Assembly: GCA_950295325.1 (NCBI GenBank)
Contig: OX485809.1
Span: 8,618,001-8,682,000, forward strand
Source: Polytrichum commune
Lineage: Eukaryota; Streptophyta; Polytrichopsida; Polytrichales; Polytrichaceae
DNA length: 64,000 bases
Direction of reading: 5' to 3'
Position numbers and translations under genes: made by a program. The notes beneath the pieces were generated by a model, which was not told the DNA's origin, did no database searches, and worked only from the letters and a program-made list of their open reading frames with translations. Positions 1 through 64,000 of the stretch are shown here, in pieces (position 1 is the first letter of the stretch; the number at the start of each line of letters is the position of its first letter).

Positions 1-2306
1 AGTTTTGCTAATACTAACCATTAACCATATTTGCAAGAATAATACCACTATGAGAATTCCTTAGATTTGGTTTCCTCAAATTATTACTTACATATGCTAC
101 TCAAAATTGCTTACAAGGATTTCAGATCCTCTCTCACAAGTATTCTTTAACATCTTCGCTACTAAGAGCTAAGAGCCTAATTTCACTACAAAAATCTAAG
201 ACTACTTGAACTAACTCCAACAACTAGCTCAAACTATCGACTCAAATAACTATTACTAACTCCAAAGCCCTTTTCCTTACATATGTAGCAAAACCTTGGA
301 AAACCTAGCCCTAATCGTATCTAGAAGTTACCTTGATTACTAGAAGTTATCCCTCAATCAAAGCAATATTTACCACAATAACTATAATTTATTGGTTAAT
401 ATATCAACTTGTTACCCCTTTAGTGACCAGTAAATTACTAGATAGTAAACCAACAAGTTACCAAAAGGTAAACTAGTAAGTTACTAGATTGGTCAACTAG
501 TAAATTAATAAACTGGTAAACCAATAAGTTATTGTTGGTCATAAAACACTTACTAGGCCACAAAATAACAACTTGTCCAAAACTTACTAATAAAACCAAA
601 TGTACTACTTATTGGAACCCAATAGGACTAGAAATGAGTTCGCACAAGCAAGAACACCTACACTAAATCATATGAACAATGCTTGGAGTGAGATGGTCAT
701 CCTCACCCCTTCTTTTGCCATTTATTGCTCATTTTCAATTTGGCTCTCACAAACAATATGGAATAACTTTCCTCCCATAACATACCAACCTTATAGGCTT
801 ATTACAACCTCATTCTTTCTAGTAATACATTTCTATGACTACGAGCAATCTAATGCTCCACCTTGAACACTCCCACTTTGCGAGTAGTCAAAGACTTTGT
901 GAGCAAGTATCTTCTCCACCCTTAATTGTGTCCTAGTCCGGGTGGGGAGTCCTTCTTCACACACATTAAGCTATCACTTACTCATGCACCTTCATTCCAA
1001 TGGAGTGTGAATGGAGTGGTGTGCAAGACACCCTTTTATTAAATCATGTAAGCATTTACAAATGCTTGGTCCCATTACAATGCCAATGAATTGCCCCACC
1101 TAAATCCCTTAGTTCACAGTTCGACAACCTACCCCTACCCATGCACTAGTGTTTAATAACCTACATTGCAATGAATGTGGCCCTTGGCTCTTTGCTCTAG
1201 AGAACCTTCGGCATGCACTGTGTTGTGGTGTTGGCCACCCTTCCGGCTTTCAGCTGTTAGTGAAGCTAATGATGTAGGTGCTCCCAACTTTGCTCGTCAC
1301 TCTAGCTACATCCCCCACAACACTCGTTGTGCAGCCCTTCCCTGACTCCACCTGGCTTGCGAAACAACAACAAGTTGTTCTCTCCTTGAAGCAATCGCCT
1401 CGGTTCCTTATCCTATCTCCTGCCAAACTTGCCGCCTCTTCTGTCCCCCAGAGTAGGGATTCCGAGCTTGCCTCCCGTGGCTGCACTCCTGCACGATGGT
1501 GCCACTGGCATCCCACAATCCCCTTCCTTGACGCCCCCTTGGCTGTAAAGTGGGACATGCCTTGCATATCTAGATTTAATTGCAAGCACCTCGGTCACAC
1601 CAACCACAACACCTCATGCATAAGTGGCATTGTCACCAGGTCAACTATGAGGAATTTCCACCACCCGGATAGCACAGACAAGACGCCTCCAAGACCCAAA
1701 AAAAACAAACAAAAAACAAACAAAACTCAACAGTAATCGAAAAGATGGAGGGCATTGCATGTTCTCTGATACATGCTTCCTCTATCCTCGGGGAGTTCAC
1801 TAGACATGTGTATATGTATACACGTGCGTGACAAGGGTATTTATTCAAGGGGTATTTAATTATCCATCCTTAATTTTTTGTACCGTATTATTATATAATT
1901 TGCTAATTTCTTGTTTTTTAAATGACCCTATAATTACTTTTAAATTTGATGAAGCTTAAATTTTAAGCTAGGTATGTTCATTATAATTATTTGATTTTGC
2001 TCCAAAGGGTTTAAGAGCATTCAAAGTACTAAGTCACCAAAATCCAAGGCACAACAAGGTTTTACATTAAGAGTGTTCATAAGCAATTTCAAACAACAAA
2101 ATCAGCCCATGTTCTTCAATCAAGTTACACGCACAATTAAACACAACGATACTGAGTGTAAAAAAAAAAACACTCAAAACACCAACAACAAGCGGAGGGC
2201 AACCGACGGTCTGGACTCAAGATTTGGGAGTGAAATGGGACCTACATGCAAGCACGAGTTCAAAAGTTGGACTTGTGTGGTCATTATGAAGATTCGATCT
2301 CCACTC

Positions 2307-2311
<5 letters not shown>
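1..2311. other. AT-rich intergenic DNA, no supported gene
   Basis: No conserved protein was recognised on either strand. A stretch at about 420-560 is a degenerate mixture of short words such as AGTAAATTACTAG and AACTAGTAAGTTACT, so it looks like decayed low-complexity repeat. A 152-codon open frame at 1278-1736 (+) overlaps one of 111 codons on the other strand; neither shows a domain. Confidence 0.5.

Positions 2312-2344
<33 letters not shown>
2312..2344. repeat. (GA)n microsatellite
   Basis: About 16 uninterrupted GA units. It also creates the Arg-Glu and Ser-Leu tails of spurious frames that cross it. Confidence 0.95.
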
Positions 2345-2350
<6 letters not shown>

Positions 2351-4695
2351 TGCACAGGCCACCTGCAAACCCCACCTCTCAGAAAATCAACAGCATCGAA
2401 GAAAAAACTCTCGCCAACACTAAACCGCAAACCCCACCTCTTAGAACGGTGAAAAAAAACTCCCAAAACCTAATCCTACAGCAAAGTTCTCCCCCAATGT
2501 TTCCTAAACCCTAATCCGTCAGCCGCCCTCATCAATCTTTCATCCCATTTTTTCAATTGAATCGACATAGTTTTTCATCCAAAATCTCCCCGCCTCTGAA
2601 CACAAAGGACACCCTATTTTTTAAAAAACCTAGGATCCTTAAATCCTACAGTATATTTTTACAAATATTTTTAAAATATGCATTATTTGTATCAAGCCTA
2701 TATTATTTATAATACAAATTTTATCATACATACTCACCTATATTACTTCTAAGAAAATTCTAAGTTTTTCCTTTTGTGAATATAAATTACCCTATATTTT
2801 CCCGCACGTTGTTTTCTAATATTATCGCAGTGAACTCCCCGAGCCTCTATCGGCCACCATATCAATTCTAGCTCAAGGTAGCATGTGGTGTCATGAGCCT
2901 CGTCTCTCTCGGCCCTTCACTTTACCACCAAGTTCAATAAAACACTTCCTACCCTATACTGTCGAAACCCAAATTGATATTTCTCTAATTTCACCTTAGA
3001 TTTCAAGCCTCTTTTTATCTTCAAATCCTACCCAGAGAGCATGTTGCACAACCTGCAATGATGATTGTCGCTACACTCCTACCTGTAACAGGGAGCTCAA
3101 CCACCAAGCATGATAGCGGAGAAAGAAAACCACTTGGGAACGCACTCTTAGCATTTCTTTGACACCTAAAATCAGAGCATATTTTTTGCCCCCCCAACTC
3201 ACTTTCTTCTCTTCAGATTGTCCATCTCCTCCTTCCTTTAGAGGCTACGGTTCCTGCACTCTTAGGATATTTCTAAGCATTTTTCGCAGACTCTTTGGAA
3301 TCATCTTGCCCATTCAGAGATCCAAAGATTCTAGCAGGTGGTAGGATTTTGATTTTATTTCATTGGTTTATTCATCGGCAAGACCGTGTTGCGACGTCCC
3401 GCCGGGTACCTAGTCCATGTTGTTCCTAGGGCATACTAAACCAAGCATTATCATGGTCTTCCATATGATTTCAGTCCCCGAAACCCATCACCGACCCGAC
3501 ATCAAGATAGAGTTTTCCACAGTTCCCAAGATCACACTAGAATCTGCACGACTCACTTGGCAAACTTTCCCGTGAAATTCTCTGTGAGGAATGATTCAGA
3601 GAGGATGTGCAAGGTTGCAAGGGGGATTGGGGCGTAGGAATCATTTGGATTTTATTTTATTTTATTTTATTTTTTCCCCCACTTCAGGTGGAACCTACCC
3701 TCTCTGATTCCAGTTCTAACCCTCGACCTTACCTACTTGCTCCCAGGTGGATCAACTCCACTTGCTACGGAAAATTTTGATGCCCACTACCGGTGAGAAA
3801 AACTTTGAGAGAGGGCAGCAATTGCCAACCACTACTTGATCGATGCAGTATAAATTCTTCCCCTCCATCTAACTCCCTTCTTGATCCCCTAGACCCGGTT
3901 CCCCTTCCCTTCAATAGATCCCCAACACCTCTAGTTAATTCTAGCATGGTAAAGGACACCAAAAGGAGAAGGAAGGTAAGAGAAAACCACAGTGCTCGCA
4001 GATCGACACTTCTTGGAGAGCATCCCGACAATGCCGGCAGGTGCTCCCAGGAGCAAAGCCTCGCCTCCCTCTGGGCTCATTCTCCCTCTTCTTCGACCGC
4101 AATTCCCTTCTCCGGCTTTGGTTCTAGCCACGACCATAGCAACACCACAGTCTCCACTGATCCCCGCATCAACAAGGTTTCCTTGGCATTTTTCTCTTTG
4201 TCCCTCTTCTTCCCCTTTAACAATCAACCTCTATCCAATCTTCATCTGGTGCCTAATCGTAGGGTGCTCGAGGGCGCCACTGCATGGAAAAATTCTCCAT
4301 CGCGGCAAGGCTTCCGCGTGTTCCCCTAGAGCTCATCTCTTTCTTTTTCTAATGAGCCTCTCTTTCCCTACTCCCTGAGACCCTTCCAAGCTCTTCTTCT
4401 TTTGTCACGCTGCCCGGCATCTTGGGGCTGCCCGGAGGAAAAAAACGGGTTTGACCCTCTTTTCTTGATCTTCCATTGTTTTTTTACTCCGCCTTCCCAC
4501 TTGGCCTATCTTATTGTAGCTTTACTTAGCTTTTGGCTTTTCTCTTATTGTTTGGGTGATTCTTACCTCCTTTATTTGCTTTTGATTTCCAAGATACTTT
4601 ATTTTAGGATTAATTAACATGTGAATACAACTTTTTGGGCTCACAGACTTGTAATACTATTGAGTTTCTTAGTTCCTCAACCCTATATAGTGAGG
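2345..4695. other. Intergenic, no recognised gene
   Basis: C/T-rich DNA with a TTTTA microsatellite at about 3646-3672. A 178-codon frame at 3793-4329 (+), rich in Ser and Pro, lies over overlapping frames on the other strand and has no domain I recognise. It could be a lineage-specific exon but I do not claim it. Confidence 0.4.
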
Positions 4696-4699
4696 ATTG

Positions 4700-5343
4700 A
4701 ACATTGCCCATAAGTTTCCACATATTATACTAAATTGCTTCACTCAAACTCAAATGAGCTTCCAATATTCCTACATTGGCCCATTTCTCACCATGTTGAG
4801 GTAAAACACAGTTCTTCCACCATTTTCCAAGTGGTCGCCAGTTCCTCATGGATATTGCCGTTCTGCACTGAATTCTTCAACAATAATATCGTTGTTTGCC
4901 GGTTCTTCATGTGCGTCTTTAATTGCAACTCCATTACCTCCCATTTCCTTGATGCTATTCACGAATTGTCCACCGCCATCGAACAATGGCAATTTGGACG
5001 ATTCGTCCACCACTACCACCGTAGGGCCTTCATTTCTTCCACTTGCATGCACCTCCAAGTTCTTTCTAATGCTCCCACTATCTTCCATAGACACAAAAAA
5101 AATTATTTTTATTTTTATTTTTTATTTTTTAAAAACGATTTTCTTTGTTTCCAAATACATCAGCCTATACGCTTTAATACCTTTGCAATATCCAAGAAAC
5201 ATGTATTTGATTCTTTTCACATTGAGCTTGCCTCTCTTCTTGTCTGAAACTATCATATATGTAATACTTCTGAATACATACATATATGCAACATGTATGC
5301 GACAACGGTTTGATTTGCACACTCTGCTAGTCCAATGTCTCAA
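4700..5343 (-). pseudogene. Ty1/copia fragment: integrase C-terminus and linker
   Basis: Read on the minus strand, 5343-5122 encodes a copia integrase C-terminal motif (KRGKLNVKRIKYMFLGY, then KAYRLMYLETKKI). After a frame break in an A/T run near 5100 it continues at 5094-4846 as the acidic linker that precedes reverse transcriptase (SSKLPLFDGG and HEEPANNDIIVEEF). It ends in stops before any RT motif. It may belong with the copia gag-protease-integrase fragments at 8.6-10.1 kb, same strand, with later insertions between. Confidence 0.6.
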
Positions 5344-5356
5344 GGTGTATTCTTAA

Positions 5357-5640
5357 GGGCACTTCACATATAAGGCTGAAGGCCCTTGACCATGGCAATG
5401 TAAGAGCTCTCATTGGTCAAAAAGCAGGAGACCGTCCAAGTTCACTTCAAACTAGAAGGTGAAGGCCTAAAGGCCCAAAGAAAAGTTAGTGGATGAAAAG
5501 TCTACATGGAGTCCTACACGGTAGGCTGTGGATAAGGGTGCATGGTCTACTAGAATTTGCGTCAGGCCCACCTCCAAGAGGTAGGTCTGACGCAAATTTC
5601 GGCAAACCATGATAATGAAACAACTGTCACTGGCTGACAT
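5357..5640. mobile_element. Tourist-like MITE, one clear terminus
   Basis: The left end TAA|GGGCACTTCACATATAAG matches the terminal sequence of the other MITEs here (GGGCCACTTCACA). The interior, with CCACCTCCAAGAGGTAGG and its nearby inverted form, recurs in reverse orientation at 12919-13209 and in modified form at 18218-18696. The right end is not visible. Confidence 0.45.
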
Positions 5641-6334
5641 GAATATTTTAATATTTTTTTCCAACACTAAATTTTTGAGGGCAAACTAGTGAATAAAAGG
5701 CAGATGGCCGTTTCTTGCAAATGCCCAGAAGTTGAAGTTCTTAGAATTTGTTGGATGTAGAGAAAACTTTTTATTGAATTTTTTTTGACAATTTTTTTGT
5801 CTTCAATGACATGATTCTTGCAAGATGAGAGTGGTTTCGAAACCCAACAATGGAGCCCGAATTCTCCTTGGATGTCGTGGAGTCAACCATAATTTGGATT
5901 GCACAAATTTTCATTAGGAAGTAGAAATTTCAATCATTTTTAATTGTTCAATAATGAAGATATAGAAGTGATTAGAATTCAAATGCCGCAAAATGTGGAA
6001 GGCAATAGAGATATGAGCATGAGAGGAGAGGTGGAAGATACTACTAGGAAAGAGGATAATATTGGCAAGAAGGAGAGAGGTGGGACAGTAGCTTCAAAAT
6101 CAAAAGGAGGACCAAAAAAAAAAGGTAAATGAAGTGGAGTTGGCAGATTCGGAAGGTGAAGAAGGGGCCTTTATTAAATGACAAGATTATGAAATTATAC
6201 TTTCATAGCCAAATGGAAGAAAAATTTGCAAAATTTGCAAAAAAAAGAAAAAAGAAAAAAAAGTATGAATTCGTGCATTAGAAATATTGATATTTTTTTT
6301 GAATAAATGCAGAAATTCATATTTAGATTGGGCC
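5641..6334. other. Intergenic, nothing recognised
   Basis: AT-rich DNA with A-runs. A 62-codon Lys/Glu-rich frame at 5944-6132 ends in a poly-Lys A-run and has no domain. Confidence 0.4.
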
Positions 6335-6500
6335 AATTAGACCTTTTTAAAGGCCATGGCTTTTGCTTCTTGCCCTCGGTCCCCCATCCCCCTTTCCCCC
6401 ATTGAAGACTTAGGCATTTCGCCAGTATCGGGAATCAATCCCGAGACCTTTTCGTTATAAGAGAGCTTAGAGGCTCACAAAGACCACAAGGACCCTCCCT
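6335..6500 (-). repeat. tRNA-derived SINE-like segment or tRNA pseudogene
   Basis: On the minus strand, near 6475-6415, the reading CTTATAACGAAAAGGTCTCG then GGATTGATTCCCGA resembles the anticodon and T arms of a tRNA with a UAU (isoleucine) anticodon, including a degenerate B box. The D-arm half is degraded and no acceptor stem closes, so this is not a working tRNA. A SINE is the likeliest reading, but no tail or target duplication was established. Confidence 0.4.
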
Positions 6501-6633
6501 TCAAGTTGATAGACTTTCTAAGATATAGTATTTGATCATATTGTATTATTTGTGTGTAAACATGAATGAAAATTTGGATCAAATTACATGCTCCTATGAC
6601 ATCCAGTTTGTGCAATTTTGGCAGAATTTGGCT

Positions 6634-7393
6634 GGGGCCATTCACGATCAGGGTACTACTTTCGGGACACAGGACTTAAGGACTTTGTCGCATTGATCTT
6701 GGTTTTTATCATGATTTACTAATATTTGATCAATAAATTTTACATAAACAAGTAGATAGTTCATAAGCTTTATCAAGAAAGATTTTTATTATTATTTAAT
6801 AATCACCCTAAACCCTAAACCCTAAACCCTAGGCCACATCAGTGGCATTTTTTTGCTATTTAGGTGTGCATTGGTGGTCAATTATTTCCTGTTATGTATC
6901 TTGGTACCTTGGTAAAAGTGTCATGTGCCCATTCATATAAATTTTTTTGTCCAATTCTAATACTAGACGTTCCTTTTACGTGTGGCCGTGAGTATATGTA
7001 TATTTGGACATGTTTGGTGCCACATGTAAAGTTGGGCAATTGCTATTCAATACATATTTGGCTCTATTGGTACACACTTGAACGATGATTGTGAGGAAAC
7101 AATTTGGGATCATTTCGATTGATTCTTGTTGTCCTTTTCATTCCTTGATCCTAAGGTGAACAATGAAGACAGCGGTCCTGAATGTCCTTTAAGGAATCAA
7201 AAGGATATCTTAGATGACCCTATTCCTTCTAAATTAACTTTGTCAATGTACTCGATATGGAGTATGAAATGCAGGTATGATCCAAAATATGCTTCACAAT
7301 ACAAATGTAAGCATACCAAGCATGTGAAGTTATCCAAAAAAATCCGTTTTCCGTTAGACGGCCAAAAGTAGTACCCTGATTGTGAATGGCCCC
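6634..7393. mobile_element. Non-autonomous TIR element, copy 1 (4-bp TSD)
   Basis: Ends are inverted: GGGGCCATTCACGATCAGGG on the left and its near complement on the right, each running on into GTACTACTTT(T/C)GG. GGCT flanks both sides (6630-6633 and 7394-7397). A copy at 38023-38768 has the same ends and is flanked by AGCA on both sides. The shared 4-bp duplication length excludes TA- and TTAA-target families; Sola elements have 4-bp duplications, but the assignment is open. No transposase is encoded; an 81-codon frame at 7126-7371 shows nothing. Confidence 0.8.
6806..6832. repeat. Plant telomere-like CCCTAAA array
   Basis: Just over three CCCTAAA units inside the TIR element. The second copy of the element has a shorter version near 38196, so the array belongs to the element, not to a telomere. 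Confidence 0.85.
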
Positions 7394-7779
7394 GGCTGGT
7401 ATGTAAAAAAAATTCAAGGTTCCGCTGATGGAATATGAAAACGATAAATGTTCAAATAAAATTTCAGGACATGATAGAAGAAAGTGTCGAAATTATGAAC
7501 AGATGGTAATGTGGAATGGATAGCGTGCAAGTGTAGTCAATCAGATATTACCAAGTACTCAAGAGGATGATGACCATCGTAATATGCAGACCACACAACA
7601 AAATTTACCTGCAAGCATCACAAAGAACAAAAAAAAAAAAAAAATCAAGACAAAATGGAAGGATTTCTAGAACAGATAGTTAATAATTTTTCTAGTTTGT
7701 TTTTATTTTATTTTAAACAACAACATATTTATTGAAAAATATGAATGCTCATATGATAGCCTTAGTATAAAAATTATAG
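7394..7779. other. Intergenic, nothing recognised
   Basis: AT-rich DNA with an A-run at about 7627-7643; no coding signal. Confidence 0.4.
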
Positions 7780-8353
7780 CTATTCACTCATATCAGAATC
7801 AATATTCATATTCTGGAATTGTAGGTTAGAATATTTTTGAATCTTTATCTGCCACAAATATTTGACTATTGCTATATGCATTTTTGTAGCTTCCAGCATT
7901 AAATCTTCATCTTTTTTATTTACTTTTATCAAGAAATTTTCAATATCTTTGTCAACCCTATAGTACACAAAGTATTTCCAATCCCAAGCCTTTGTAATGA
8001 TATTGAAATTGTCTCTCTCATACGTGTATTCTTTCTCTGCAAATACGGACCTAACCTCTTACAAAGAAACTTAAATGTGTTATGACATACACGAGTTTTT
8101 GTTTGAACATTTTTTCTGTGAAAGAACCCAATAGTAACCTATCGGTGAATCCTACATTTCTCTTAAATGCCCACATACTACGATCGTTTATTTTTATACC
8201 CCCAAAACAAATGCTCAAAATCATGGCATTTTCCCATTCTCCATTGAGTGCCAATGCTTGCATATCAAGCACATGTTGCACAATCATATGCAAACACCAA
8301 TATAAAGCCAATGCAACAAGAATCCTCCCTCTTCTTTTAATATGATCCATCAT
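7780..8353 (-). pseudogene. PIF/Harbinger-like transposase remnant (N-terminal part)
   Basis: The minus-strand reading 8353-8051 contains CFGGIKINDRSMWAFKRN followed by LLLGSFTEKMFKQK. This resembles the region ahead of the nuclease domain in plant PIF/Harbinger (HARBI1-type) transposases as I remember them. After a stop it continues in other frames to 7780 (FVYYRVDKDIENFLIKVNKK) with no catalytic DDE segment. It is a truncated relic. Its interest is that nearby Tourist-like MITEs are the kind of element such a transposase moves. The family call rests on one motif region. Confidence 0.4.
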
Positions 8354-8485
8354 GCTCTCTTTTCTTTCCTCACCGATGTAAAACTCAAAAAGAAAATGAA
8401 AAAAGAGAGAATGAAGATATGTAGCTAGTGAGGTAGGGTTACCCCTTTTTTCCCACTAATAAAATATGCAACGGTCCCTCAATAT

Positions 8486-8630
8486 GGTCCATTTTCACTT
8501 CACACTATGTTTGAGGACCCGTCCCTACACACAATGGGTAGCCCAACACCCATGGTACGGCCTTTGGATGATAGTCAAAGGCCCTCACCATTCCATGATC
8601 ATGGCTCTTGGTTCATATGTGAAGTGGCCC
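8486..8630. mobile_element. Short Tourist-like MITE in the copia integrase
   Basis: The right end ATGTGAAGTGGCCC|TTA is the inverse of the MITE terminus GGGCCACTTCACAT. The left end is probably the TTTTCACTTCACACT segment near 8492. The copia integrase reading frame stops matching exactly at 8634, so the insertion cut it. Confidence 0.5.
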
Positions 8631-8633
8631 TTA

Positions 8634-9200
8634 ATGCCGTGTTCCATCAAAGAATCTTTAAATTCTTTTGAAATGGAGTCCCTTCCACTCGTCCACCAAA
8701 ATGCCTTGATTTCAAGTTCCGATTGTATTTCTACAAATGCTTGGAACTCCTTGAACCTTTCAAACCACTCTCCTTTGGATATTATCATATAACCCACATC
8801 TTCTTCGAAAAATTATCAACAAAAGTAACAAATTATTTTGTCCTTCTCATAGACATGTTCTTCATGGGGCCATAAACATCTGAATGCATAATTTTCAATG
8901 CTTTTGTTTTTTGCACCTCTATATTGTTGCCCAACTTGACTACATATTGCTCACCCTCCGTGCATGCTTCAAAACCAATATAGAGGTGGCACGAGAGGTT
9001 TTACCTAGATTCATGCCCCTCACTATTCTTTGGAGTGCATAAATGTTCCTTGCGTCCAAATGTCCGAATTGGCGGTACCAAAGCTTCCCCGGACTGCCTC
9101 CCGCATGTGAACGCACGAAGTTGGCCAGATCCACTCTGCATATCTCTGTGAAGGTCATTTGGTATAAATATCCTTCACGTCGAGTTGTTGCAACCACGTC
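8634..9200 (-). pseudogene. Ty1/copia integrase region (GAG-pre-integrase and core start)
   Basis: Minus-strand frame 9197-8940 carries the GAG-pre-integrase signature LWYRQFGHLDARNIYAL. Frame 8797-8634 carries the integrase-core segment FKEFQAFVEIQSELEIKAFW and SKEFKDSLMEHGIKGH. Frames are separated by stops, and the conserved acidic residue region is altered (WWTSGRD where copia usually has SDNGGE). It follows the gag-protease fragment directly and ends at the MITE at 8486-8630. Confidence 0.7.
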
Positions 9201-9239
9201 ATCGTTGACACCTCCTACAATGCATTCGTTTATGTGAAA

Positions 9240-10100
9240 TTACACCTTCAACCCGTTAGACAAAAGTTTGCTTACTGAGAGCAAGTTGGCTTGCAACTTG
9301 AACACATGAAGAACATGGAGAAATTTGTATATTTTGTCTCTCATTTCAACTCCGACAACAATGGACTCTATTCCAATCGCTTTGGCAATGCTATCATCAC
9401 CCAAATGCATATTGCGTGAAGAAATTACCTCGTAGGTGTCGATCGCCGCCCTATGCAAAGTCATGTGTTTTGTAGCTCCTGAATCCATGATCCATTTGCA
9501 AACACTCATTGAATTTGCTCTGTGTTGCATTGCAAATGTGAATTCGTCCTCATTCTTTGTATTTTTGGCATTTTCCTTCTTGTTTCTCGTTTTATAGCAA
9601 AACCGTGCAATGTGGCCCAGTTTGCTACAATAAAAACACGTCCTTACGCCTTGCTGCCAAGGTAGATTGCATGCTTTGCTTTGATGCAACACCATGACCT
9701 TGTCTTCGCCTTGGCTCTTTCTTTTTGTACTTTGACACATTGTGTATTAAACATGTCGTCACATACTTCATAGTCAAATCTTTCATCAGCATCGTCTCCA
9801 AGGCGGTGATCAAGTACTCATACGACGTCGGCAAGCTCTCAAGCAAAATCATGATGATGTCTTCTTCCCGTACAATATTTCCAAACATGCAAGTTGATCT
9901 GCAAGTGCTTTGACCTTGTTGATGTGGTCTAATAAGTTGTTGTCTTCTTGCATATTGCACGTGAAGAACTTACGGCGAACGAAGACGATTTTGGACAAAC
10001 TCTTCATCTTGTGAATATTGCAAAGGGTCTTTCACACCTCTACGGGTCCTTTGTAGTTTTTGATGTGCACAAGTTGGTGTCCGTTAAATGAAGGCCGATG
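9240..10100 (-). pseudogene. Ty1/copia gag and protease remnant
   Basis: From about 10090 the minus strand reads gag (EEDIIMILLESLPTSYEYL and MKYVTTCLIHNVSKYKKKEP). A frame shift then leads to a CCHC zinc knuckle (CFYCSKLGHIARFCY) and an aspartic protease (WIMDSGATKHMT, later HVFKLQANLLSVSKL), in order. Gag and protease lie in different frames near 9700, so the element cannot make a polyprotein. The fragment ends at 9240 and continues as the integrase fragment. Confidence 0.8.
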
Positions 10101-10379
10101 ATAGACTTGGCCTTCTTAACGCATCATTGGTAATCCTTCAAGACTTTGGGATTTGCGTTGGAAGATGGAGCCTTCTTGGATCCGTTTATAATGTCCCAAA
10201 GGTCCATAAAAGCCAAAACCATCTCCACTTTGAACCTCTAAAGGTTAAATTTTTGTCTATGAAACTTGTCCATGACTCTAGTCCCTTCGCTTTCAAACTA
10301 TACCATCTTCCGCTCGAAGAATGTATTTGTATGTTCAAAACTTTCAAATCAAATCTTCTTCACCTTAAGGAAAACTTAA

Positions 10380-11125
10380 GATACTCATTCATTCAAATAA
10401 AATCTACTTCACCTCAAATATACCTTACACTCTCAAATACCTCAAGTTAGAGCTTCTCCACATTAAGAGTAGTCTTAAGACACTTAAATCACTCAAACAA
10501 TATTTCTTCATTTCAACCGTATCTTACACTCTCAAATACACCAAGTCAAATCCTCTATACCTCAAGAGTAGTCTTAAAATACTCAAATGATCCAAAACAC
10601 TCAAGTATGCTCCTCTTGAGTTCAAATGTCTAGCTTATCCCTCACATGTCCTTTCCATCACTTAATCCCTCAAAACACTCAAGTATGCTCCTTTTGAGTT
10701 CAAATGACTAGCCTATCTCTTAGGTAAGCGTTTCAACACTCAAATGACATAAATCAAATCAATTCAAGCTCCAAATACGTTCAATGCCCTCAAAAAAACC
10801 CTTAAACCCTCACATCATATTCAAATACACCCCCTTGCTCTCTAAATGTATCATTGCAAGTCAATGCATTTGAATAACACCCTTTCAATCTCCAATGAAC
10901 CATTTTGCCTTCAAACTTTGTACTTCCACTCCAATCCACTCAAATAAGGTCCGTTTCCAAAAAATGCTCTTGATCTTAAATCACATTCAATGCATTCACA
11001 TAAGTTTTTCTACACTCAAGGCACTCAAACAACACTTCAATTTAAAACACCTCGAGTGGTTTCAAACAAGCCTTACAATACTCAAGTCTCACAAGTAAGC
11101 CTTAAACCACTGAAAAAAATCAAGT
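10380..11125. repeat. Degenerate CTCAAG/CACTCAAA-rich repeat field
   Basis: Words such as ACACTCAAGTATGCTCC and TTTGAGTTCAAATG recur at irregular spacing (for example 10607-10640 and 10676-10708). The open frames here are repeat artefacts. It grades into the regular 70-bp array that follows. Confidence 0.6.
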
Positions 11126-11129
11126 CATA

Positions 11130-11600
11130 TGTTTTTAAAGTATAAACATCTCCAAACCTCTCAAATAAACTCCTCAACATTTAAGCTTATACTCTTGGAG
11201 TCTAAACACCTCCAAACCTTTGAACACTCAAGTCTCTCAAGCTATGTGCTCTTAGGGTCTAAATACCTCCAAACCTCTCAAATAAACCTCTCAACACTCA
11301 AGTCTCTCAAGTTATGTGCTCTTAGGGTCTAAACACCTCCAAACCTCTCAAATAAAGTTCTCAGCACTCAAGTCTCTCAAGCTAGATGCTCTTGGAGTCT
11401 ATACACCTCCAAACCTCTCAAATAAAATTCTCAACACTCAAGTCTCTTAAGCTAGATGCTCTTGGAGTCTAAATACCTCCAAACCTCTCAAATAAGCCCT
11501 TAAACGCTTAAAACACTCAAGTCAAATGCTTTTGAAGTCTAAACACCTCCAAACCTTTCAAATAAATCTCTCAACACTCAAGACACTCAAGTCACATGCA
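11130..11600. repeat. 70-bp tandem repeat, about 6-7 copies
   Basis: AGTCTCTCAAGCTATGTGCT at 11231 recurs as close variants at 11301, 11371 and 11441, giving a 70-bp period; looser copies precede and follow. Each unit also contains AACACCTCCAAACCTCTCAA. Because 70 is not a multiple of three, reading frames rotate between copies, which argues against coding use. Confidence 0.85.
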
Positions 11601-12918
11601 CTTGCATCAAACATACATTCAAGCAAAAGCAAAAGACAAAGAAACACTTACAACAACCAAATGCGCCCTCAAACACCTCCAACGCTCCGAAGCTCCAAAG
11701 TGCCAACTCCTCAAGATCCACTCTGCAACCTCAAAGCAATCAGAATTCTAGGCACTTCACTTGCATGCATGGGTCAATAACCTCTTGGAAGTCAATAGGA
11801 CTAGAGATGAGAATGCCCAAGCAAGAACATAAGATGTATACATGTCTGTGTTTGACCAGCAGTTGTCCTACTGCAACTAGACGTAGAGTTTTAAATTCTA
11901 GAATTAAGATTCCATTGCAATTGCAGACAGCTTGCAGTGTTGAAGAAGCATTGAAGAAGCAATGCTGGAGAAATTGGGTAGTTTACTAAAGCAATTTCAA
12001 AACGCTTTGCTTGAACTCTGAGAGCTCCCAGTTGCAGCACAATACGCAATGTTTTTGCAGGAGAGCAGCTAGTTTGGGATACTAGCTAGGTCAAGGCTCA
12101 ATCTTCTTGTGGGCTTCGAGTTAGTAAGGTACTTGTGTGTGTGTGTGTTCTTATGTGCTTGTGGGGTTTTGATTGGACTTTAAGCACATAACATAATTGA
12201 ATTTTGATCATGTGTATAGTTGAAGTGATGATCATGCCATTCTATGCCTAGGTTTGTACAAGGTGGGCGAAGAAAGTACACTAAATATGATGTTTAGTGT
12301 CACCAACACTAAATGTTAACCCAACATTGTATATCATTCCATGTAGATTTTTGGGGGATTGTGATTTACAATGTTGCTAGTATTGTCACTTACCAAGTAA
12401 TTTTTCATCCAAATTTCAATCATGCATGACAATATTTCATCACAATTTGTTGACAAGAGAAGGTAGATTTTTGGCCAATGGATGAACTCATCCTTCATTC
12501 ATGACAATATTTTTGTCCACTTATTCATAAGAAGCCTCATTTGAAAAGTCGCCATAGTGGCATTAAATACCATATGACACTAAATATCATATTGAGTAAA
12601 GTAAGCTCTAAAAATAATATTAAGTAACGGTGGCAAGATTGTGATTCTTGTTGATTTGTTTCAAGTTACCTTGGTGTAATGTAAGTTTTATTGCGAGACA
12701 TGTCTAATGTGACTAAAAGCGAATTTGGGGTTTCATTGGACATTAAGCACACATACATAGGTTGGGATTTTGATGACCCTTGTGGATAGTAGAAGTGATG
12801 ATCATGCCATTTTAAGCATAGTTGTACAAGGTTGGTAAAGAAAGTAGTTACAAGTCTTAGAACTCATATTAAAATGTGAAAATTGTTGTAAATTCTACTT
12901 GAAGTTCACTCTACACAT
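11601..12918. other. Intergenic with a dispersed direct repeat
   Basis: A (GT)n tract lies at about 12133-12148. The segment near 12158-12295 (TTGATTGGACTTTAAGCACA and GTGATGATCATGCCATT) recurs imperfectly at about 12722-12855. No coding region recognised. Confidence 0.5.
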
Positions 12919-13209
12919 GTGCCACTTCACACACGAGCCAAGGGTCATGACCATGTAACTATGAAGGCCCTTGATTCTCATCCAAAGGCCGTATTACTAA
13001 TATAATCTGCTGTAATTTCCATCATGCCTACCTCTTGGAGGTGGGGCCTAACGCAAATTCCGGTAGATCATGAAACACTATTTATAGTCTACCATGTAGT
13101 AATCCATGTAGACTTTTCATCCATAATAATTTCTTTGGACCCTTAGGCCTTCACCTTCTAGTGTGAAATGAACTTGAAGAGTCTTGGCCTTTTAGACCAA
13201 TGAGAGATC
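12919..13209. mobile_element. Tourist-like MITE copy, interrupted on the right
   Basis: The left end GTGCCACTTCACACACGAG resembles the family terminus GGGCCACTTCACA. The body is the reverse of the MITE at 5357, including ACCTCTTGGAGGTGGGG and CTTCACCTTCTAGTGTGAA. The match breaks at 13209, exactly where another MITE begins. Confidence 0.55.
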
Positions 13210-13212
13210 TTA

Positions 13213-13591
13213 GGGCCGGTTCACATGGGGTCCCAAGTCCTACTCCTACTCATGCTAACAAGCCCCAACTGAAGGCAAAATCCCAACTTTGGAGTCTCAA
13301 GAAACCATTAAAATTTTGTTAGTTATCATTAAAGTTGGATCTTCATTATTTTATGCAAAAATATTCATGGGACTTGTGTTGAGAGCTAGGTCTTGTTTTT
13401 TGCTCAACCCAACTCTCAACACAAGTCCCAAGCCTCACCTCCAAAAAGTGTTGTTGTCTAGACATCCATGTCATACTTGGGATTTAGGACTTGGGACATG
13501 TGTGAAGTGGTAAGTCCCAACTTTTATGATCTCAACAATTGAGATTGCATGTAATGATCTCAAATGACTTGGGACCCGTGTGAACCGGCCC
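13213..13591. mobile_element. Tourist-like MITE with TTA target duplication
   Basis: Near-perfect terminal inverted repeats: GGGCCGGTTCACATGGGG on the left, GGGCCGGTTCACACGGG when the right end is complemented, both followed by TCCCAAGTC. TTA flanks both ends (13210-13212 and 13592-13594). This fits the Tourist/PIF-Harbinger pattern. It sits inside the MITE at 12919-13209. Confidence 0.85.
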
Positions 13592-13594
13592 TTA

Positions 13595-14009
13595 GAAAAC
13601 AATGGTAAGAGCATCCGCAAGGCGCCCACCAACAACGCTTGGCAGGCGTGGCAATTTCGGCACGCCTCCACGGGCTCGGGAAGACTCCCATTAGTCTCCC
13701 GCATCTCGCCAAATACCTCCAGGTCTTGGCAAGTTTTGTCCCTTTGCCGTGAGCTTTGTTCCTCCTGCTAGACGCAGTCAACGCCAGGATGGTAGTCGTA
13801 GAGGCAGGAAGGATAAGGATTCTTTTTGGTCTTTGTTTTGTGTCTAGATGGTGGCCTGATTTTTTGTCTCCGTTTCGTGTCTTCATGCTGGCGTGAATTT
13901 TTTCTTTTCGTTTCGTATCTTTATGTTGGTTTTTTTTCCCATCTTCACTCTTAATCACAATCACATTAGGCACATTAGTCACATTAGTGTTGACCTTGGA
14001 GAACTGCCA
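13595..14009. other. Intergenic, nothing recognised
   Basis: Overlapping Lys/Arg-rich frames on the minus strand have no domain. Confidence 0.4.
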
Positions 14010-14480
14010 AAATAACTATAGTTAACTAGATTTTTTTCAATACATTTTAGGGAACAACTATAGTTAACTAAAAACAATTCAAACCGATTTGAAGAACAAC
14101 TATAGTTAACTAGAAAAAATCCAAGTATTATTATATGTTTGCAGCACTTTGCCTCTTGATTTGCTTCAATTGAGGGTCTTTAATATGCTTAGCCACTAAG
14201 GATCATCAAGAAAACCTTTATACGATCATTACAATAAATTAGGCTCAATTTTGTACGTCACAATGTTGGGCTCTAGAACAATCTCCATGTACACCACCAA
14301 CACAAATAACACACTTGTGACACTACAACATTACAATAGAATTCCGTGAACATGGTGTGCTCAACTTTAGCTGACTAGATATTTAGTTAACTAAATATAA
14401 CTATAGTTAACTAAAGTTTTTGGCAGACTCATTTTAAAACAACTATAGTTAACTACATTTTTTGGCATGTCAAATTATGA
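14010..14480. repeat. Dispersed ACTATAGTTAACTA palindrome cluster
   Basis: The near-palindromic word ACTATAGTTAACTA, or a one-base variant, recurs about eight times between 14020 and 14480. The segment AACTGCCAAAATAACTATAG at about 14003 reappears inverted near 34615-34650, so it is a dispersed repeat family. The same word dominates the hAT-type MITE at 15894-16424. Confidence 0.7.
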
Positions 14481-14559
14481 ACGACCATAGTTATGAAAAG
14501 CAACTAGTTAACTAATCATTGAATTAATTGATGAGTTATCCAAGGTTTGCATTAGTGCG

Positions 14560-14805
14560 ACTACTCTATGGGAGTTGGCCCATGCCTCCATGGCTACCCC
14601 ACTCAAGCCACCATGGCCGGCCCGCGACGCCACCATGGCCGCGGGAATGGGTACCAAGATTGCATGACAGGTGCCACATTGAGGCTGATGCCCAACACCT
14701 CCCCACGCCACTCGCCCACAGTGCCCCGGGGGGCCTTCAAATGGACTTTGATGGGTGCCCATTGGCGATGCGCTAATGGGCCTTCAGTCTTGTGTGAAGT
14801 GGCCC
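14560..14805. mobile_element. Probable MITE, right terminus only
   Basis: The right end TGTGTGAAGTGGCCC|TAA is the inverse of the Tourist-like terminus. The interior is GC-rich with CCATGGC words, unlike its surroundings. No matching left terminus was found, so the left boundary is a guess from base composition. Confidence 0.35.
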
Positions 14806-14808
14806 TAA

Positions 14809-15885
14809 GTCTTTAACTCCCCACATGCTCTCCCCAAGTACAAGAGTGTCTTGTCTCCAAAATATTGGAGGTTGTGTGGGTTTAGGGTTCTCCAAGGGCA
14901 ACATACCCAAAACTTTTCATGATTGGGCACTGCCCACACAGGCAACCAAAGAACACTGAACGTGTCAAGGACAAGCAAGCAAGATTATCTAAAAGAGGTG
15001 AGAATCTAGCCTTGGCCAAAAATTGCACCATGCCAGTGACAATGCACATTGCCATGGAATCCCTTTTAAGTTCCAACTCTAATAAGTTGAACTTTTTTGC
15101 AATTGAGATTGTAAATATAATAGCAAATTTTTTATTGCATTTTCAACATTTATTCATGTATATTTAACATAAAAAATAGATAATTGATTTTTTTCATCAT
15201 ATTTAATGGCATAAATATTCAAGTAATCACTAAGGATCACATATCTCCTAATAAAATTTTAGTACATCAAAAGCTTATCAATAGATCCCCCCTATTGAAT
15301 TGAAGCAACCAAAAAGTCCAATTTTTTAAAATATGCTCATATTTGCCATGACCCACTTGTATCCCCATGAAGAACCTACATTCTAGTACATGTAAAAATG
15401 AAATAGGGAGCACTCTATGATATATGAACCTCACAAGGCTACTCATTGACCCTAAGCCCAGCTTGAGAGATTAGCTTGGATCATAGGAGAACCAAGAAAT
15501 GACCAAGTTAATAAAAAACAATATCATATTGACATCAAAGAACTAGAGACCAAACTTAGTAACATGAACCTCAATGGCAAGAGCCAACAACTCCCTCAAC
15601 AACATGGTTGGTGGCACATAAGTTAACTCCTAATAAGAGCAAATGAGATCATCTTGTTCACAGTGAGTTCAAATGTTCACGTTACAATGGCTTGTCAAGA
15701 TTAATGACATTTTTATAGTGTAGGTGGAGTGTAACCGATAACAAAGGATATTGACACAAATATTGGTTTTTGACACCCAGTTAATTTTTTCCTTACAACT
15801 TTTCACGACATGTTACTCTTATGTTTAGCGGAATTATGCCAAATAATTTTACTAAAATGATATTTATAGTATATTTTCAGATGGT
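14809..15885. other. Intergenic, nothing recognised
   Basis: AT-rich DNA without conserved coding signal; an 82-codon frame at 14919-15167 shows no domain. Confidence 0.4.
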
Positions 15886-15893
15886 AACCCTTT

Positions 15894-16424
15894 CAAACCT
15901 TATACCACTACACTAGTTAACTATTTTAACTATTTTTCTTGTACTTGGTTTAGGGCATCACTATAGTTAACTAGACCACGAGGCCGATCCGATTGGTCAT
16001 CACTATAGTTAACTATTGCACAACCTGGCCCGCTTCTGCAACCACTATAGTTAAATAGGTCCACGAGGCCAACCTGTTACCGCACCACTATAGTTAACTA
16101 CATATAGTTGCCCCACTATAGTTAACTATAGTTGTTAAGAAAGTTGGCAATTCCGTGACGGAGTCGCCTAAGGCAGGAGTATTTGCATTATTAGGGCACT
16201 ATTACCATATAGTCCACCCACTATAGTTAACTATAGTTAACTAACTATTTTGAGGCGCCACTTCTCACACTACTATAGTTAACTAACTATTTTGAGGCAA
16301 CTCTTCTCACACCACTATAGTTAACTAACTTTTTTGAGGCGATGTTTCTCGCACCACTATACCCCATTTAGTGTAATTAGTGCCACTTTAGTGATGACTA
16401 CGGGTTTTAGTGGTATAAGGTCTG
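15894..16424. mobile_element. hAT-type MITE, perfect 8-bp TSD
   Basis: The element begins CAAACCTTATACCACTA and ends with the inverse of CAGACCTTATACCACTA. AACCCTTT abuts both ends (15886-15893 and 16425-16432), an 8-bp duplication as made by hAT elements, and the CA start fits too. The interior has about nine copies of CACTATAGTTAACTA, some doubled into longer palindromes, interleaved with CACGAGGCC and TTTTGAGGCG words. No protein is encoded. Confidence 0.85.
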
Positions 16425-16432
16425 AACCCTTT

Positions 16433-17848
16433 CACAATGCCCAAATAAATACTGTAAACGTCATTCTAAATGTCAAGTTTCTAAAATTGTGTACCAATCC
16501 TCTCTGAACAAATTTGTCTTAGTTAGTCTTCTCTCATATAGAGGATCATATTTTTTATGATAAAAAAGACAAGATTGCTGAAATCCCTCAGGCATGTAGG
16601 GATTAATAATTTTAATACCGTCTCTACATTGAAATGCAATTGCTTACATACAACCAATGAAGAGAGAGAACCGCCTGCTAGTTACAGATGGACCGGTTGA
16701 GGTTCAGGACTTCAGGATAGTTACCGATTTTTCAGAGGAATTTAGAGAACATACCTCAAATTAATAAAGAAAAACCAAAAGATGTTGGACTTGGAATCAA
16801 CATGTTTTCAGTTGGACTTGGAAACACTGAGATCTTGACCGTTTATGCCCAAAAATCTCCCCAGACACTGCATACAACTGTGCACTGGTGCACTAGAGTA
16901 GCTCCAAGGACTTGAAAGGAATCAGGATATTTAGACCTTTCTAGCAGCTAGTGAAATATAGACAGTGCAGATATGCTGACTATAAATATTTTGTTCATCC
17001 AATGAGCTCAGCACTATCATCACACCTGGTGACCTGGCCCTGAATATGTCTATGTTTTGGCAGATGCCAATGCCAAGGATGGTCAAGTAACTGAAGGAGC
17101 TCTCCTGTGCTGCTACCCCCCTGGACAATCCATGTTGCCCACTTCCAGACATTCATAGTGGTGAATATTTTGCAACAAAATTTCACTGTCATTTTGAAGT
17201 TGTCACCAAGGCAAGAACAATTAGCAACATGAGCCACCTAAAATGGTTTCTTGTAATGCAAACATACATAACGGTTGACCTCTTCCATATTTCGACGAAA
17301 CTGAGATAAACTTCAACCACAATTGTTGGTGACCATCCAGAGGAAGAATTGTCAGCCAGTTTGCTGGATCCTGTTTAGGAAAGAAAACTTATATGGGTAA
17401 AGATAACACCAAGTGCATGACACAAAAGCAGCTGAAACAGGTGATGATCTATATGGAACCTCTCTGCCATCTCTGGTAATCCACCTGCCAATTCTGATGA
17501 TTGGGTCTGCAATTAGCTTTCAGAAAACATTACAATAGCCACTTCGTGTAAGTTGGTTTGTCTGGTGATTTGATAATAGACTTTGGTGAGTAAAATTACA
17601 AGGAAGCTTAATCTACATAAACCTTCACTTGTCTCTGTACAATCCTAACCTTCTTGTACACCAATGAAACAACCTGCTTGGATTGGCACAGTATGGAAAG
17701 GAAATTAATGCAAAACTCTACATTGTTTCTACTTAAACCTCAAACCTGGAGCTTGTATGATGTACGTTGCAACTAATGTCACCTACTCTACTCCCAATCA
17801 AATTTGATTTTGAGCCGGAAAACAAATTACTGTATGATGTGCATCGGC
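16433..17848. other. Region 3' of LEAFY, no recognised gene
   Basis: The part nearest the LEAFY stop (about 17250-17848) may include its 3' untranslated region. The segment at about 16670-16850, with GTTGGACTTGGAAACAC and ATCTTGACCG, recurs at about 32050-32250, so it is a dispersed repeat. Small minus-strand frames at 16931-17237 show no domain. Confidence 0.4.
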
Positions 17849-20800
17849 TCATTCCCCATGCTTGATCCTCTCAATATGGCACAGTTGGCGGAGTTTTGTG
17901 GGCACATACCAGATCCGGAGCTTCTCGTTTCGGTTAAACAGGTCATCAATGTCCCATTCATTTTCCCTGGCTAATGAAACTAAGGGGTAATAGCAAGCCT
18001 GGCACCAGGCACCCACATTCTCACCCCTGTCCTTGTACACTTTCCTGAGCTGATTTGACTGCTCTACATCAAGACAGTGCAATGCATAGCAATGTACATA
18101 GTCCCTCATTTTTGGCTTGTTGATATAACCAGCTCCTGTAAGCTTCGCATGTCGGAAAACTTCATTTGTGACCTGCCATAAAGAAAACAAAACTTTAGCC
18201 CCCAGGTGTATAATTAAGGGCCACTTTAGAATATGGTCAAGGGTCATGATTATATATTGTGAGGGCCTTTGAAACTCATTCAGAAGCTGCACCATGGAAA
18301 TTTGAAACCTTCAAGTGTAGTGTGAAGATATAAACGACCAGACAGTCAACCAATTGCTATTTCATTCCCATCCTATTCACAGAGACCCTTTCTACACAAA
18401 AAGTTGAAATAAATCAAGGGTTGTGAGATTTTGAAGTGTCATGGTCTTCCAGTTTTGTGTTGGACCCACCTCTTTGAGGTGGGCTCAACGCATAAAGCCA
18501 GTAGACTAGGAAACAGTGTCAATTGCATGCCATGTAGGACTCCAAGTAGGTTTTTCATCCATTCTGACCTCCTCAGTGCCTGAGGCACTCAAGCTCTGGT
18601 GTAAAAGCGAAGTGGGACAGTCACAGCATTTTCTGCTAATGATAAGTTTTTTATTTCAATGGTCATAGGCCCTCAAGCTCTAGTGTAAAGTGCCCCTAAG
18701 TATTTAGAACAGTGTTAAGTTATTCAGAATAAACTCATGGCTAATTTGTGACTTCTGTGCTGCATGTGTACCAACACATGAACGTGGTCCATTAAACCTT
18801 GTAATGCCCAACACTAAAAGAAATGCCTTCCAGATGAGAGATCTTAGCTCTCATTAATGAGGAAAAGCCCAAAACCAATTCCTGGCTCCAGATTTTGCTT
18901 TTACACTGACATATGCTGTTGCAGATTCAAAAAGAGTAGGGCCTCTACACAGGAGAACTTAAGAGCTCAAAGGAAAGAGCTTCCTCATTGCTGACTCCTC
19001 TTTTGCATCCTTGTTCACTCAAGTCCACTTCCACTTGAGCTTTCAACTTGAGGGCTTGAAATTTTTACTAGGTTTACATGCTTACATGGTGCCTTGGTGG
19101 ATCCCGTGTGGAATAACTATGTCAAGCTCTTGGTCAAATTGACAAGCTCAGAGTCAAAATCCTAATTTACCATGGGCTTGGAGCCCACAAAAGAAGAGCT
19201 CAAACAGTTGACAAAACCTAAGCTTAGGAACGTCACCTGTTAAAGCTCTTCTTTTGTGGGCTCCAGGCCCATGGGCATCAATTAAGCTTAGGCTTGTCAT
19301 GATTTCTCCTTTGTTAAATATCATTCCCCTTTGATATCTCACTTTGAGCATGGCCACTTTATACTTGCTCAAACTTTTGAGAGCCTTGAAGAGGTTTGCT
19401 CAAGCTCTCAAATAGTTTGAGCTTTGGACGAAAGCTAGTCATGGAATCAGAGTATCAAACTCCTCAAATTTGCAACTTTGAGCTCTCAACTCAAGCTCTA
19501 GTGTAAAGAGGGCCTAAATTTCAATGTTGAAAGATATACGGGATACAGATAGAGCACAGAAATTGTCTTAGATTCACCTTAGTTGGACATTTTTCTCCCT
19601 TCTCTTTTGCAATTTGCTGCACCTCCTCCAGGAACTTCCCACATTGCTCATACAAATCAAATAGGTAGTCCAACCCATTCTTCTTCCCTTTAGCTGGCTC
19701 CCCAGACTCGGTCACAATGAAGGGATGCTCTCTTGGCCTCTCCTCTCCATCCTCTCCAACCTCCTTTGACCTGCGTTTCCTCTGTTTCTTCTTTGCAACT
19801 TTTTTGTCTTCACTGTCACTTTCTGGATCAGTAAGACCTAGAAGTCCCAATGCATCCAAAGAGGTACCATGACCTGATTGAAAGTTTCAAAAAACAGTAA
19901 GTATACCATTTCAAAATCCGTAGTGTCATTCATTTCCTGAAAAAGTATGGTGGCTACCACTACTGGCTGGGGATTCGTGGCACTCAAGTAAAATCATCCA
20001 TCCAAGATATCGTGGATGAAGTGGCTCCAATAAAAAAAAACCCCCTATGGGGTTGAGGGCCGATTCATTCGAATGTGACGTCACTAGACTAATTCGGGGC
20101 CTTTGACTCTATTTCCGGAATCAAATTGCCCAAAAATAGCCATTTAGATGATTCTTGTGTTTTTTTCATCCGCACGGATGATTTTACTTGAGTGCCACGA
20201 ATCCCCGGCCTACCACTACTATGTATATACCTTGCCCGCCTTTGCACATTATACTTAAAGTTGCAACTTTTATCTGCACCATTCACAAGGGTTGGAATGT
20301 TTTACATAAAACTAAGCACACAAAAGTGCACGCAGACAATATGGTTCATATTACATACCAAAGAGCATGCAACTGCCATTCTTCCTTCTTCATGTACCAC
20401 TTTGAAACCAGCATAGTCAGTCATTTATGAAATAATACGAGGCTACACCTACTATGTGATATACCTTTCCAGTATGTGCACATTCTAGTCAACTAGGGGT
20501 CGATACAAGACCCACAACACGATTTCTACGAGCCTCACCAAGTCAAATATTATTTAGTTTGAAACTTTATTTAGTACATTATCTTATGTCAAGAAGAAAA
20601 CAAAAATATACTCAGGTGTTGTTGGTGATTAAAATACTACGTATGTATCTGTATCCAAGGGCACCCAAGCTGTGTATTTGAACCCAAATCTTCAAAAACA
20701 GTTAGGTATTCAACCAATATGAAAAGTGCATTGAAGAATGAGTTAAAACTAGATAGGCCCAATTTTGACACAATTAGCTAGAAATGGAAATGCATAGTTC

Positions 20801-21341
20801 AAATACACATTTTGGTGCATGGAGGCCCAGATTGGCCTCTTGGACGCTTATGGGGTTAAGGTTGGGAGTTTCGTTTTATCATTCACAAGATTTGGAATGC
20901 TTTGCTTGAAACTAAGCACAAAAAAGTGCAATGATATAGCTAACCTTCTTTAAGAAGTAAAGTATCAGGAGCATCATCTACTTTGCGTTTTCGGTCACCA
21001 GTTCGACCAGTCAGGTCCAACCGCTGCTGCTCCATCTCCTCATCCAGCAACCTTCGCTTGGCTCGTATGGCTGCCTTGATCCCAAACTGCTCACCCATCA
21101 GAAGGTCCAAGTGGTACTCCTCAATAATGGATTTGATCACAAAATCAACCTCCTCATCCTTCATGTTGATCAGTGTGCTCAAAGTGAACCCCATCTGTCC
21201 CATAATTGCCAGGGTCGCCGGCTGCACTCCAAAGTCCTTAAATAACTCTTTCAACCTCCGGCTTTCTTTTGCGGCGATTGTTGTCCCATCCCTCTTGTAC
21301 AGAAGGGTGGGTTCCGTGGGGACTTCTTCAAACTGAGCCTG
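17849..21341 (-). CDS. LFY: LEAFY/FLORICAULA transcription factor
   Basis: Plant-specific nuclear transcription factor; in mosses family members act in early sporophyte development. Three exons are seen: 21341-20945, 19873-19578 and 18172-17849 (stop). The first carries the SAM-like oligomerisation domain ([51 protein letters not shown]). The second holds a basic stretch, then [20 protein letters not shown]. The third is the DNA-binding helix-turn-helix domain ([40 protein letters not shown]). All junctions are GT-AG with matching phases (1 and 0). Asp in KPKMRD and Cys in GAWC replace the His312 and Arg345 of Arabidopsis, which I recall as the moss specificity type. The first exon opens at a splice acceptor (21341, or 21338), so at least one 5' exon with the start codon is missing; I could not place it. 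Confidence 0.95.
18218..18696. mobile_element. Tourist-like MITE in LEAFY intron
   Basis: Ends GGGCCACTTTAGAATATGG on the left and, complemented, GGGGCACTTTACACTAGAG on the right. TAA flanks both sides (18215-18217 and 18697-18699). The left end starts only 43 bp from the exon at 17849-18172, near the splice acceptor. The interior shares the CCACCTCTTTGAGGTGGG hairpin with the copies at 5357 and 12919. Confidence 0.75.
18940..19514. mobile_element. MITE with long internal hairpin in LEAFY intron
   Basis: Termini GGGCCTCTACACAGGAG and, complemented, GGCCCTCTTTACACTAGAG are related, and both lead into GAGCTCAAAG. In the centre, 19171-19200 and 19244-19273 are inverted copies matching at 29 of 30 positions around a 43-bp loop (arm starts CATGGGCTTGGAGCCCAC). 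Flanking TA(G/A) is compatible with Tourist insertion but not decisive. Confidence 0.65.
19965..20209. mobile_element. Mutator-like MITE (MULE) in LEAFY intron, 11-bp TSD
   Basis: Inverted ends of more than 30 bp: CTGGGGATTCGTGGCACTC and its complement, continuing into AAGTAAAATCATCC. CTACCACTACT flanks both sides (19954-19964 and 20210-20220). An 11-bp duplication with long inverted repeats is typical of Mutator-like elements. It has no coding capacity and lies between LEAFY exons 19578-19873 and 20945-21341. Confidence 0.85.
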
Positions 21342-22378
21342 CTGCACAATCAAAAAAACTATGATCAATGTGCAGACCGATGTTGGACCAGTGTGTAGGT
21401 GACTAATCCATGGTGTCAATCCACTATATCAATAATGGATCAAAGAACTTACCCGATCAGTATCAACATTGTCATACCCGTCCCATGTTGAAGATACTTG
21501 AAGGATATTACAAGATGAGACAATCTTTGTATATCCAAGTCATTATTGAAGTATATCATCCTAATACAATATAGATGCTAGGGTAATTTACCTAGGTATG
21601 GTGGTTCTTGGATGGTATATGACCCAAATAGTAACAAACAAAAAATATCCTTAGAAAATACCCGTGTGGTATCAATTATGTTTGTAATCCTCTAATTTGG
21701 CAAATATTAAAGCATGTTCGATGATCTAGGGTTTACTTCAGAGAAAGCACAGGTGTGCTACCAATTGAGATACAAGATCATGACAAGAACAGACCATGAT
21801 GACCTTAACTGAACACGTTCCTAACCCCTAAATACCTCTGAGGACCTGAGGGGGTAAAGCATTTTCTAAGATGGGTTATTAAAAGGTAACATGTTCAAAG
21901 GGTCGCTCAAGAATAACATCAAGGAAAGTTGCAAGGCGCCATAAAAGGATCACATTTATACAGTTAGAAATACAAAAAACACATTCCGTCCACATAATGA
22001 ATTTAAAAGTGAAACCTTTGAAAATTCATCAGAATGAGAAGTCTCATTGCATTGTTGACAAACTGGATATGATTGGTTGAAATTTCAGATACTATGGATT
22101 GGTGGAAAGTTGCAACCATAATATGATATTGAAGTGATCACAATATCTCCTGAGAAAAGGTCTCTTGAGATGTGAACACTTTATGAGGTATAGAGGATAC
22201 CCATCCATGAAATTTCATGATATACTTTTGGAGGTGATATACGGTTTTTCAATAGCTACATCTGGGGGGGAAGATTAAAAATAAAAAAATGCTAAGAACT
22301 ACTTGGGTTTTAGCAAAATCCGAGATACATTTAGGCGGCAAACAAGAATGTCCTCGTAGGCATTTAGTGATTAAGCAC
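21342..22378. other. Upstream of LEAFY SAM exon, nothing recognised
   Basis: Presumably part of a LEAFY 5' intron, because the exon at 21341 begins at a splice acceptor with a good pyrimidine tract. No exon, repeat or RNA was recognised. Confidence 0.35.
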
Positions 22379-22955
22379 AAGGACTTCAGAGCCCCACAGA
22401 AAGTGGCTGAATTGTGAAGGCAATTCGACACCACATGCATCGAATACTAAGCTACTACGTCCATTGTTTGCAAATGCCACTCTCTGCTCATTTCCAACAA
22501 CTACATTACCCTAATTCATCATCACTACCAGCTGCACATTCCTCAACCTTGGTAGCGCAGCGCCAAATGCTTCACGAACAGCTCCAAAATACAAAAAATC
22601 CAGGTTGCTGCTCTCACATGATGGTAGAGAAAGCTCCCTTTTCCACACGAAAGTAACAAAAAACACTCAACCAGTACCCACTCCAAGATCACTCCAACAA
22701 AAAACACAGGTTGCAATAAATAGTAGAAAAAACTGCAGGATTGTACAAGGACTTGCAAGCCCCACAGGATGTGACTGAATTTTAAAGAATTTCAAGCATT
22801 ACCCTACTACATTACCCTAATTCATCATCACTACTAGCTGCACAAATTCTTCGAGAACAGCCCCCAACTACAAGCTCCAGGTTGCTGCTCTTACATGATG
22901 GTAAGAAGCTCCCTACTCCACATTCAGTAACCATACAAAAGTAACCAGAAAACGA
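22379..22955. repeat. Imperfect direct duplication, about 0.3-kb period
   Basis: ACTACATTACCCTAATTCAT at about 22500 returns at about 22808. CCAGGTTGCTGCTCTCACAT at about 22602 returns near 22880. A preceding segment (AGCCCCACAGAAAGTGGCTG near 22390) returns near 22757. The two copies differ by substitutions and small gaps. Confidence 0.75.
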
Positions 22956-23755
22956 AAACACTACACCATCAAAGAACACAAGGTAGAATTACACCCAAAA
23001 AATGCAGGATTAATGCCAAGATCAAGTACCATGGTGTGTGAGTGGCAATCATACGTCCTTGAGCAGGGGGGAACCTGAAGGCCTGCAGAACTCATCCCTT
23101 TCCTATCACCGCCCATCCAAACCTAAACCTAAACCCATACCCATTCCCATACCCATACCCGCCATCGCCAGACCTCACCCGGGGCTCGATCATCACAAAC
23201 ACATAATACCCGTCACACTGCAGTCATCGCCATCGTACTCCACTTAATTTGTTTGGAGAAAACGAAACAAAGGCTTTCGTGAGTACTCCACCATTAAACC
23301 TCCGAGGCGTGGTAGCCACCGCGTACGAGAATGTATGGTACATGGTTTGATTTGCAGGAAAGGGGAGAGAGATTCCTGTGAGTTCGGACCATCCTGTACG
23401 AGATTGATGTGAGGATTGGTGTCCGTCGGAGGAGGTCGGAGATGCGATGATGGGAGGGAAATGCTTCATCGTCCTCGAAGGAAAGGAATGCTTGGGTTTA
23501 GGGCTTGGCCCTGCAGCGCGGGCCGGGGCAGGCGGGCGGGCGGGGCCGGGTCTGGATCACAACGTTCTTGAAGGTCTCTACATGTTCCCTACGGAAAGCT
23601 GCTCTTGGAGAACGGTGTTCACAGAAACGTTCTAAAAGCTGCTTGATTGAACAGAGTTCGTTGAGGTATCATTCGTTAAGGATCGGAATTTGGACAGAGT
23701 TCGTTCGCCGCCTTTCCTCAGGGCTGGTGAATCCTTTGCAGTGGTAAGAGCATCA
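22956..23755. other. GC-rich region, possible 5' end of the LEAFY locus
   Basis: It contains a six-base microsatellite around 23120-23160 (CCCATA and CTAAAC units) and a strongly G/C-rich block at 23510-23560 (GCGGGCGGGCGGGGCC). Composition and position upstream of the LEAFY exons suit a promoter or untranslated first exon, but no TATA box, start or donor could be tied to LEAFY. This is inference. Confidence 0.3.
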
Positions 23756-26204
23756 CCACTTCAACATCATAAAGAGGTAAGTGAACTGGCTGTTTAGAGA
23801 GTGTAAAGCTGGCCCTCCACATATGTAAAGAATTGGGGTTGGTTCCCTTTTGTTGGATGTGTCCTATATCATGGGATACATGCATCGTGGAGATTGCCTT
23901 TGAGTGGTAATAGGGCCTACAGAAAGCATGTCAAAACTTAGTGAATAAGGTTTAGTAAAGCTTAGTGAAAACTCAGTGAAATTTCCAATTTAATTCAAAA
24001 CAATTACATCATTTATAGTACTTAGTATCATAAGTGTAATAATGTCACTTACCCTATTTTGAGGCGTATGCTAGGTTACATTAATGATTAACAAGTTCAT
24101 CATAAGTATCGGCTCATGACACGTGGCGTTCAAGTGTGCTTACGAATATCTCGGCATGAGCATTGAGGTGCAAGCCTATGTTACACAAGTTGACTAAATT
24201 ATACACAAATGACACTTGCCATTAGCATGCTCAAGAATATTTTCTTCTTGCATACTAAAATGTAACCACATGGCACTTGCCATTAGTAAGCTCAAAAATA
24301 TCCTTCCCTTGCATACCAAAACACATGACTATCACTTGTCATATCCAAACACGCTACTGTAAATGTCGTAATGTAGATTATATTTCACTTAAAGAGCCAA
24401 AGCATGGTAAAGTGAAAAAAATTTGTACCATGTCAGTTTAGAGGCGCAAGTAGCCACACTTCCTACTTATATAACACAAAACAATAATATTGCTTCATAT
24501 TAAAGTTACAGATTAGGTGGGTCATGGTGTTTTCATAAATATATTTGCAAACTACATGATTTACATCCATAAAAGTAGATTGTAAAGTTTGTGGAATCTA
24601 CTTCCATAATTGTTAGTTTTCAAAAAGCAAGGGTGAAGTAGACCTTAGGAAAAAGTATTTTGCTTCAAAATTTGTGCTGCACTAACATACAATATGATCT
24701 CGCCAATACTTAAACTATACACACAAATCATAACAAATTTTGAAATGAAGTATCTTTTAGTTCATCCACCACCGAGTTTAGGATCTACTTCATATGCATC
24801 TTCATAATATTAATGAGGCACAAATTTTGTACTATGTTTGGTCCAAACCCATTGGAGGGCTCCATAATCTTACAATGACATTTTGTATAGAATTGAGCTC
24901 ATTTCCCTTACTATATATGAAATTGTATCATAGTGGTAGGGCAAACCACTTTTCTTGTTTACTTTACGATGCTTTGGCCCTGAAGAAGTTACTTATGTTG
25001 GCAAATGAAATCATATTAGCAATTAGCTACGTAGCACGTTATGACCTCTAGGCATCTCATTTAGGCCTCCATAAATAATGTATGTACCACTAAATACCAT
25101 AAATGGTGTAGTAATTTAGTATAATAAATTTTTAAATGCCATTTAAGGACAAAGCTACTCGTGGCAAAGCCATATTCCCTAGGTAATTAGTGTCCCTTAT
25201 ATAGGTGACACCCACTTGTAGGTGACATGACATTGTGGTGCCATAAAATGCACTGTGCCAATTAAAGGTGGCATAATGCACTACTAACATTATGGAATGA
25301 GCCAATTCCTCTACATTGGTAGGCCCTCTTGAATCAAACATTCTTGAACTTGCAAACCTACACCTTGGGCTACCACCCTCGGCAATGTGCACTTAATTCC
25401 AAGAATGCCCTCTCTTCAAGGCCCTACCCTATACATACATCCCCACCCTAGCAGTGTAAACTCCATCTCCAAATATAACAATAAACTCCCTTCCTAGTAA
25501 CTAATATGTGATTATGCATTCTTTAACATGCTCAACTATCCCAAATTCATATCTTGGGGGAAAAAAAAACTTTGTGCAAGTGTAAATACTTATTGTCATG
25601 GCTTATACATCTCGTTGGATAGATATGAGCATTTGTGCATCGTGGATATGATTCCCACTTGACATGGGCCATTATGATTTACATTTAGTGCCTAATTTCT
25701 CGATTTAAGAATCTAGATATATATACTGGTATAAAAAAGAAAAAAGACATCAGTATATATTCTAACATGTGAATGCGAGCATCTTCTCCTTATACATTGG
25801 TTAAAACTTAATAATATGTGCTAGCCACATACTACCCACATCATTATTATATGACAATGTCTTATTCAACTAGAAATATACAACTTAGAGTGGTTCCTGC
25901 ATAATGCACATTAGCAATATCTAAGAGTCTTATATTTCACCTCTTGGAAGCGCTTAATGGAGATAGAATTATGACTATGTCTTGTATTCAATATTGAATC
26001 ATTAGTTTTTCTTTTTGTGTGTGTGTGTGTGGGGGTGGTGGGGGGTAGGTACCACAAATATCTACAATTAAATTTGGAGAAGTGTTATGGGAAGTAAGCA
26101 CTTGAAAATACATTATCCGCAAGAGTGGGGGCAATGTGTATGTTGATATCTTTGATGACAATAACCAAGAGTATTCCTCTTGTTAACTAGTACTAGTAAA
26201 GTTC
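23756..26204. other. Intergenic, nothing recognised
   Basis: AT-rich DNA with no domain-bearing frame. A (GT)n tract followed by a G-rich run occupies about 26018-26047 and could form a G-quadruplex on the plus strand. Confidence 0.4.
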
Positions 26205-26221
26205 TTGAGGTTCTATAATCC

Positions 26222-28099
26222 TTGGTTATTTCATCGCTTCTTGCACGATACTTGGAGTATTTTGTCACAAGTCTTCATGAGTGTGCTAAGGGAAGTTGTG
26301 CATGTCTTGAGATCGGTAGAAGGCAAAGACCCCAAAAGCATCAATCTTACAAAGCGAAGAGGAGGCTGCGACGTTTTTGGAAAATGGGTTCTGATGGAGA
26401 CATGAGCATGGATTTAACCAAGTGCAGGAGTATCAAAAATGACCAGAAGCAGCTCTATGTGAGTATTACAAGGAAGAAAGAGATTTAATTAGGTCAGAAA
26501 GAATGAGATTGGATGATGATTCAGTGAACTCTTGCAAGTGGATGTCGTTATTCAGACGTGTATGGCTTATGAAGATTTTTTACTTGCAGGTGGCAAAATG
26601 CAAGGTTTGGCAAGAGAGGGAGTGCACTTTACTTGTCAATAGTATCGCTTCAATTCTCATGCAGCGAGTAGCAGTTCATACGGCATCAAACACCCATAAA
26701 TTACTCTTAGAGCAATGCTTGTGACGCTTAAGAGTATCTGAAGAACTTATTGCGGACTTGATTACCCTTGCAGAGTAAGAATTCATGTATTTATCATTAA
26801 TGTCATTGAGAAAATTAGAGTTGTGATAATCGGTGTTCATGCAGGATCTTTTCCATTTTTTTTGAAAAAATGAGAATTACTTTGGAACTTAAATCAACAC
26901 CACAGGTAAGGGGTTGTTGTATCCAACTTGCTACAAGTAACTCTATATGTCATGCACTTCACATTACAATTGGTGCATTTTATTTTCAAAGATGTGCAAT
27001 TATTGTGATAATTGCAGCCAGTTGAACAACAATCAAATCTCTATCTATGAAAAATATTAAAGAAATTCACAACTCCAACTCATGTTGTTTGTGGCTAAGC
27101 ATGCAGAAGTAAAGTAGCATCTGCTATGGCTTCTTCGGCTATGTCTTCAGAGTTGGAAATGTTGGACAACAAGACTTCAGATTCTTCAAAGCTCCGAAAA
27201 TTATGTGACAAACATCTTAAGCTGTATGATGTTTTGAAGAAAGAAGAAAACGAGAGAGTTCAGAAGGTCAGTACAATAAATTTTCCTATTGAAGTGGACC
27301 ATTTTTCTACATAAGGAGGAAATTCTTGTGAACAACAATTGAGACATCATGGTTTATGCATGTGGGCCTGAAAGACGTTTTGATATTCTTGATAGTTTCC
27401 TTTAAGGATCAATACCGGAGTTCATGGAAGACCTGACTGCCTAATCCAATTGTATTGTGAACTTGACAGTTCCTTCAGGTTTGTGAAGAAGAAACAAGTA
27501 GTCTTATGGTGAACTCCGTACTTCAGAATCTGCTCCGATATTCGGTAAGACGAGATACAGCAAAGTTTACCACAAAAGGCAGATTATCCTCACAAGACAA
27601 TATTGCCAGGATAATCCAAAAAATGGAGAAGCTCGTCAGAAAGGTGAGAATTGTGCCATGAATCATCTTGACTTGTTTGCCATTCTACAAGCTAAAACAA
27701 ATTGTCCATTAAACATAGTGTCAATGTTGGTTCAACCAAACTATGAACTCAAGTTGAAATCAAGTTGAGAGGTTATATGATATAGTGATATGCTTCACTT
27801 AATCTATTTGTAAGCATATTTGTCCATTTGATCTATATGTGGGATCTCACAACTTCTCATTCTTGTAGGTCGATGGCAAGCTACAAAAGGATACGTTACC
27901 AGGATTACCCAATTCAGAATGCTCTATATGTTTTTTGAGATTCAGCTTGAAACGCAAGCGAGCATGTATTAGTCCATGTGGGCATGCAAGCACATGTTTT
28001 GATTGTGCCGAGCATGAATACAAGAGGACAAAAACTTGTCCACTTTGCAGATGTGGCATGGAGAAACCAGTCCCTCTTCCTGGTAAACTGTACTTTTGA
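26222..28099 (+). CDS. RING-finger protein (probable E3 ligase), in-frame TGA
   Basis: Five exons join with consistent phases: from about 26222 to 26458 (donor GTGAGT), 26590-26774, 27107-27266, 27479-27643 and 27869-28099. The last encodes a C3HC4 RING finger: ECSIC, then CISPCGHASTCFDC, then TCPLC, near the C-terminus (ends GKLYF). RING proteins of this kind usually work as ubiquitin ligases. The exons before it are charged and probably helical (KLYDVLKKEENERVQK; DNIARIIQKMEKLVRK). Exon 2 has an in-frame TGA at 26722-26724, although its reading continues sensibly (VSEELIADLITLAE) across the next splice. Either this allele is broken, or translation starts at ATG 27126 and gives a 178-residue RING protein. 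The 5' end and start of the long form are unresolved; the family was not recognised beyond the RING. Confidence 0.7.
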
Positions 28100-28939
28100 A
28101 AGTGTTGTGGTTGAGAAAAACAAATCCCAGTTTTGTTTTTGAAGGGCATTTGGGGACGTTTGAGAAGTTAGAACATCTAAGTTCAAAGTAAGCTTATGGC
28201 AAGTCAGTGTGACACAGTTTGACTAAAGACTTAACATTGTAGCTTTTGTTCTGAAGCCATTCAGAGGCTTCCACATGATTACTGTGATCTTCATTTTACC
28301 TCACTTGTGACTAAGTTTAGGACTGAGTTATTAAGTCTACAAAGAACATTGTGGTGGCCATCAAGAAACATGTAATTTAAATGGATTGTGTGTAAATGAC
28401 CTGCAATTTCAGTCTTGGTGTGGAGACATGGCCAAAGGCACACTACATTGCTACTATTTTGTACCCAGGTTGGAACGACCTTGTACCACTGACCTTTGTA
28501 ATCAATGAGATGACAAAAGGGGGTCTGAAATCTAATCATGCTCTGGACAATGAAAACCCGTCCACGTAGATGTTTGGAGCATATTAGATTACACTTTAGG
28601 CAATCATGGTTAAGTTGAAGTTTAATTGATTCATCATGTTTTGAATAATTAGACCCATCCAAGTAGTATTTCTGAGGTAGTAAGCTTAATTGAGCATCTT
28701 TAATTTTTCTTTGATTATCATGTCATTTCCAATTGCATGCCTATGTTGTAAAAGACAAGAAGGCAAGGAGAGACACAGAAATACAAAACAGGGATGGTAT
28801 CCTCAACCTGAATGTCAATTCATGTGTGCTCCGAATGAGTGATCTCAAATCACTGCATATGTATTCCAAAAATTATCATACAGCATAAATGTGGGCAACT
28901 TTGAACCTCCTATCAATTGGATTACAGAAAAATGTGAAA
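28100..28939. other. Between convergent RING and riboflavin synthase genes
   Basis: The two genes converge here, so this should hold both 3' untranslated regions. A 123-codon minus-strand frame (28291-28662) has no domain and is not claimed. Confidence 0.4.
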
Positions 28940-31701
28940 CTAGACTGCTCCCACCGTAGTTTTGTAACCTTGCAGCATCCGCTCTACATACTTTCCTAGA
29001 ATGTCTACCTCCAAATTGACTTTCCCTCCCACCTGTAGACAACAAAGCTCATTAGATGCGGATCCCCATAGAACAGAAGCTTGTAAGTATCAATATTCAA
29101 ACAACAATTTATAGATAAAGGTAACCAGTATATCACAATTTAAAAGCCAAAGAGAGAGCTAACCCAAAGGTTTTAGAGTTAGATACTCAATTTAAGCAAT
29201 CAAAAGGAAGCAATTGGAATTTACAATGAAATAGAAAACAAATAAAATGCTGGCAACAGCCAAATTTTTGTATAGCATGTGTACTGCCAATATAATGGAA
29301 TTCAACTATCAAATTTGACAAGGATCCTAACAGAAGGGTACAACCAATATAAGGTAAGCGGGCCTAATTTGGTTACTTATCCTAATCAGACAGCTGTATT
29401 TGAGTGGTGGGTGGTTAGGTGCAGATCTAAGAACAGACACCGGAAAAACACCATGTGTTTGCAAGAGATTGGACTAGTGCTCAAAAAATATTAAAATTGT
29501 CGATAGTCAACATAATTGGGGGGGGACCTATGTGGCCTTCTTTGGGCTCATTGTCATCGGACTGTGATAATTCATAAAAATTCAAGATTAGCTCCAAAAC
29601 TTTCTGGGATTGATCTTGGCTTCTTCAGGTCCATTTGTGGATACACAGAACTTTCAACCTCGCGAATCCAAGTAGTACAAGGTAGCAAACAAAAAAAGCA
29701 ACCAATTAAGGCCCATTTACCTTACAGAAAATACAAAGAAGGGTATTAAAAAAAAAGGCATTTGAATGATTCTCACCTTCTTTCCAGACAGGATGACCTT
29801 CTGTTGTGTGTACGCCACAAGCATGAAAGTGAATGTAGACATGTCATCGAGCACGTCCACTACTGTGAGGCTAGTCCCATCTACGGCAATGTAACCTTTA
29901 GGAACAATGTACTTGAGAATCTCGGGGCTCGTTTTGATAGTCACCCACATGGAGTCCTTCTCAGGTCTGAAAGAAACTATTGTTCCTGTGCCATCCACAT
30001 GGCCTTGCACAAAGTGGCCACCCATTCGTGTGTTTGGCTGAAGAGACCGTTCAAGATTTACAGGGGATCCAGCTGAGCACTCCCCAAGTGAGGTTTTCCG
30101 TAGGGTTTCTGGGGCCAACCCTACTACGAAGGAAGATGAATCGAATTGTGTCACCGTTAGACACGTTCCATTTACAGCAATGCTGTCTCCAAGCTTTACG
30201 TCTTCCAGTACAGTACTTGCTTCTATTGTCATTTCAAACCCACCGTCCTCCAAGATTTGTACATCCTTCACAATCCCCATTTCCTCCACCAAACCTGTGA
30301 AGAGAGAGCGCACCCCTTGGTCTCTTCCCACCCTGTCAACAAAAAGTTACAGTCTGAATTCAACAAACCAAGAGCAGGTACAAAAGAAACCTACCTTAAC
30401 ATAAAAAGCGAGCCACTAGAATGTTCCCTCCCACTCAAATCAAACTTGTTCTCTCGGACGATGGACAATGTAAGCTTCAAAAATGTAGAGCAAAGAGAAA
30501 CCAAACTAAGGTTTGTTTGAAATATTGGTCACTTTCAGAATCATGCAGTGAGTATGCCATATCACAAGATTTCCTGACCTTGTGATCAGCTGATATGGAA
30601 GAGAGGGAAGGATGCGTACAAGAAAACTTAGATAACATCTGTTTCAAGAATGCATCAGGTCCGGTGAAGTTCAGTACTCCTTTCGCAGATCGTTAAGCCT
30701 CCTAAGGCTGGAAAAGTGCTCGGATGGGTGACCTACCTAGTACTTAAATTTCCGGTGCACTACCACCTACGTTCCACCCAATCACACCCCATCATAGTGG
30801 GTATATCTGGGCATATCCGAGGGACCAGATATTATCAACCAACCATGTGGGAAACCTAGGACCTTGCCCTTGGAGGAGATAGGTAGGTGCAAGCCAGCTT
30901 GTCTGCACACATTCAAGATATTTACCTTTGAAAGGAGGCAGTAGTCTTCAAGGGCCATCTAATTCTCGTGATGACCGTTTGGGATTACATATAGACTTAG
31001 GTTAACTACTCGATGAGGTAACATCAAAATTCACACCAAAACTCACGCTGGTGGCAATACTCTTCTCATCTTCTTATTTCAGATTACGCAAGATGACCAT
31101 GGCAGTATCGGGATTACATATATACGTAGGCCAACTCGACATTGACGCAATACCAAAATTCATGCCGGTTGCAACATCAGAATCATCTCTCCTATCGTCT
31201 TCTTATTCAATACTACACAAGTTCCAACCATTCCAAAACCACAACATTTGTGACAAACCATCTAATTCTCGTGGTGCCCGTATCGGGATTACATACAGAG
31301 TTAGACCAACTCGAAGATGAAGCAACATCATAATTGAGACGATCAACATCGTTTCCATAACATCGTGACAGATATTGAGGTTTCCACATAGTGATCGTGA
31401 TTAAGAAAACCTAAAACAATCAAGGGACCATGGAAGGACTTCACTCTAACCTTGCATTTTGGGCACCTCCGACGCTGCCCGGCCTGTTGAGCTTCCTTCC
31501 ATATCCGAGAAACCTACCGCCGGATGATCCCTTCAAGAAACCTCCGCTGCTGCTAAGAGTGCAAGAAGAAGCATTGGCCGCAGCTGGAGCTGGAGCTCGC
31601 ACACAGGTCGCCACCGCAAATGAATTTCCGGTCTGCCCTGACACCTTTGGTAGTGATTTCGTCCGCACAATCGACGCTGCGAGGCGGCTGAGGGTGGCCA
31701 T
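28940..31701 (-). CDS. Riboflavin synthase, plastid-targeted
   Basis: Converts two 6,7-dimethyl-8-ribityllumazine molecules into riboflavin plus a pyrimidine, the last step of riboflavin synthesis; plastid-located in plants. Exons: 31701-31451, 30332-29777 and 29032-28940. Joined phases (2, then 0) give 299 codons plus TAG. Exon 1 starts MATLSRLAASIVRTKSLP and is Ser/Ala/Arg-rich with few acids, like a transit peptide. Exon 2 holds both lumazine-binding repeats: LFTGLVEEMGIV, SIAVNGTCLTV, NTRMGGHFVQGHVDGTG, then IAVDGTSLTVVDV. Exon 3 supplies the C-terminal helix (NLEVDILGKYVERML). The fourfold agreement of splice sites and family sequence makes the model strong. Intron 1 (30333-31450) carries a 5S rRNA-like segment and a tandem repeat. 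Confidence 0.95.
30672..30770 (+). repeat. 5S rRNA-like sequence in riboflavin synthase intron 1
   Basis: CGCAGATCGTTAAGCCTCCT and, 30 bases on, TGCTCGGATGGGTGACC correspond in order and spacing to the internal control region of plant 5S rRNA (GTTAAGC, GGATGGGTGACC). The 5' third and the end of the molecule are not preserved, so this is a 5S pseudogene or the head of a 5S-derived SINE. It is antisense to the host gene. Confidence 0.7.
30985..31330. repeat. Three imperfect tandem units of 130-170 bp
   Basis: (C)GGGATTACATATA/CAGA followed by a CCAACTCGA-like stretch starts units at about 30989, 31112 and 31282. Units one and two share TCTTCTTATTTCAG/CAATA; unit three is truncated. All lie in intron 1 of riboflavin synthase. 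Confidence 0.6.
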
Positions 31702-34700
31702 CGCGGCCTCGAGAAGAAGAGCAGCGAGCTTCTGGATATGGCGGACTCAGCTTTCCTCTCGTTGCAACACGCTCGCCCTGCAACAACACACGGCCTCGGT
31801 TTTCAGATCTATGGGGTTTGTAGATTTCAGCTCCTTGCTCATCATAAAGCAAATAGTGCAGGTGCTCGGCCATTTTGCAGGTCCTTTACTCTTGAATTTA
31901 CGTAAAATGGAGATTTCATGCCCCTCCTCGGATGTTCTAAATACTCAGATTCTGTTTGAAAGGTATGCCCTGCTAATTATTCATTTTAATCTACAATGAT
32001 GGTTTAATTATCCATTTTTGAAATTAATAAATAATAATAAAACCAACTACAGAACGAGGAGAAGATCTAACCACTAGTTACACATGAGCCAGTTGAGTTT
32101 AAAAAGTAACTGGTTCGAGTAAAATATTTTAGGCAAATTGTCAATCATTCTAGAGGAATTTATAGATTTTAAGGTTTTCAATTATAATAAGAAATATTGA
32201 AAGGTATGTTTAGCTTGTTGGACTTGGAAACACTTGGATCTTGACCGGACTTCCTCAAAACCTTCATGGACACTACACTTGACATGAGGCAATAGGCTTT
32301 GTCCCTTGGCCATGCGCTTTGAATTTGCGGTGTGTTTACATTTGAGTTTGTAGTTTTGATCAAGGTCCAAAGCATTTGTCACTTATGTCAACCTATGGTT
32401 GACATCATCTAATTTTCCGATTGCTTGCCTAAGAATGTGTAGCAGCCATGTAAAATGAAGGTGAATACATTGAAACTTTATGGCTTGAAATTTTCTTTTC
32501 ATAGTACATTTGACCCCTAATTAATATCAAAGATCTCCAACCAATCTACTAGGATCGAGTTGGGATGATCAACCATAAACCTATAGGAGGTGCATTTTCA
32601 CGAGACCCCAAGCCAAACATGGATGCCACAAATCCTAAGCGCATTTTTTCTCAGTGTTACAAAAATATTTATGCTCTGCACTTTGACAGTCACTAATTGT
32701 GGTTGTGGTCCTATAAGCCTATAAGGTTTTCCTAGATGTTACATTCAATATCATTTCATTGAAACATCGCTTCTTGTTTGGAAACACAATTGTGCTAATC
32801 ATCCATCAACATGGATTTTGTTATGTGGTTTTACTTTTTCTTCTTTTCATTTTTGTGTGATATCCATCCACCCGTATCATCTAAATATGTCTGATAACCA
32901 AGCCGAGGAGGATGAATGATTGACACACAAATACTCATGTAGTTCATCACCCATCTCGTCTTGCTAGCTATCCAATCCAAAACTCCTTCTTGCAAGCAAT
33001 TAAAATTCTAACAAATTTATTACACTACAAATAGTTACGTGTTTGTTTTTTTACTAGTGAGGGTTGCACTCAAAATTTCCTTGATAATATGTAAAAACTT
33101 GTGATATTTTAGTGCAATGATAATGTGATCTCTCACAAGTGGAACTTAAATAATTACATATTACCAATGACACATATAAAAACTCCTCGGGTTTTGTGGG
33201 GTACATTATGCCATAGAATATGTGCTCCAACTACACCTCACAATTTGATAATTGTTTTAGGGTCAATGTAACATACCTCTAAACCAGGCACATTGAATTG
33301 ATCAAAACAAAAATTTCTAAACTCAAAGATATTACAAAATAATGCAGTAACTTACTTATCTAAGGCTCGTCATTCAACATATAGACTCACACAAAACAAA
33401 ACTTGTGTCCTCCTTCCCCCTACCTTCATAATGCATGATATTTTAAGGAGTCTTTTCCTTTAATCCAAATCTCGGTAAATAGACATATTTGCATGTAGAG
33501 ATTCTTTTACTTTGTGAACTTTTTCTCTATATAGATCATTTTGTCTTACTCCTCATCCATCGATGCTCCTAGGCCTTGGACATCCATTCCAATATTTTCA
33601 TTAACCTCAATATTCCAATTAGTCCATTACAATCAACATGAATATGGAGATCCAATATGAGCATGAGCTTGTCTCACAAATCAAATGAGATATCAAGGTT
33701 TGCCATGTACTAACACATTTGTAGATAACTATTGTGCATTGCATAGAGGAAGGAAAAAGGGTGCATTCCAATCTAAGGTAGATGAGTCTTGAATGACTAT
33801 TTTTTTCTTTTTTCTTTTTTTTTGACTAGCATGCTTATGTGATATGAAACACGCAATTAACACAAGGTCATCAACAAATTCAAAAGTGCAGCCACAGGTG
33901 TTTTCCTCACAATTTTTGGAGCTTATATGATAAATATCTCATTCAAATGTAAATCTATAATTTCTTTCTTGTTAAATAATCATAAAGGCAAACCTCCATC
34001 ATTAGGTTATGTTGGTAATTGGACTTGGATAAGTTTATAAACCATGAGCTTGTACATGTAGTCCAATCTCTTCTAAACATGTGTCTTTTTGGTGAATGTT
34101 TTAGATGTAGACCTACCTGTACACCACTCAAAATAAATGGTTATTTAAGACCTATTAATTGTAAAAGACCATAAACAAAAGTTCAATCCATATTTTGAAA
34201 ATAACAAGTGACTTAACTTCATTTTTTCTTAATTTTATTTTCATAAAATTATTATTCTTATCATTATTATATTTTAAAATGACATCTCATGCATAGGTAT
34301 TTGAAACCGTTGGTTTTCACAATGGTGTTTGGTAGACCAAGGTAGAAATTTTGGCCTTGATGTGGGCTTGGCATGTGCCAACTAAACGTGGGGATCTTCG
34401 TCTTCTTTAAGGTAGAATGTTTGTTGGCTCTGTCTGTAGGATAGAGACTATGCATCAACTTCTTCGTTTCAAGAGCAAATTTCCTAACCACTTTGTGTTC
34501 ACACTTGGACGTTACTTGTTCTTGTTATTTTTGGTCCACTTTATGTAATGTGGATGTTAACTATAGTTTTTTTTTTATATATACAAGTGCTCCCTAAAAT
34601 GCATTGAAAGAAATCTAGTTAACTATAGTTATTTTGGCAGTTCTTGATTATTTATTTTTTAAAATTCGGGTGATAAATGAGTGTAGCTTCAATCCTTGAC

Positions 34701-35940
34701 CCGTATTTGAAAAGAAGGTGCACAAAATCCAAGAAAGGTTTGGTATAGTGAATAGCCATGGATTGGCATGAGCAAAGTAATCAACTACAATTGTAGTCTT
34801 TCATAGCAAAGGACAGAGCTTCATGGTTCTACCGTTTTCTTGTTTCAACTCTCATCCAACACTTGGATGAATTGGATTAGGATGGGGCCTTTATATTATT
34901 TTAATTTTTTTTGTTGTCTATAGTGTTCGAGTTCCGTACTCATACTACATAGGTTTTTCCTCTCTTTGGAGAAAATCTTGAGGTCAATTGATCCATTATC
35001 TTTTAAACATATCTCTTTTGTAGTGTCCATACTTCGAGACCTAAGTGTTCAATTTTTTATTTTATTTTTTCTATGGATGAAAAACCTACATGGAATCCTA
35101 GATGGCATGCAATGGATATTGTTTTATGATTTACCAAATAAATTTTGCAATTAGCCCATCTTATAGAGGGTCAAAAAACAATACTAACACACCGTGACAC
35201 TTCAACCCTTGATACACCTAATGGAACTTTGAAACGGTGAGGGTGTTGCATGGATATTAACACAATTGTTGTTCCAAAGTTCCAAAATGGTTGGTTGTCA
35301 ACGGTGTGAGGTTAGCCTAAAACACTAGGTAATTCCTATGGACCAAGTTACAACAACACGGGCTCAAATGAGTCCCACATATTTGAGCTATGTCGATACT
35401 TACATGGAGCTCTAAATAAATGCAATGTCAATGGCCATCTTGGTAACTAATGCACTAATGAAAATAATAATAATAATAATAATTGTGATAATTGTTGTGG
35501 TAACAAAAATGTCATGTATAGACTGATGAAGGGGAGGCCACATGTTCGAAATCGCCAGTTTCAAGATGGAGTTTGGTAAGCCAAGGTAAAAAAAATTCAA
35601 CCTTCACATGTGCCTAATTTTGAGAAGTTGAGTTTCAAGGTTCGTCCCTCTTTATTTGGCTAAAACCGTATGTTTCCAATTCCTATCGGAAACTGAGGAT
35701 TTAAGCCTTGCAAAAACATTGTCTTGAATTGGAGTTGAAAATGGATGATCCTAAGCAATAAACAAGGGACCAACCCTGAAACTAAGCTCCTTGAAATTAG
35801 GCACATATCAAGGCCGATATTTTACATTAGCTTAGCAAACTTTGTTTGGAAACCGGTGATTTCGAACGTATTTGGCATCCCTTTGAGTCATGAAGTAGAT
35901 AACAAGCGAGACAAGAGTATATGAAGAGCTATGGGAGCAG
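31702..35940. other. Intergenic, riboflavin synthase promoter then no gene
   Basis: The first few hundred bases must include the riboflavin synthase promoter; no TATA box was identified. Further on is AT-rich, repeat-derived DNA: a segment at about 32050-32250 matches 16.7 kb, and one at 34555-34650 is an inverted copy of the GTTAACTATAG family at 14.0 kb. An ATA/ATT triplet run lies at 35463-35482. Confidence 0.4.
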
Positions 35941-36499
35941 TCTCATGAGGCAAATACTTACATGATATGAAATAATTATGATATTGTTATTCCGATTTGG
36001 TTTCATAGAATAGATTGTAGTAGGGAAAGTTAACAATGATCACCTAGTTATCTAGAGTTAATGGTTTAAAGTTAGAAAGTTAGTTGTTTAAAGTTAGATA
36101 ATTGGCTAAAGATTGTGAGTTGTCTAGAGTTAGTTGTTTAAAGTTAAATAGTTAGCTAAAGATGGTGATTTGTCTGTAGGTAGTTGTTGAAAGTTAGATT
36201 GTTGGCTAAATGTAGGTAACTTATATAAAGTTAGTTGTTGAAAGTTAGAAAATTAGTTGTTTAAAGTCATAATGTTGTCTAAAGAAAGGGAACTCTCTAA
36301 AGTTAGCTATTTGGTTGTCTAAAGTGTGAATGGATATATAAAAGGAATGGAGTGAAGTCTTCTGCTCCCACCGTACTTCCTCTCTCATTTTTTTCTCGTA
36401 CATGTTTCCTTCCTAAGTTTTGATTTCTCCCATCTTTGGCTTATGCTAGTTGCAACTAGGAATCCAATGTTTTCCTTTAGCAAACTTCTCTACACAACA
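35941..36499 (+). repeat. Left LTR of the old gypsy element
   Basis: It starts TCTCATGAGGCAAATACTT and ends CTACACAACA. It matches 50499-52402 (minus the mariner-like insertion) at both ends and through the interior. The middle is built of degenerate AAAGTTAGTTGTTGAAAGTT units that differ in number between the LTRs. Confidence 0.85.
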
Positions 36500-36530
36500 A
36501 TTTTGGTGCTTCCACTGAGAATCGGTTAGG
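36500..36530 (+). promoter_or_regulatory. Probable primer-binding site of the old gypsy element
   Basis: ATTTTGGTGCTTCCACTGAG directly follows the left LTR and has the TTTGGTG-type start common to plant gypsy primer-binding sites. The matching tRNA was not determined. Confidence 0.5.
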
Positions 36531-36539
36531 CGCAACTAG

Positions 36540-38020
36540 TTTGATTAAGGCACTATGGGAGATTATGCAGAGGCTATGTGAGAAATACAAAACATGGAAT
36601 ATGTTTTGGGAGCATTAGCTATGTTAATAGAACAACATAAGTGAAATTCTGGTAGTCATGAGGATACTAAAGCCTTGAGGAATGTTGTTGATAGAATTGG
36701 TAGATTCGATGGAAAAACCATTACAAACTTTCTGAGGGTGTATGTTTGTGAGATGGAGGTGCATCAAGTGCAAGAAGATTGCATGATGCAAACCTTTGAC
36801 TTGGCTGTGGTTTTTGAGATTCGTGAAAGAATCCAAGAGCTTCGAGAAGATGCCAATGTGACGTCGTGGGTTACATTTGATGAGAGATTGAAAGATGAGT
36901 ATTTTGATGAAGATATTAAGATAGTGAGTAAAAAAATCTTCTATTAATTAGGTGGAATAACAACCGGGAATGATAGGGGTTCAAATGAGTTGTTTAGAGA
37001 ATTTGAAAAGAAACATAACAAGTTGCCATTGGCAGAGAGTCGCCTTCTTGATACATGAAAACAAAGATGTTTTTGCAAGCAAGTGATAATGCACTACAAG
37101 ACAAACTCCTCTTGCTTCTTAGAGATAGAATAACTGAAGGTGGTTTTACAAATGCTTGGAAGAGGGTGGAAGAGGCAATGATTCTTGTAGCCAAACAACA
37201 ACGTTTGAAAACTAGAGGATTAGGGGCAAAATAGAACCAATGTCAAGAATTGATGTGAAGGTTCCTACAACAACTTTGCCACATTCTAGTCTGTCAACCT
37301 TTTCAAAGAGTAAGACCTTAGATGAAGGTACCCTTGAGAAGTTGATGAGAGGCATGAGACAGCTGAAGGTAGAGATGGGTGTTTTGACGAAAAACACAAA
37401 GTCGTACATTTCACGACCCATTGAAGAACCAAAGGGATTTGTGATAAGATGTATTTGATGTGATGATCCAAATCATAAACGAGGTGATTGTGGATGATAT
37501 GTTGATGCCATGAAGAGTGACATTATTATCTTTGAAGAAAACATAATCAAAGATGCTACAACAAATGAGCCTCTAGATACTAATTTTGGGAGAGGAGGCA
37601 TGAAAAAATTGATGGATGATGAATTGTGGAAGAACAATTCATCGCATGGTAAGGAGCTTCAGTCTTATACTATTGGGGTTGAACACAAAGTGTAAATTTT
37701 TACGCAAGAATTTAGAGAAATGATGGTGAGGGAAGCAAAAACCATAAGGTTGTCAACTGATTAGGATAATCCAATTAATGCAACCACCATCAAGGCATAT
37801 TTGATCAGTAAGCATTAAGAGAGAAAACCTTGTGATACATCAGTATAGGTCAAGAGGAACAAGAGTGAAGATGAAAAAGATGGGAACAAACCAACTAACA
37901 AGAGAAAAAATCCAAGTGGTAGAAAATATATTCCAAAGGAAGGACATGCAAACAATACAATGAAGAGGCAAGAACCAAGACCTAAATCTACTTCACGTCC
38001 AATAGTTGATATTCTGCTAG
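36540..38020 (+). pseudogene. Decayed gypsy gag
   Basis: 36675-36947 reads as a gag segment: RIGRFDGKTITNFLRVYVC, then ERIQELREDANVTSWVTF and DERLKDEYF. Later pieces in shifted frames (37240-37458, 37510-37695) carry charged gag-type sequence, and the reading runs to the TIR element at 38023. Several stops and frame shifts rule out function. Confidence 0.65.
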
Positions 38021-38022
38021 CA

Positions 38023-38768
38023 GGGGGCATTCACGGTTGAGGTACTACTTTTGGGACAAAGGACTTAAGGACTTTGTCGCATTGATCTTGGTTTTTATCA
38101 TGATTTACTATTATTTGATCAATAAATTTTACATAAATAAGTAGATAGTTCATAAGCTTTATCAAGAAAGATTTTTATTATTATTTAATAATCACCCTAA
38201 ACCCTAGGCCACATCAGTGGCATTTTTTTGCTATTTAGGTGTGCATTGGTGGTCAATTATTTCCTCTTATGTATCTTGGTACCTTGGTATAAGTGTCATG
38301 TGTCCATTCATATACTTTTTTTTGTCCAATCCTACTACTAGACGTTCCTTTTACGTGTGGCCGTGAGTATATATATATTTGGACATGTTTGGTGCCACAT
38401 GTAAAGTTGGGCAATTGCTATTCAATACATATTTGGTTCTATTGGTACACACTTGAACGATGAGTGTGAGGAAAAAAATTGGGATCGTTTCGATTGATTC
38501 TTGTTGTCCTTTTCATTCCTTGATCCTAAGGTGAACAATTAAGACAGCACTCCTGAATGTCCTTTAAGGAATCAAAAGGATATCTTAGATGACCCTATTC
38601 CTTCTAAATTAACTTTGTCAGTGTACTTGATATGGAGTATGAAATGTAGGTATGATCCAAAATATGCTTTACAATACAAATCTAAGCATACCAAGCATGT
38701 GAAGTTATCCAAAAAAGTCCGTTTTCCGTTAGACGGCCAAAAGTAGTACCCCAACCGTGAATGGCCCC
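38023..38768. mobile_element. Non-autonomous TIR element, copy 2 (4-bp TSD AGCA)
   Basis: Closely similar over its length to the element at 6634-7393, with the same inverted ends. AGCA occurs on both sides (38019-38022 and 38769-38772). The gypsy coding text before and after it is contiguous in sense, so the insertion came after the host gypsy element. Confidence 0.85.
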
Positions 38769-40103
38769 AGCAAAAGTGGGAGGAAAAGATAAGTGCAAAC
38801 ATAGAGTTAGAAAATAAAGACAAAACCAAGAGAACGGGTAAGGCAACAACCTATAAGTTTCAATATGATATTGAATCCTCACTTGATTTGAAGGGTGTTT
38901 TAGATGAAAAATGTTTAGATGCCAAGATTGAATTTACAATGAGAGAAACTCTTGGTGTTGCCAAGAAAAGGTTTTATGAGCTCATCATCGACGTAATAAA
39001 GAAAAAGAGACATTAGAAACAATGATGATAAAAAAATTTAGATAGTCTAGTGACCAAAGATGAAGATGATGAGATTGGAAAAATGTACGTCTTAAGATGT
39101 GATAGTATGGGCAGAGGTGACCAGACTAAAGAACATGAAGTCAATATTATTGTTTAGCATTAAGGAGAGGGGATACTATTAAGAGTCAAACTTATACGAT
39201 TGCAATGGAGACTTAAGTTTCACAATGTGTATCTAAGAAACAATAGAAGAGTGATGGGGACGTGTGGTCAATTTATACAAATCCATTTTGGGCAAGAGCT
39301 ACTCTGAAAATACATGTGAAAATTAGAAGCTTTGAAGAGCCAATCCTAGTATTGATAGATTATGGTTTTAAAATCGATATCGTGTCCAAAAAGGTATACG
39401 AGACATGAAAATGACCAATTGCTACCAACTATGGATGGGTATTGAGAAACACCAATGATTGAAATGATAACCTTTATAGAGCATGTCCAACAGGGAACAT
39501 CAAAATTAGAGACGTGGAGGTAGAACATAACTTCTTTGTATAAAATCAAGGAAGTTATTAAATCATCTTGAGACGACCATGTATCATTGCAATAAGAATG
39601 GAAACTAAGATATTGGATGATAGGTATTGCATAATTTGTATTTTTAATGGAATGATATTAATGAAATTTCTTATAGTGCGGCCAGATCATGAGAGGTATA
39701 GGGATCAATTTAGAGTAGCTCCAATGGTCCATAAGCATGATAATTTTTGGGATTTTTAAATTGCACACGTAGAGGGTGGGATGTCACAGGTGCAAATAAA
39801 TTATTTAGTATAGCAAACTCCAATACACAAAAGAGTGGTTATAGAATTTAGAATCTAACAGAGGATGGGTTTGTTAATTTTTAAAATGTTGAGGATTTGG
39901 ATTCTATATATAAAAAACCTATTAATTTTTTAAAATAGAACTAAAGAGAGCTTGTGTGATTTTGGGTGATGAGTGCATTTTTTGGTTTATTAAAAAATAA
40001 ATATTTTCATATGATGTTTAATGAATTATGGATACCTTGCAAGGAGATGACACTGCGTCTATAAAAAAAATAGTGGAGATTGATTCAATCAAGTTATATG
40101 AAG
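38769..40103 (+). pseudogene. Decayed gypsy gag end and aspartic protease
   Basis: Reads QYDIESSLDLKGVLDEK and a VAKKRFYELI segment, then a protease relic at about 39290-39410 (RATLKIHVKIRSFEEPILVL followed by IDYGFKIDIVSKKVYE). The expected active-site D-[ST]-G is altered to D-Y-G. About 39530-39760 carries the downstream IIAIRMETKILDD motif. It continues in the protease-RT linker up to the insertion at 40104 and resumes at 50090. Confidence 0.65.
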
Positions 40104-40535
40104 TGTCACGTGAGGTGACATCGGGGGCTAAGTCACGTCAACTTAGGAGTAAATGGACTCCATTAGGAGTCCATGTGTGTTGGGATGAGTAACGGACTCC
40201 ATTGGGAGTCCTAGTTAGTTGTTCATCCACTCCATGGATGAACTCCACATTGGATTGGGGTTGTATGGAGAGGAAGGCCTCTTGACTTGCCATTGTTGTC
40301 AAGTCAAGTCTTGTGAGTGTGTTTTGAGAGAGAGAGAGCTTGTTGTTGCTTTCTCATGGCTATGGTGTAGTAGATTATGAGTAAAGCCTTTGCATTCTTT
40401 CTCCACCACTTGCACTCTTGGATTCTCCCTTCGTGGAGTGAGAGATAGCTTGACTCTTGTGTGTGAATTTTAGAGTTTCTTAAGCTTTGTAAGGAGATAT
40501 TTTAGTTTCTTAAGCTTGGAGAGAGAAACCCTCAT
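40104..40535 (+). repeat. 5' LTR of the gypsy-DNMT element
   Basis: 432 bp, beginning with the palindrome TGTCACGTGAGGTGACA and matching 49656-50087 base for base as far as I can read. The first 205 bp carry five inverted repeats: 40104-40120, 40153-40174, 40194-40211, 40221-40243 and 40281-40308. A (GA)n run lies near 40328. The true 3' boundary may be a few bases later, or further if the 3' LTR is truncated. No primer-binding site follows at once. Confidence 0.9.
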
Positions 40536-41403
40536 ACTTGACAACAATTGTATTCAAATTTTTCATTTTTGGTTGTATTTCTGAGCTAGAATGGCCCAGT
40601 ATTGAGAGCAAATGAGTGATACAAGTGTTTGAAAGCTTAGTTCGTCATTTCTTGCAATCCTCAAGAAGATTTTGAGAGAAATCTTCCCATTTTTCTTTTC
40701 TTGTCTCTTGTATTTTCTTCAATTGTTGATGTTTGAATCTTGAGATTCCATTTAGTTTCAAGATTCTCAAGTCACATTTTCTTGCTTGCAAATTATGAAG
40801 CAAAGTTTAATTTAAATACAAACATAAACCACAATCAAAATCCGATTTAGTTATAATTTTGGTTGAGCTCCGGACGGATCCGGAGCTCACCGGACCCTCT
40901 TGGAGCTCCTGGAGCTCCTGGAGCTCCCATTCTGAACCCCGGGGGCGGCAAAATCCCGGGCCGGGGCGGCTAATCACGGGCCGGGGGCGGGCGGCGCCAG
41001 CCGGGCCCCGCGGCGAGGTGGCAGCGGGCCGGGCCGGGGGCGGGCGGGCGGCAGCCTGGCCCAGGTGGCGGGCGGCGCCAGCCTGGCCCCCCTTGCTTCA
41101 AGGTAAGTTAGTTAGTTAGTTAACTTAATTAGTTAGTTAACTTAATTAGTTAGTTAAGTTAGTTAGTTAAGTTAGTTAAGTTAGTTAATTAAGTTAGTTA
41201 ACTTAGTTAATTATTTTTAAGTTAATTAAGTTAGTTAATTAAATTAGGTTAGCTAACTAATTAAGTTAACTAATTTAATTAAACAACTAACTTAATTCAT
41301 TAGATTAACTTAATTAATTAGGTTCATTAGTTTAAGTTAATTAAGTTAATTCATTTAGGCTAATTAAGTTACTTACATTAAGTTCATTAAGTTAATTAAT
41401 TTG

Positions 41404-41434
<31 letters not shown>

Positions 41435-42008
41435 TATTAAAAATTTTAAATACACCGGATTTTATTTTTTTTTAATTTTTAATTTTTTTTACTTTCACTT
41501 TCAAATTTGGCATTTCATTGTCACAAACTTTGAGGCTCAAATTTGGGGGCATACTAGCTCCGATTGAAGTGAAATTTGAGCCTATTTTGTGTGAAATTTG
41601 CCAAGGAATCCAATGGTGTAATTGGATTTTTGATTGGAAGTCAAAATCATTGCTGAAATTGCTAATTTCAACGCTGATTTTTGTTTATGGGAGCAAATTA
41701 ACTCCGATTGGAGTGAAATTTGAGCCTAATTTGTGTGAAATCTTCCTAGGAGTCCATTGGTGCACTTAGTTTGTTGATTGGAGTTCATAATCACCTTGGA
41801 AATGAGCCTTTTCAACGCTGATTTTTCATTTTAATTACCAATCTCAAACCTTTGCACAATTTTGGAATTCTGGGGGCATAAACACTTGGCATTTGGCAAG
41901 GGATTGCCATTTAGATAGTCCGCAACAGGTGCAGGCTTCCATTACCTTGTAGATAGTTGTAGGTACTCAAGGGATTATTTTATGGTGCAAACTAGGAGTC
42001 GATATTAA
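40536..42008 (+). other. Leader of the gypsy-DNMT element
   Basis: Starts AT-rich, then a sharply GC-rich island (40860-41100) with TGGAGCTCC palindromes and GGCGGGCGG words. This ends at CAAG|GTAAGTTAG, a strong splice-donor match at about 41101. A TTAG/TTAA low-complexity tract (41105-41400) and T-rich tracts follow. A spliced leader is possible, but the acceptor is not fixed. Near the end, at 41982, ATG GTG CAA ACT opens a frame that meets TAA at 42006-42008, in frame with gag. Confidence 0.6.
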
Positions 42009-45000
42009 CGATCTCCATCACCAGATTACTTGGAGGACGTGGGCACCACAAATCTTGAGCCAGAGGTAGATACCAACGAGGCTTTTGAGCCTATTTCGGC
42101 GTTGGACACTACTAGTAGGCTTCGGATTTGGAGTGTCGGCACGTTCGACGACATGGAGGACGATCGCCACAATTCAGTGCGTGATCGGTTTTCAGGTCGA
42201 GCTAGGGGCATTTCCTTGCCCGATTGGAAACTCCGGTTTCGTACCTGGATTAAGGAGAAACGCCAAAGGTCTTCCAATTTCAATGATTGGTATGCCTTTG
42301 AACTTCTGCCTCAACATTTGGAGTATGAGGCACTCCAAACTTACGAACGATGGACAGAGGGTCATCAACGACAACTTCGGGAGGTGGAGCAGTATTGGGA
42401 GGCCCGGGTTGAACTTATTTCAGCCCTTAAAGATGGGGCGATTGCCACCTTAGCTCCACCCACCTTAAAGGAGGAGGATCCACCGGAGGAGTCTGAGGAC
42501 CAAGAACTGGCATTTGGGCCAATGGTGGCTGGCAGTAGCACGGCTACCCTTTCACGGATGGCACGTGCTACACAGGCAGCATTGACGGCTGTTGGTCCAC
42601 CACCTCCGTTTAATCCCCTTACTGAATTTGTCGCACATTTGGAAGTGGAGTATGGTGGGTTTCGGCGAGACCAGATGCAGCGCATCCAGGATTTCTGCCG
42701 AGAGAAGGATGATACTCCACGGACCATGTATACGCGACTCGCGCGATTTGCTGTGGAGTCGGGAGGTGTTTTTGCTGAGAGTCAGCTTGTTAAAATCTTT
42801 TTGTCTAAGATTGACAAGCGGCTACTTGAGTTGGCATCACCTCGGATTATCCTCGACTACGAGGGCCGAGCTACGCTTGCACAAGCGTTTGCCGTGGTTG
42901 AGAAATGTGATCGGGCTCTTTGCCAACATGATGCCACGGATATGGTATCTTGGATGACAGAGAGTCCGAAACCAAGAAGAATTGTCACAGCTACTAGCAG
43001 TTTAGCTGAGACTCAACCCGTCAAGGAGCAAAAGATTTTGCATTGTTGGGGTTGTGGAGAAGCTGGTCATTCGAAGAATGATCCCAATTGTCCTAAGAAG
43101 AAGAAAACTCAGCCTTTGGGAAAATTCAAACAAAAGATGGAACCAGTAAGGGCAAGGGACAATTCTAAGAAGAGACAATTGAAATGTAGCCATTGTGGTG
43201 GCACTAATCACGATGTGGATCATTGTTTCCTACTTCATCCTGAGATGCGGCCTGCCAGTTATGTCACTGGAAAGTCTCCAAGGGAGCAGAGTCTTGAGGC
43301 TAAGGTGGCAGAGCTTGAGCAAAAGCTCAAATCTTCTGCATCTTTTGCTCAAATTTCTGAGCCGCATGTGGGTGGTGGCACCTCGGGTTCGGACATGTAT
43401 ATGTTTGGAGCAGCTGGAGAGGTGGTGGCGGCGGCTTCTACTCGCTCACAAACATTGGCAGATGCGGTGGCTTCCACGAGTGGTGGTAGCAACGAGGTGC
43501 TACATCCTCGCCATGCCGGACCAGCTGATCAAATTGGTCAAGCACGTTTACCTCTTTCATTTGGATTGGTAGACACCACTGTTGTTGGGGCTAAAAACCC
43601 TGTACCTTTGAGAGATGGGGATTCCATCTCGAAGGATGTTACGCAGGCATTGGCATATAAAATTCTCCATATGCCAATTTTCTCGGGTTCGGAGTTTATG
43701 GCTTCGGATTTCAAGCCTGCTGCAGTTTTTCATTTAGCTGGGAGAATGTTAGAAGGTAAGGCGGATTTGCCATCCCTTCAAGTATCCCAAGCTGTGGTTG
43801 ACGTACCTGTGGCTGAGGAGGTGGAGGACTTAGCCAATTTGCGAGCGAGTCTTGCGGATGCGGCCATCATTGCTTTTGGTAAGCAAACTGATATTCCTCC
43901 AGCATCAATTTCAGCAGTGGATACGTCATTTTCGAATTATGCGTCGGGAGCGGCATATCTTGCAGACATTTCTGCAAGGCCTGCTCGCGAACGGCATAAT
44001 TTGCAACCTGGAGTTGTACGCCTGATGAACGACAAATGTTTGTTTGTCGTTTCACGCACGGATATGCCCACTATCCGTGCTACACCACTGAAAGTTATGA
44101 TGGATTCCGGTGCTCAACCGGTTATGATTGGCAAAGGACTTGCTGACAGTCTTGGATTGACGCCAGCAAGCTTGGATCCTTGTCCATTTACTATTGTGAC
44201 TTCAGTAGGGGGCACTGAACGTGCAACAGGTTACACCAAGGCACCTCTACGTTTGATTTTTCATGTGGGGGCAGGGCCTACTTACACTCATTTGTCAATG
44301 AAGTGTGTTGTTACTAATGCTACCAACTATGATATACTTGTTGGTCAGCAAGCTCTTTACAAACTTGGCTTTGGTTTGGATAATTGGACGGAAGAGGCAT
44401 GGATTAGACCGGGATGGTCCACTGGAGATGGCAGGAAGGTATTTATTCCTGTCACATTTGCAGCCACTGCTATGACTATGGTTGCGGAGGCAATGTTTGG
44501 TTGCAGCGGTTCAGTTGCAGATTTGCCTTGTGCTCCAGTTTTATTGGAGGAAACAATGGACTACACTTGTAATGCGGCAGAACAACAATTTTTACCATCT
44601 TTTCAAATTCCTGCTCGACATTTCAAGGATCCACCTCCACCATGGCGAACTCCTAAGGAGTTATCCGACCATTGTCGACACATTGTAGCGGATTTGGAGC
44701 TTGGAGAGGCACCCCCAACTTCATCCTCATTTTCTTTTGCTCAACTCATTCGTTGGCAACCATCACCTGAAGGTATTGTCCTTGTGGAGATCTTTGGAGG
44801 CATTGGCACAGGTTTGGCGGCAGTGTTGGAAGCTGGAATTACAATTTGGCGATATATTCATGTGGACAATGGGTATGCAGCCAACAGAGCCGTCCGACAT
44901 CACATCCAACAATTGTTGTTGAGATACCCCGCACAATTGTCAGCCTCTGCCATTCATGGATGTTGTGGTCAACTTCCTCAAGATGTCACTATGATTAGTG

Positions 45001-46079
45001 ATGAGGATTTGAGAAGGTTGGGCCACGTGGATTTGATTATTGCAGGATGGCCTTGTCAAGGCCATTCGCGGGCAGGAACTGGCCAGGGATTGGATGATCC
45101 TAGGTCTAGTTTGTTTGCGGATTTGATGCGATTGACGCAATGGTGGTTTACCCACCAATCGACTCCGCCAGGGTACATTTTCGAAAATGTACCATTATTG
45201 GGTGATACCCGGCACAAAGTGGTGAAGGATAGTGAGTACATTAACCAAATTCTGGGTACTCCAACATTTCTGGATGCTGCATCTTTGGGATCCTTTGCTC
45301 ATCGGCCTCGTTGGTTTTGGACCAACTTGGTATCACCTCGGGTGCTTTCAGTGGCGATTGCCCGCATTCCCCGCCTTATGGATCGCAAGGTGGATGACAT
45401 TTTAGATGATCATCGTGTTTCCTTGGCAGTTACCAAGGATGACACCTTGCCATTTGCATTAATTAACAAGGTGGGAATTCCGAGAGGTGCACTACCTACT
45501 TTTGTGACATATCCACAGTCTTTTGCATTTCGATCTCGTGGACCTGGCATGGTTTGGGATTCAAAATCCCAAACTTATGAGGAGCCTACGGCAGATGAGC
45601 GGGAACGCGCCATGGGTTTTCTTACAGGTACCACAGCTGCTCACGGGCTTCAGGCAGGTCAGAGACGTTTCCTATTGGGGCAAGCTATGGATCTTAATAG
45701 CATTGTGTGGATAATTGGAATTTGTCTTGCTGCTCAACAACGTATAGATGACCAATTGCTTACTCTGAGGGCAGAGAACAATGGTCAGGGGGCAATGGAG
45801 CCGCAATCCAAGGATCACATTGAGGTCAATGATACCGAGGGATTATTTCCTTTGAAACTTCATGTTGCGGAAGAGCTTCGAGCCCAACGTGTTTTTTCAG
45901 CTTTGGCCCAAGAGTTTGGGAAGTTGGAGGCCCATAAAATGTTTCCACTTCTATTTCTTGGTGATACTTCATATGTGGGTAGCTATTTAGCTACACAAAC
46001 TGATTGTAGTGGAGAGGATACGCATTTGGATTCAAGTGCAGATGATGGGGGCAAAGGTGTTGCCCTCTCCACGGACTAG
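42009..46079 (+). CDS. Gag-protease-DNMT polyprotein (ends at readthrough UAG)
   Basis: Open from 42009; residue numbers here count from 42030. First in-frame ATG is 42153; an earlier ATG at 41982 is cut off by TAA 42006. Residues 30-310 are gag (FNPLTEFVAHLEVEYGGF; FLSKIDKRLLELASPRI). Zinc knuckles follow: CWGCGEAGHSKNDPNC from 339 and CSHCGGTNHDVDHC from 386, the second non-canonical. The aspartic protease has its active site at Asp692 (MMDSGAQPVMIG). Residues 915-1235 are a DNMT3-like methyltransferase, described separately. Gag packages RNA, the protease should cut the polyprotein, and the methyltransferase would be released upstream of RT. Protein made by termination at UAG therefore carries the methyltransferase without RT, so it should be produced in excess. 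Confidence 0.9.
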   Translation, partial: RSPSPDYLEDVGTTNLEPEVDTNEAFEPISALDTTSRLRIWSVGTFDDMEDDRHNSVRDRFSGRARGISLPDWKLRFRTWIKEKRQRSSNFNDWYAFELLPQHLEYEALQTYERWTEGHQRQLREVEQYWEARVELISALKDGAIATLAPPTLKEEDPPEESEDQELAFGPMVAGSSTATLSRMARATQAALTAVGPPPPFNPLTEFVAHLEVEYGGFRRDQMQRIQDFCREKDDTPRTMYTRLARFAVESGGVFAESQLVKIFLSKIDKRLLELASPRIILDYEGRATLAQAFAVVEKCDRALCQHDATDMVSWMTESPKPRRIVTATSSLAETQPVKEQKILHCWGCGEAGHSKNDPNCPKKKKTQPLGKFKQKMEPVRARDNSKKRQLKCSHCGGTNHDVDHCFLLHPEMRPASYVTGKSPREQSLEAKVAELEQKLKSSASFAQISEPHVGGGTSGSDMYMFGAAGEVVAAASTRSQTLADAVASTSGGSNEVLHPRHAGPADQIGQARLPLSFGLVDTTVVGAKNPVPLRDGDSISKDVTQALAYKILHMPIFSGSEFMASDFKPAAVFHLAGRMLEGKADLPSLQVSQAVVDVPVAEEVEDLANLRASLADAAIIAFGKQTDIPPASISAVDTSFSNYASGAAYLADISARPARERHNLQPGVVRLMNDKCLFVVSRTDMPTIRATPLKVMMDSGAQPVMIGKGLADSLGLTPASLDPCPFTIVTSVGGTERATGYTKAPLRLIFHVGAGPTYTHLSMKCVVTNATNYDILVGQQALYKLGFGLDNWTEEAWIRPGWSTGDGRKVFIPVTFAATAMTMVAEAMFGCSGSVADLPCAPVLLEETMDYTCNAAEQQFLPSFQIPARHFKDPPPPWRTPKELSDHCRHIVADLELGEAPPTSSSFSFAQLIRWQPSPEGIVLVEIFGGIGTGLAAVLEAGITIWRYIHVDNGYAANRAVRHHIQQLLLRYPAQLSASAIHGCCGQLPQDVTMISDEDLRRLGHVDLIIAGWPCQGHSRAGTGQGLDDPRSSLFADLMRLTQWWFTHQSTPPGYIFENVPLLGDTRHKVVKDSEYINQILGTPTFLDAASLGSFAHRPRWFWTNLVSPRVLSVAIARIPRLMDRKVDDILDDHRVSLAVTKDDTLPFALINKVGIPRGALPTFVTYPQSFAFRSRGPGMVWDSKSQTYEEPTADERERAMGFLTGTTAAHGLQAGQRRFLLGQAMDLNSIVWIIGICLAAQQRIDDQLLTLRAENNGQGAMEPQSKDHIEVNDTEGLFPLKLHVAEELRAQRVFSALAQEFGKLEAHKMFPLLFLGDTSYVGSYLATQTDCSGEDTHLDSSADDGGKGVALSTD
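44772..45734 (+). other. DNMT3-like cytosine-5 DNA methyltransferase domain
   Basis: Methylates cytosine C5 using S-adenosylmethionine. Motifs appear in the normal order: I, VLVEIFGGIGTG (916-928, cofactor loop); II-like, YIHVDNGYAANRAV; IV, IIAGWPCQGHS with catalytic Cys1009; VI, YIFENVPLL (Glu1052-Asn-Val); VIII-like, FAHRPRWFWTNL (1090-1101); IX-like, DERERAMGF; X, RRFLLGQAMDLNSIVW. The stretch DAASLGSFAHRPRWFWTNL matches the DNMT3 pattern of sin-a-AHRARYFWGN type better than DNMT1 or CMT, and motif order is not rearranged as in plant DRM. Every residue needed for catalysis that I can check is present. No target-recognition assignment is possible by eye. Confidence 0.9.
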
Positions 46080-46088
46080 CAATCACAG
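46074..46088 (+). promoter_or_regulatory. Leaky UAG readthrough context
   Basis: GAC TAG CAA TCA CAG: the stop separates the methyltransferase part from RT in the same reading frame. The six bases after it, CAATCA, fit CARYYA, the tobamovirus-type readthrough signal. The frame then stays open for 1047 codons. Suppression would give a Gag-Pol fusion at a low fixed ratio. Confidence 0.8.
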
Positions 46089-49000
46089 GCTGTGCTGGCA
46101 CCAATTGGCAATCCTTCTATGAAGAAGGAAACCACGGAGTTTGACGATTGGCCAATTGAAGTGGGGCCAAAGCTTACTGGTGCCGAAGCACGAAAGGTAC
46201 GGGCATTTATTCGCTCTTACCGTAATTGTTTTGTCTTTAGTCTTCATGATCTTGAAGGATATAAAGGTAAACCTGTTCGTATTCAACTCGAGGACGACCA
46301 CCCTATTTTCAGACGGCCGTACAGACTTAGTACCTCTGAAAGGTTGGGTGTTCAAACTCGATGTCAAGAGTTATTGGCAGCGGAATTGATTGAACTCTCC
46401 AATGGAGAGTATGCTTGTGCCACGGTTATGCCGTCAAAGAAGGATATCTTTGGCAACTGGACGGAAAAACGGATGTGTGGTGATTATCGTCCAGTCAACC
46501 GCAAGACCAAGTCGGATCGATATCCAATGCCGATGCCGGAGGAGTTGTTTGATGCACTGGGATTTTCTAGAATCTTCAGCACTCTGGATTTGAGGTCTGG
46601 TTATCATCAATTACCTTTGTTGTTGGGTGATCGGGTGAAGACCGCATTTTGGGGAATTGATAAAGATGGCAAGGATCAACTTTATCATTGGAAATTTTTG
46701 CCATTTGGTCTCAAGAATGCACCAGCTGAATTCCAGCGGGTGATGGACCAATTATTGGCCGGTTTGCCGTTTGCTAGATGTTACATTGATGATGTTATCA
46801 TCTTTAGTAATAGTCCACAGGATCATGTGAGACATTTGCAAGCGGTATTTGAACGACTTCAACGGTGGGGACTCCGTTTACATCATGGTAAATGTAAGTT
46901 TTTCCATGATCAATTGCCCTATTTGGGCCACATGATTGTTCCTGGCGGTCTTGGTGTGCAACAGGCGAAGGTGGACGCTTTGCACAAAATTCCCGCACCT
47001 AGTGATGTACCACGGCTTCGTGCATTTCTAGGATTGGCAAATTATTATAGGAGGTTTGTCAAAAACTTTAGTTTGATTGCCAAACCTCTTACCATTCTCA
47101 CGGGGAAAGACCAACCATGGATTTGGAGTCGGGAACAACAACAGGCATTTGATACATTGAAGCAGAGGCTCGGTTCTGCGCCAGTGCTTCGACGCCCGGA
47201 TGTGTCTAGAGCTTTTCAATTGCACACGGATTGGAGTGCAGTGGGATTGGGAGCGGTATTGACACAGAAAGATGAAGAGGGGAAGGAATATGTGGTGGCT
47301 TATGCATCTAGAAGTAATAATAGTGCTGAATCTAATTATTCTTCTTATGAAGGCGAGGCCTTGGCGGCCGTTTGGGCCATTGCACATTTTCGACCTTATT
47401 TGTATGGGCAAAAGTTTACTTTGGTGACTGATCATCAGCCTTTAAAATGGCTTATGGAATCAGATAAGCTCACCGGGAAACTTGCTAGGTGGGCATTGTT
47501 ACTTCAGGAATATGATTTTGAAGTTGTTCACCGAGCAGGAATTGCCAACTTGGATGCAGACGGATTGTCTCGCAATCCAAGTCCTTCAGATAAGGATTTA
47601 ACTGGAGCCAGGTGGCATGGAGATTGTGATCGTGAGGCAGTGCCGGGTTGGCATGCTGCCACATATCTCACAATGATGTCGGGATTGGCTGCTGAGATCC
47701 TTGTAGAAGAACAGGATGAGGAGGTTGATAAATCTCTCGTTGTTAGTGATGTGTGGGAAGACCAGGCGGTCTTGCACAAACTTCAACAAGGGATATTTCC
47801 TCTTGGACTATCTGCTATGGAGCGAGATAGAGTTAGTCACAGGATAACAAGGTTTCGTTGGGCAAACAGCTTGTTATTTCGTGTGTGGCCGAACGGAACG
47901 AGGCGCATCGTTCCAAGGCCAGATCAAAGAGCTTCTTTGGTGCGGCAAGTGCACGAGGAGCTTGGACATTTTGGAGTGCGAAGGACACACTCTATGTTGC
48001 GCAACCAATATTGGTGGACTGGTATGTATCAACAGGTTGCCGCTTATGTTTCTAGATGTGAAGTATGTGACCGGGTCAGGTCAAGTTTTAATACTTTATC
48101 ACCTCAACTTCAGCCTTTACCTATTATGGGCTTGGGATATCGTTGGTCTTTGGATTTTGCCGGACCACTTACTATCACTCCACGTGGCTCCAAGTATGTG
48201 CTGGTGATGGTGGAGCATTTTAGTAAGTGGATTGAACTCGTGGCTCTTCCCCAAAATTCCTCAGAATTGGCGGCTATGGCATTTCTTGATCGAGTTTTGG
48301 CACGGTTTGGAGCACCTGCAGAGGTGTTGACGGATCAAGGGAGAGAATTTCTTGGATCTTTCGAGGCTTTGTGCACCAAGGCTTTTATTGATCATCGGAC
48401 AACTTCCAGAGATCACCCTGAGGCAGATGGCTTAGCTGAACGAGTTGTTCAGACGGTTAAGCGCGGTTTGCGGAAGTATGGATTGCTTCATGGCAACCAT
48501 CGCGATTGGGACTTGATGTTACCATGGATAGCAATGGGTTATCGTTTCAGCAGGCAAGCATCTTTGGCATCCTATAGTCCTTACCAACTCTTGTATGGAC
48601 GGGAACCAATTTTACCTAGCTCGGTGCGAGAGAAATTGGCTCCCGTGGTAAACTTGGATGATCCAGATGTTTGGGCTCAATGTCTTCATGACCGAGCAGC
48701 GTTCTTCCAAAAGGCCATGCCTATGGCTATGGAGAACTTGAATATTGCTCAACATCGTGATACATTACGGTATGCCCGGATCCGCAGTGGAGCTTATCGA
48801 CCTCAGGTTCGTAGATTTTCCAAGGGGGATTATGTTTACTTGCAACGGGAGGCGCCTACGACATTGGATGTCAAGGCTGGGCGCACGATTTTGCGGGTAA
48901 AAGATGTCTTGCCAAGTGGTATATTATTGCTTGAAGGCAAGGATGGACGGGAATGTCGTGAGCATTCAAAGAATTGTGCTCCATGTCACCTTCCCATCGA

Positions 49001-49223
49001 CGGCTCTGTGCATCCCGAGTTGGCGGTTGTGCCACAGGGTCTGCCTTGTTATGTTTGTGGAGAGAAGAAAGGAGCTACAACAATGTTATTGTGCGACCAA
49101 TGTCAACGTGGATGGCACATGGCATGTTTGACACCTCCCCTTTTGACTCTTCCTTCTGGCAATTGGGTTTGTCCTCGTTGTCGGAAAGCCTCTCATTCCG
49201 TGGCCGTTAATGGTCATGATTGA
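46080..49223 (+). CDS. Pol: reverse transcriptase, RNase H, integrase, PHD finger
   Basis: In frame with the upstream polyprotein after UAG, so probably translated by readthrough; residues here are numbered from 46092, though no ATG-led start is needed. Reverse transcriptase holds YIDD at 231 (CYIDDVIIFS) and DLRSGYHQ. RNase H follows (HTDWSAVGLGAVL, VTDHQPLKWL). Integrase has an HHCC zinc segment (HEELGHFGVRRTH, CEVC) and a DDE core at Asp688, Asp748 and Glu783. The C-terminus, from 986, is a C4HC3 PHD finger (CYVC, LLCDQC, WHMAC, WVCPRC) where chromoviruses have a chromodomain. PHD fingers commonly bind histone H3 tails, so this one may steer integration. No frameshift or premature stop is seen. 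Confidence 0.95.
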   Translation, partial: QSQAVLAPIGNPSMKKETTEFDDWPIEVGPKLTGAEARKVRAFIRSYRNCFVFSLHDLEGYKGKPVRIQLEDDHPIFRRPYRLSTSERLGVQTRCQELLAAELIELSNGEYACATVMPSKKDIFGNWTEKRMCGDYRPVNRKTKSDRYPMPMPEELFDALGFSRIFSTLDLRSGYHQLPLLLGDRVKTAFWGIDKDGKDQLYHWKFLPFGLKNAPAEFQRVMDQLLAGLPFARCYIDDVIIFSNSPQDHVRHLQAVFERLQRWGLRLHHGKCKFFHDQLPYLGHMIVPGGLGVQQAKVDALHKIPAPSDVPRLRAFLGLANYYRRFVKNFSLIAKPLTILTGKDQPWIWSREQQQAFDTLKQRLGSAPVLRRPDVSRAFQLHTDWSAVGLGAVLTQKDEEGKEYVVAYASRSNNSAESNYSSYEGEALAAVWAIAHFRPYLYGQKFTLVTDHQPLKWLMESDKLTGKLARWALLLQEYDFEVVHRAGIANLDADGLSRNPSPSDKDLTGARWHGDCDREAVPGWHAATYLTMMSGLAAEILVEEQDEEVDKSLVVSDVWEDQAVLHKLQQGIFPLGLSAMERDRVSHRITRFRWANSLLFRVWPNGTRRIVPRPDQRASLVRQVHEELGHFGVRRTHSMLRNQYWWTGMYQQVAAYVSRCEVCDRVRSSFNTLSPQLQPLPIMGLGYRWSLDFAGPLTITPRGSKYVLVMVEHFSKWIELVALPQNSSELAAMAFLDRVLARFGAPAEVLTDQGREFLGSFEALCTKAFIDHRTTSRDHPEADGLAERVVQTVKRGLRKYGLLHGNHRDWDLMLPWIAMGYRFSRQASLASYSPYQLLYGREPILPSSVREKLAPVVNLDDPDVWAQCLHDRAAFFQKAMPMAMENLNIAQHRDTLRYARIRSGAYRPQVRRFSKGDYVYLQREAPTTLDVKAGRTILRVKDVLPSGILLLEGKDGRECREHSKNCAPCHLPIDGSVHPELAVVPQGLPCYVCGEKKGATTMLLCDQCQRGWHMACLTPPLLTLPSGNWVCPRCRKASHSVAVNGHD

Positions 49224-49548
49224 GGACTTTGTGGATGTTTACCACATGTTTTAGTGGTGAAGTTGTTATTTAGTTGGTTGGAAATTTTATGGGATTGAAA
49301 ACCACATTGAAAGAGTTATCCAAGAATTCAACATTAATTGTTGAAGGCGATTAAGGATGGGGCTCACATTGCACCCAGCCTACAATTCTTGGATTACTTT
49401 GTCAATCACGAGTTTAATTCCTTCGATTACTACTACCTAATTAAATATGTATAGATGTAGCAACAACTTCATCATGTTCAACAACTCTATCGATGAGTGT
49501 GTTTGTTCCTAGCCGATTGGAGGGGCTCCTTATCTGCTAGTGGGGGCA
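49224..49548 (+). other. 3' untranslated part of gypsy-DNMT, with polypurine-like tract
   Basis: Noncoding. It ends with CTAGTGGGGGCA (49537-49548), which resembles a polypurine tract. In an ordinary element the 3' LTR would begin right after, but here a copy of flanking DNA intervenes. Confidence 0.55.
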
Positions 49549-49654
49549 CTTGAAGAGGTGGTTGTTAGCATTTTAGTTTGTTATTTTATTTTGCTATTGA
49601 TGTTGACAACGACACTCGATCTGTTGTGTTTAACGATCTTAGTTTACACGACAG
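49549..49654 (+). repeat. Internal copy of the 106-bp flank repeat
   Basis: Starts CTTGAAGAGGTGGTTGTTAG and ends TTTACACGACAG. It is identical by eye to 50088-50193, which lies just outside the 3' LTR and belongs to the old gypsy target. One base (C) separates it from the 3' LTR. Confidence 0.9.
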
Positions 49655-49655
49655 C

Positions 49656-50087
49656 TGTCACGTGAGGTGACATCGGGGGCTAAGTCACGTCAACTTAGGA
49701 GTAAATGGACTCCATTAGGAGTCCATGTGTGTTGGGATGAGTAACGGACTCCATTGGGAGTCCTAGTTAGTTGTTCATCCACTCCATGGATGAACTCCAC
49801 ATTGGATTGGGGTTGTATGGAGAGGAAGGCCTCTTGACTTGCCATTGTTGTCAAGTCAAGTCTTGTGAGTGTGTTTTGAGAGAGAGAGAGCTTGTTGTTG
49901 CTTTCTCATGGCTATGGTGTAGTAGATTATGAGTAAAGCCTTTGCATTCTTTCTCCACCACTTGCACTCTTGGATTCTCCCTTCGTGGAGTGAGAGATAG
50001 CTTGACTCTTGTGTGTGAATTTTAGAGTTTCTTAAGCTTTGTAAGGAGATATTTTAGTTTCTTAAGCTTGGAGAGAGAAACCCTCAT
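49656..50087 (+). repeat. 3' LTR of the gypsy-DNMT element
   Basis: 432 bp, apparently identical to 40104-40535, including all five inverted repeats. It is flanked on both sides by the 106-bp repeat. Confidence 0.9.
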
Positions 50088-50193
50088 CTTGAAGAGGTGG
50101 TTGTTAGCATTTTAGTTTGTTATTTTATTTTGCTATTGATGTTGACAACGACACTCGATCTGTTGTGTTTAACGATCTTAGTTTACACGACAG
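50088..50193 (+). repeat. External copy of the 106-bp flank repeat
   Basis: Begins two bases before the TGAAG target duplication. From there it is the original continuation of the old gypsy linker coding text, so this is the ancestral copy and the one inside the element is secondary. Confidence 0.85.
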
Positions 50194-50498
50194 AAGAGAT
50201 AATGAATTTTGGTATTGAAACAATGTTGGTCAGAAGTTATGGCTTGGATACCGAGGCGATGATGAATATCAAGTGTAAGACCATGGCCAACAAGGTGAAG
50301 CCAATGGCAACACAACTTCCACCAAAGATCATATTAGGAATGTTGAAGAGGAGCATGGATTTAAAGAGATAAGACATGTTGGACACAAGTTTATAAAGGA
50401 AACATTGGCTAAACTAGATGATATGGAGGCATGTGAGTAAAATGAAGTTATTTAGTTTGGCACGTACCGGAGGATGTGCAGGTTTGGAGGGGATGAAT
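50194..50498 (+). pseudogene. Old gypsy protease-RT linker and polypurine tract
   Basis: Reads EEIMNFGIETMLVRSYGL and, in a shifted frame, RHVGHKFIKETLAKL, the spacer that precedes RT in this gypsy group. RT itself is gone. GGTTTGGAGGGGATGAA just before 50499 is a good polypurine tract. Confidence 0.6.
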
Positions 50499-50854
50499 GT
50501 CATGAGGCAAATACTTACATGATATAATTTTTTTTTATGATATTGTTATTTTGATTTGGTTAACTTTCATAGAAATGAAAGTAGTAGGGAAAGTTAGAAG
50601 TGATCGCCTAGTTGTCTACATAATATGGTTAAAAGTTAGAAAGTTAGTTGTCAAAGGCTAGATGGTTGGCTAGAGATAGTGAGTTGTCCAAAGTTAATTG
50701 TTTAAAGTTAGATTATTGGCAGAAAATTGTGAATTGTCTAAAATTAGTTGTTGAAAGTTAGAATGTTAGTTGTTTAAAGTTAGATAATTGGCTAAAGATA
50801 ATGATATGTCTAAAGTTAGTTGTTGAAAGTTATAAAGTTAGTCGTTTAAAGTTA

Positions 50855-52057
50855 CAGTCTAACCTTATTAATATCACACCATCCGTTTCACCATAAAGTG
50901 TGATATAAACAAGGTGTGACATATTTGATAATGTCACATTTTGAAGATTTGTGCATAATGTGATATTATCAAAAAAAAAAGGTAGAAAATCAAAATGAAA
51001 TTACAATGTAAAAAAAAAAACAAAAAAAACAAACACAAGACTTCAATGTTTTTGAATGTAAAATATAATTCAAAATTGTGAATAACAACATGAGCACATC
51101 ACAATGTGTCATTGAGATCAGCCAATCACTAGCTTCCAATGTAGCAACAACAACAAAAACAACAACACAACGAAGAACACCTGCACTGCATGAAGAAACA
51201 CAAGCCTATGATAGAAAGTGTGCATTTAAATTCCAAATGAACAATGGTTCATTATATACAAGTGAGCTCGACCATGAGCTTGACTAACCTACCTAGGAGA
51301 CTGTTTCTACTTATGAGCTTGACTAACCTACCTAGAAGACTGTTTCTACTTATGAGCTTGACTAACCTACCTAGAAGATTGTTTCTACTTATGAGCTTGA
51401 CTAACTAATCTAGAAGATTGTTCCTAATTGAATGCCCACTTAGGATGAGCGGCTAACACTTATGATCTTACTAGATTCTCCTATGCGACTATTGACTATA
51501 GAAACAGTGAAGACCGTGCCACATATCTTGAGATTTCTACATTGCAAACCAATTGAACTAATTTAGCTTAAGTCGACACTACTCTGTACCAGCTCAGCTA
51601 AACCGTAGAACTTAACATCCTAAATTACTTCACACAAGCTGAAACCCTCAAAGACACATACGTGAACACATGTGATGGAAGGTGGGGTGCATAGAGGCCA
51701 AGAAGTCTTGGCAGCGCCGTCAAAGACAACACCTTTGAGTGCCGTGTATAGACAGCACCGTTTAGGGTTGGTGCACAGAGGCGGCTCATGACCCTTTGAA
51801 TAACATTGCATTTATCACAGGGGTGGCTCATGACCCTTTTGGCTACTACAATATGTCCATCCAACCATCACATACAATCCATCCATATTTGATATTATCA
51901 CATTTACACTACGGATTTTGGAAAAAAATAGTGACATTAACAAGGGTGATAGGGATAATAACGAGGGAGTTTTACACTAAGAAAATCGGTTTCAAACTTT
52001 TAGGTGACAGTATCAAGGTGTCCCATTAACAAGGGTGACATTATCAAGGTTAGACTG
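50855..52057. mobile_element. Mariner/pogo-like element, TA target duplication
   Basis: Inverted ends CAGTCTAACCTTATTAATAT and, complemented on the right, CAGTCTAACCTTGATAATG; TA stands outside each end (50853-50854, 52058-52059). CAGT termini with TA duplication fit the Tc1/mariner/pogo group. About 1.2 kb with no transposase motif in any frame, so non-autonomous. Confidence 0.8.
51274..51429. repeat. 39-bp tandem repeat, four copies, inside the mariner-like element
   Basis: The unit begins ATGAGCTTGACTAACCTACC. The first three copies are nearly identical and the fourth is diverged. Confidence 0.85.
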
Positions 52058-52402
52058 TAGATAGTTGACTAAAGATAGTGAGTTGTCTAGAGTTAGTTGT
52101 TTAAAGTTCGAACAAATAATGAGTTGCCTAGAGTGAATTGATGAAAGTTAGAAAGTTAGTTGTTTAAAATTAGAAAGTTATCTAATGAAGGGGAGTTCTT
52201 TAAAGTTAGCTATTTGATTGTCTAAAGTGTGAATGAATATATAAAAGTGAGGGGGAGAAGTCTTCCACTCCCAACATATTTTTTCTCTCATTTTTTTCTC
52301 GACCATGTTTCCTTCCTAGGTTTTGATTTCTCCCATCTTCGGCTTATGCTAGTTGCAACTAGGAACCTGGTATTTTTCCTTAGCATACTTCTATACACGA
52401 CA

Positions 52403-53339
52403 ATGGTGAATCATCCACCTGCTTGAATAATTACTAATCAACCTCATGGACATTACATGAAAATTAAGGATGATATTGCGTCTTCATGAATGAAACATTG
52501 TAACTAGTTCTGATAACCCTCGTGCTCTTGGATGAGCGATCAGTTAAGATGCATTAGGTGAGTGGCGCAAAGAGTGGAAAGTACACCTTCACCACAATTG
52601 AATTGCAAGGAGCAAATCAACACAGTGTTTGTCAATGTTGGAACCCTAATTTCAATGCACTGGATGGATCATGGAATTTCCCGAAGACAAGTTGCAAATC
52701 ATCCTGCATCTTGTGGATCAAAATGGTGATGAAAGTACAACTTGAAAAATTGCATGGCCACTCAAGATCAAGAGCCGGTCTCAGAATTTGCTGGTGTGTG
52801 TATGCGAAACCTAAATGTATTGACGAGCCACAGCAAAAGCATAACGACACAAAGGAGACATTGAACTTAAGATTCAGCTCTGCGATTCAAGAATTCTTAC
52901 ACAAACAAGCAGATATGAACTACTCCAGATGGATGAGTGCACTCCTCCGGACGAAAATGTACAGTCAGTCCTACAAAATTTAACTACAGATTATGCACTC
53001 CAAGAAATGAATTTCATACACCATTCATACAAATGCAGCACAAGTTTGGGAAAGTCGCGGATTAAATCCGCATATTATTGTAGTGATAATTGAGCAGATG
53101 GTAAAATTTCACGTGAATTCCAGTGAAGGCCAAAGTGGATCATGCAGTATAGTCAGGGCGGAACACATCAATGTCCTGTTCCAGAGCTTCCACAATGTTG
53201 GTATAGACAACAACATGGTAGCTTGCAGACGGATATTTATGTGCACAAGTACGAAGAGAATGAAGATCGACGTTGAAGGGATCAGATGTTCAAGTGATTG
53301 CACTATACAATATGATTATGTGTATAGTAGTATCATGGA
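52403..53339. other. Intergenic, 3' of the His-rich gene
   Basis: A 141-codon plus-strand frame at 52558-52983 was examined and shows no domain. Part of the region should be the 3' untranslated sequence of the minus-strand gene ending at 53340. Confidence 0.35.
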
Positions 53340-54404
53340 TCAGTGCGAGGGATTGACGTCGGTTTTAGTAGTGTCGTCGAGTGCCATGAGAGCCAGTGCG
53401 TCATTCGTGTCCTCCACACCCTTATCTGCAGCGCCAGGGTTAGGGGTTTCGACAACATCGATCGGTGCACTAGTCGTGGCAATGTTGCCTCTCTCACCGG
53501 AATGGCCACGCATGAGAACTGCGGCATCCGGGTGAGGGTGGCAACTATGAGGAGTACCATGAGGTACTGAAGTGCATCGCCTGCCGCCATGGTGCCTCAT
53601 GCGGCGGCCACCATGTCGCAGTAAACGAATCCGGAGGGCCTTTTCGAGGTCATGATCGAAGGAAGAGTTCGCATCGCGTATTCGTATTAAGTCGGCTAAT
53701 AAGTCGTGTGGAGTTTCGCTACCCCTATGACGCAACGGTAGCTCACCTGCATGCATAAATCGACCTGCATGTCCCCAGTGCATCATCATCATATGCATGG
53801 GGGCAGGAGGGGGCGGCGGCGGCGGCCGGAAATTCTCGACAAAGTTCTCGGTGATTGCAGGACCCTCCAGGGGGAATCCATCGGTATTCCGGGGTTCTGG
53901 ATGGAGGCAATCCTCTTCTTCAGAACCAGATAAGGAGCAGTCAGCCACCGAGGGATCAAGCCCACCGACGTCATGTGCGTCAGGGTTAACGCGGCCATGG
54001 CAGCGGTGGTGAGAGCGGTGACCAGGGTGGTGAAGGTGCGGGCCAAGAAATCCAGCGAAAGCCGGAGGTCCAGGGTGATGGTGATGATGAGGATGCACGA
54101 TAGGATCCTGATCATCCAAGCCAATCAGCTCACCTCCCATTACATGAGGGCAGGAGTGATGGGGGATCAGGTGTCGACCATGGCTATGGCCAGGGTGGTG
54201 GTGACACCCGAAAGGCCTGGGAGGTCCACAAGAAGGTGGACAGAGGCTGCCATGGGGAGGAGGGACGAGGAGCGGATGCGGTCTGTGACGTTTGAAGCGG
54301 TGCTGGTGTGGGCGGAGGCGATCATGATGGAGTAATCCGCAACCATGACCGCGTCCCCCTTCACCCATGGGGCTCACCACCATCATCGTGTCTGCAGCAG
54401 CCAT
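53340..54404 (-). CDS. Histidine/proline-rich protein of unknown function
   Basis: 354 codons starting MAAADTMMVVSPMGEGGRGH, in a locally GC-rich block. The N-terminal two-thirds are rich in His, Pro and Gly (HPHHHHHPGPPAF; PPPPPPPAPMHMMMMHWGH). A charged, probably helical stretch follows (HDLLADLIRIRDANSSFDHD), then an acidic Thr/Asp-rich tail. No known domain; His clusters could bind metal. The neighbouring minus-strand frames are hydrophobic because shifted CAC/CAT codons read as Ile/Thr, so a membrane protein in another frame cannot be fully excluded. CAG|GTGAGC near 53747 is a good donor, so an intron may remove the end. TATA box and leader upstream support transcription on this strand. 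Confidence 0.5.
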   Translation of the reverse strand: MAAADTMMVVSPMGEGGRGHGCGLLHHDRLRPHQHRFKRHRPHPLLVPPPHGSLCPPSCGPPRPFGCHHHPGHSHGRHLIPHHSCPHVMGGELIGLDDQDPIVHPHHHHHPGPPAFAGFLGPHLHHPGHRSHHRCHGRVNPDAHDVGGLDPSVADCSLSGSEEEDCLHPEPRNTDGFPLEGPAITENFVENFRPPPPPPPAPMHMMMMHWGHAGRFMHAGELPLRHRGSETPHDLLADLIRIRDANSSFDHDLEKALRIRLLRHGGRRMRHHGGRRCTSVPHGTPHSCHPHPDAAVLMRGHSGERGNIATTSAPIDVVETPNPGAADKGVEDTNDALALMALDDTTKTDVNPSH

Positions 54405-54775
54405 GGATACTGGATGCAGCTTACACTTTCAAAACAAACAAACAACCCGGGAACCAACTGAGATCTGGTATCGCAAGAGAGAGAATTCCTTAAAAGAGTC
54501 TCACTTCGACGAATCGCCCTGACAGGAGGGCAACCTGATGTCCAGATGCTTAATCTGTTGACAGACAAGTCCCTCGACGATAGCAGCTTCAGAATTGGGA
54601 GGCAGACTTGTTGAAAAGAGGGAAATCTCCCTTAACAAAGAGCGCACTCACCAGGATTGAAGGTACTGTACTTACAGCGAGGAGTAAGATGAGAAGTAAT
54701 CAGAAGTTGGAGGATGTGAATCCTGAGAAGCAAAGATGAATTGGTGGTGTGGGCATTGGGAGTTTTATAGACGTC
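54405..54775 (-). promoter_or_regulatory. TATA box and 5' leader of the His-rich gene
   Basis: On the minus strand TATAAAAC (54762-54769) is followed by pyrimidine-rich leader sequence and, about 360 bases on, by the ATG at 54404. The leader contains a near-consensus donor, GCT|GTAAGTA (intron start about 54675), so a 5' untranslated intron is likely. Confidence 0.5.
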
Positions 54776-54889
54776 GGAGGAGATGGAGCGAAACGTGGTA
54801 GCCAAGGCTCGTCCTCCGGAGTTGAAGAACAAGAGTCGGTGATGAGCCTCGTAAGCTTGTGTGCCTGGCAACCACCAAGAACCATCTCA

Positions 54890-56289
54890 GCAAGTCAATG
54901 GTAATTTCCCTACTTTTAAGACTTCAATTTCTTCACGGATTCGTAACTAAACTTCTTGTGTACATCGGAAATGCTCATGTCATGTCGGTGCATTCTAGGA
55001 CCTTGAAGTAATTTGCATATCTCGATCGATTGGCAATTTATTTGTAAGTTTAGTAGAGTTAGGGTGAGTTTCCATGTAGGCCGCTCACCCATGAGATTCT
55101 AGTGGGAATAAGGACAAATGAAAATGGAATATGCTGGGGTGTTGTTCATATGTGTCCACCAACTATTGTTATTTCAAGGGTTTAGTGGGCACACGGAACT
55201 CTAGCGGTCCAAGTTCACAACCCTTCACATTCTAGTAGACCACTAATATATGATTGATTGATAGCTTTTGTTTATTTGCATAAGAACACCTCCAACCAAC
55301 TATTATATATCTAGTGGGCAAGCGACCTACATGGATATTCACCCTCATCCTTAAAGGATCCCATAAACTCATGTTTGGGTAGGGAGTTGAATCGCCCCAA
55401 TTTTGACAATTTACAATGTTCAAGCAATATTCAAGTGATGTCACAACCCTTAGTCTTGATGTATTGCAACGGAGGTGTTTGACTTTCGCCAACAGACCGT
55501 GGTGATGTAGAAATAAACTCCCTCTCGCGAGTCACACGAGTGTGTAATTTTCATTAATCCAGCTTAGATGCCTAGAAATAGTACATAGTCTAGAGATTAC
55601 TTCATTCAAAGTAATTTGACACATAATTAGTTTCCAAGACCCTGAATTTGTCTAGGCAATGTCATTTGGCCACAAACCCATGGAAGTTTGAGTTTTTATT
55701 TATTTTGAACGGATGAAAGATACATTTATGATTCATGATCCAACCTCGTCATCATGGTATACATAAGACATCATGTTGTCGATGACACCTCATCATCGTA
55801 GGATGGCAACTAGGTGTTGGTATCGTGCCCCATCATCTTAGGAGGTGATGATGATCAAAAACTTTAAATAAACACCGAGGTTGAGACAGAAAATAATAGA
55901 AGTCGCAGTCTTGCTCTTTAGTTCTCAAGAATTATGCAATCTTGCTTGCATGATGTGCTTCTCATTTTATATTCATTTTCTACCCATTTTATAACACGTT
56001 ATCAACATGAGGCTCAAAGCAATGGAGTTGTGATTTTGTAGTGGATTTTTGTTGAATGGAATTTTTATTGATTATTGTGAGATAAAAGAAGAAATGTGTA
56101 ACCAAATAAGGTGTTGTAATATAAAAGAAATGAATGTGGAGTAAAATGTAGTATAGAAGTATAGAGTGTGTATGATATTTGCATATAGGATTTGTAGCGT
56201 TGAATTCGGTATTAGAAATAATTGTCTCTTAACAGCTACTAGCGTTTTAGGGAGAAGAAGGATTATTTAAGATGATAGTATGAAATATA
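54890..56289. other. Intergenic, nothing recognised
   Basis: AT-rich; no domain-bearing frame on either strand. Distal promoter of the His-rich gene may lie at the left edge. Confidence 0.4.
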
Positions 56290-58784
56290 GAATCGTGATT
56301 CTAAAGGCAAAATGATGCACTTAGAATTTCTTTTTCTTTTTCTTGTACTTGATGGTGTTAATCACTTAATTTGGGCCTTTGATACCAAACTAAATCCACA
56401 AGCACGTAATCTTGCGAAGGAAATAAAGGAAACATCTCTAGAAATTCTTACGGATCATTATAATCCTCAAGCAATAGTTTATGCGACAACATCAGGACCC
56501 AACATTATTATTGCAGTATTTTACTATGATATTAGCTCATGTTTTGTGAGTGTCACTTTAAAATCGGTTCAATCACCAACAAATAATATTTTTGTGAAAT
56601 GCTCATTATGATTGAATACATCTTCAAGTGTAAGATTCTTCAACCATAGTTGAGTACAATACTAAAATGTATAAGATAGCATTTCAATTATCTTTGTGTG
56701 AAGAACGAATTGATGATGCGCAGATGATAGAGAATACTCTATCCACGTTTTTATGTTGCCAATATTATATCAGCTCAACAATATTGAAATATAAGATACA
56801 CGAAATATCAAGATCTCATATCAATGTTATTACTCGCCGAGAAGCAAAATGAACTATTATTGAAGATCTATGGAAAACGATCTACTGGAATGTTTTTCAT
56901 ATAGAATCATGCAACACATGTGCTGACAACGTGGTTCAAATCCTAAGGATTGAGAAGAAGACCAAAATTAGAGAAAAAAAAATCAAACACTAATGCAAAG
57001 AAAAATTCAACGAGTATGAACACAACGAGCAACGTGATACACACGCCATACATGTAGAACACATGAAGACACCATACGTTCAAACGATGACAAATCCATT
57101 TAGAAATATGAAATCTTATACTATCTTTGTTGGTACCGAACCTAATACTTTAAATGTTTTTTTATTACTAGATAGTGCAAACACCGACATTATTCTTTGT
57201 GATAAGAATTTTTTTTCATATGTAGATCTTGTGATGAGAAAACATATCACCACCATCACTAATAGCCATTTGATATTATACAAAATTAACAAAGCATGTC
57301 TCATTATGCTTAGAGGTACACTTCATACTATTGGATCATAATCGATGTCCAGTTGAAAATATCCCGACATACTCTCAAGCCTATATATTGTTCCTTACTT
57401 TATTCATCTAAGGGGAAGATTGCTACATTTTGTATGAACATATGATATGAGTGCATAAGACATTTAATCATTTTAATAATGAGGCGAATTGTTCCTAGCA
57501 TAAAAAAACACAAAATTCAAGTATCAAATTTGTTGAAATGTATGGAACCTTGTTAATTTTGTGCTTTCAAAAAAATTATTAGTCAACCTTATAAATGGAA
57601 TTTGCCACATGAACTCCTTGTTATATTTCAAAGGGTTCAAATGGATATTTGTGGTCCAATAAATCCACCATGTGAACTGTTGAGATATTTTCTTGTCTTA
57701 ATTGAGGCATCCACAAAATGGTCATATGTCTCTCTTTTAGCTAGTAGGAATCTAGTTTTTCTTAGATTATTGGCACAAATTATACAATTTCGGGCTATGT
57801 GCACATGTCATCCAATTAAATTCATAAGCTTCAGGAAAATTTAAATATCTAGTATTTAGGACATATTATAGTCAATTGGAATGCAATTGTAACACTCGTT
57901 ATTATATATTCATGAGACAATTGGTCTAGCAAAATATTTTATTAATATATTACAATTAATTGTTAGACTATTACTTATGAGATCTAAATTTGCTACTTCA
58001 ATATGAGGTTACGTTATCTTACATGCAGGAATGTTGGTTTGCTTAAGACCCTCCTTACTAGTATCCATTACAACTATAGAAGCAATGTTTGGACAAATAT
58101 CTAATACAAAACACCTAAAAAATTATGGTTGTAAGGTGTTAGTGCCCATTTTTCTCCTACATAGAACTAAGATGGATCCTCAAATGAGAGAGGGGATATA
58201 TATTAGATGTAAATCATTCAGCATTATTAAATATTTAGATCTTCAAACTGGAAATTTATTACAAGGAAAAATTTGTTAATTATTTTTTCGATGAGGAATA
58301 ATTTCCATGTTTGGTACGACAATCAAATTTATGTAGAGATTTGAACTTTAATGTTTTATCTAATCGTAACATGTTTCCAAATTCTTGTACCTAAGAATGC
58401 GAAAGAAAGGTTGAACACATTTTGCATTTGAATTAGTTAACTAATAGACTACCCCATTCATTCAATAATGCAGCGAATGTGACTAAATCACACATTCATG
58501 TTGTTAATGGCCTTGCTCGTATAGAGAAACCCACCATTCAAACCACACCCATAAAAAGATGTCATAGTAAAGATCTTCAACCTTACAAACGACATACCTA
58601 GATAAAGGTATGTGCAGAACGCAAATGTGTGCTTCCAAACATTGAGCTTGATAAATCTGAAAGAGAAGCACCAATTGATTCAATAAAGATTACAATCAAC
58701 TTTGGAAAGATAAGAAATTATAGGACTGTACATATGCCTTTTGTTTCCATGTATCATAACACTTGGATGATGATTGTGATCCAA
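56290..58784 (+). pseudogene. Ty1/copia element, 5' half (gag, protease, integrase), decayed
   Basis: Pieces appear in order on the plus strand: a possible gag start at 56312; a protease relic at 57063-57341 (VFLLLDSANTDIILCDKNFF); integrase core at 57602-57844 (VQMDICGPINPPC, LIEASTKWSYVSLL); and the integrase C-terminal region at 58031-58279 (LKNYGCKVLVPI, IIKYLDLQTGNL). Stops and shifts separate them. The copia text continues past the LINE insertion at 62524. It is a different lineage from the copia fragments at 4.7-10 kb. Confidence 0.75.
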
Positions 58785-59068
58785 GATAGATAGAAACTCC
58801 GGTCCCTTTAGGGGCCGGCGTGAATAGAGTGTCCGTTCGTAATGCCAACAATCCGATGCCCACAGGACATGGGGAAGCTGGGACAAAACTACTCTCCTCT
58901 TTCGAGGATGGACACTATAGTATCCAGTAACAAATAACAGGGGCCCATCATGGCCCACGAGGGAGTATATTTTTTTTAAGGGTGGGACGTTGGTACCAAC
59001 ACACTTGCACCAATCCCTAATCCTGAGATGGGAATAAGTGTTGAATACATTTAAGTTTAAGTTTTGAG

Positions 59069-60685
59069 TTATGGGGGATCTAGATTTTGGGGAAGTGGTT
59101 GGTGGTTTTCAATTCTTCTTTTATGGAGAAGGATTGACATTGCATATTGTATTGCAATGGTATTGATATTTTTAAAGGTATTTTTGATGGTTGCCATGGG
59201 TATTTTGAGATTGTCTTCTAGTAGTTTCATAGGAGGGATGTGGGCAGTAGCTCTAGCCCCAGCAGTAATGACAAGAAGTGGTTCGATTTTCCATCCTCTG
59301 GAAGCAATACTATCAATTAGCGGTTTGTATTTGTTGATTTTAGCTTCTATGGCTTCCCGGGAGAACCGATCGTTACAGTATGTAAATTCAATAAATTGTA
59401 TGGAGAGGTCAGGGTCAATGTCAACTGGTGGGTCATTTTGATATGGTAGTCCTTTAACGCAAAGTATATCAGGTCGGAATTTTGCGTTACAGTGACATCT
59501 TTGTGTGTTACATATGCAGGGGAGTAGCCAATTAGGGACGGTATTTTCTTGGGGATTATTATTGAAGATACCAACATTCATGAGAGTAAAGCATCGGGAT
59601 TTTTCGGACGAGATTAGGAGCTTTCTAATTTCTCCGACTGCTTTGTTATGTCTTTTAACTCTGAGTGAATGTATATGTTGTTGTTTACATTTAAGTAGTA
59701 CATGGAGCCAAGTGTCTGGTTCGTTTGAGTGGCATATGGGGCACGTGATAGAGGGGTATCGTTGGGGACCGAAGAACATTTGTTTCCTAGCATTACCCAT
59801 GTATGTTCCTGTGCGGAATTTAATAAGGCATGATTTTTGTTTGTCAGTGATTGTGGGATTTGTCCAAAAGTCGTTTGATAATTCTTTGTCTATGTCTGCG
59901 TTTTTTGTCCATTTACACGTGTTGGGGGTTTGGGTGGCCATGATTGCTATATTGTTTTCCCTATCATATTTCTTAATTTGTTTGTCTAAGAATCTTACTG
60001 GGCCTTTATCTGGAACGTCGATCATCGAGGCCCAGACATCTTTTTGATAATAATACGGAGTGGCATGGGCATGTTCATATGGATGGGTGGCAATTCTATG
60101 TTCTAATTGTAAGCCTGCTTTTGCAAGTTTGTCGGCTTTTTCATTACCGTCAATGTTGACATGTGCTCGGACTTTGTATAGTATGATTGGTTGTGTACGG
60201 TTTTGAAGGAGTTTTACCATGGAGTTGAGTGTGGTTTGGTCTGGGTGACTATTGTGAAGAGTGGGATGTTTAATTTGTGTGTTGAGTAAATAGAGTACGT
60301 TTAGACTGTCTGTGAATATGAAGGCGGGTTCATTAGGAAATTGTGTATTGATGATTCTTAGTGTTTTATGTATGGCCATCATTTCTGCGCGTAGTATGTT
60401 CTGATGGCCGTGTAATCTTTTGGCGATATTTAAGCCTTTGGGGCTGTAGATACCGTATCCAGCTTTTTCTCTTCTCCATACCCCTGGGGCAATTTCGGTG
60501 GGTTTTATAAAGGAACCATCTGTGTAGTAGCTGAATTGGGGGTGGAATTTTAGGGGAAAATTAGTTTGGTAGTTTGGAAGTTGTGATGTAAGGATATTAT
60601 TGTGTGGGAACATGGTTGGATAAGTTAATTTAGCCCATTTTTTTATTAGGGTTGACGGTGGTGTTCGGAGGGGTGGGTAGTGCAA
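59069..60685 (-). CDS. LINE ORF2 C-terminus: RNase H, CCHC, restriction-like endonuclease?
   Basis: 538 open codons. An RNase H domain comes first (SYYTDGSFIKP, ILRAEMMAIHKTL, FTDSLNVLYLL, NIDGNEKADKLAKAG), with the D-E-D-D pattern complete. Then a zinc motif (CPICHSNEPDTWLHVLLKC). The last 130 residues (FRPDILCVKG, IQFIEFTYCNDRF, KINKYKPLI) show a PD...E-x-T...K arrangement like the restriction-like endonuclease that closes R2-type LINEs. That last call is by pattern only. RNase H plus a C-terminal endonuclease is rare; Dualen/RandI elements of green algae come to mind. The frame is intact though the element is truncated. Confidence 0.7.
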   Translation of the reverse strand: MHYPPLRTPPSTLIKKWAKLTYPTMFPHNNILTSQLPNYQTNFPLKFHPQFSYYTDGSFIKPTEIAPGVWRREKAGYGIYSPKGLNIAKRLHGHQNILRAEMMAIHKTLRIINTQFPNEPAFIFTDSLNVLYLLNTQIKHPTLHNSHPDQTTLNSMVKLLQNRTQPIILYKVRAHVNIDGNEKADKLAKAGLQLEHRIATHPYEHAHATPYYYQKDVWASMIDVPDKGPVRFLDKQIKKYDRENNIAIMATQTPNTCKWTKNADIDKELSNDFWTNPTITDKQKSCLIKFRTGTYMGNARKQMFFGPQRYPSITCPICHSNEPDTWLHVLLKCKQQHIHSLRVKRHNKAVGEIRKLLISSEKSRCFTLMNVGIFNNNPQENTVPNWLLPCICNTQRCHCNAKFRPDILCVKGLPYQNDPPVDIDPDLSIQFIEFTYCNDRFSREAIEAKINKYKPLIDSIASRGWKIEPLLVITAGARATAHIPPMKLLEDNLKIPMATIKNTFKNINTIAIQYAMSILLHKRRIENHQPLPQNLDPP

Positions 60686-60689
60686 TTTG

Positions 60690-62505
60690 TGTGTGACTAT
60701 GTAGAATGTGGAGTGTGTTTGCTGTGTCGTTTATTAATTTCATTTGTTCGTAGGTACCAATATTGTTGTTTTGGTGATGAATACAAAAGATTTGCATGGT
60801 AGATGGTTCTTTGCATTTAATATTAAGTTCAGGGGGTATGGTGGGTTCCTCATAAGTGATTGTATCAGCAGCGAAGTGAGCAATAATGTGTGTGTCCGGA
60901 AATGGGCCTGTGTGTGGGTTGGGGTTGTTGTACCAATCCGTATCCGGGGTTATAAGTATAGTGATTGTATCTGGGTCATTTTGGGCTGCCATGCGTGCCC
61001 AGTGGATGGCTTGTTGTAGGTCTGTTGGATTGTGAGAATGTGCGTATCCGATGCCTTGCCATTTATGGTCAAAAGCTTTTCCTAGAGGTCCAAATATTAT
61101 GTCTCTCGAGAATGGCGAATAGAATTGTGTGAATTGTGTGGGGCATGTAACTATTGAATGTTGTAATGAGAAGATCTAATATGGGGGTTGGTATAGTATA
61201 GTGGGCACGTTTGAGTGGGTCGTTTTTTGGGATACGGTATTTGTACCTTTGATATAGCCAAACAATTTCAGTTTCAAATGATTGGGTAGATGGTTCTAGA
61301 CCATGTGCGGTATTTTTTGCCAATTGGTATTGTTTCCATAGCCACATTAGTCTAGTTTTCGGGATGGTGATGAGGTGTCGTCCATTGTCCTCGTAAATGT
61401 GGGCGACATCAAATTGTGTTTGTATGGTATTAGAGTTTGTTTCGATGTCGTTTTCTGGGTTACATTCATTAATAGAGATATGTGCGAGTGGGATTATCAT
61501 GGTTGGTGTGACGTATCTTGTGTCTCGTTGTTGGTCTTTGGAGAAGTAGGCATTAATGATGTTCGAAAAATGTTTGTGTTGTCTTTCTGTGTAGTAGTGA
61601 ATCAACAAGGTTGTGTTGTGGTTACATGTGGTGGCTTCACAATATGGGTAAAGGTCTCTTTGTGTACGCCATTTATTATATGTGATGTTATTTGTCGTGG
61701 TCCATTGGCAGAGGTAGGACGTGACTGTTCTTTTTATGCCGTTATGGTCATTGGATTGGTTTTGTTTATGATCTAGTATTTTATGTATGGGGAATTTTCG
61801 GGGATTGTTAAGCATGTTGTTGGGAGGGGGGGTAAAGGGGGGTGTGAAGGGTAGGAGGATGTACGGGGGCGGTCGGTGGGCGGGGTAAGATGTTGTGGTG
61901 TCTTTTGATGTATTTGTTTTTTAGAGATCTTGGAGGATGATGTTGTTGGCATGGTGAAGGGCATTGATTGCAAGGGGGATGGCAGAATAATTGGTTTGCG
62001 ATATTAAGTGCGCTTTGGATGAGTTTAGAAGGAGTGGAATAATATATTTTGAATTCGTCCGGACTCATTAGAGTGGTGTCATTAGGCATGGTGATTTGGT
62101 CTAGTGTGGTTATATTATGTACTAGTAATTTGTATAATAATTTAAGTGAGATGTTGGGATTGAGGTCATGGAGTGTTGGTGCTTCCTGCATCCATGCATT
62201 TTCAAGTGGGGATGGGGTTAGTAAGAAGTTATGTAGTGTACTTTTTAGATGGACTCCGGCTTTATGTTTGAGCAGGAATAATGTTCTAGTGATGGGCGAC
62301 CTAACACAATGATGGTATTTAATACGAGTGATATCCTTAGAACCCCCATATTTGGCGAGTATGAATTGTAGTAGCCCGGCATATATCTTCCCAATTCGAC
62401 CTTTATCGTTGAGGGCGTTTTGTAGTTGTTCTCCTATGCATCTTAAGTAGGCATTTTGTAATGAGAATGCTTCAATTCCGAATAGATTGTGTGGGAGTTG
62501 GGTAG
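60690..62505 (-). pseudogene. LINE RT thumb and connector region, frame-broken
   Basis: Read from 62480 downward: FGIEAFSLQNAYLRCIGEQL, then RIGKIYAGLLQFILAKYGGS and SPITRTLFLLKHKAGVHL, matching post-catalytic RT segments of LINEs. The reading continues in three frames (62191-61808, 61815-61069, 60992-60630) that overlap or abut with shifts, up to the RNase H frame. The catalytic RT motif lies beyond the truncation. Confidence 0.6.
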
Positions 62506-62523
62506 CGATGGATTGTGATCCAA

Positions 62524-64000
62524 CTACTATAGCTGAGGCTTGTAATCAAAATGATTGGCCCATGTGGGAAGTGGCAAAGAGATCTGAACTAGAGTCTTTG
62601 ATATCAACGAAGGTGTTTAATCCAGTTGAAACAACGCCAAAAGGGGTTAACCCAGTGGGTTGTAAATAGGCATTTGTAAAAAACAAGACATGTTTTGAAA
62701 TGTTTCCGGATACAAGTACAACTAATTGCCCAAGGTTTCATCCAACGTCCAAACATTAATTATAAAGAGACATATTTCCCTATGATGGACTTAATTATGT
62801 GCAAATATTTCTTTAGTTTTGTAGACGATAAGAAGTTTGAAACAAAATTGATGGTTGTAGTTATCACAAACTTATATGGCAATTTGGATACTAACATAAA
62901 CATGAAGTTCTTTGTGGGGTTGGAATTCCAAAACTCTTAAAAACAACCACAGTGCCCTAAACTTGAAAGGGCATTGTGTGGCCTTAAACATGCCGGTAGT
63001 ATGTGGTACAACTGTCTAGGAGATTTTTTAATAGAACGAGGTTTTAAAAATGATGAGGTTTGTCCATATATCTTTATTAAACGAACTATCACAAAACTAG
63101 TTATTGTGGTTGCATATGTTGATGACCTCAACATCATCGGCACGACTTGCGTCATCTTCGAGATTGTTTCTCAACACAAAGGACAATTTGAGATGAAAGA
63201 TCTTGACGAAACCACCTTTTGTCTTGGCCTACAGGTTGAAAAATTAGTTGTAAGTATTTTTCTAGATCAGAATTTGTATACTCAAAAGCTACTCAATTGT
63301 TTCTCAATGGATGTGGTTTACCCACTAAGTTCCCCGATGGTGGTACGGTCATTGAATCTAAAGAATGATGAGTTTAGACCATGTGATGAGGGGAAAAAGT
63401 ATTTGAGACCAGAAACTCCATACTTGGCAGCAATAGGTGCATTAATGTATTTGGCAAATTGCACCAAGCCTAACATTGCATTTGCCATTAATTTTCTGGC
63501 TAGATTTAATGCTAAGCCAACAAAACAACATTGGAATGGTGCCAAACATCGTATGATACCTCAAGGGCATTAAAGATCTAGAATTATTTTATTAAGTTGG
63601 AGAAGATAGCAACATCAAAGAATATGTGGATTACCTTTTCGATCTACATAAATGAAAATCACAAACATATTATCTTTTCCTTAAACGAGGAGCAACAATG
63701 TCTTGAAAATCAATGAAGTAGAGCCTTGCAAGAACATCCTCAAACCATTTAGAAATCATAGCCCTACGAATGCGTTTGGTTGAGATTGGTGGATGGCTTC
63801 ACCAAAGGTTTTTATGGTTTTTCCCAATGTTCCAAAATCTCCAATAGTGATCTATGAAGATAATGCGGCATGCATTACTCAGATAAAGGCGGGCTACATC
63901 AAAGAAGACCGAATCAAGCACATCTTACCAAAGTTATTTTTCACTTATGAGTTATTGAGATAAGATATTGATATGATGCAATTTAGGTCTTCTAATAACC
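62524..64000 (+). pseudogene. Ty1/copia element, RT and RNase H half, runs off the window
   Basis: Follows the LINE: NDWPMWEVAKRSELESL, the RT start, then GLKHAGSMWYNCL, VIVVAYVDDLNIIG (Y-V-D-D catalytic motif) and PYLAAIGALMYLANCT at 62974-63573. Beyond 63840 comes an RNase H segment (EDNAACITQIKAGYIKEDR). There is a stop after PVGCK at 62669 and later frame shifts, so the element is dead. The right LTR is not in the window. Confidence 0.85.

Follow-up and report, generated by a model that had tools for sequence, protein, structure and literature searches.

A high-copy Gypsy-type retrotransposon encoding a DNMT3-like methyltransferase domain: split repeats, a leaky-type stop codon and a proposed circle-integration cycle

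In the charophyte Klebsormidium nitens, de Mendoza et al. 2018 (PMC5890265) described KnitGypsy-Dnmt3, a Gypsy element with a Dnmt3-like methyltransferase, for which the article text reports several copies and purifying selection. According to the same text, the methyltransferase is part of the Pol polyprotein ORF together with the Gypsy domain set, and the repeats follow a DIRS-like layout, A-coding-B-A-B (PMC5890265). Split direct repeats and a methyltransferase carried within the element also characterize SymbioDIRS-Dnmt3 and other DIRS/PAT elements. DIRS elements rely on a tyrosine recombinase, and we know of no DIRS/PAT retrotransposon with a target-site duplication. Tcn1/Tf1-type chromoviruses, on the other hand, possess ordinary LTRs. 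They are Ty3/Gypsy elements of non-seed plants, mosses among them; in the article text that treats them, self-priming is predicted for most Tcn1 elements, a chromodomain is present and no methyltransferase is mentioned (PMC6317226).

Here we describe a Ty3/Gypsy-type element of 10.1 kb, located at 40104-50192 of the window (the whole analysed stretch of 64,000 nucleotides), which encodes a C5-cytosine methyltransferase (MTase) domain. Gypsy domains, a Dnmt3-like MTase and A-coding-B-A-B repeats are common to it and to KnitGypsy-Dnmt3, so the kinship with charophyte retroelements suggested in the initial annotation holds in kind; the likeness is one of published description (PMC5890265, article text), not of direct sequence identity. 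In contrast to the algal case, the present host is probably a land plant and the copies exceed one hundred. A moss, as the annotation supposed, would fit: the genome has seven chromosome-sized contigs, in keeping with n=7 in Polytrichaceae, and a plastid contig carries ndhF, rpoC1 and psbA. The genome count proposed in the annotation gave at least 124 copies in the 408-Mb host genome, which is a lower bound, and more than 100 of them are spread over seven chromosome-sized contigs. A relative with 71% identity is present in a second assembly. The same polyprotein and the same Y-X repeat junction recur in a second assembly on contig L086, which may, at a guess, belong to a close relative of KnitGypsy-Dnmt3. 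With so many copies, two of the annotation's three refuting conditions (no further copies, a chimeric assembly) fall away, and a contaminant is ruled out as well; with target-site duplications flanking the copies and with the recurrence of polyprotein and junction in a second assembly, the chance that any artefact (host gene, chimera or contaminant) lies behind the locus is negligible. The window copy also deserves the description "young", because its flanking repeats show no difference across 432 and 106 bases. On the whole, we consider it rather probable that the element belongs to the KnitGypsy-Dnmt3 kind of Gypsy-type retrotransposons, that it has been active recently and reached a high copy number, and that it follows the circle-integration and methylation cycle proposed below. 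Contig L086 takes a circular form, which repeats may have produced during assembly.

The annotation as Ty3/Gypsy is borne out by the proteins, which follow the order PR-(MTase)-RT-RH-IN and include a DDE integrase. The short target-site duplication and the TG..CA ends are strict LTR-retrotransposon traits as well; ordinary LTRs are absent, and split repeats X-coding-Y-X-Y are found instead in the window and in 15 of 20 copies. Its proteins therefore make the element Gypsy, whereas its ends do not. In the window (plus strand, except for the target-site duplications and the palindrome, to which no strand is assigned), the left 4-bp duplication GAAG (40100..40103) is followed by repeat X1 (A1; 40104..40535), which begins with TGTCACG and matches X2 at 432 of 432 positions. 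The primer-binding site ACTTGACAACAAT (40536..40548) adjoins X1 and is present in all 17 copies with a left X. Its exact 13-nt complement ATTGTTGTCAAGT (40292..40304) marks the predicted RNA 5' end and would act as self-primer; none of 2000 shuffles matched this complementarity, and two compensatory changes in L086 affect the pair. A TATA-like motif lies 28 nt upstream of the predicted RNA 5' end; in the window it reads no more than TATG, a point against the cycle proposed below. By eye, nothing resembling a tRNA primer site was seen 3' of X1, where the self-complement is present instead, and neither an Rfam nor a tRNA scan of the window returned a match.

At the other end, the polypurine tract AGTGGGGGCA (49539..49548), whose 10 bases recur unchanged in 18 of the 19 copies that have Y1, adjoins repeat Y1 (B1; 49549..49654; 106/106 identical to Y2). 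The junction of Y1 with X2 forms a palindrome, GACAGCTGTC (49650..49659), composed of the element end CA, GC and the element start TG. Among the 18 copies that have both Y repeats, 16 keep the palindrome unaltered, and L086 shares the junction. Repeats X2 (A2; 49656..50087) and Y2 (B2; 50088..50193) follow, the element terminating with ...CACGACA at 50192, and the right duplication GAAG (50193..50196) pairs with the left one. Of 16 other copies in which both ends are present, 15 are flanked by perfect 4-bp duplications; this, together with the DDE integrase, sets the element apart from DIRS/PAT. Pfam reported no tyrosine recombinase in ORF1 or ORF2. An ordinary LTR model, with X+Y as the LTR, was rejected: the 5' copy is without Y, and no polypurine tract adjoins X2.

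We propose a replication cycle whose transcription, priming, circularisation and integration steps are read from the positions of these signals, whereas its methylation step is inferred. Transcription would start inside X1, about 28 nt past the TATA-like motif. The RNA 5' end would then fold onto the site adjoining X1 and prime reverse transcription, and the polypurine tract adjoining Y1 would prime the second strand. From the positions of the self-priming site and the tract, a linear cDNA with Y-gc-X at both ends is expected. Joining of its ends would yield a 2-LTR circle, in which integrase would cut one palindromic Y-GC-X junction after CA on both strands and leave 2-nt 5' overhangs; ordinary 3'-processing likewise leaves 2-nt 5' overhangs. 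The cut circle would finally insert as X-coding-YX-Y with a 4-bp duplication. It is the combination of TG..CA split ends, target-site duplications and the positions of polypurine tract and self-priming site that points to integration from a 2-LTR circle cut at the palindrome. Alternatively, the split repeats might result from recombination after ordinary linear integration, with no circle involved. Repeats are able to recombine, and one copy (L031) indeed reads X-coding-Y with a perfect duplication, but the 15 of 20 separate insertions with the identical permuted layout have their duplications directly outside X1 and Y2. Moreover, as the primer site adjoins X1 and the polypurine tract adjoins Y1, an ordinary product would end at the Y start and the X end, and such termini occur at none of the 17 left and 19 right ends in 20 copies. 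We regard recombination as very improbable and favour the circle route.

The polyprotein is not uninterrupted, contrary to the initial annotation. In 30 of 30 copies, a UAG (46077-46079) separates ORF1 (42009..46076; Gag with CCHC at residue 393, protease with DSG near residue 698, MTase and tail) from ORF2 (46080..49220; RT with YIDD, RNase H, integrase with DD35E at residues 692, 752 and 787, and a PHD finger), both on the plus strand. In the window copy, moreover, inspection by eye shows an in-frame stop within a few codons of the likely ORF1 start, which lies upstream at 41982; this, too, speaks against the cycle proposed for the element. Matches to the longer ORF1 frame (1386 aa versus 1356) without a stop number 15 among the at least 124 copies listed, as counted by hand. 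The UAG belongs to a leaky-type stop, UAG CAAUCA (46077..46085, plus strand); the context UAG CARYYA is present in 30/30 own-genome copies and also in L007, a relative from another assembly, and a stable RNA fold lies 3' of it (z -2.95). Because the UAG is 3' of the MTase in reading order, production of the MTase probably matches that of Gag.

The MTase domain itself (44772..45734, plus strand) lies, as annotated, between protease and RT, although the protease-like stretch scores 20 bits with Asp_protease_2, below the Pfam cut-off of 24.3, while keeping its DSG motif. Taken alone, the frame 44772-45734 matches PF00145 (E 1.3e-12); the sole NCBIfam match is dcm (TIGR00675), whose 43.6 bits fall short of the cut-off, 100.65. 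The motifs named earlier, FGGIGTG (motif I), PC (here PCQ), ENV and HRPRW, are all found. The catalytic cysteine is also there, but not as Cys1009: counted from the stop-to-stop start at 42009 it is ORF1 residue 1016. Motifs I, IV, VI, VIII and X come in the usual order, not in the permuted one of DRM, and motif X is diverged (GQAMDLN). Among 30 fetched copies, the window copy included, motif I is retained in 30, PCQ in 28, ENV in 28, HRPR in 30 and motif X in 26; the domain is without a stop in 24 and all checked features are intact in 19. L007 has PCQ, ENV and HRPR as well. Within the genome pN/pS is 0.41 (406 pairs), or 0.51 when the youngest 193 pairs are taken. Singletons, with 63 nonsynonymous and 29 synonymous changes and 6 stops, lie close to neutrality, so that recent copies are under weak constraint, which counts against the proposed cycle.

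DNMT3 is the best-scoring class for this domain. In a PDB sequence search DNMT3A/B ranked first with 36 bits, ahead of HaeIII (28) and HhaI (23), and no chain named DNMT1 or DNMT2 was among the 52 matches at E<=10. Fold comparison, made with a model built on a phage-rich alignment, likewise placed DNMT3A/B nearest and DNMT2 and HhaI further down (an earlier two-sequence AlphaFold model, with pLDDT 40.6, was discarded). The domain shares with animal DNMT3A/DNMT3B the unrotated motif order and the AHRxRxFWxN segment; it differs in 23% identity in the structure alignment, in ORF1 having no ADD or PWWP reported by Pfam, and in PCQ, the motif IV of DNMT3 being PCN. That some DNMT3 hallmarks are absent, with PCQ in the place of PCN and a divergent motif X, speaks against the proposed cycle. 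A DNMT3-like MTase, as annotated, is supported; the accompanying idea that the element took it from a DNMT3 gene of its host remains a conjecture.

The domain might come not from plant DNMT3 but from a C5 methyltransferase of phage or bacterial type (or from a eukaryotic virus), of a group itself close to DNMT3. The two phage MTases tested, L001 and L002, score 95 and 93 bits with DNMT3, as against 36 for the element domain; the element domain scores 63-73 bits against six phage MTases and 57 against a 164-residue DNMT3A fragment. PCQ is the motif IV of the element and of the aligned phage MTases, with PCN in the DNMT3A row, and several of the matched phages share PCQGxS (motif IV) and DDPRSxLF with it. 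Still, we deem such an origin unlikely, if not by far: DNMT3A/B lead among solved structures in both sequence and fold (the latter with the model from the phage-rich alignment), and the published tree, as described in the article text, groups the charophyte relative with Dnmt3, in a clade that is divergent (PMC5890265). In a tree without plant DNMT3 rows, the MTase sits on a very long branch without firm placement, and the AU test leaves its joining DNMT3 unrejected (p 0.399). A grouping with bacterial MTases, the third refuting condition of the annotation, is neither established nor excluded by these results. A viral-contig scan with the MTase gave 4 pattern matches, with no relatives among them, and a scan with a sequence alignment yielded no conserved stretch.

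As to function, we suggest that the MTase, which would match Gag in stoichiometry and presumably be packaged, most probably methylates freshly synthesised element DNA, be it a linear molecule or a circle, ahead of its integration; the DNA would then enter the nucleus marked like host DNA. This we infer from domain type, conservation and dosage. A Gag product whose MTase part is structural, binds nucleic acid or modifies RNA, and methylates no DNA, would equally be encoded ahead of the leaky stop, and the altered motif X (GQAMDLN) would suit it. In the article text, the domains of KnitGypsy-Dnmt3 and SymbioLINE yielded no DNA methylation in yeast, a result which the authors call inconclusive for the charophyte DNMT3, and RNA methylation is discussed for SymbioLINE (PMC5890265). 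We nevertheless find the non-methylating role doubtful, slightly more so than a phage-type origin, since PCQ, ENV and HRPR are retained in 28-30 of 30 copies and in L007.

A broader proposal, which we put forward as tentative, is that both the present element and the algal one, as retrotransposons with a DDE integrase, depend on the 2-LTR circle as true integration precursor, with an integrase acting restriction-like on the palindromic junction and a Gag-level DNA methyltransferase acting on circular DNA that would otherwise look foreign. Integration via the 2-LTR circle junction was once proposed for retroviruses and has been largely abandoned. If true, this proposal would explain why methyltransferases recur in split-direct-repeat retroelements (DIRS with Dam-like or DNMT3 domains, KnitGypsy-Dnmt3 and the present element). 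The element probably carries DNMT-bearing Gypsy elements into a land plant, and its many young copies with duplications, priming sites and junctions make the replication route of an odd class readable from sequence: self-priming, the palindromic circle junction and the dosage-setting stop codon. Two questions become testable in plants: does a transposon-borne methyltransferase mark the cDNA of its own element, and can 2-LTR circles serve a DDE integrase as normal substrate?

Beyond what is described for KnitGypsy-Dnmt3, we see here a readthrough-type stop, self-priming, a PHD finger and the circle-integration model. The article text does not mention a leaky UAG, self-priming, a target-site duplication or an integration route for the algal element, and PHD has no occurrence in its main text, though figures and supplements may hold any of these (PMC5890265). 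The PHD finger (49047..49181, plus strand; PF00628, 1.9e-10) ends the integrase frame in an element that, in contrast to the chromoviruses with their chromodomain, combines it with an MTase; its best PDB matches are the PHDs of CHD4, PHF12, KAT6A, ubi-d4 and PHF21A.

The Ty3/Gypsy-type retrotransposon at 40104-50192 (plus strand) carries split direct repeats, in the order X1-coding-Y1-X2-Y2. X1 (40104-40535) and X2 (49656-50087) are equal over 432 bases, Y1 (49549-49654) and Y2 (50088-50193) over 106 bases, and the termini of the element are TG and CA. We examined the end layout of 20 further copies (the next-best by score, not a random sample). Fifteen carry a single X at the left end and Y-X-Y at the right end; of the other five, three show the right part only within the fetched stretch, one the left part only, and one (L031) has X and a single Y. 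Target site duplications of 4 bp are perfect in the window copy and in 15 of the 16 copies with both ends, the remaining one (L028) agreeing in three of four bases. The form X-coding-Y of L031 (ends L074 and L075) is likewise flanked by a perfect 4-bp duplication, and either insertion of a one-LTR circle or later recombination between Y repeats might have produced it.

Positions 189-201 of X are the exact reverse complement of the 13 bases adjoining X1, and no complement as long arose when the 25-nt primer site was shuffled 2000 times. With the window's X as reference, the primer site is intact in 17/17 copies with a left X; in a related element from a separate assembly (L086), two positions are changed on both sides and the 13-nt match is kept. 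Upstream of the primer's start lies TATG at 28 nt in the window and TATA at 29 nt in L086. The tract AGTGGGGGCA adjoins Y1 in 18 of 19 copies. In LTR reverse transcription, positions of primer site and polypurine tract fix the LTR limits of linear cDNA. The primer site at X1 and the tract at Y1 thus argue that this LTR would be Y-gc-X. The inserted ends correspond to the Y|X joint within it (...CACGACA-GC-TGTCACG...). This joint contains a perfect palindrome of 10 bp, GACAGCTGTC, which 16 of the 18 copies having both Y repeats preserve intact. We suggest that a two-LTR joint molecule is cut at the palindrome after CA on both strands, which would give X-coding-YX-Y, the form observed, and leave the 2-nt overhangs expected of integrase.

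X repeats vary from copy to copy, though they are alike within copies (0-5 differences between X1 and X2 per 427-434 bases, 13 copies compared). In L033 (end stretches L078 and L079), X1 and X2 differ once in 561 bases and share a 132-nt internal duplication, a natural tag of single-template inheritance.

The genome holding the window comprises 407.8 Mb in 64 contigs, seven of them of 42-78 Mb; one contig is plastid (ndhF, rpoC1 and psbA, names assigned by eye). The plastid contig and the number of chromosomes would suit a moss as host. It harbors at least 124 methyltransferase copies with 87-100% identity throughout; 124 of 578 candidates were scored, and some matches cover the domain in part only. 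Counted from the match table, 17 of the 124 have a frame open for at least 1356 aa without a stop in the match, 15 of these being 1386 aa long.

ORF1 (42009-46076) encodes Gag, which contains a CCHC knuckle, a stretch resembling aspartic protease (DSG present, Pfam score under the cut-off) and the C5-cytosine methyltransferase. The window copy measures 1356 aa stop to stop, with an in-frame stop few codons past the likely start. The methyltransferase frame of the initial annotation is real; the domain scanned alone matches PF00145 at 1.3e-12. The uninterrupted polyprotein proposed there is not: a UAG separates ORF1 from ORF2 (46080-49220), which follows in frame with reverse transcriptase (RT), RNase H, integrase and a PHD finger. 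In all 30 own-genome copies, the window's among them, TAG is followed by CAATCA (29) or CAACCA (1), and the same kind of context occurs in L007, the polyprotein of the related element. These contexts match UAG CARYYA, the stop context of tobacco mosaic virus, and the fold of the RNA 3´ of the UAG beats 200/200 shuffles (z -2.95). RT and integrase are therefore probably synthesized by readthrough, with the methyltransferase in the abundant product, which differs from the layout pictured in the initial annotation. The PHD finger most resembles those of CHD4, PHF12, KAT6A, ubi-d4 and PHF21A, several of which are readers of the H3 tail; it may steer integration. A long AGTTA-type low-complexity tract (41101-41437) occupies the leader between X1 and ORF1.

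The related element (L007/L086) is a 9,285-bp contig, CADCWO010000201.1, in a "Synechococcales" metagenome bin. It encodes the same polyprotein, with 71% identity in the methyltransferase and 87% in ORF2. Because its content is that of a eukaryotic retroelement, it looks misbinned among cyanobacterial sequence; its GC is 52%, and our guess at its host is a soil-crust alga or moss. An exact 127-bp repeat at its ends closes it to a 9,158-bp circle, int-Y-X, which is no proof of a physical circle, as short-read assembly of repeats can yield the same. Further Gypsy-like RT or integrase frames in the bin (L009-L015, 26-38% identity to ORF2) mean that it includes other eukaryotic contigs.

Compared with L086, methyltransferase motifs I-VIII have dN/dS of ~0.07 at dS ~2.5 (full-domain dS is saturated); dN is tighter in ORF2 (0.08) and looser in linker and tail (0.47-0.51). 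Among 29 of 30 own-genome copies (L039 was excluded because it is 960 bases long), pN/pS amounts to 0.41, with 0.51 in the 193 youngest pairs. Minority changes comprise 103 C>T/G>A, 12 A>G/T>C and 32 transversions, C>T affecting 19/66 CG, 16/71 CHG and 68/323 CHH sites (cytosines on either strand). This pattern is consistent with deamination of cytosines that carry methylation in every context, a state to be expected of transposons in mosses; AT-biased mutation alone could also contribute to the excess. Bryophyte methylation in CG, CHG and CHH contexts is described in PMC8566409.

KnitGypsy-Dnmt3 is a Gypsy element with a Dnmt3 domain (De Mendoza et al. 2018, PMC5890265), whose repeats are, by the Fig. 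4 legend of that paper, structured "the same" as those of a DIRS element. It already combines the Gypsy backbone, Dnmt3-like domain and DIRS-like repeats found here, and the kind of element was therefore known before. Land plants are without such transposons in the account of Morozov et al. (PMC6338049), and titles and abstract openings of the open-licence literature yielded no land-plant report. The most likely role of the methyltransferase would be to methylate newly made DNA of the element itself, either before this DNA enters the nucleus or as it does so.

Elsewhere in the window, the minus strand bears a riboflavin synthase exon (29717-30346; NF006767, TIGR00187), probably of a host gene, a histidine-rich frame of 362 aa with no Pfam match (53340-54428), and a frame with an RNase H domain (59069-60730; PF00075) adjoined by another at 61069-61920, perhaps a non-LTR element remnant. 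A Ty1/copia-type RT fragment was recognized by eye at 62941-63573.
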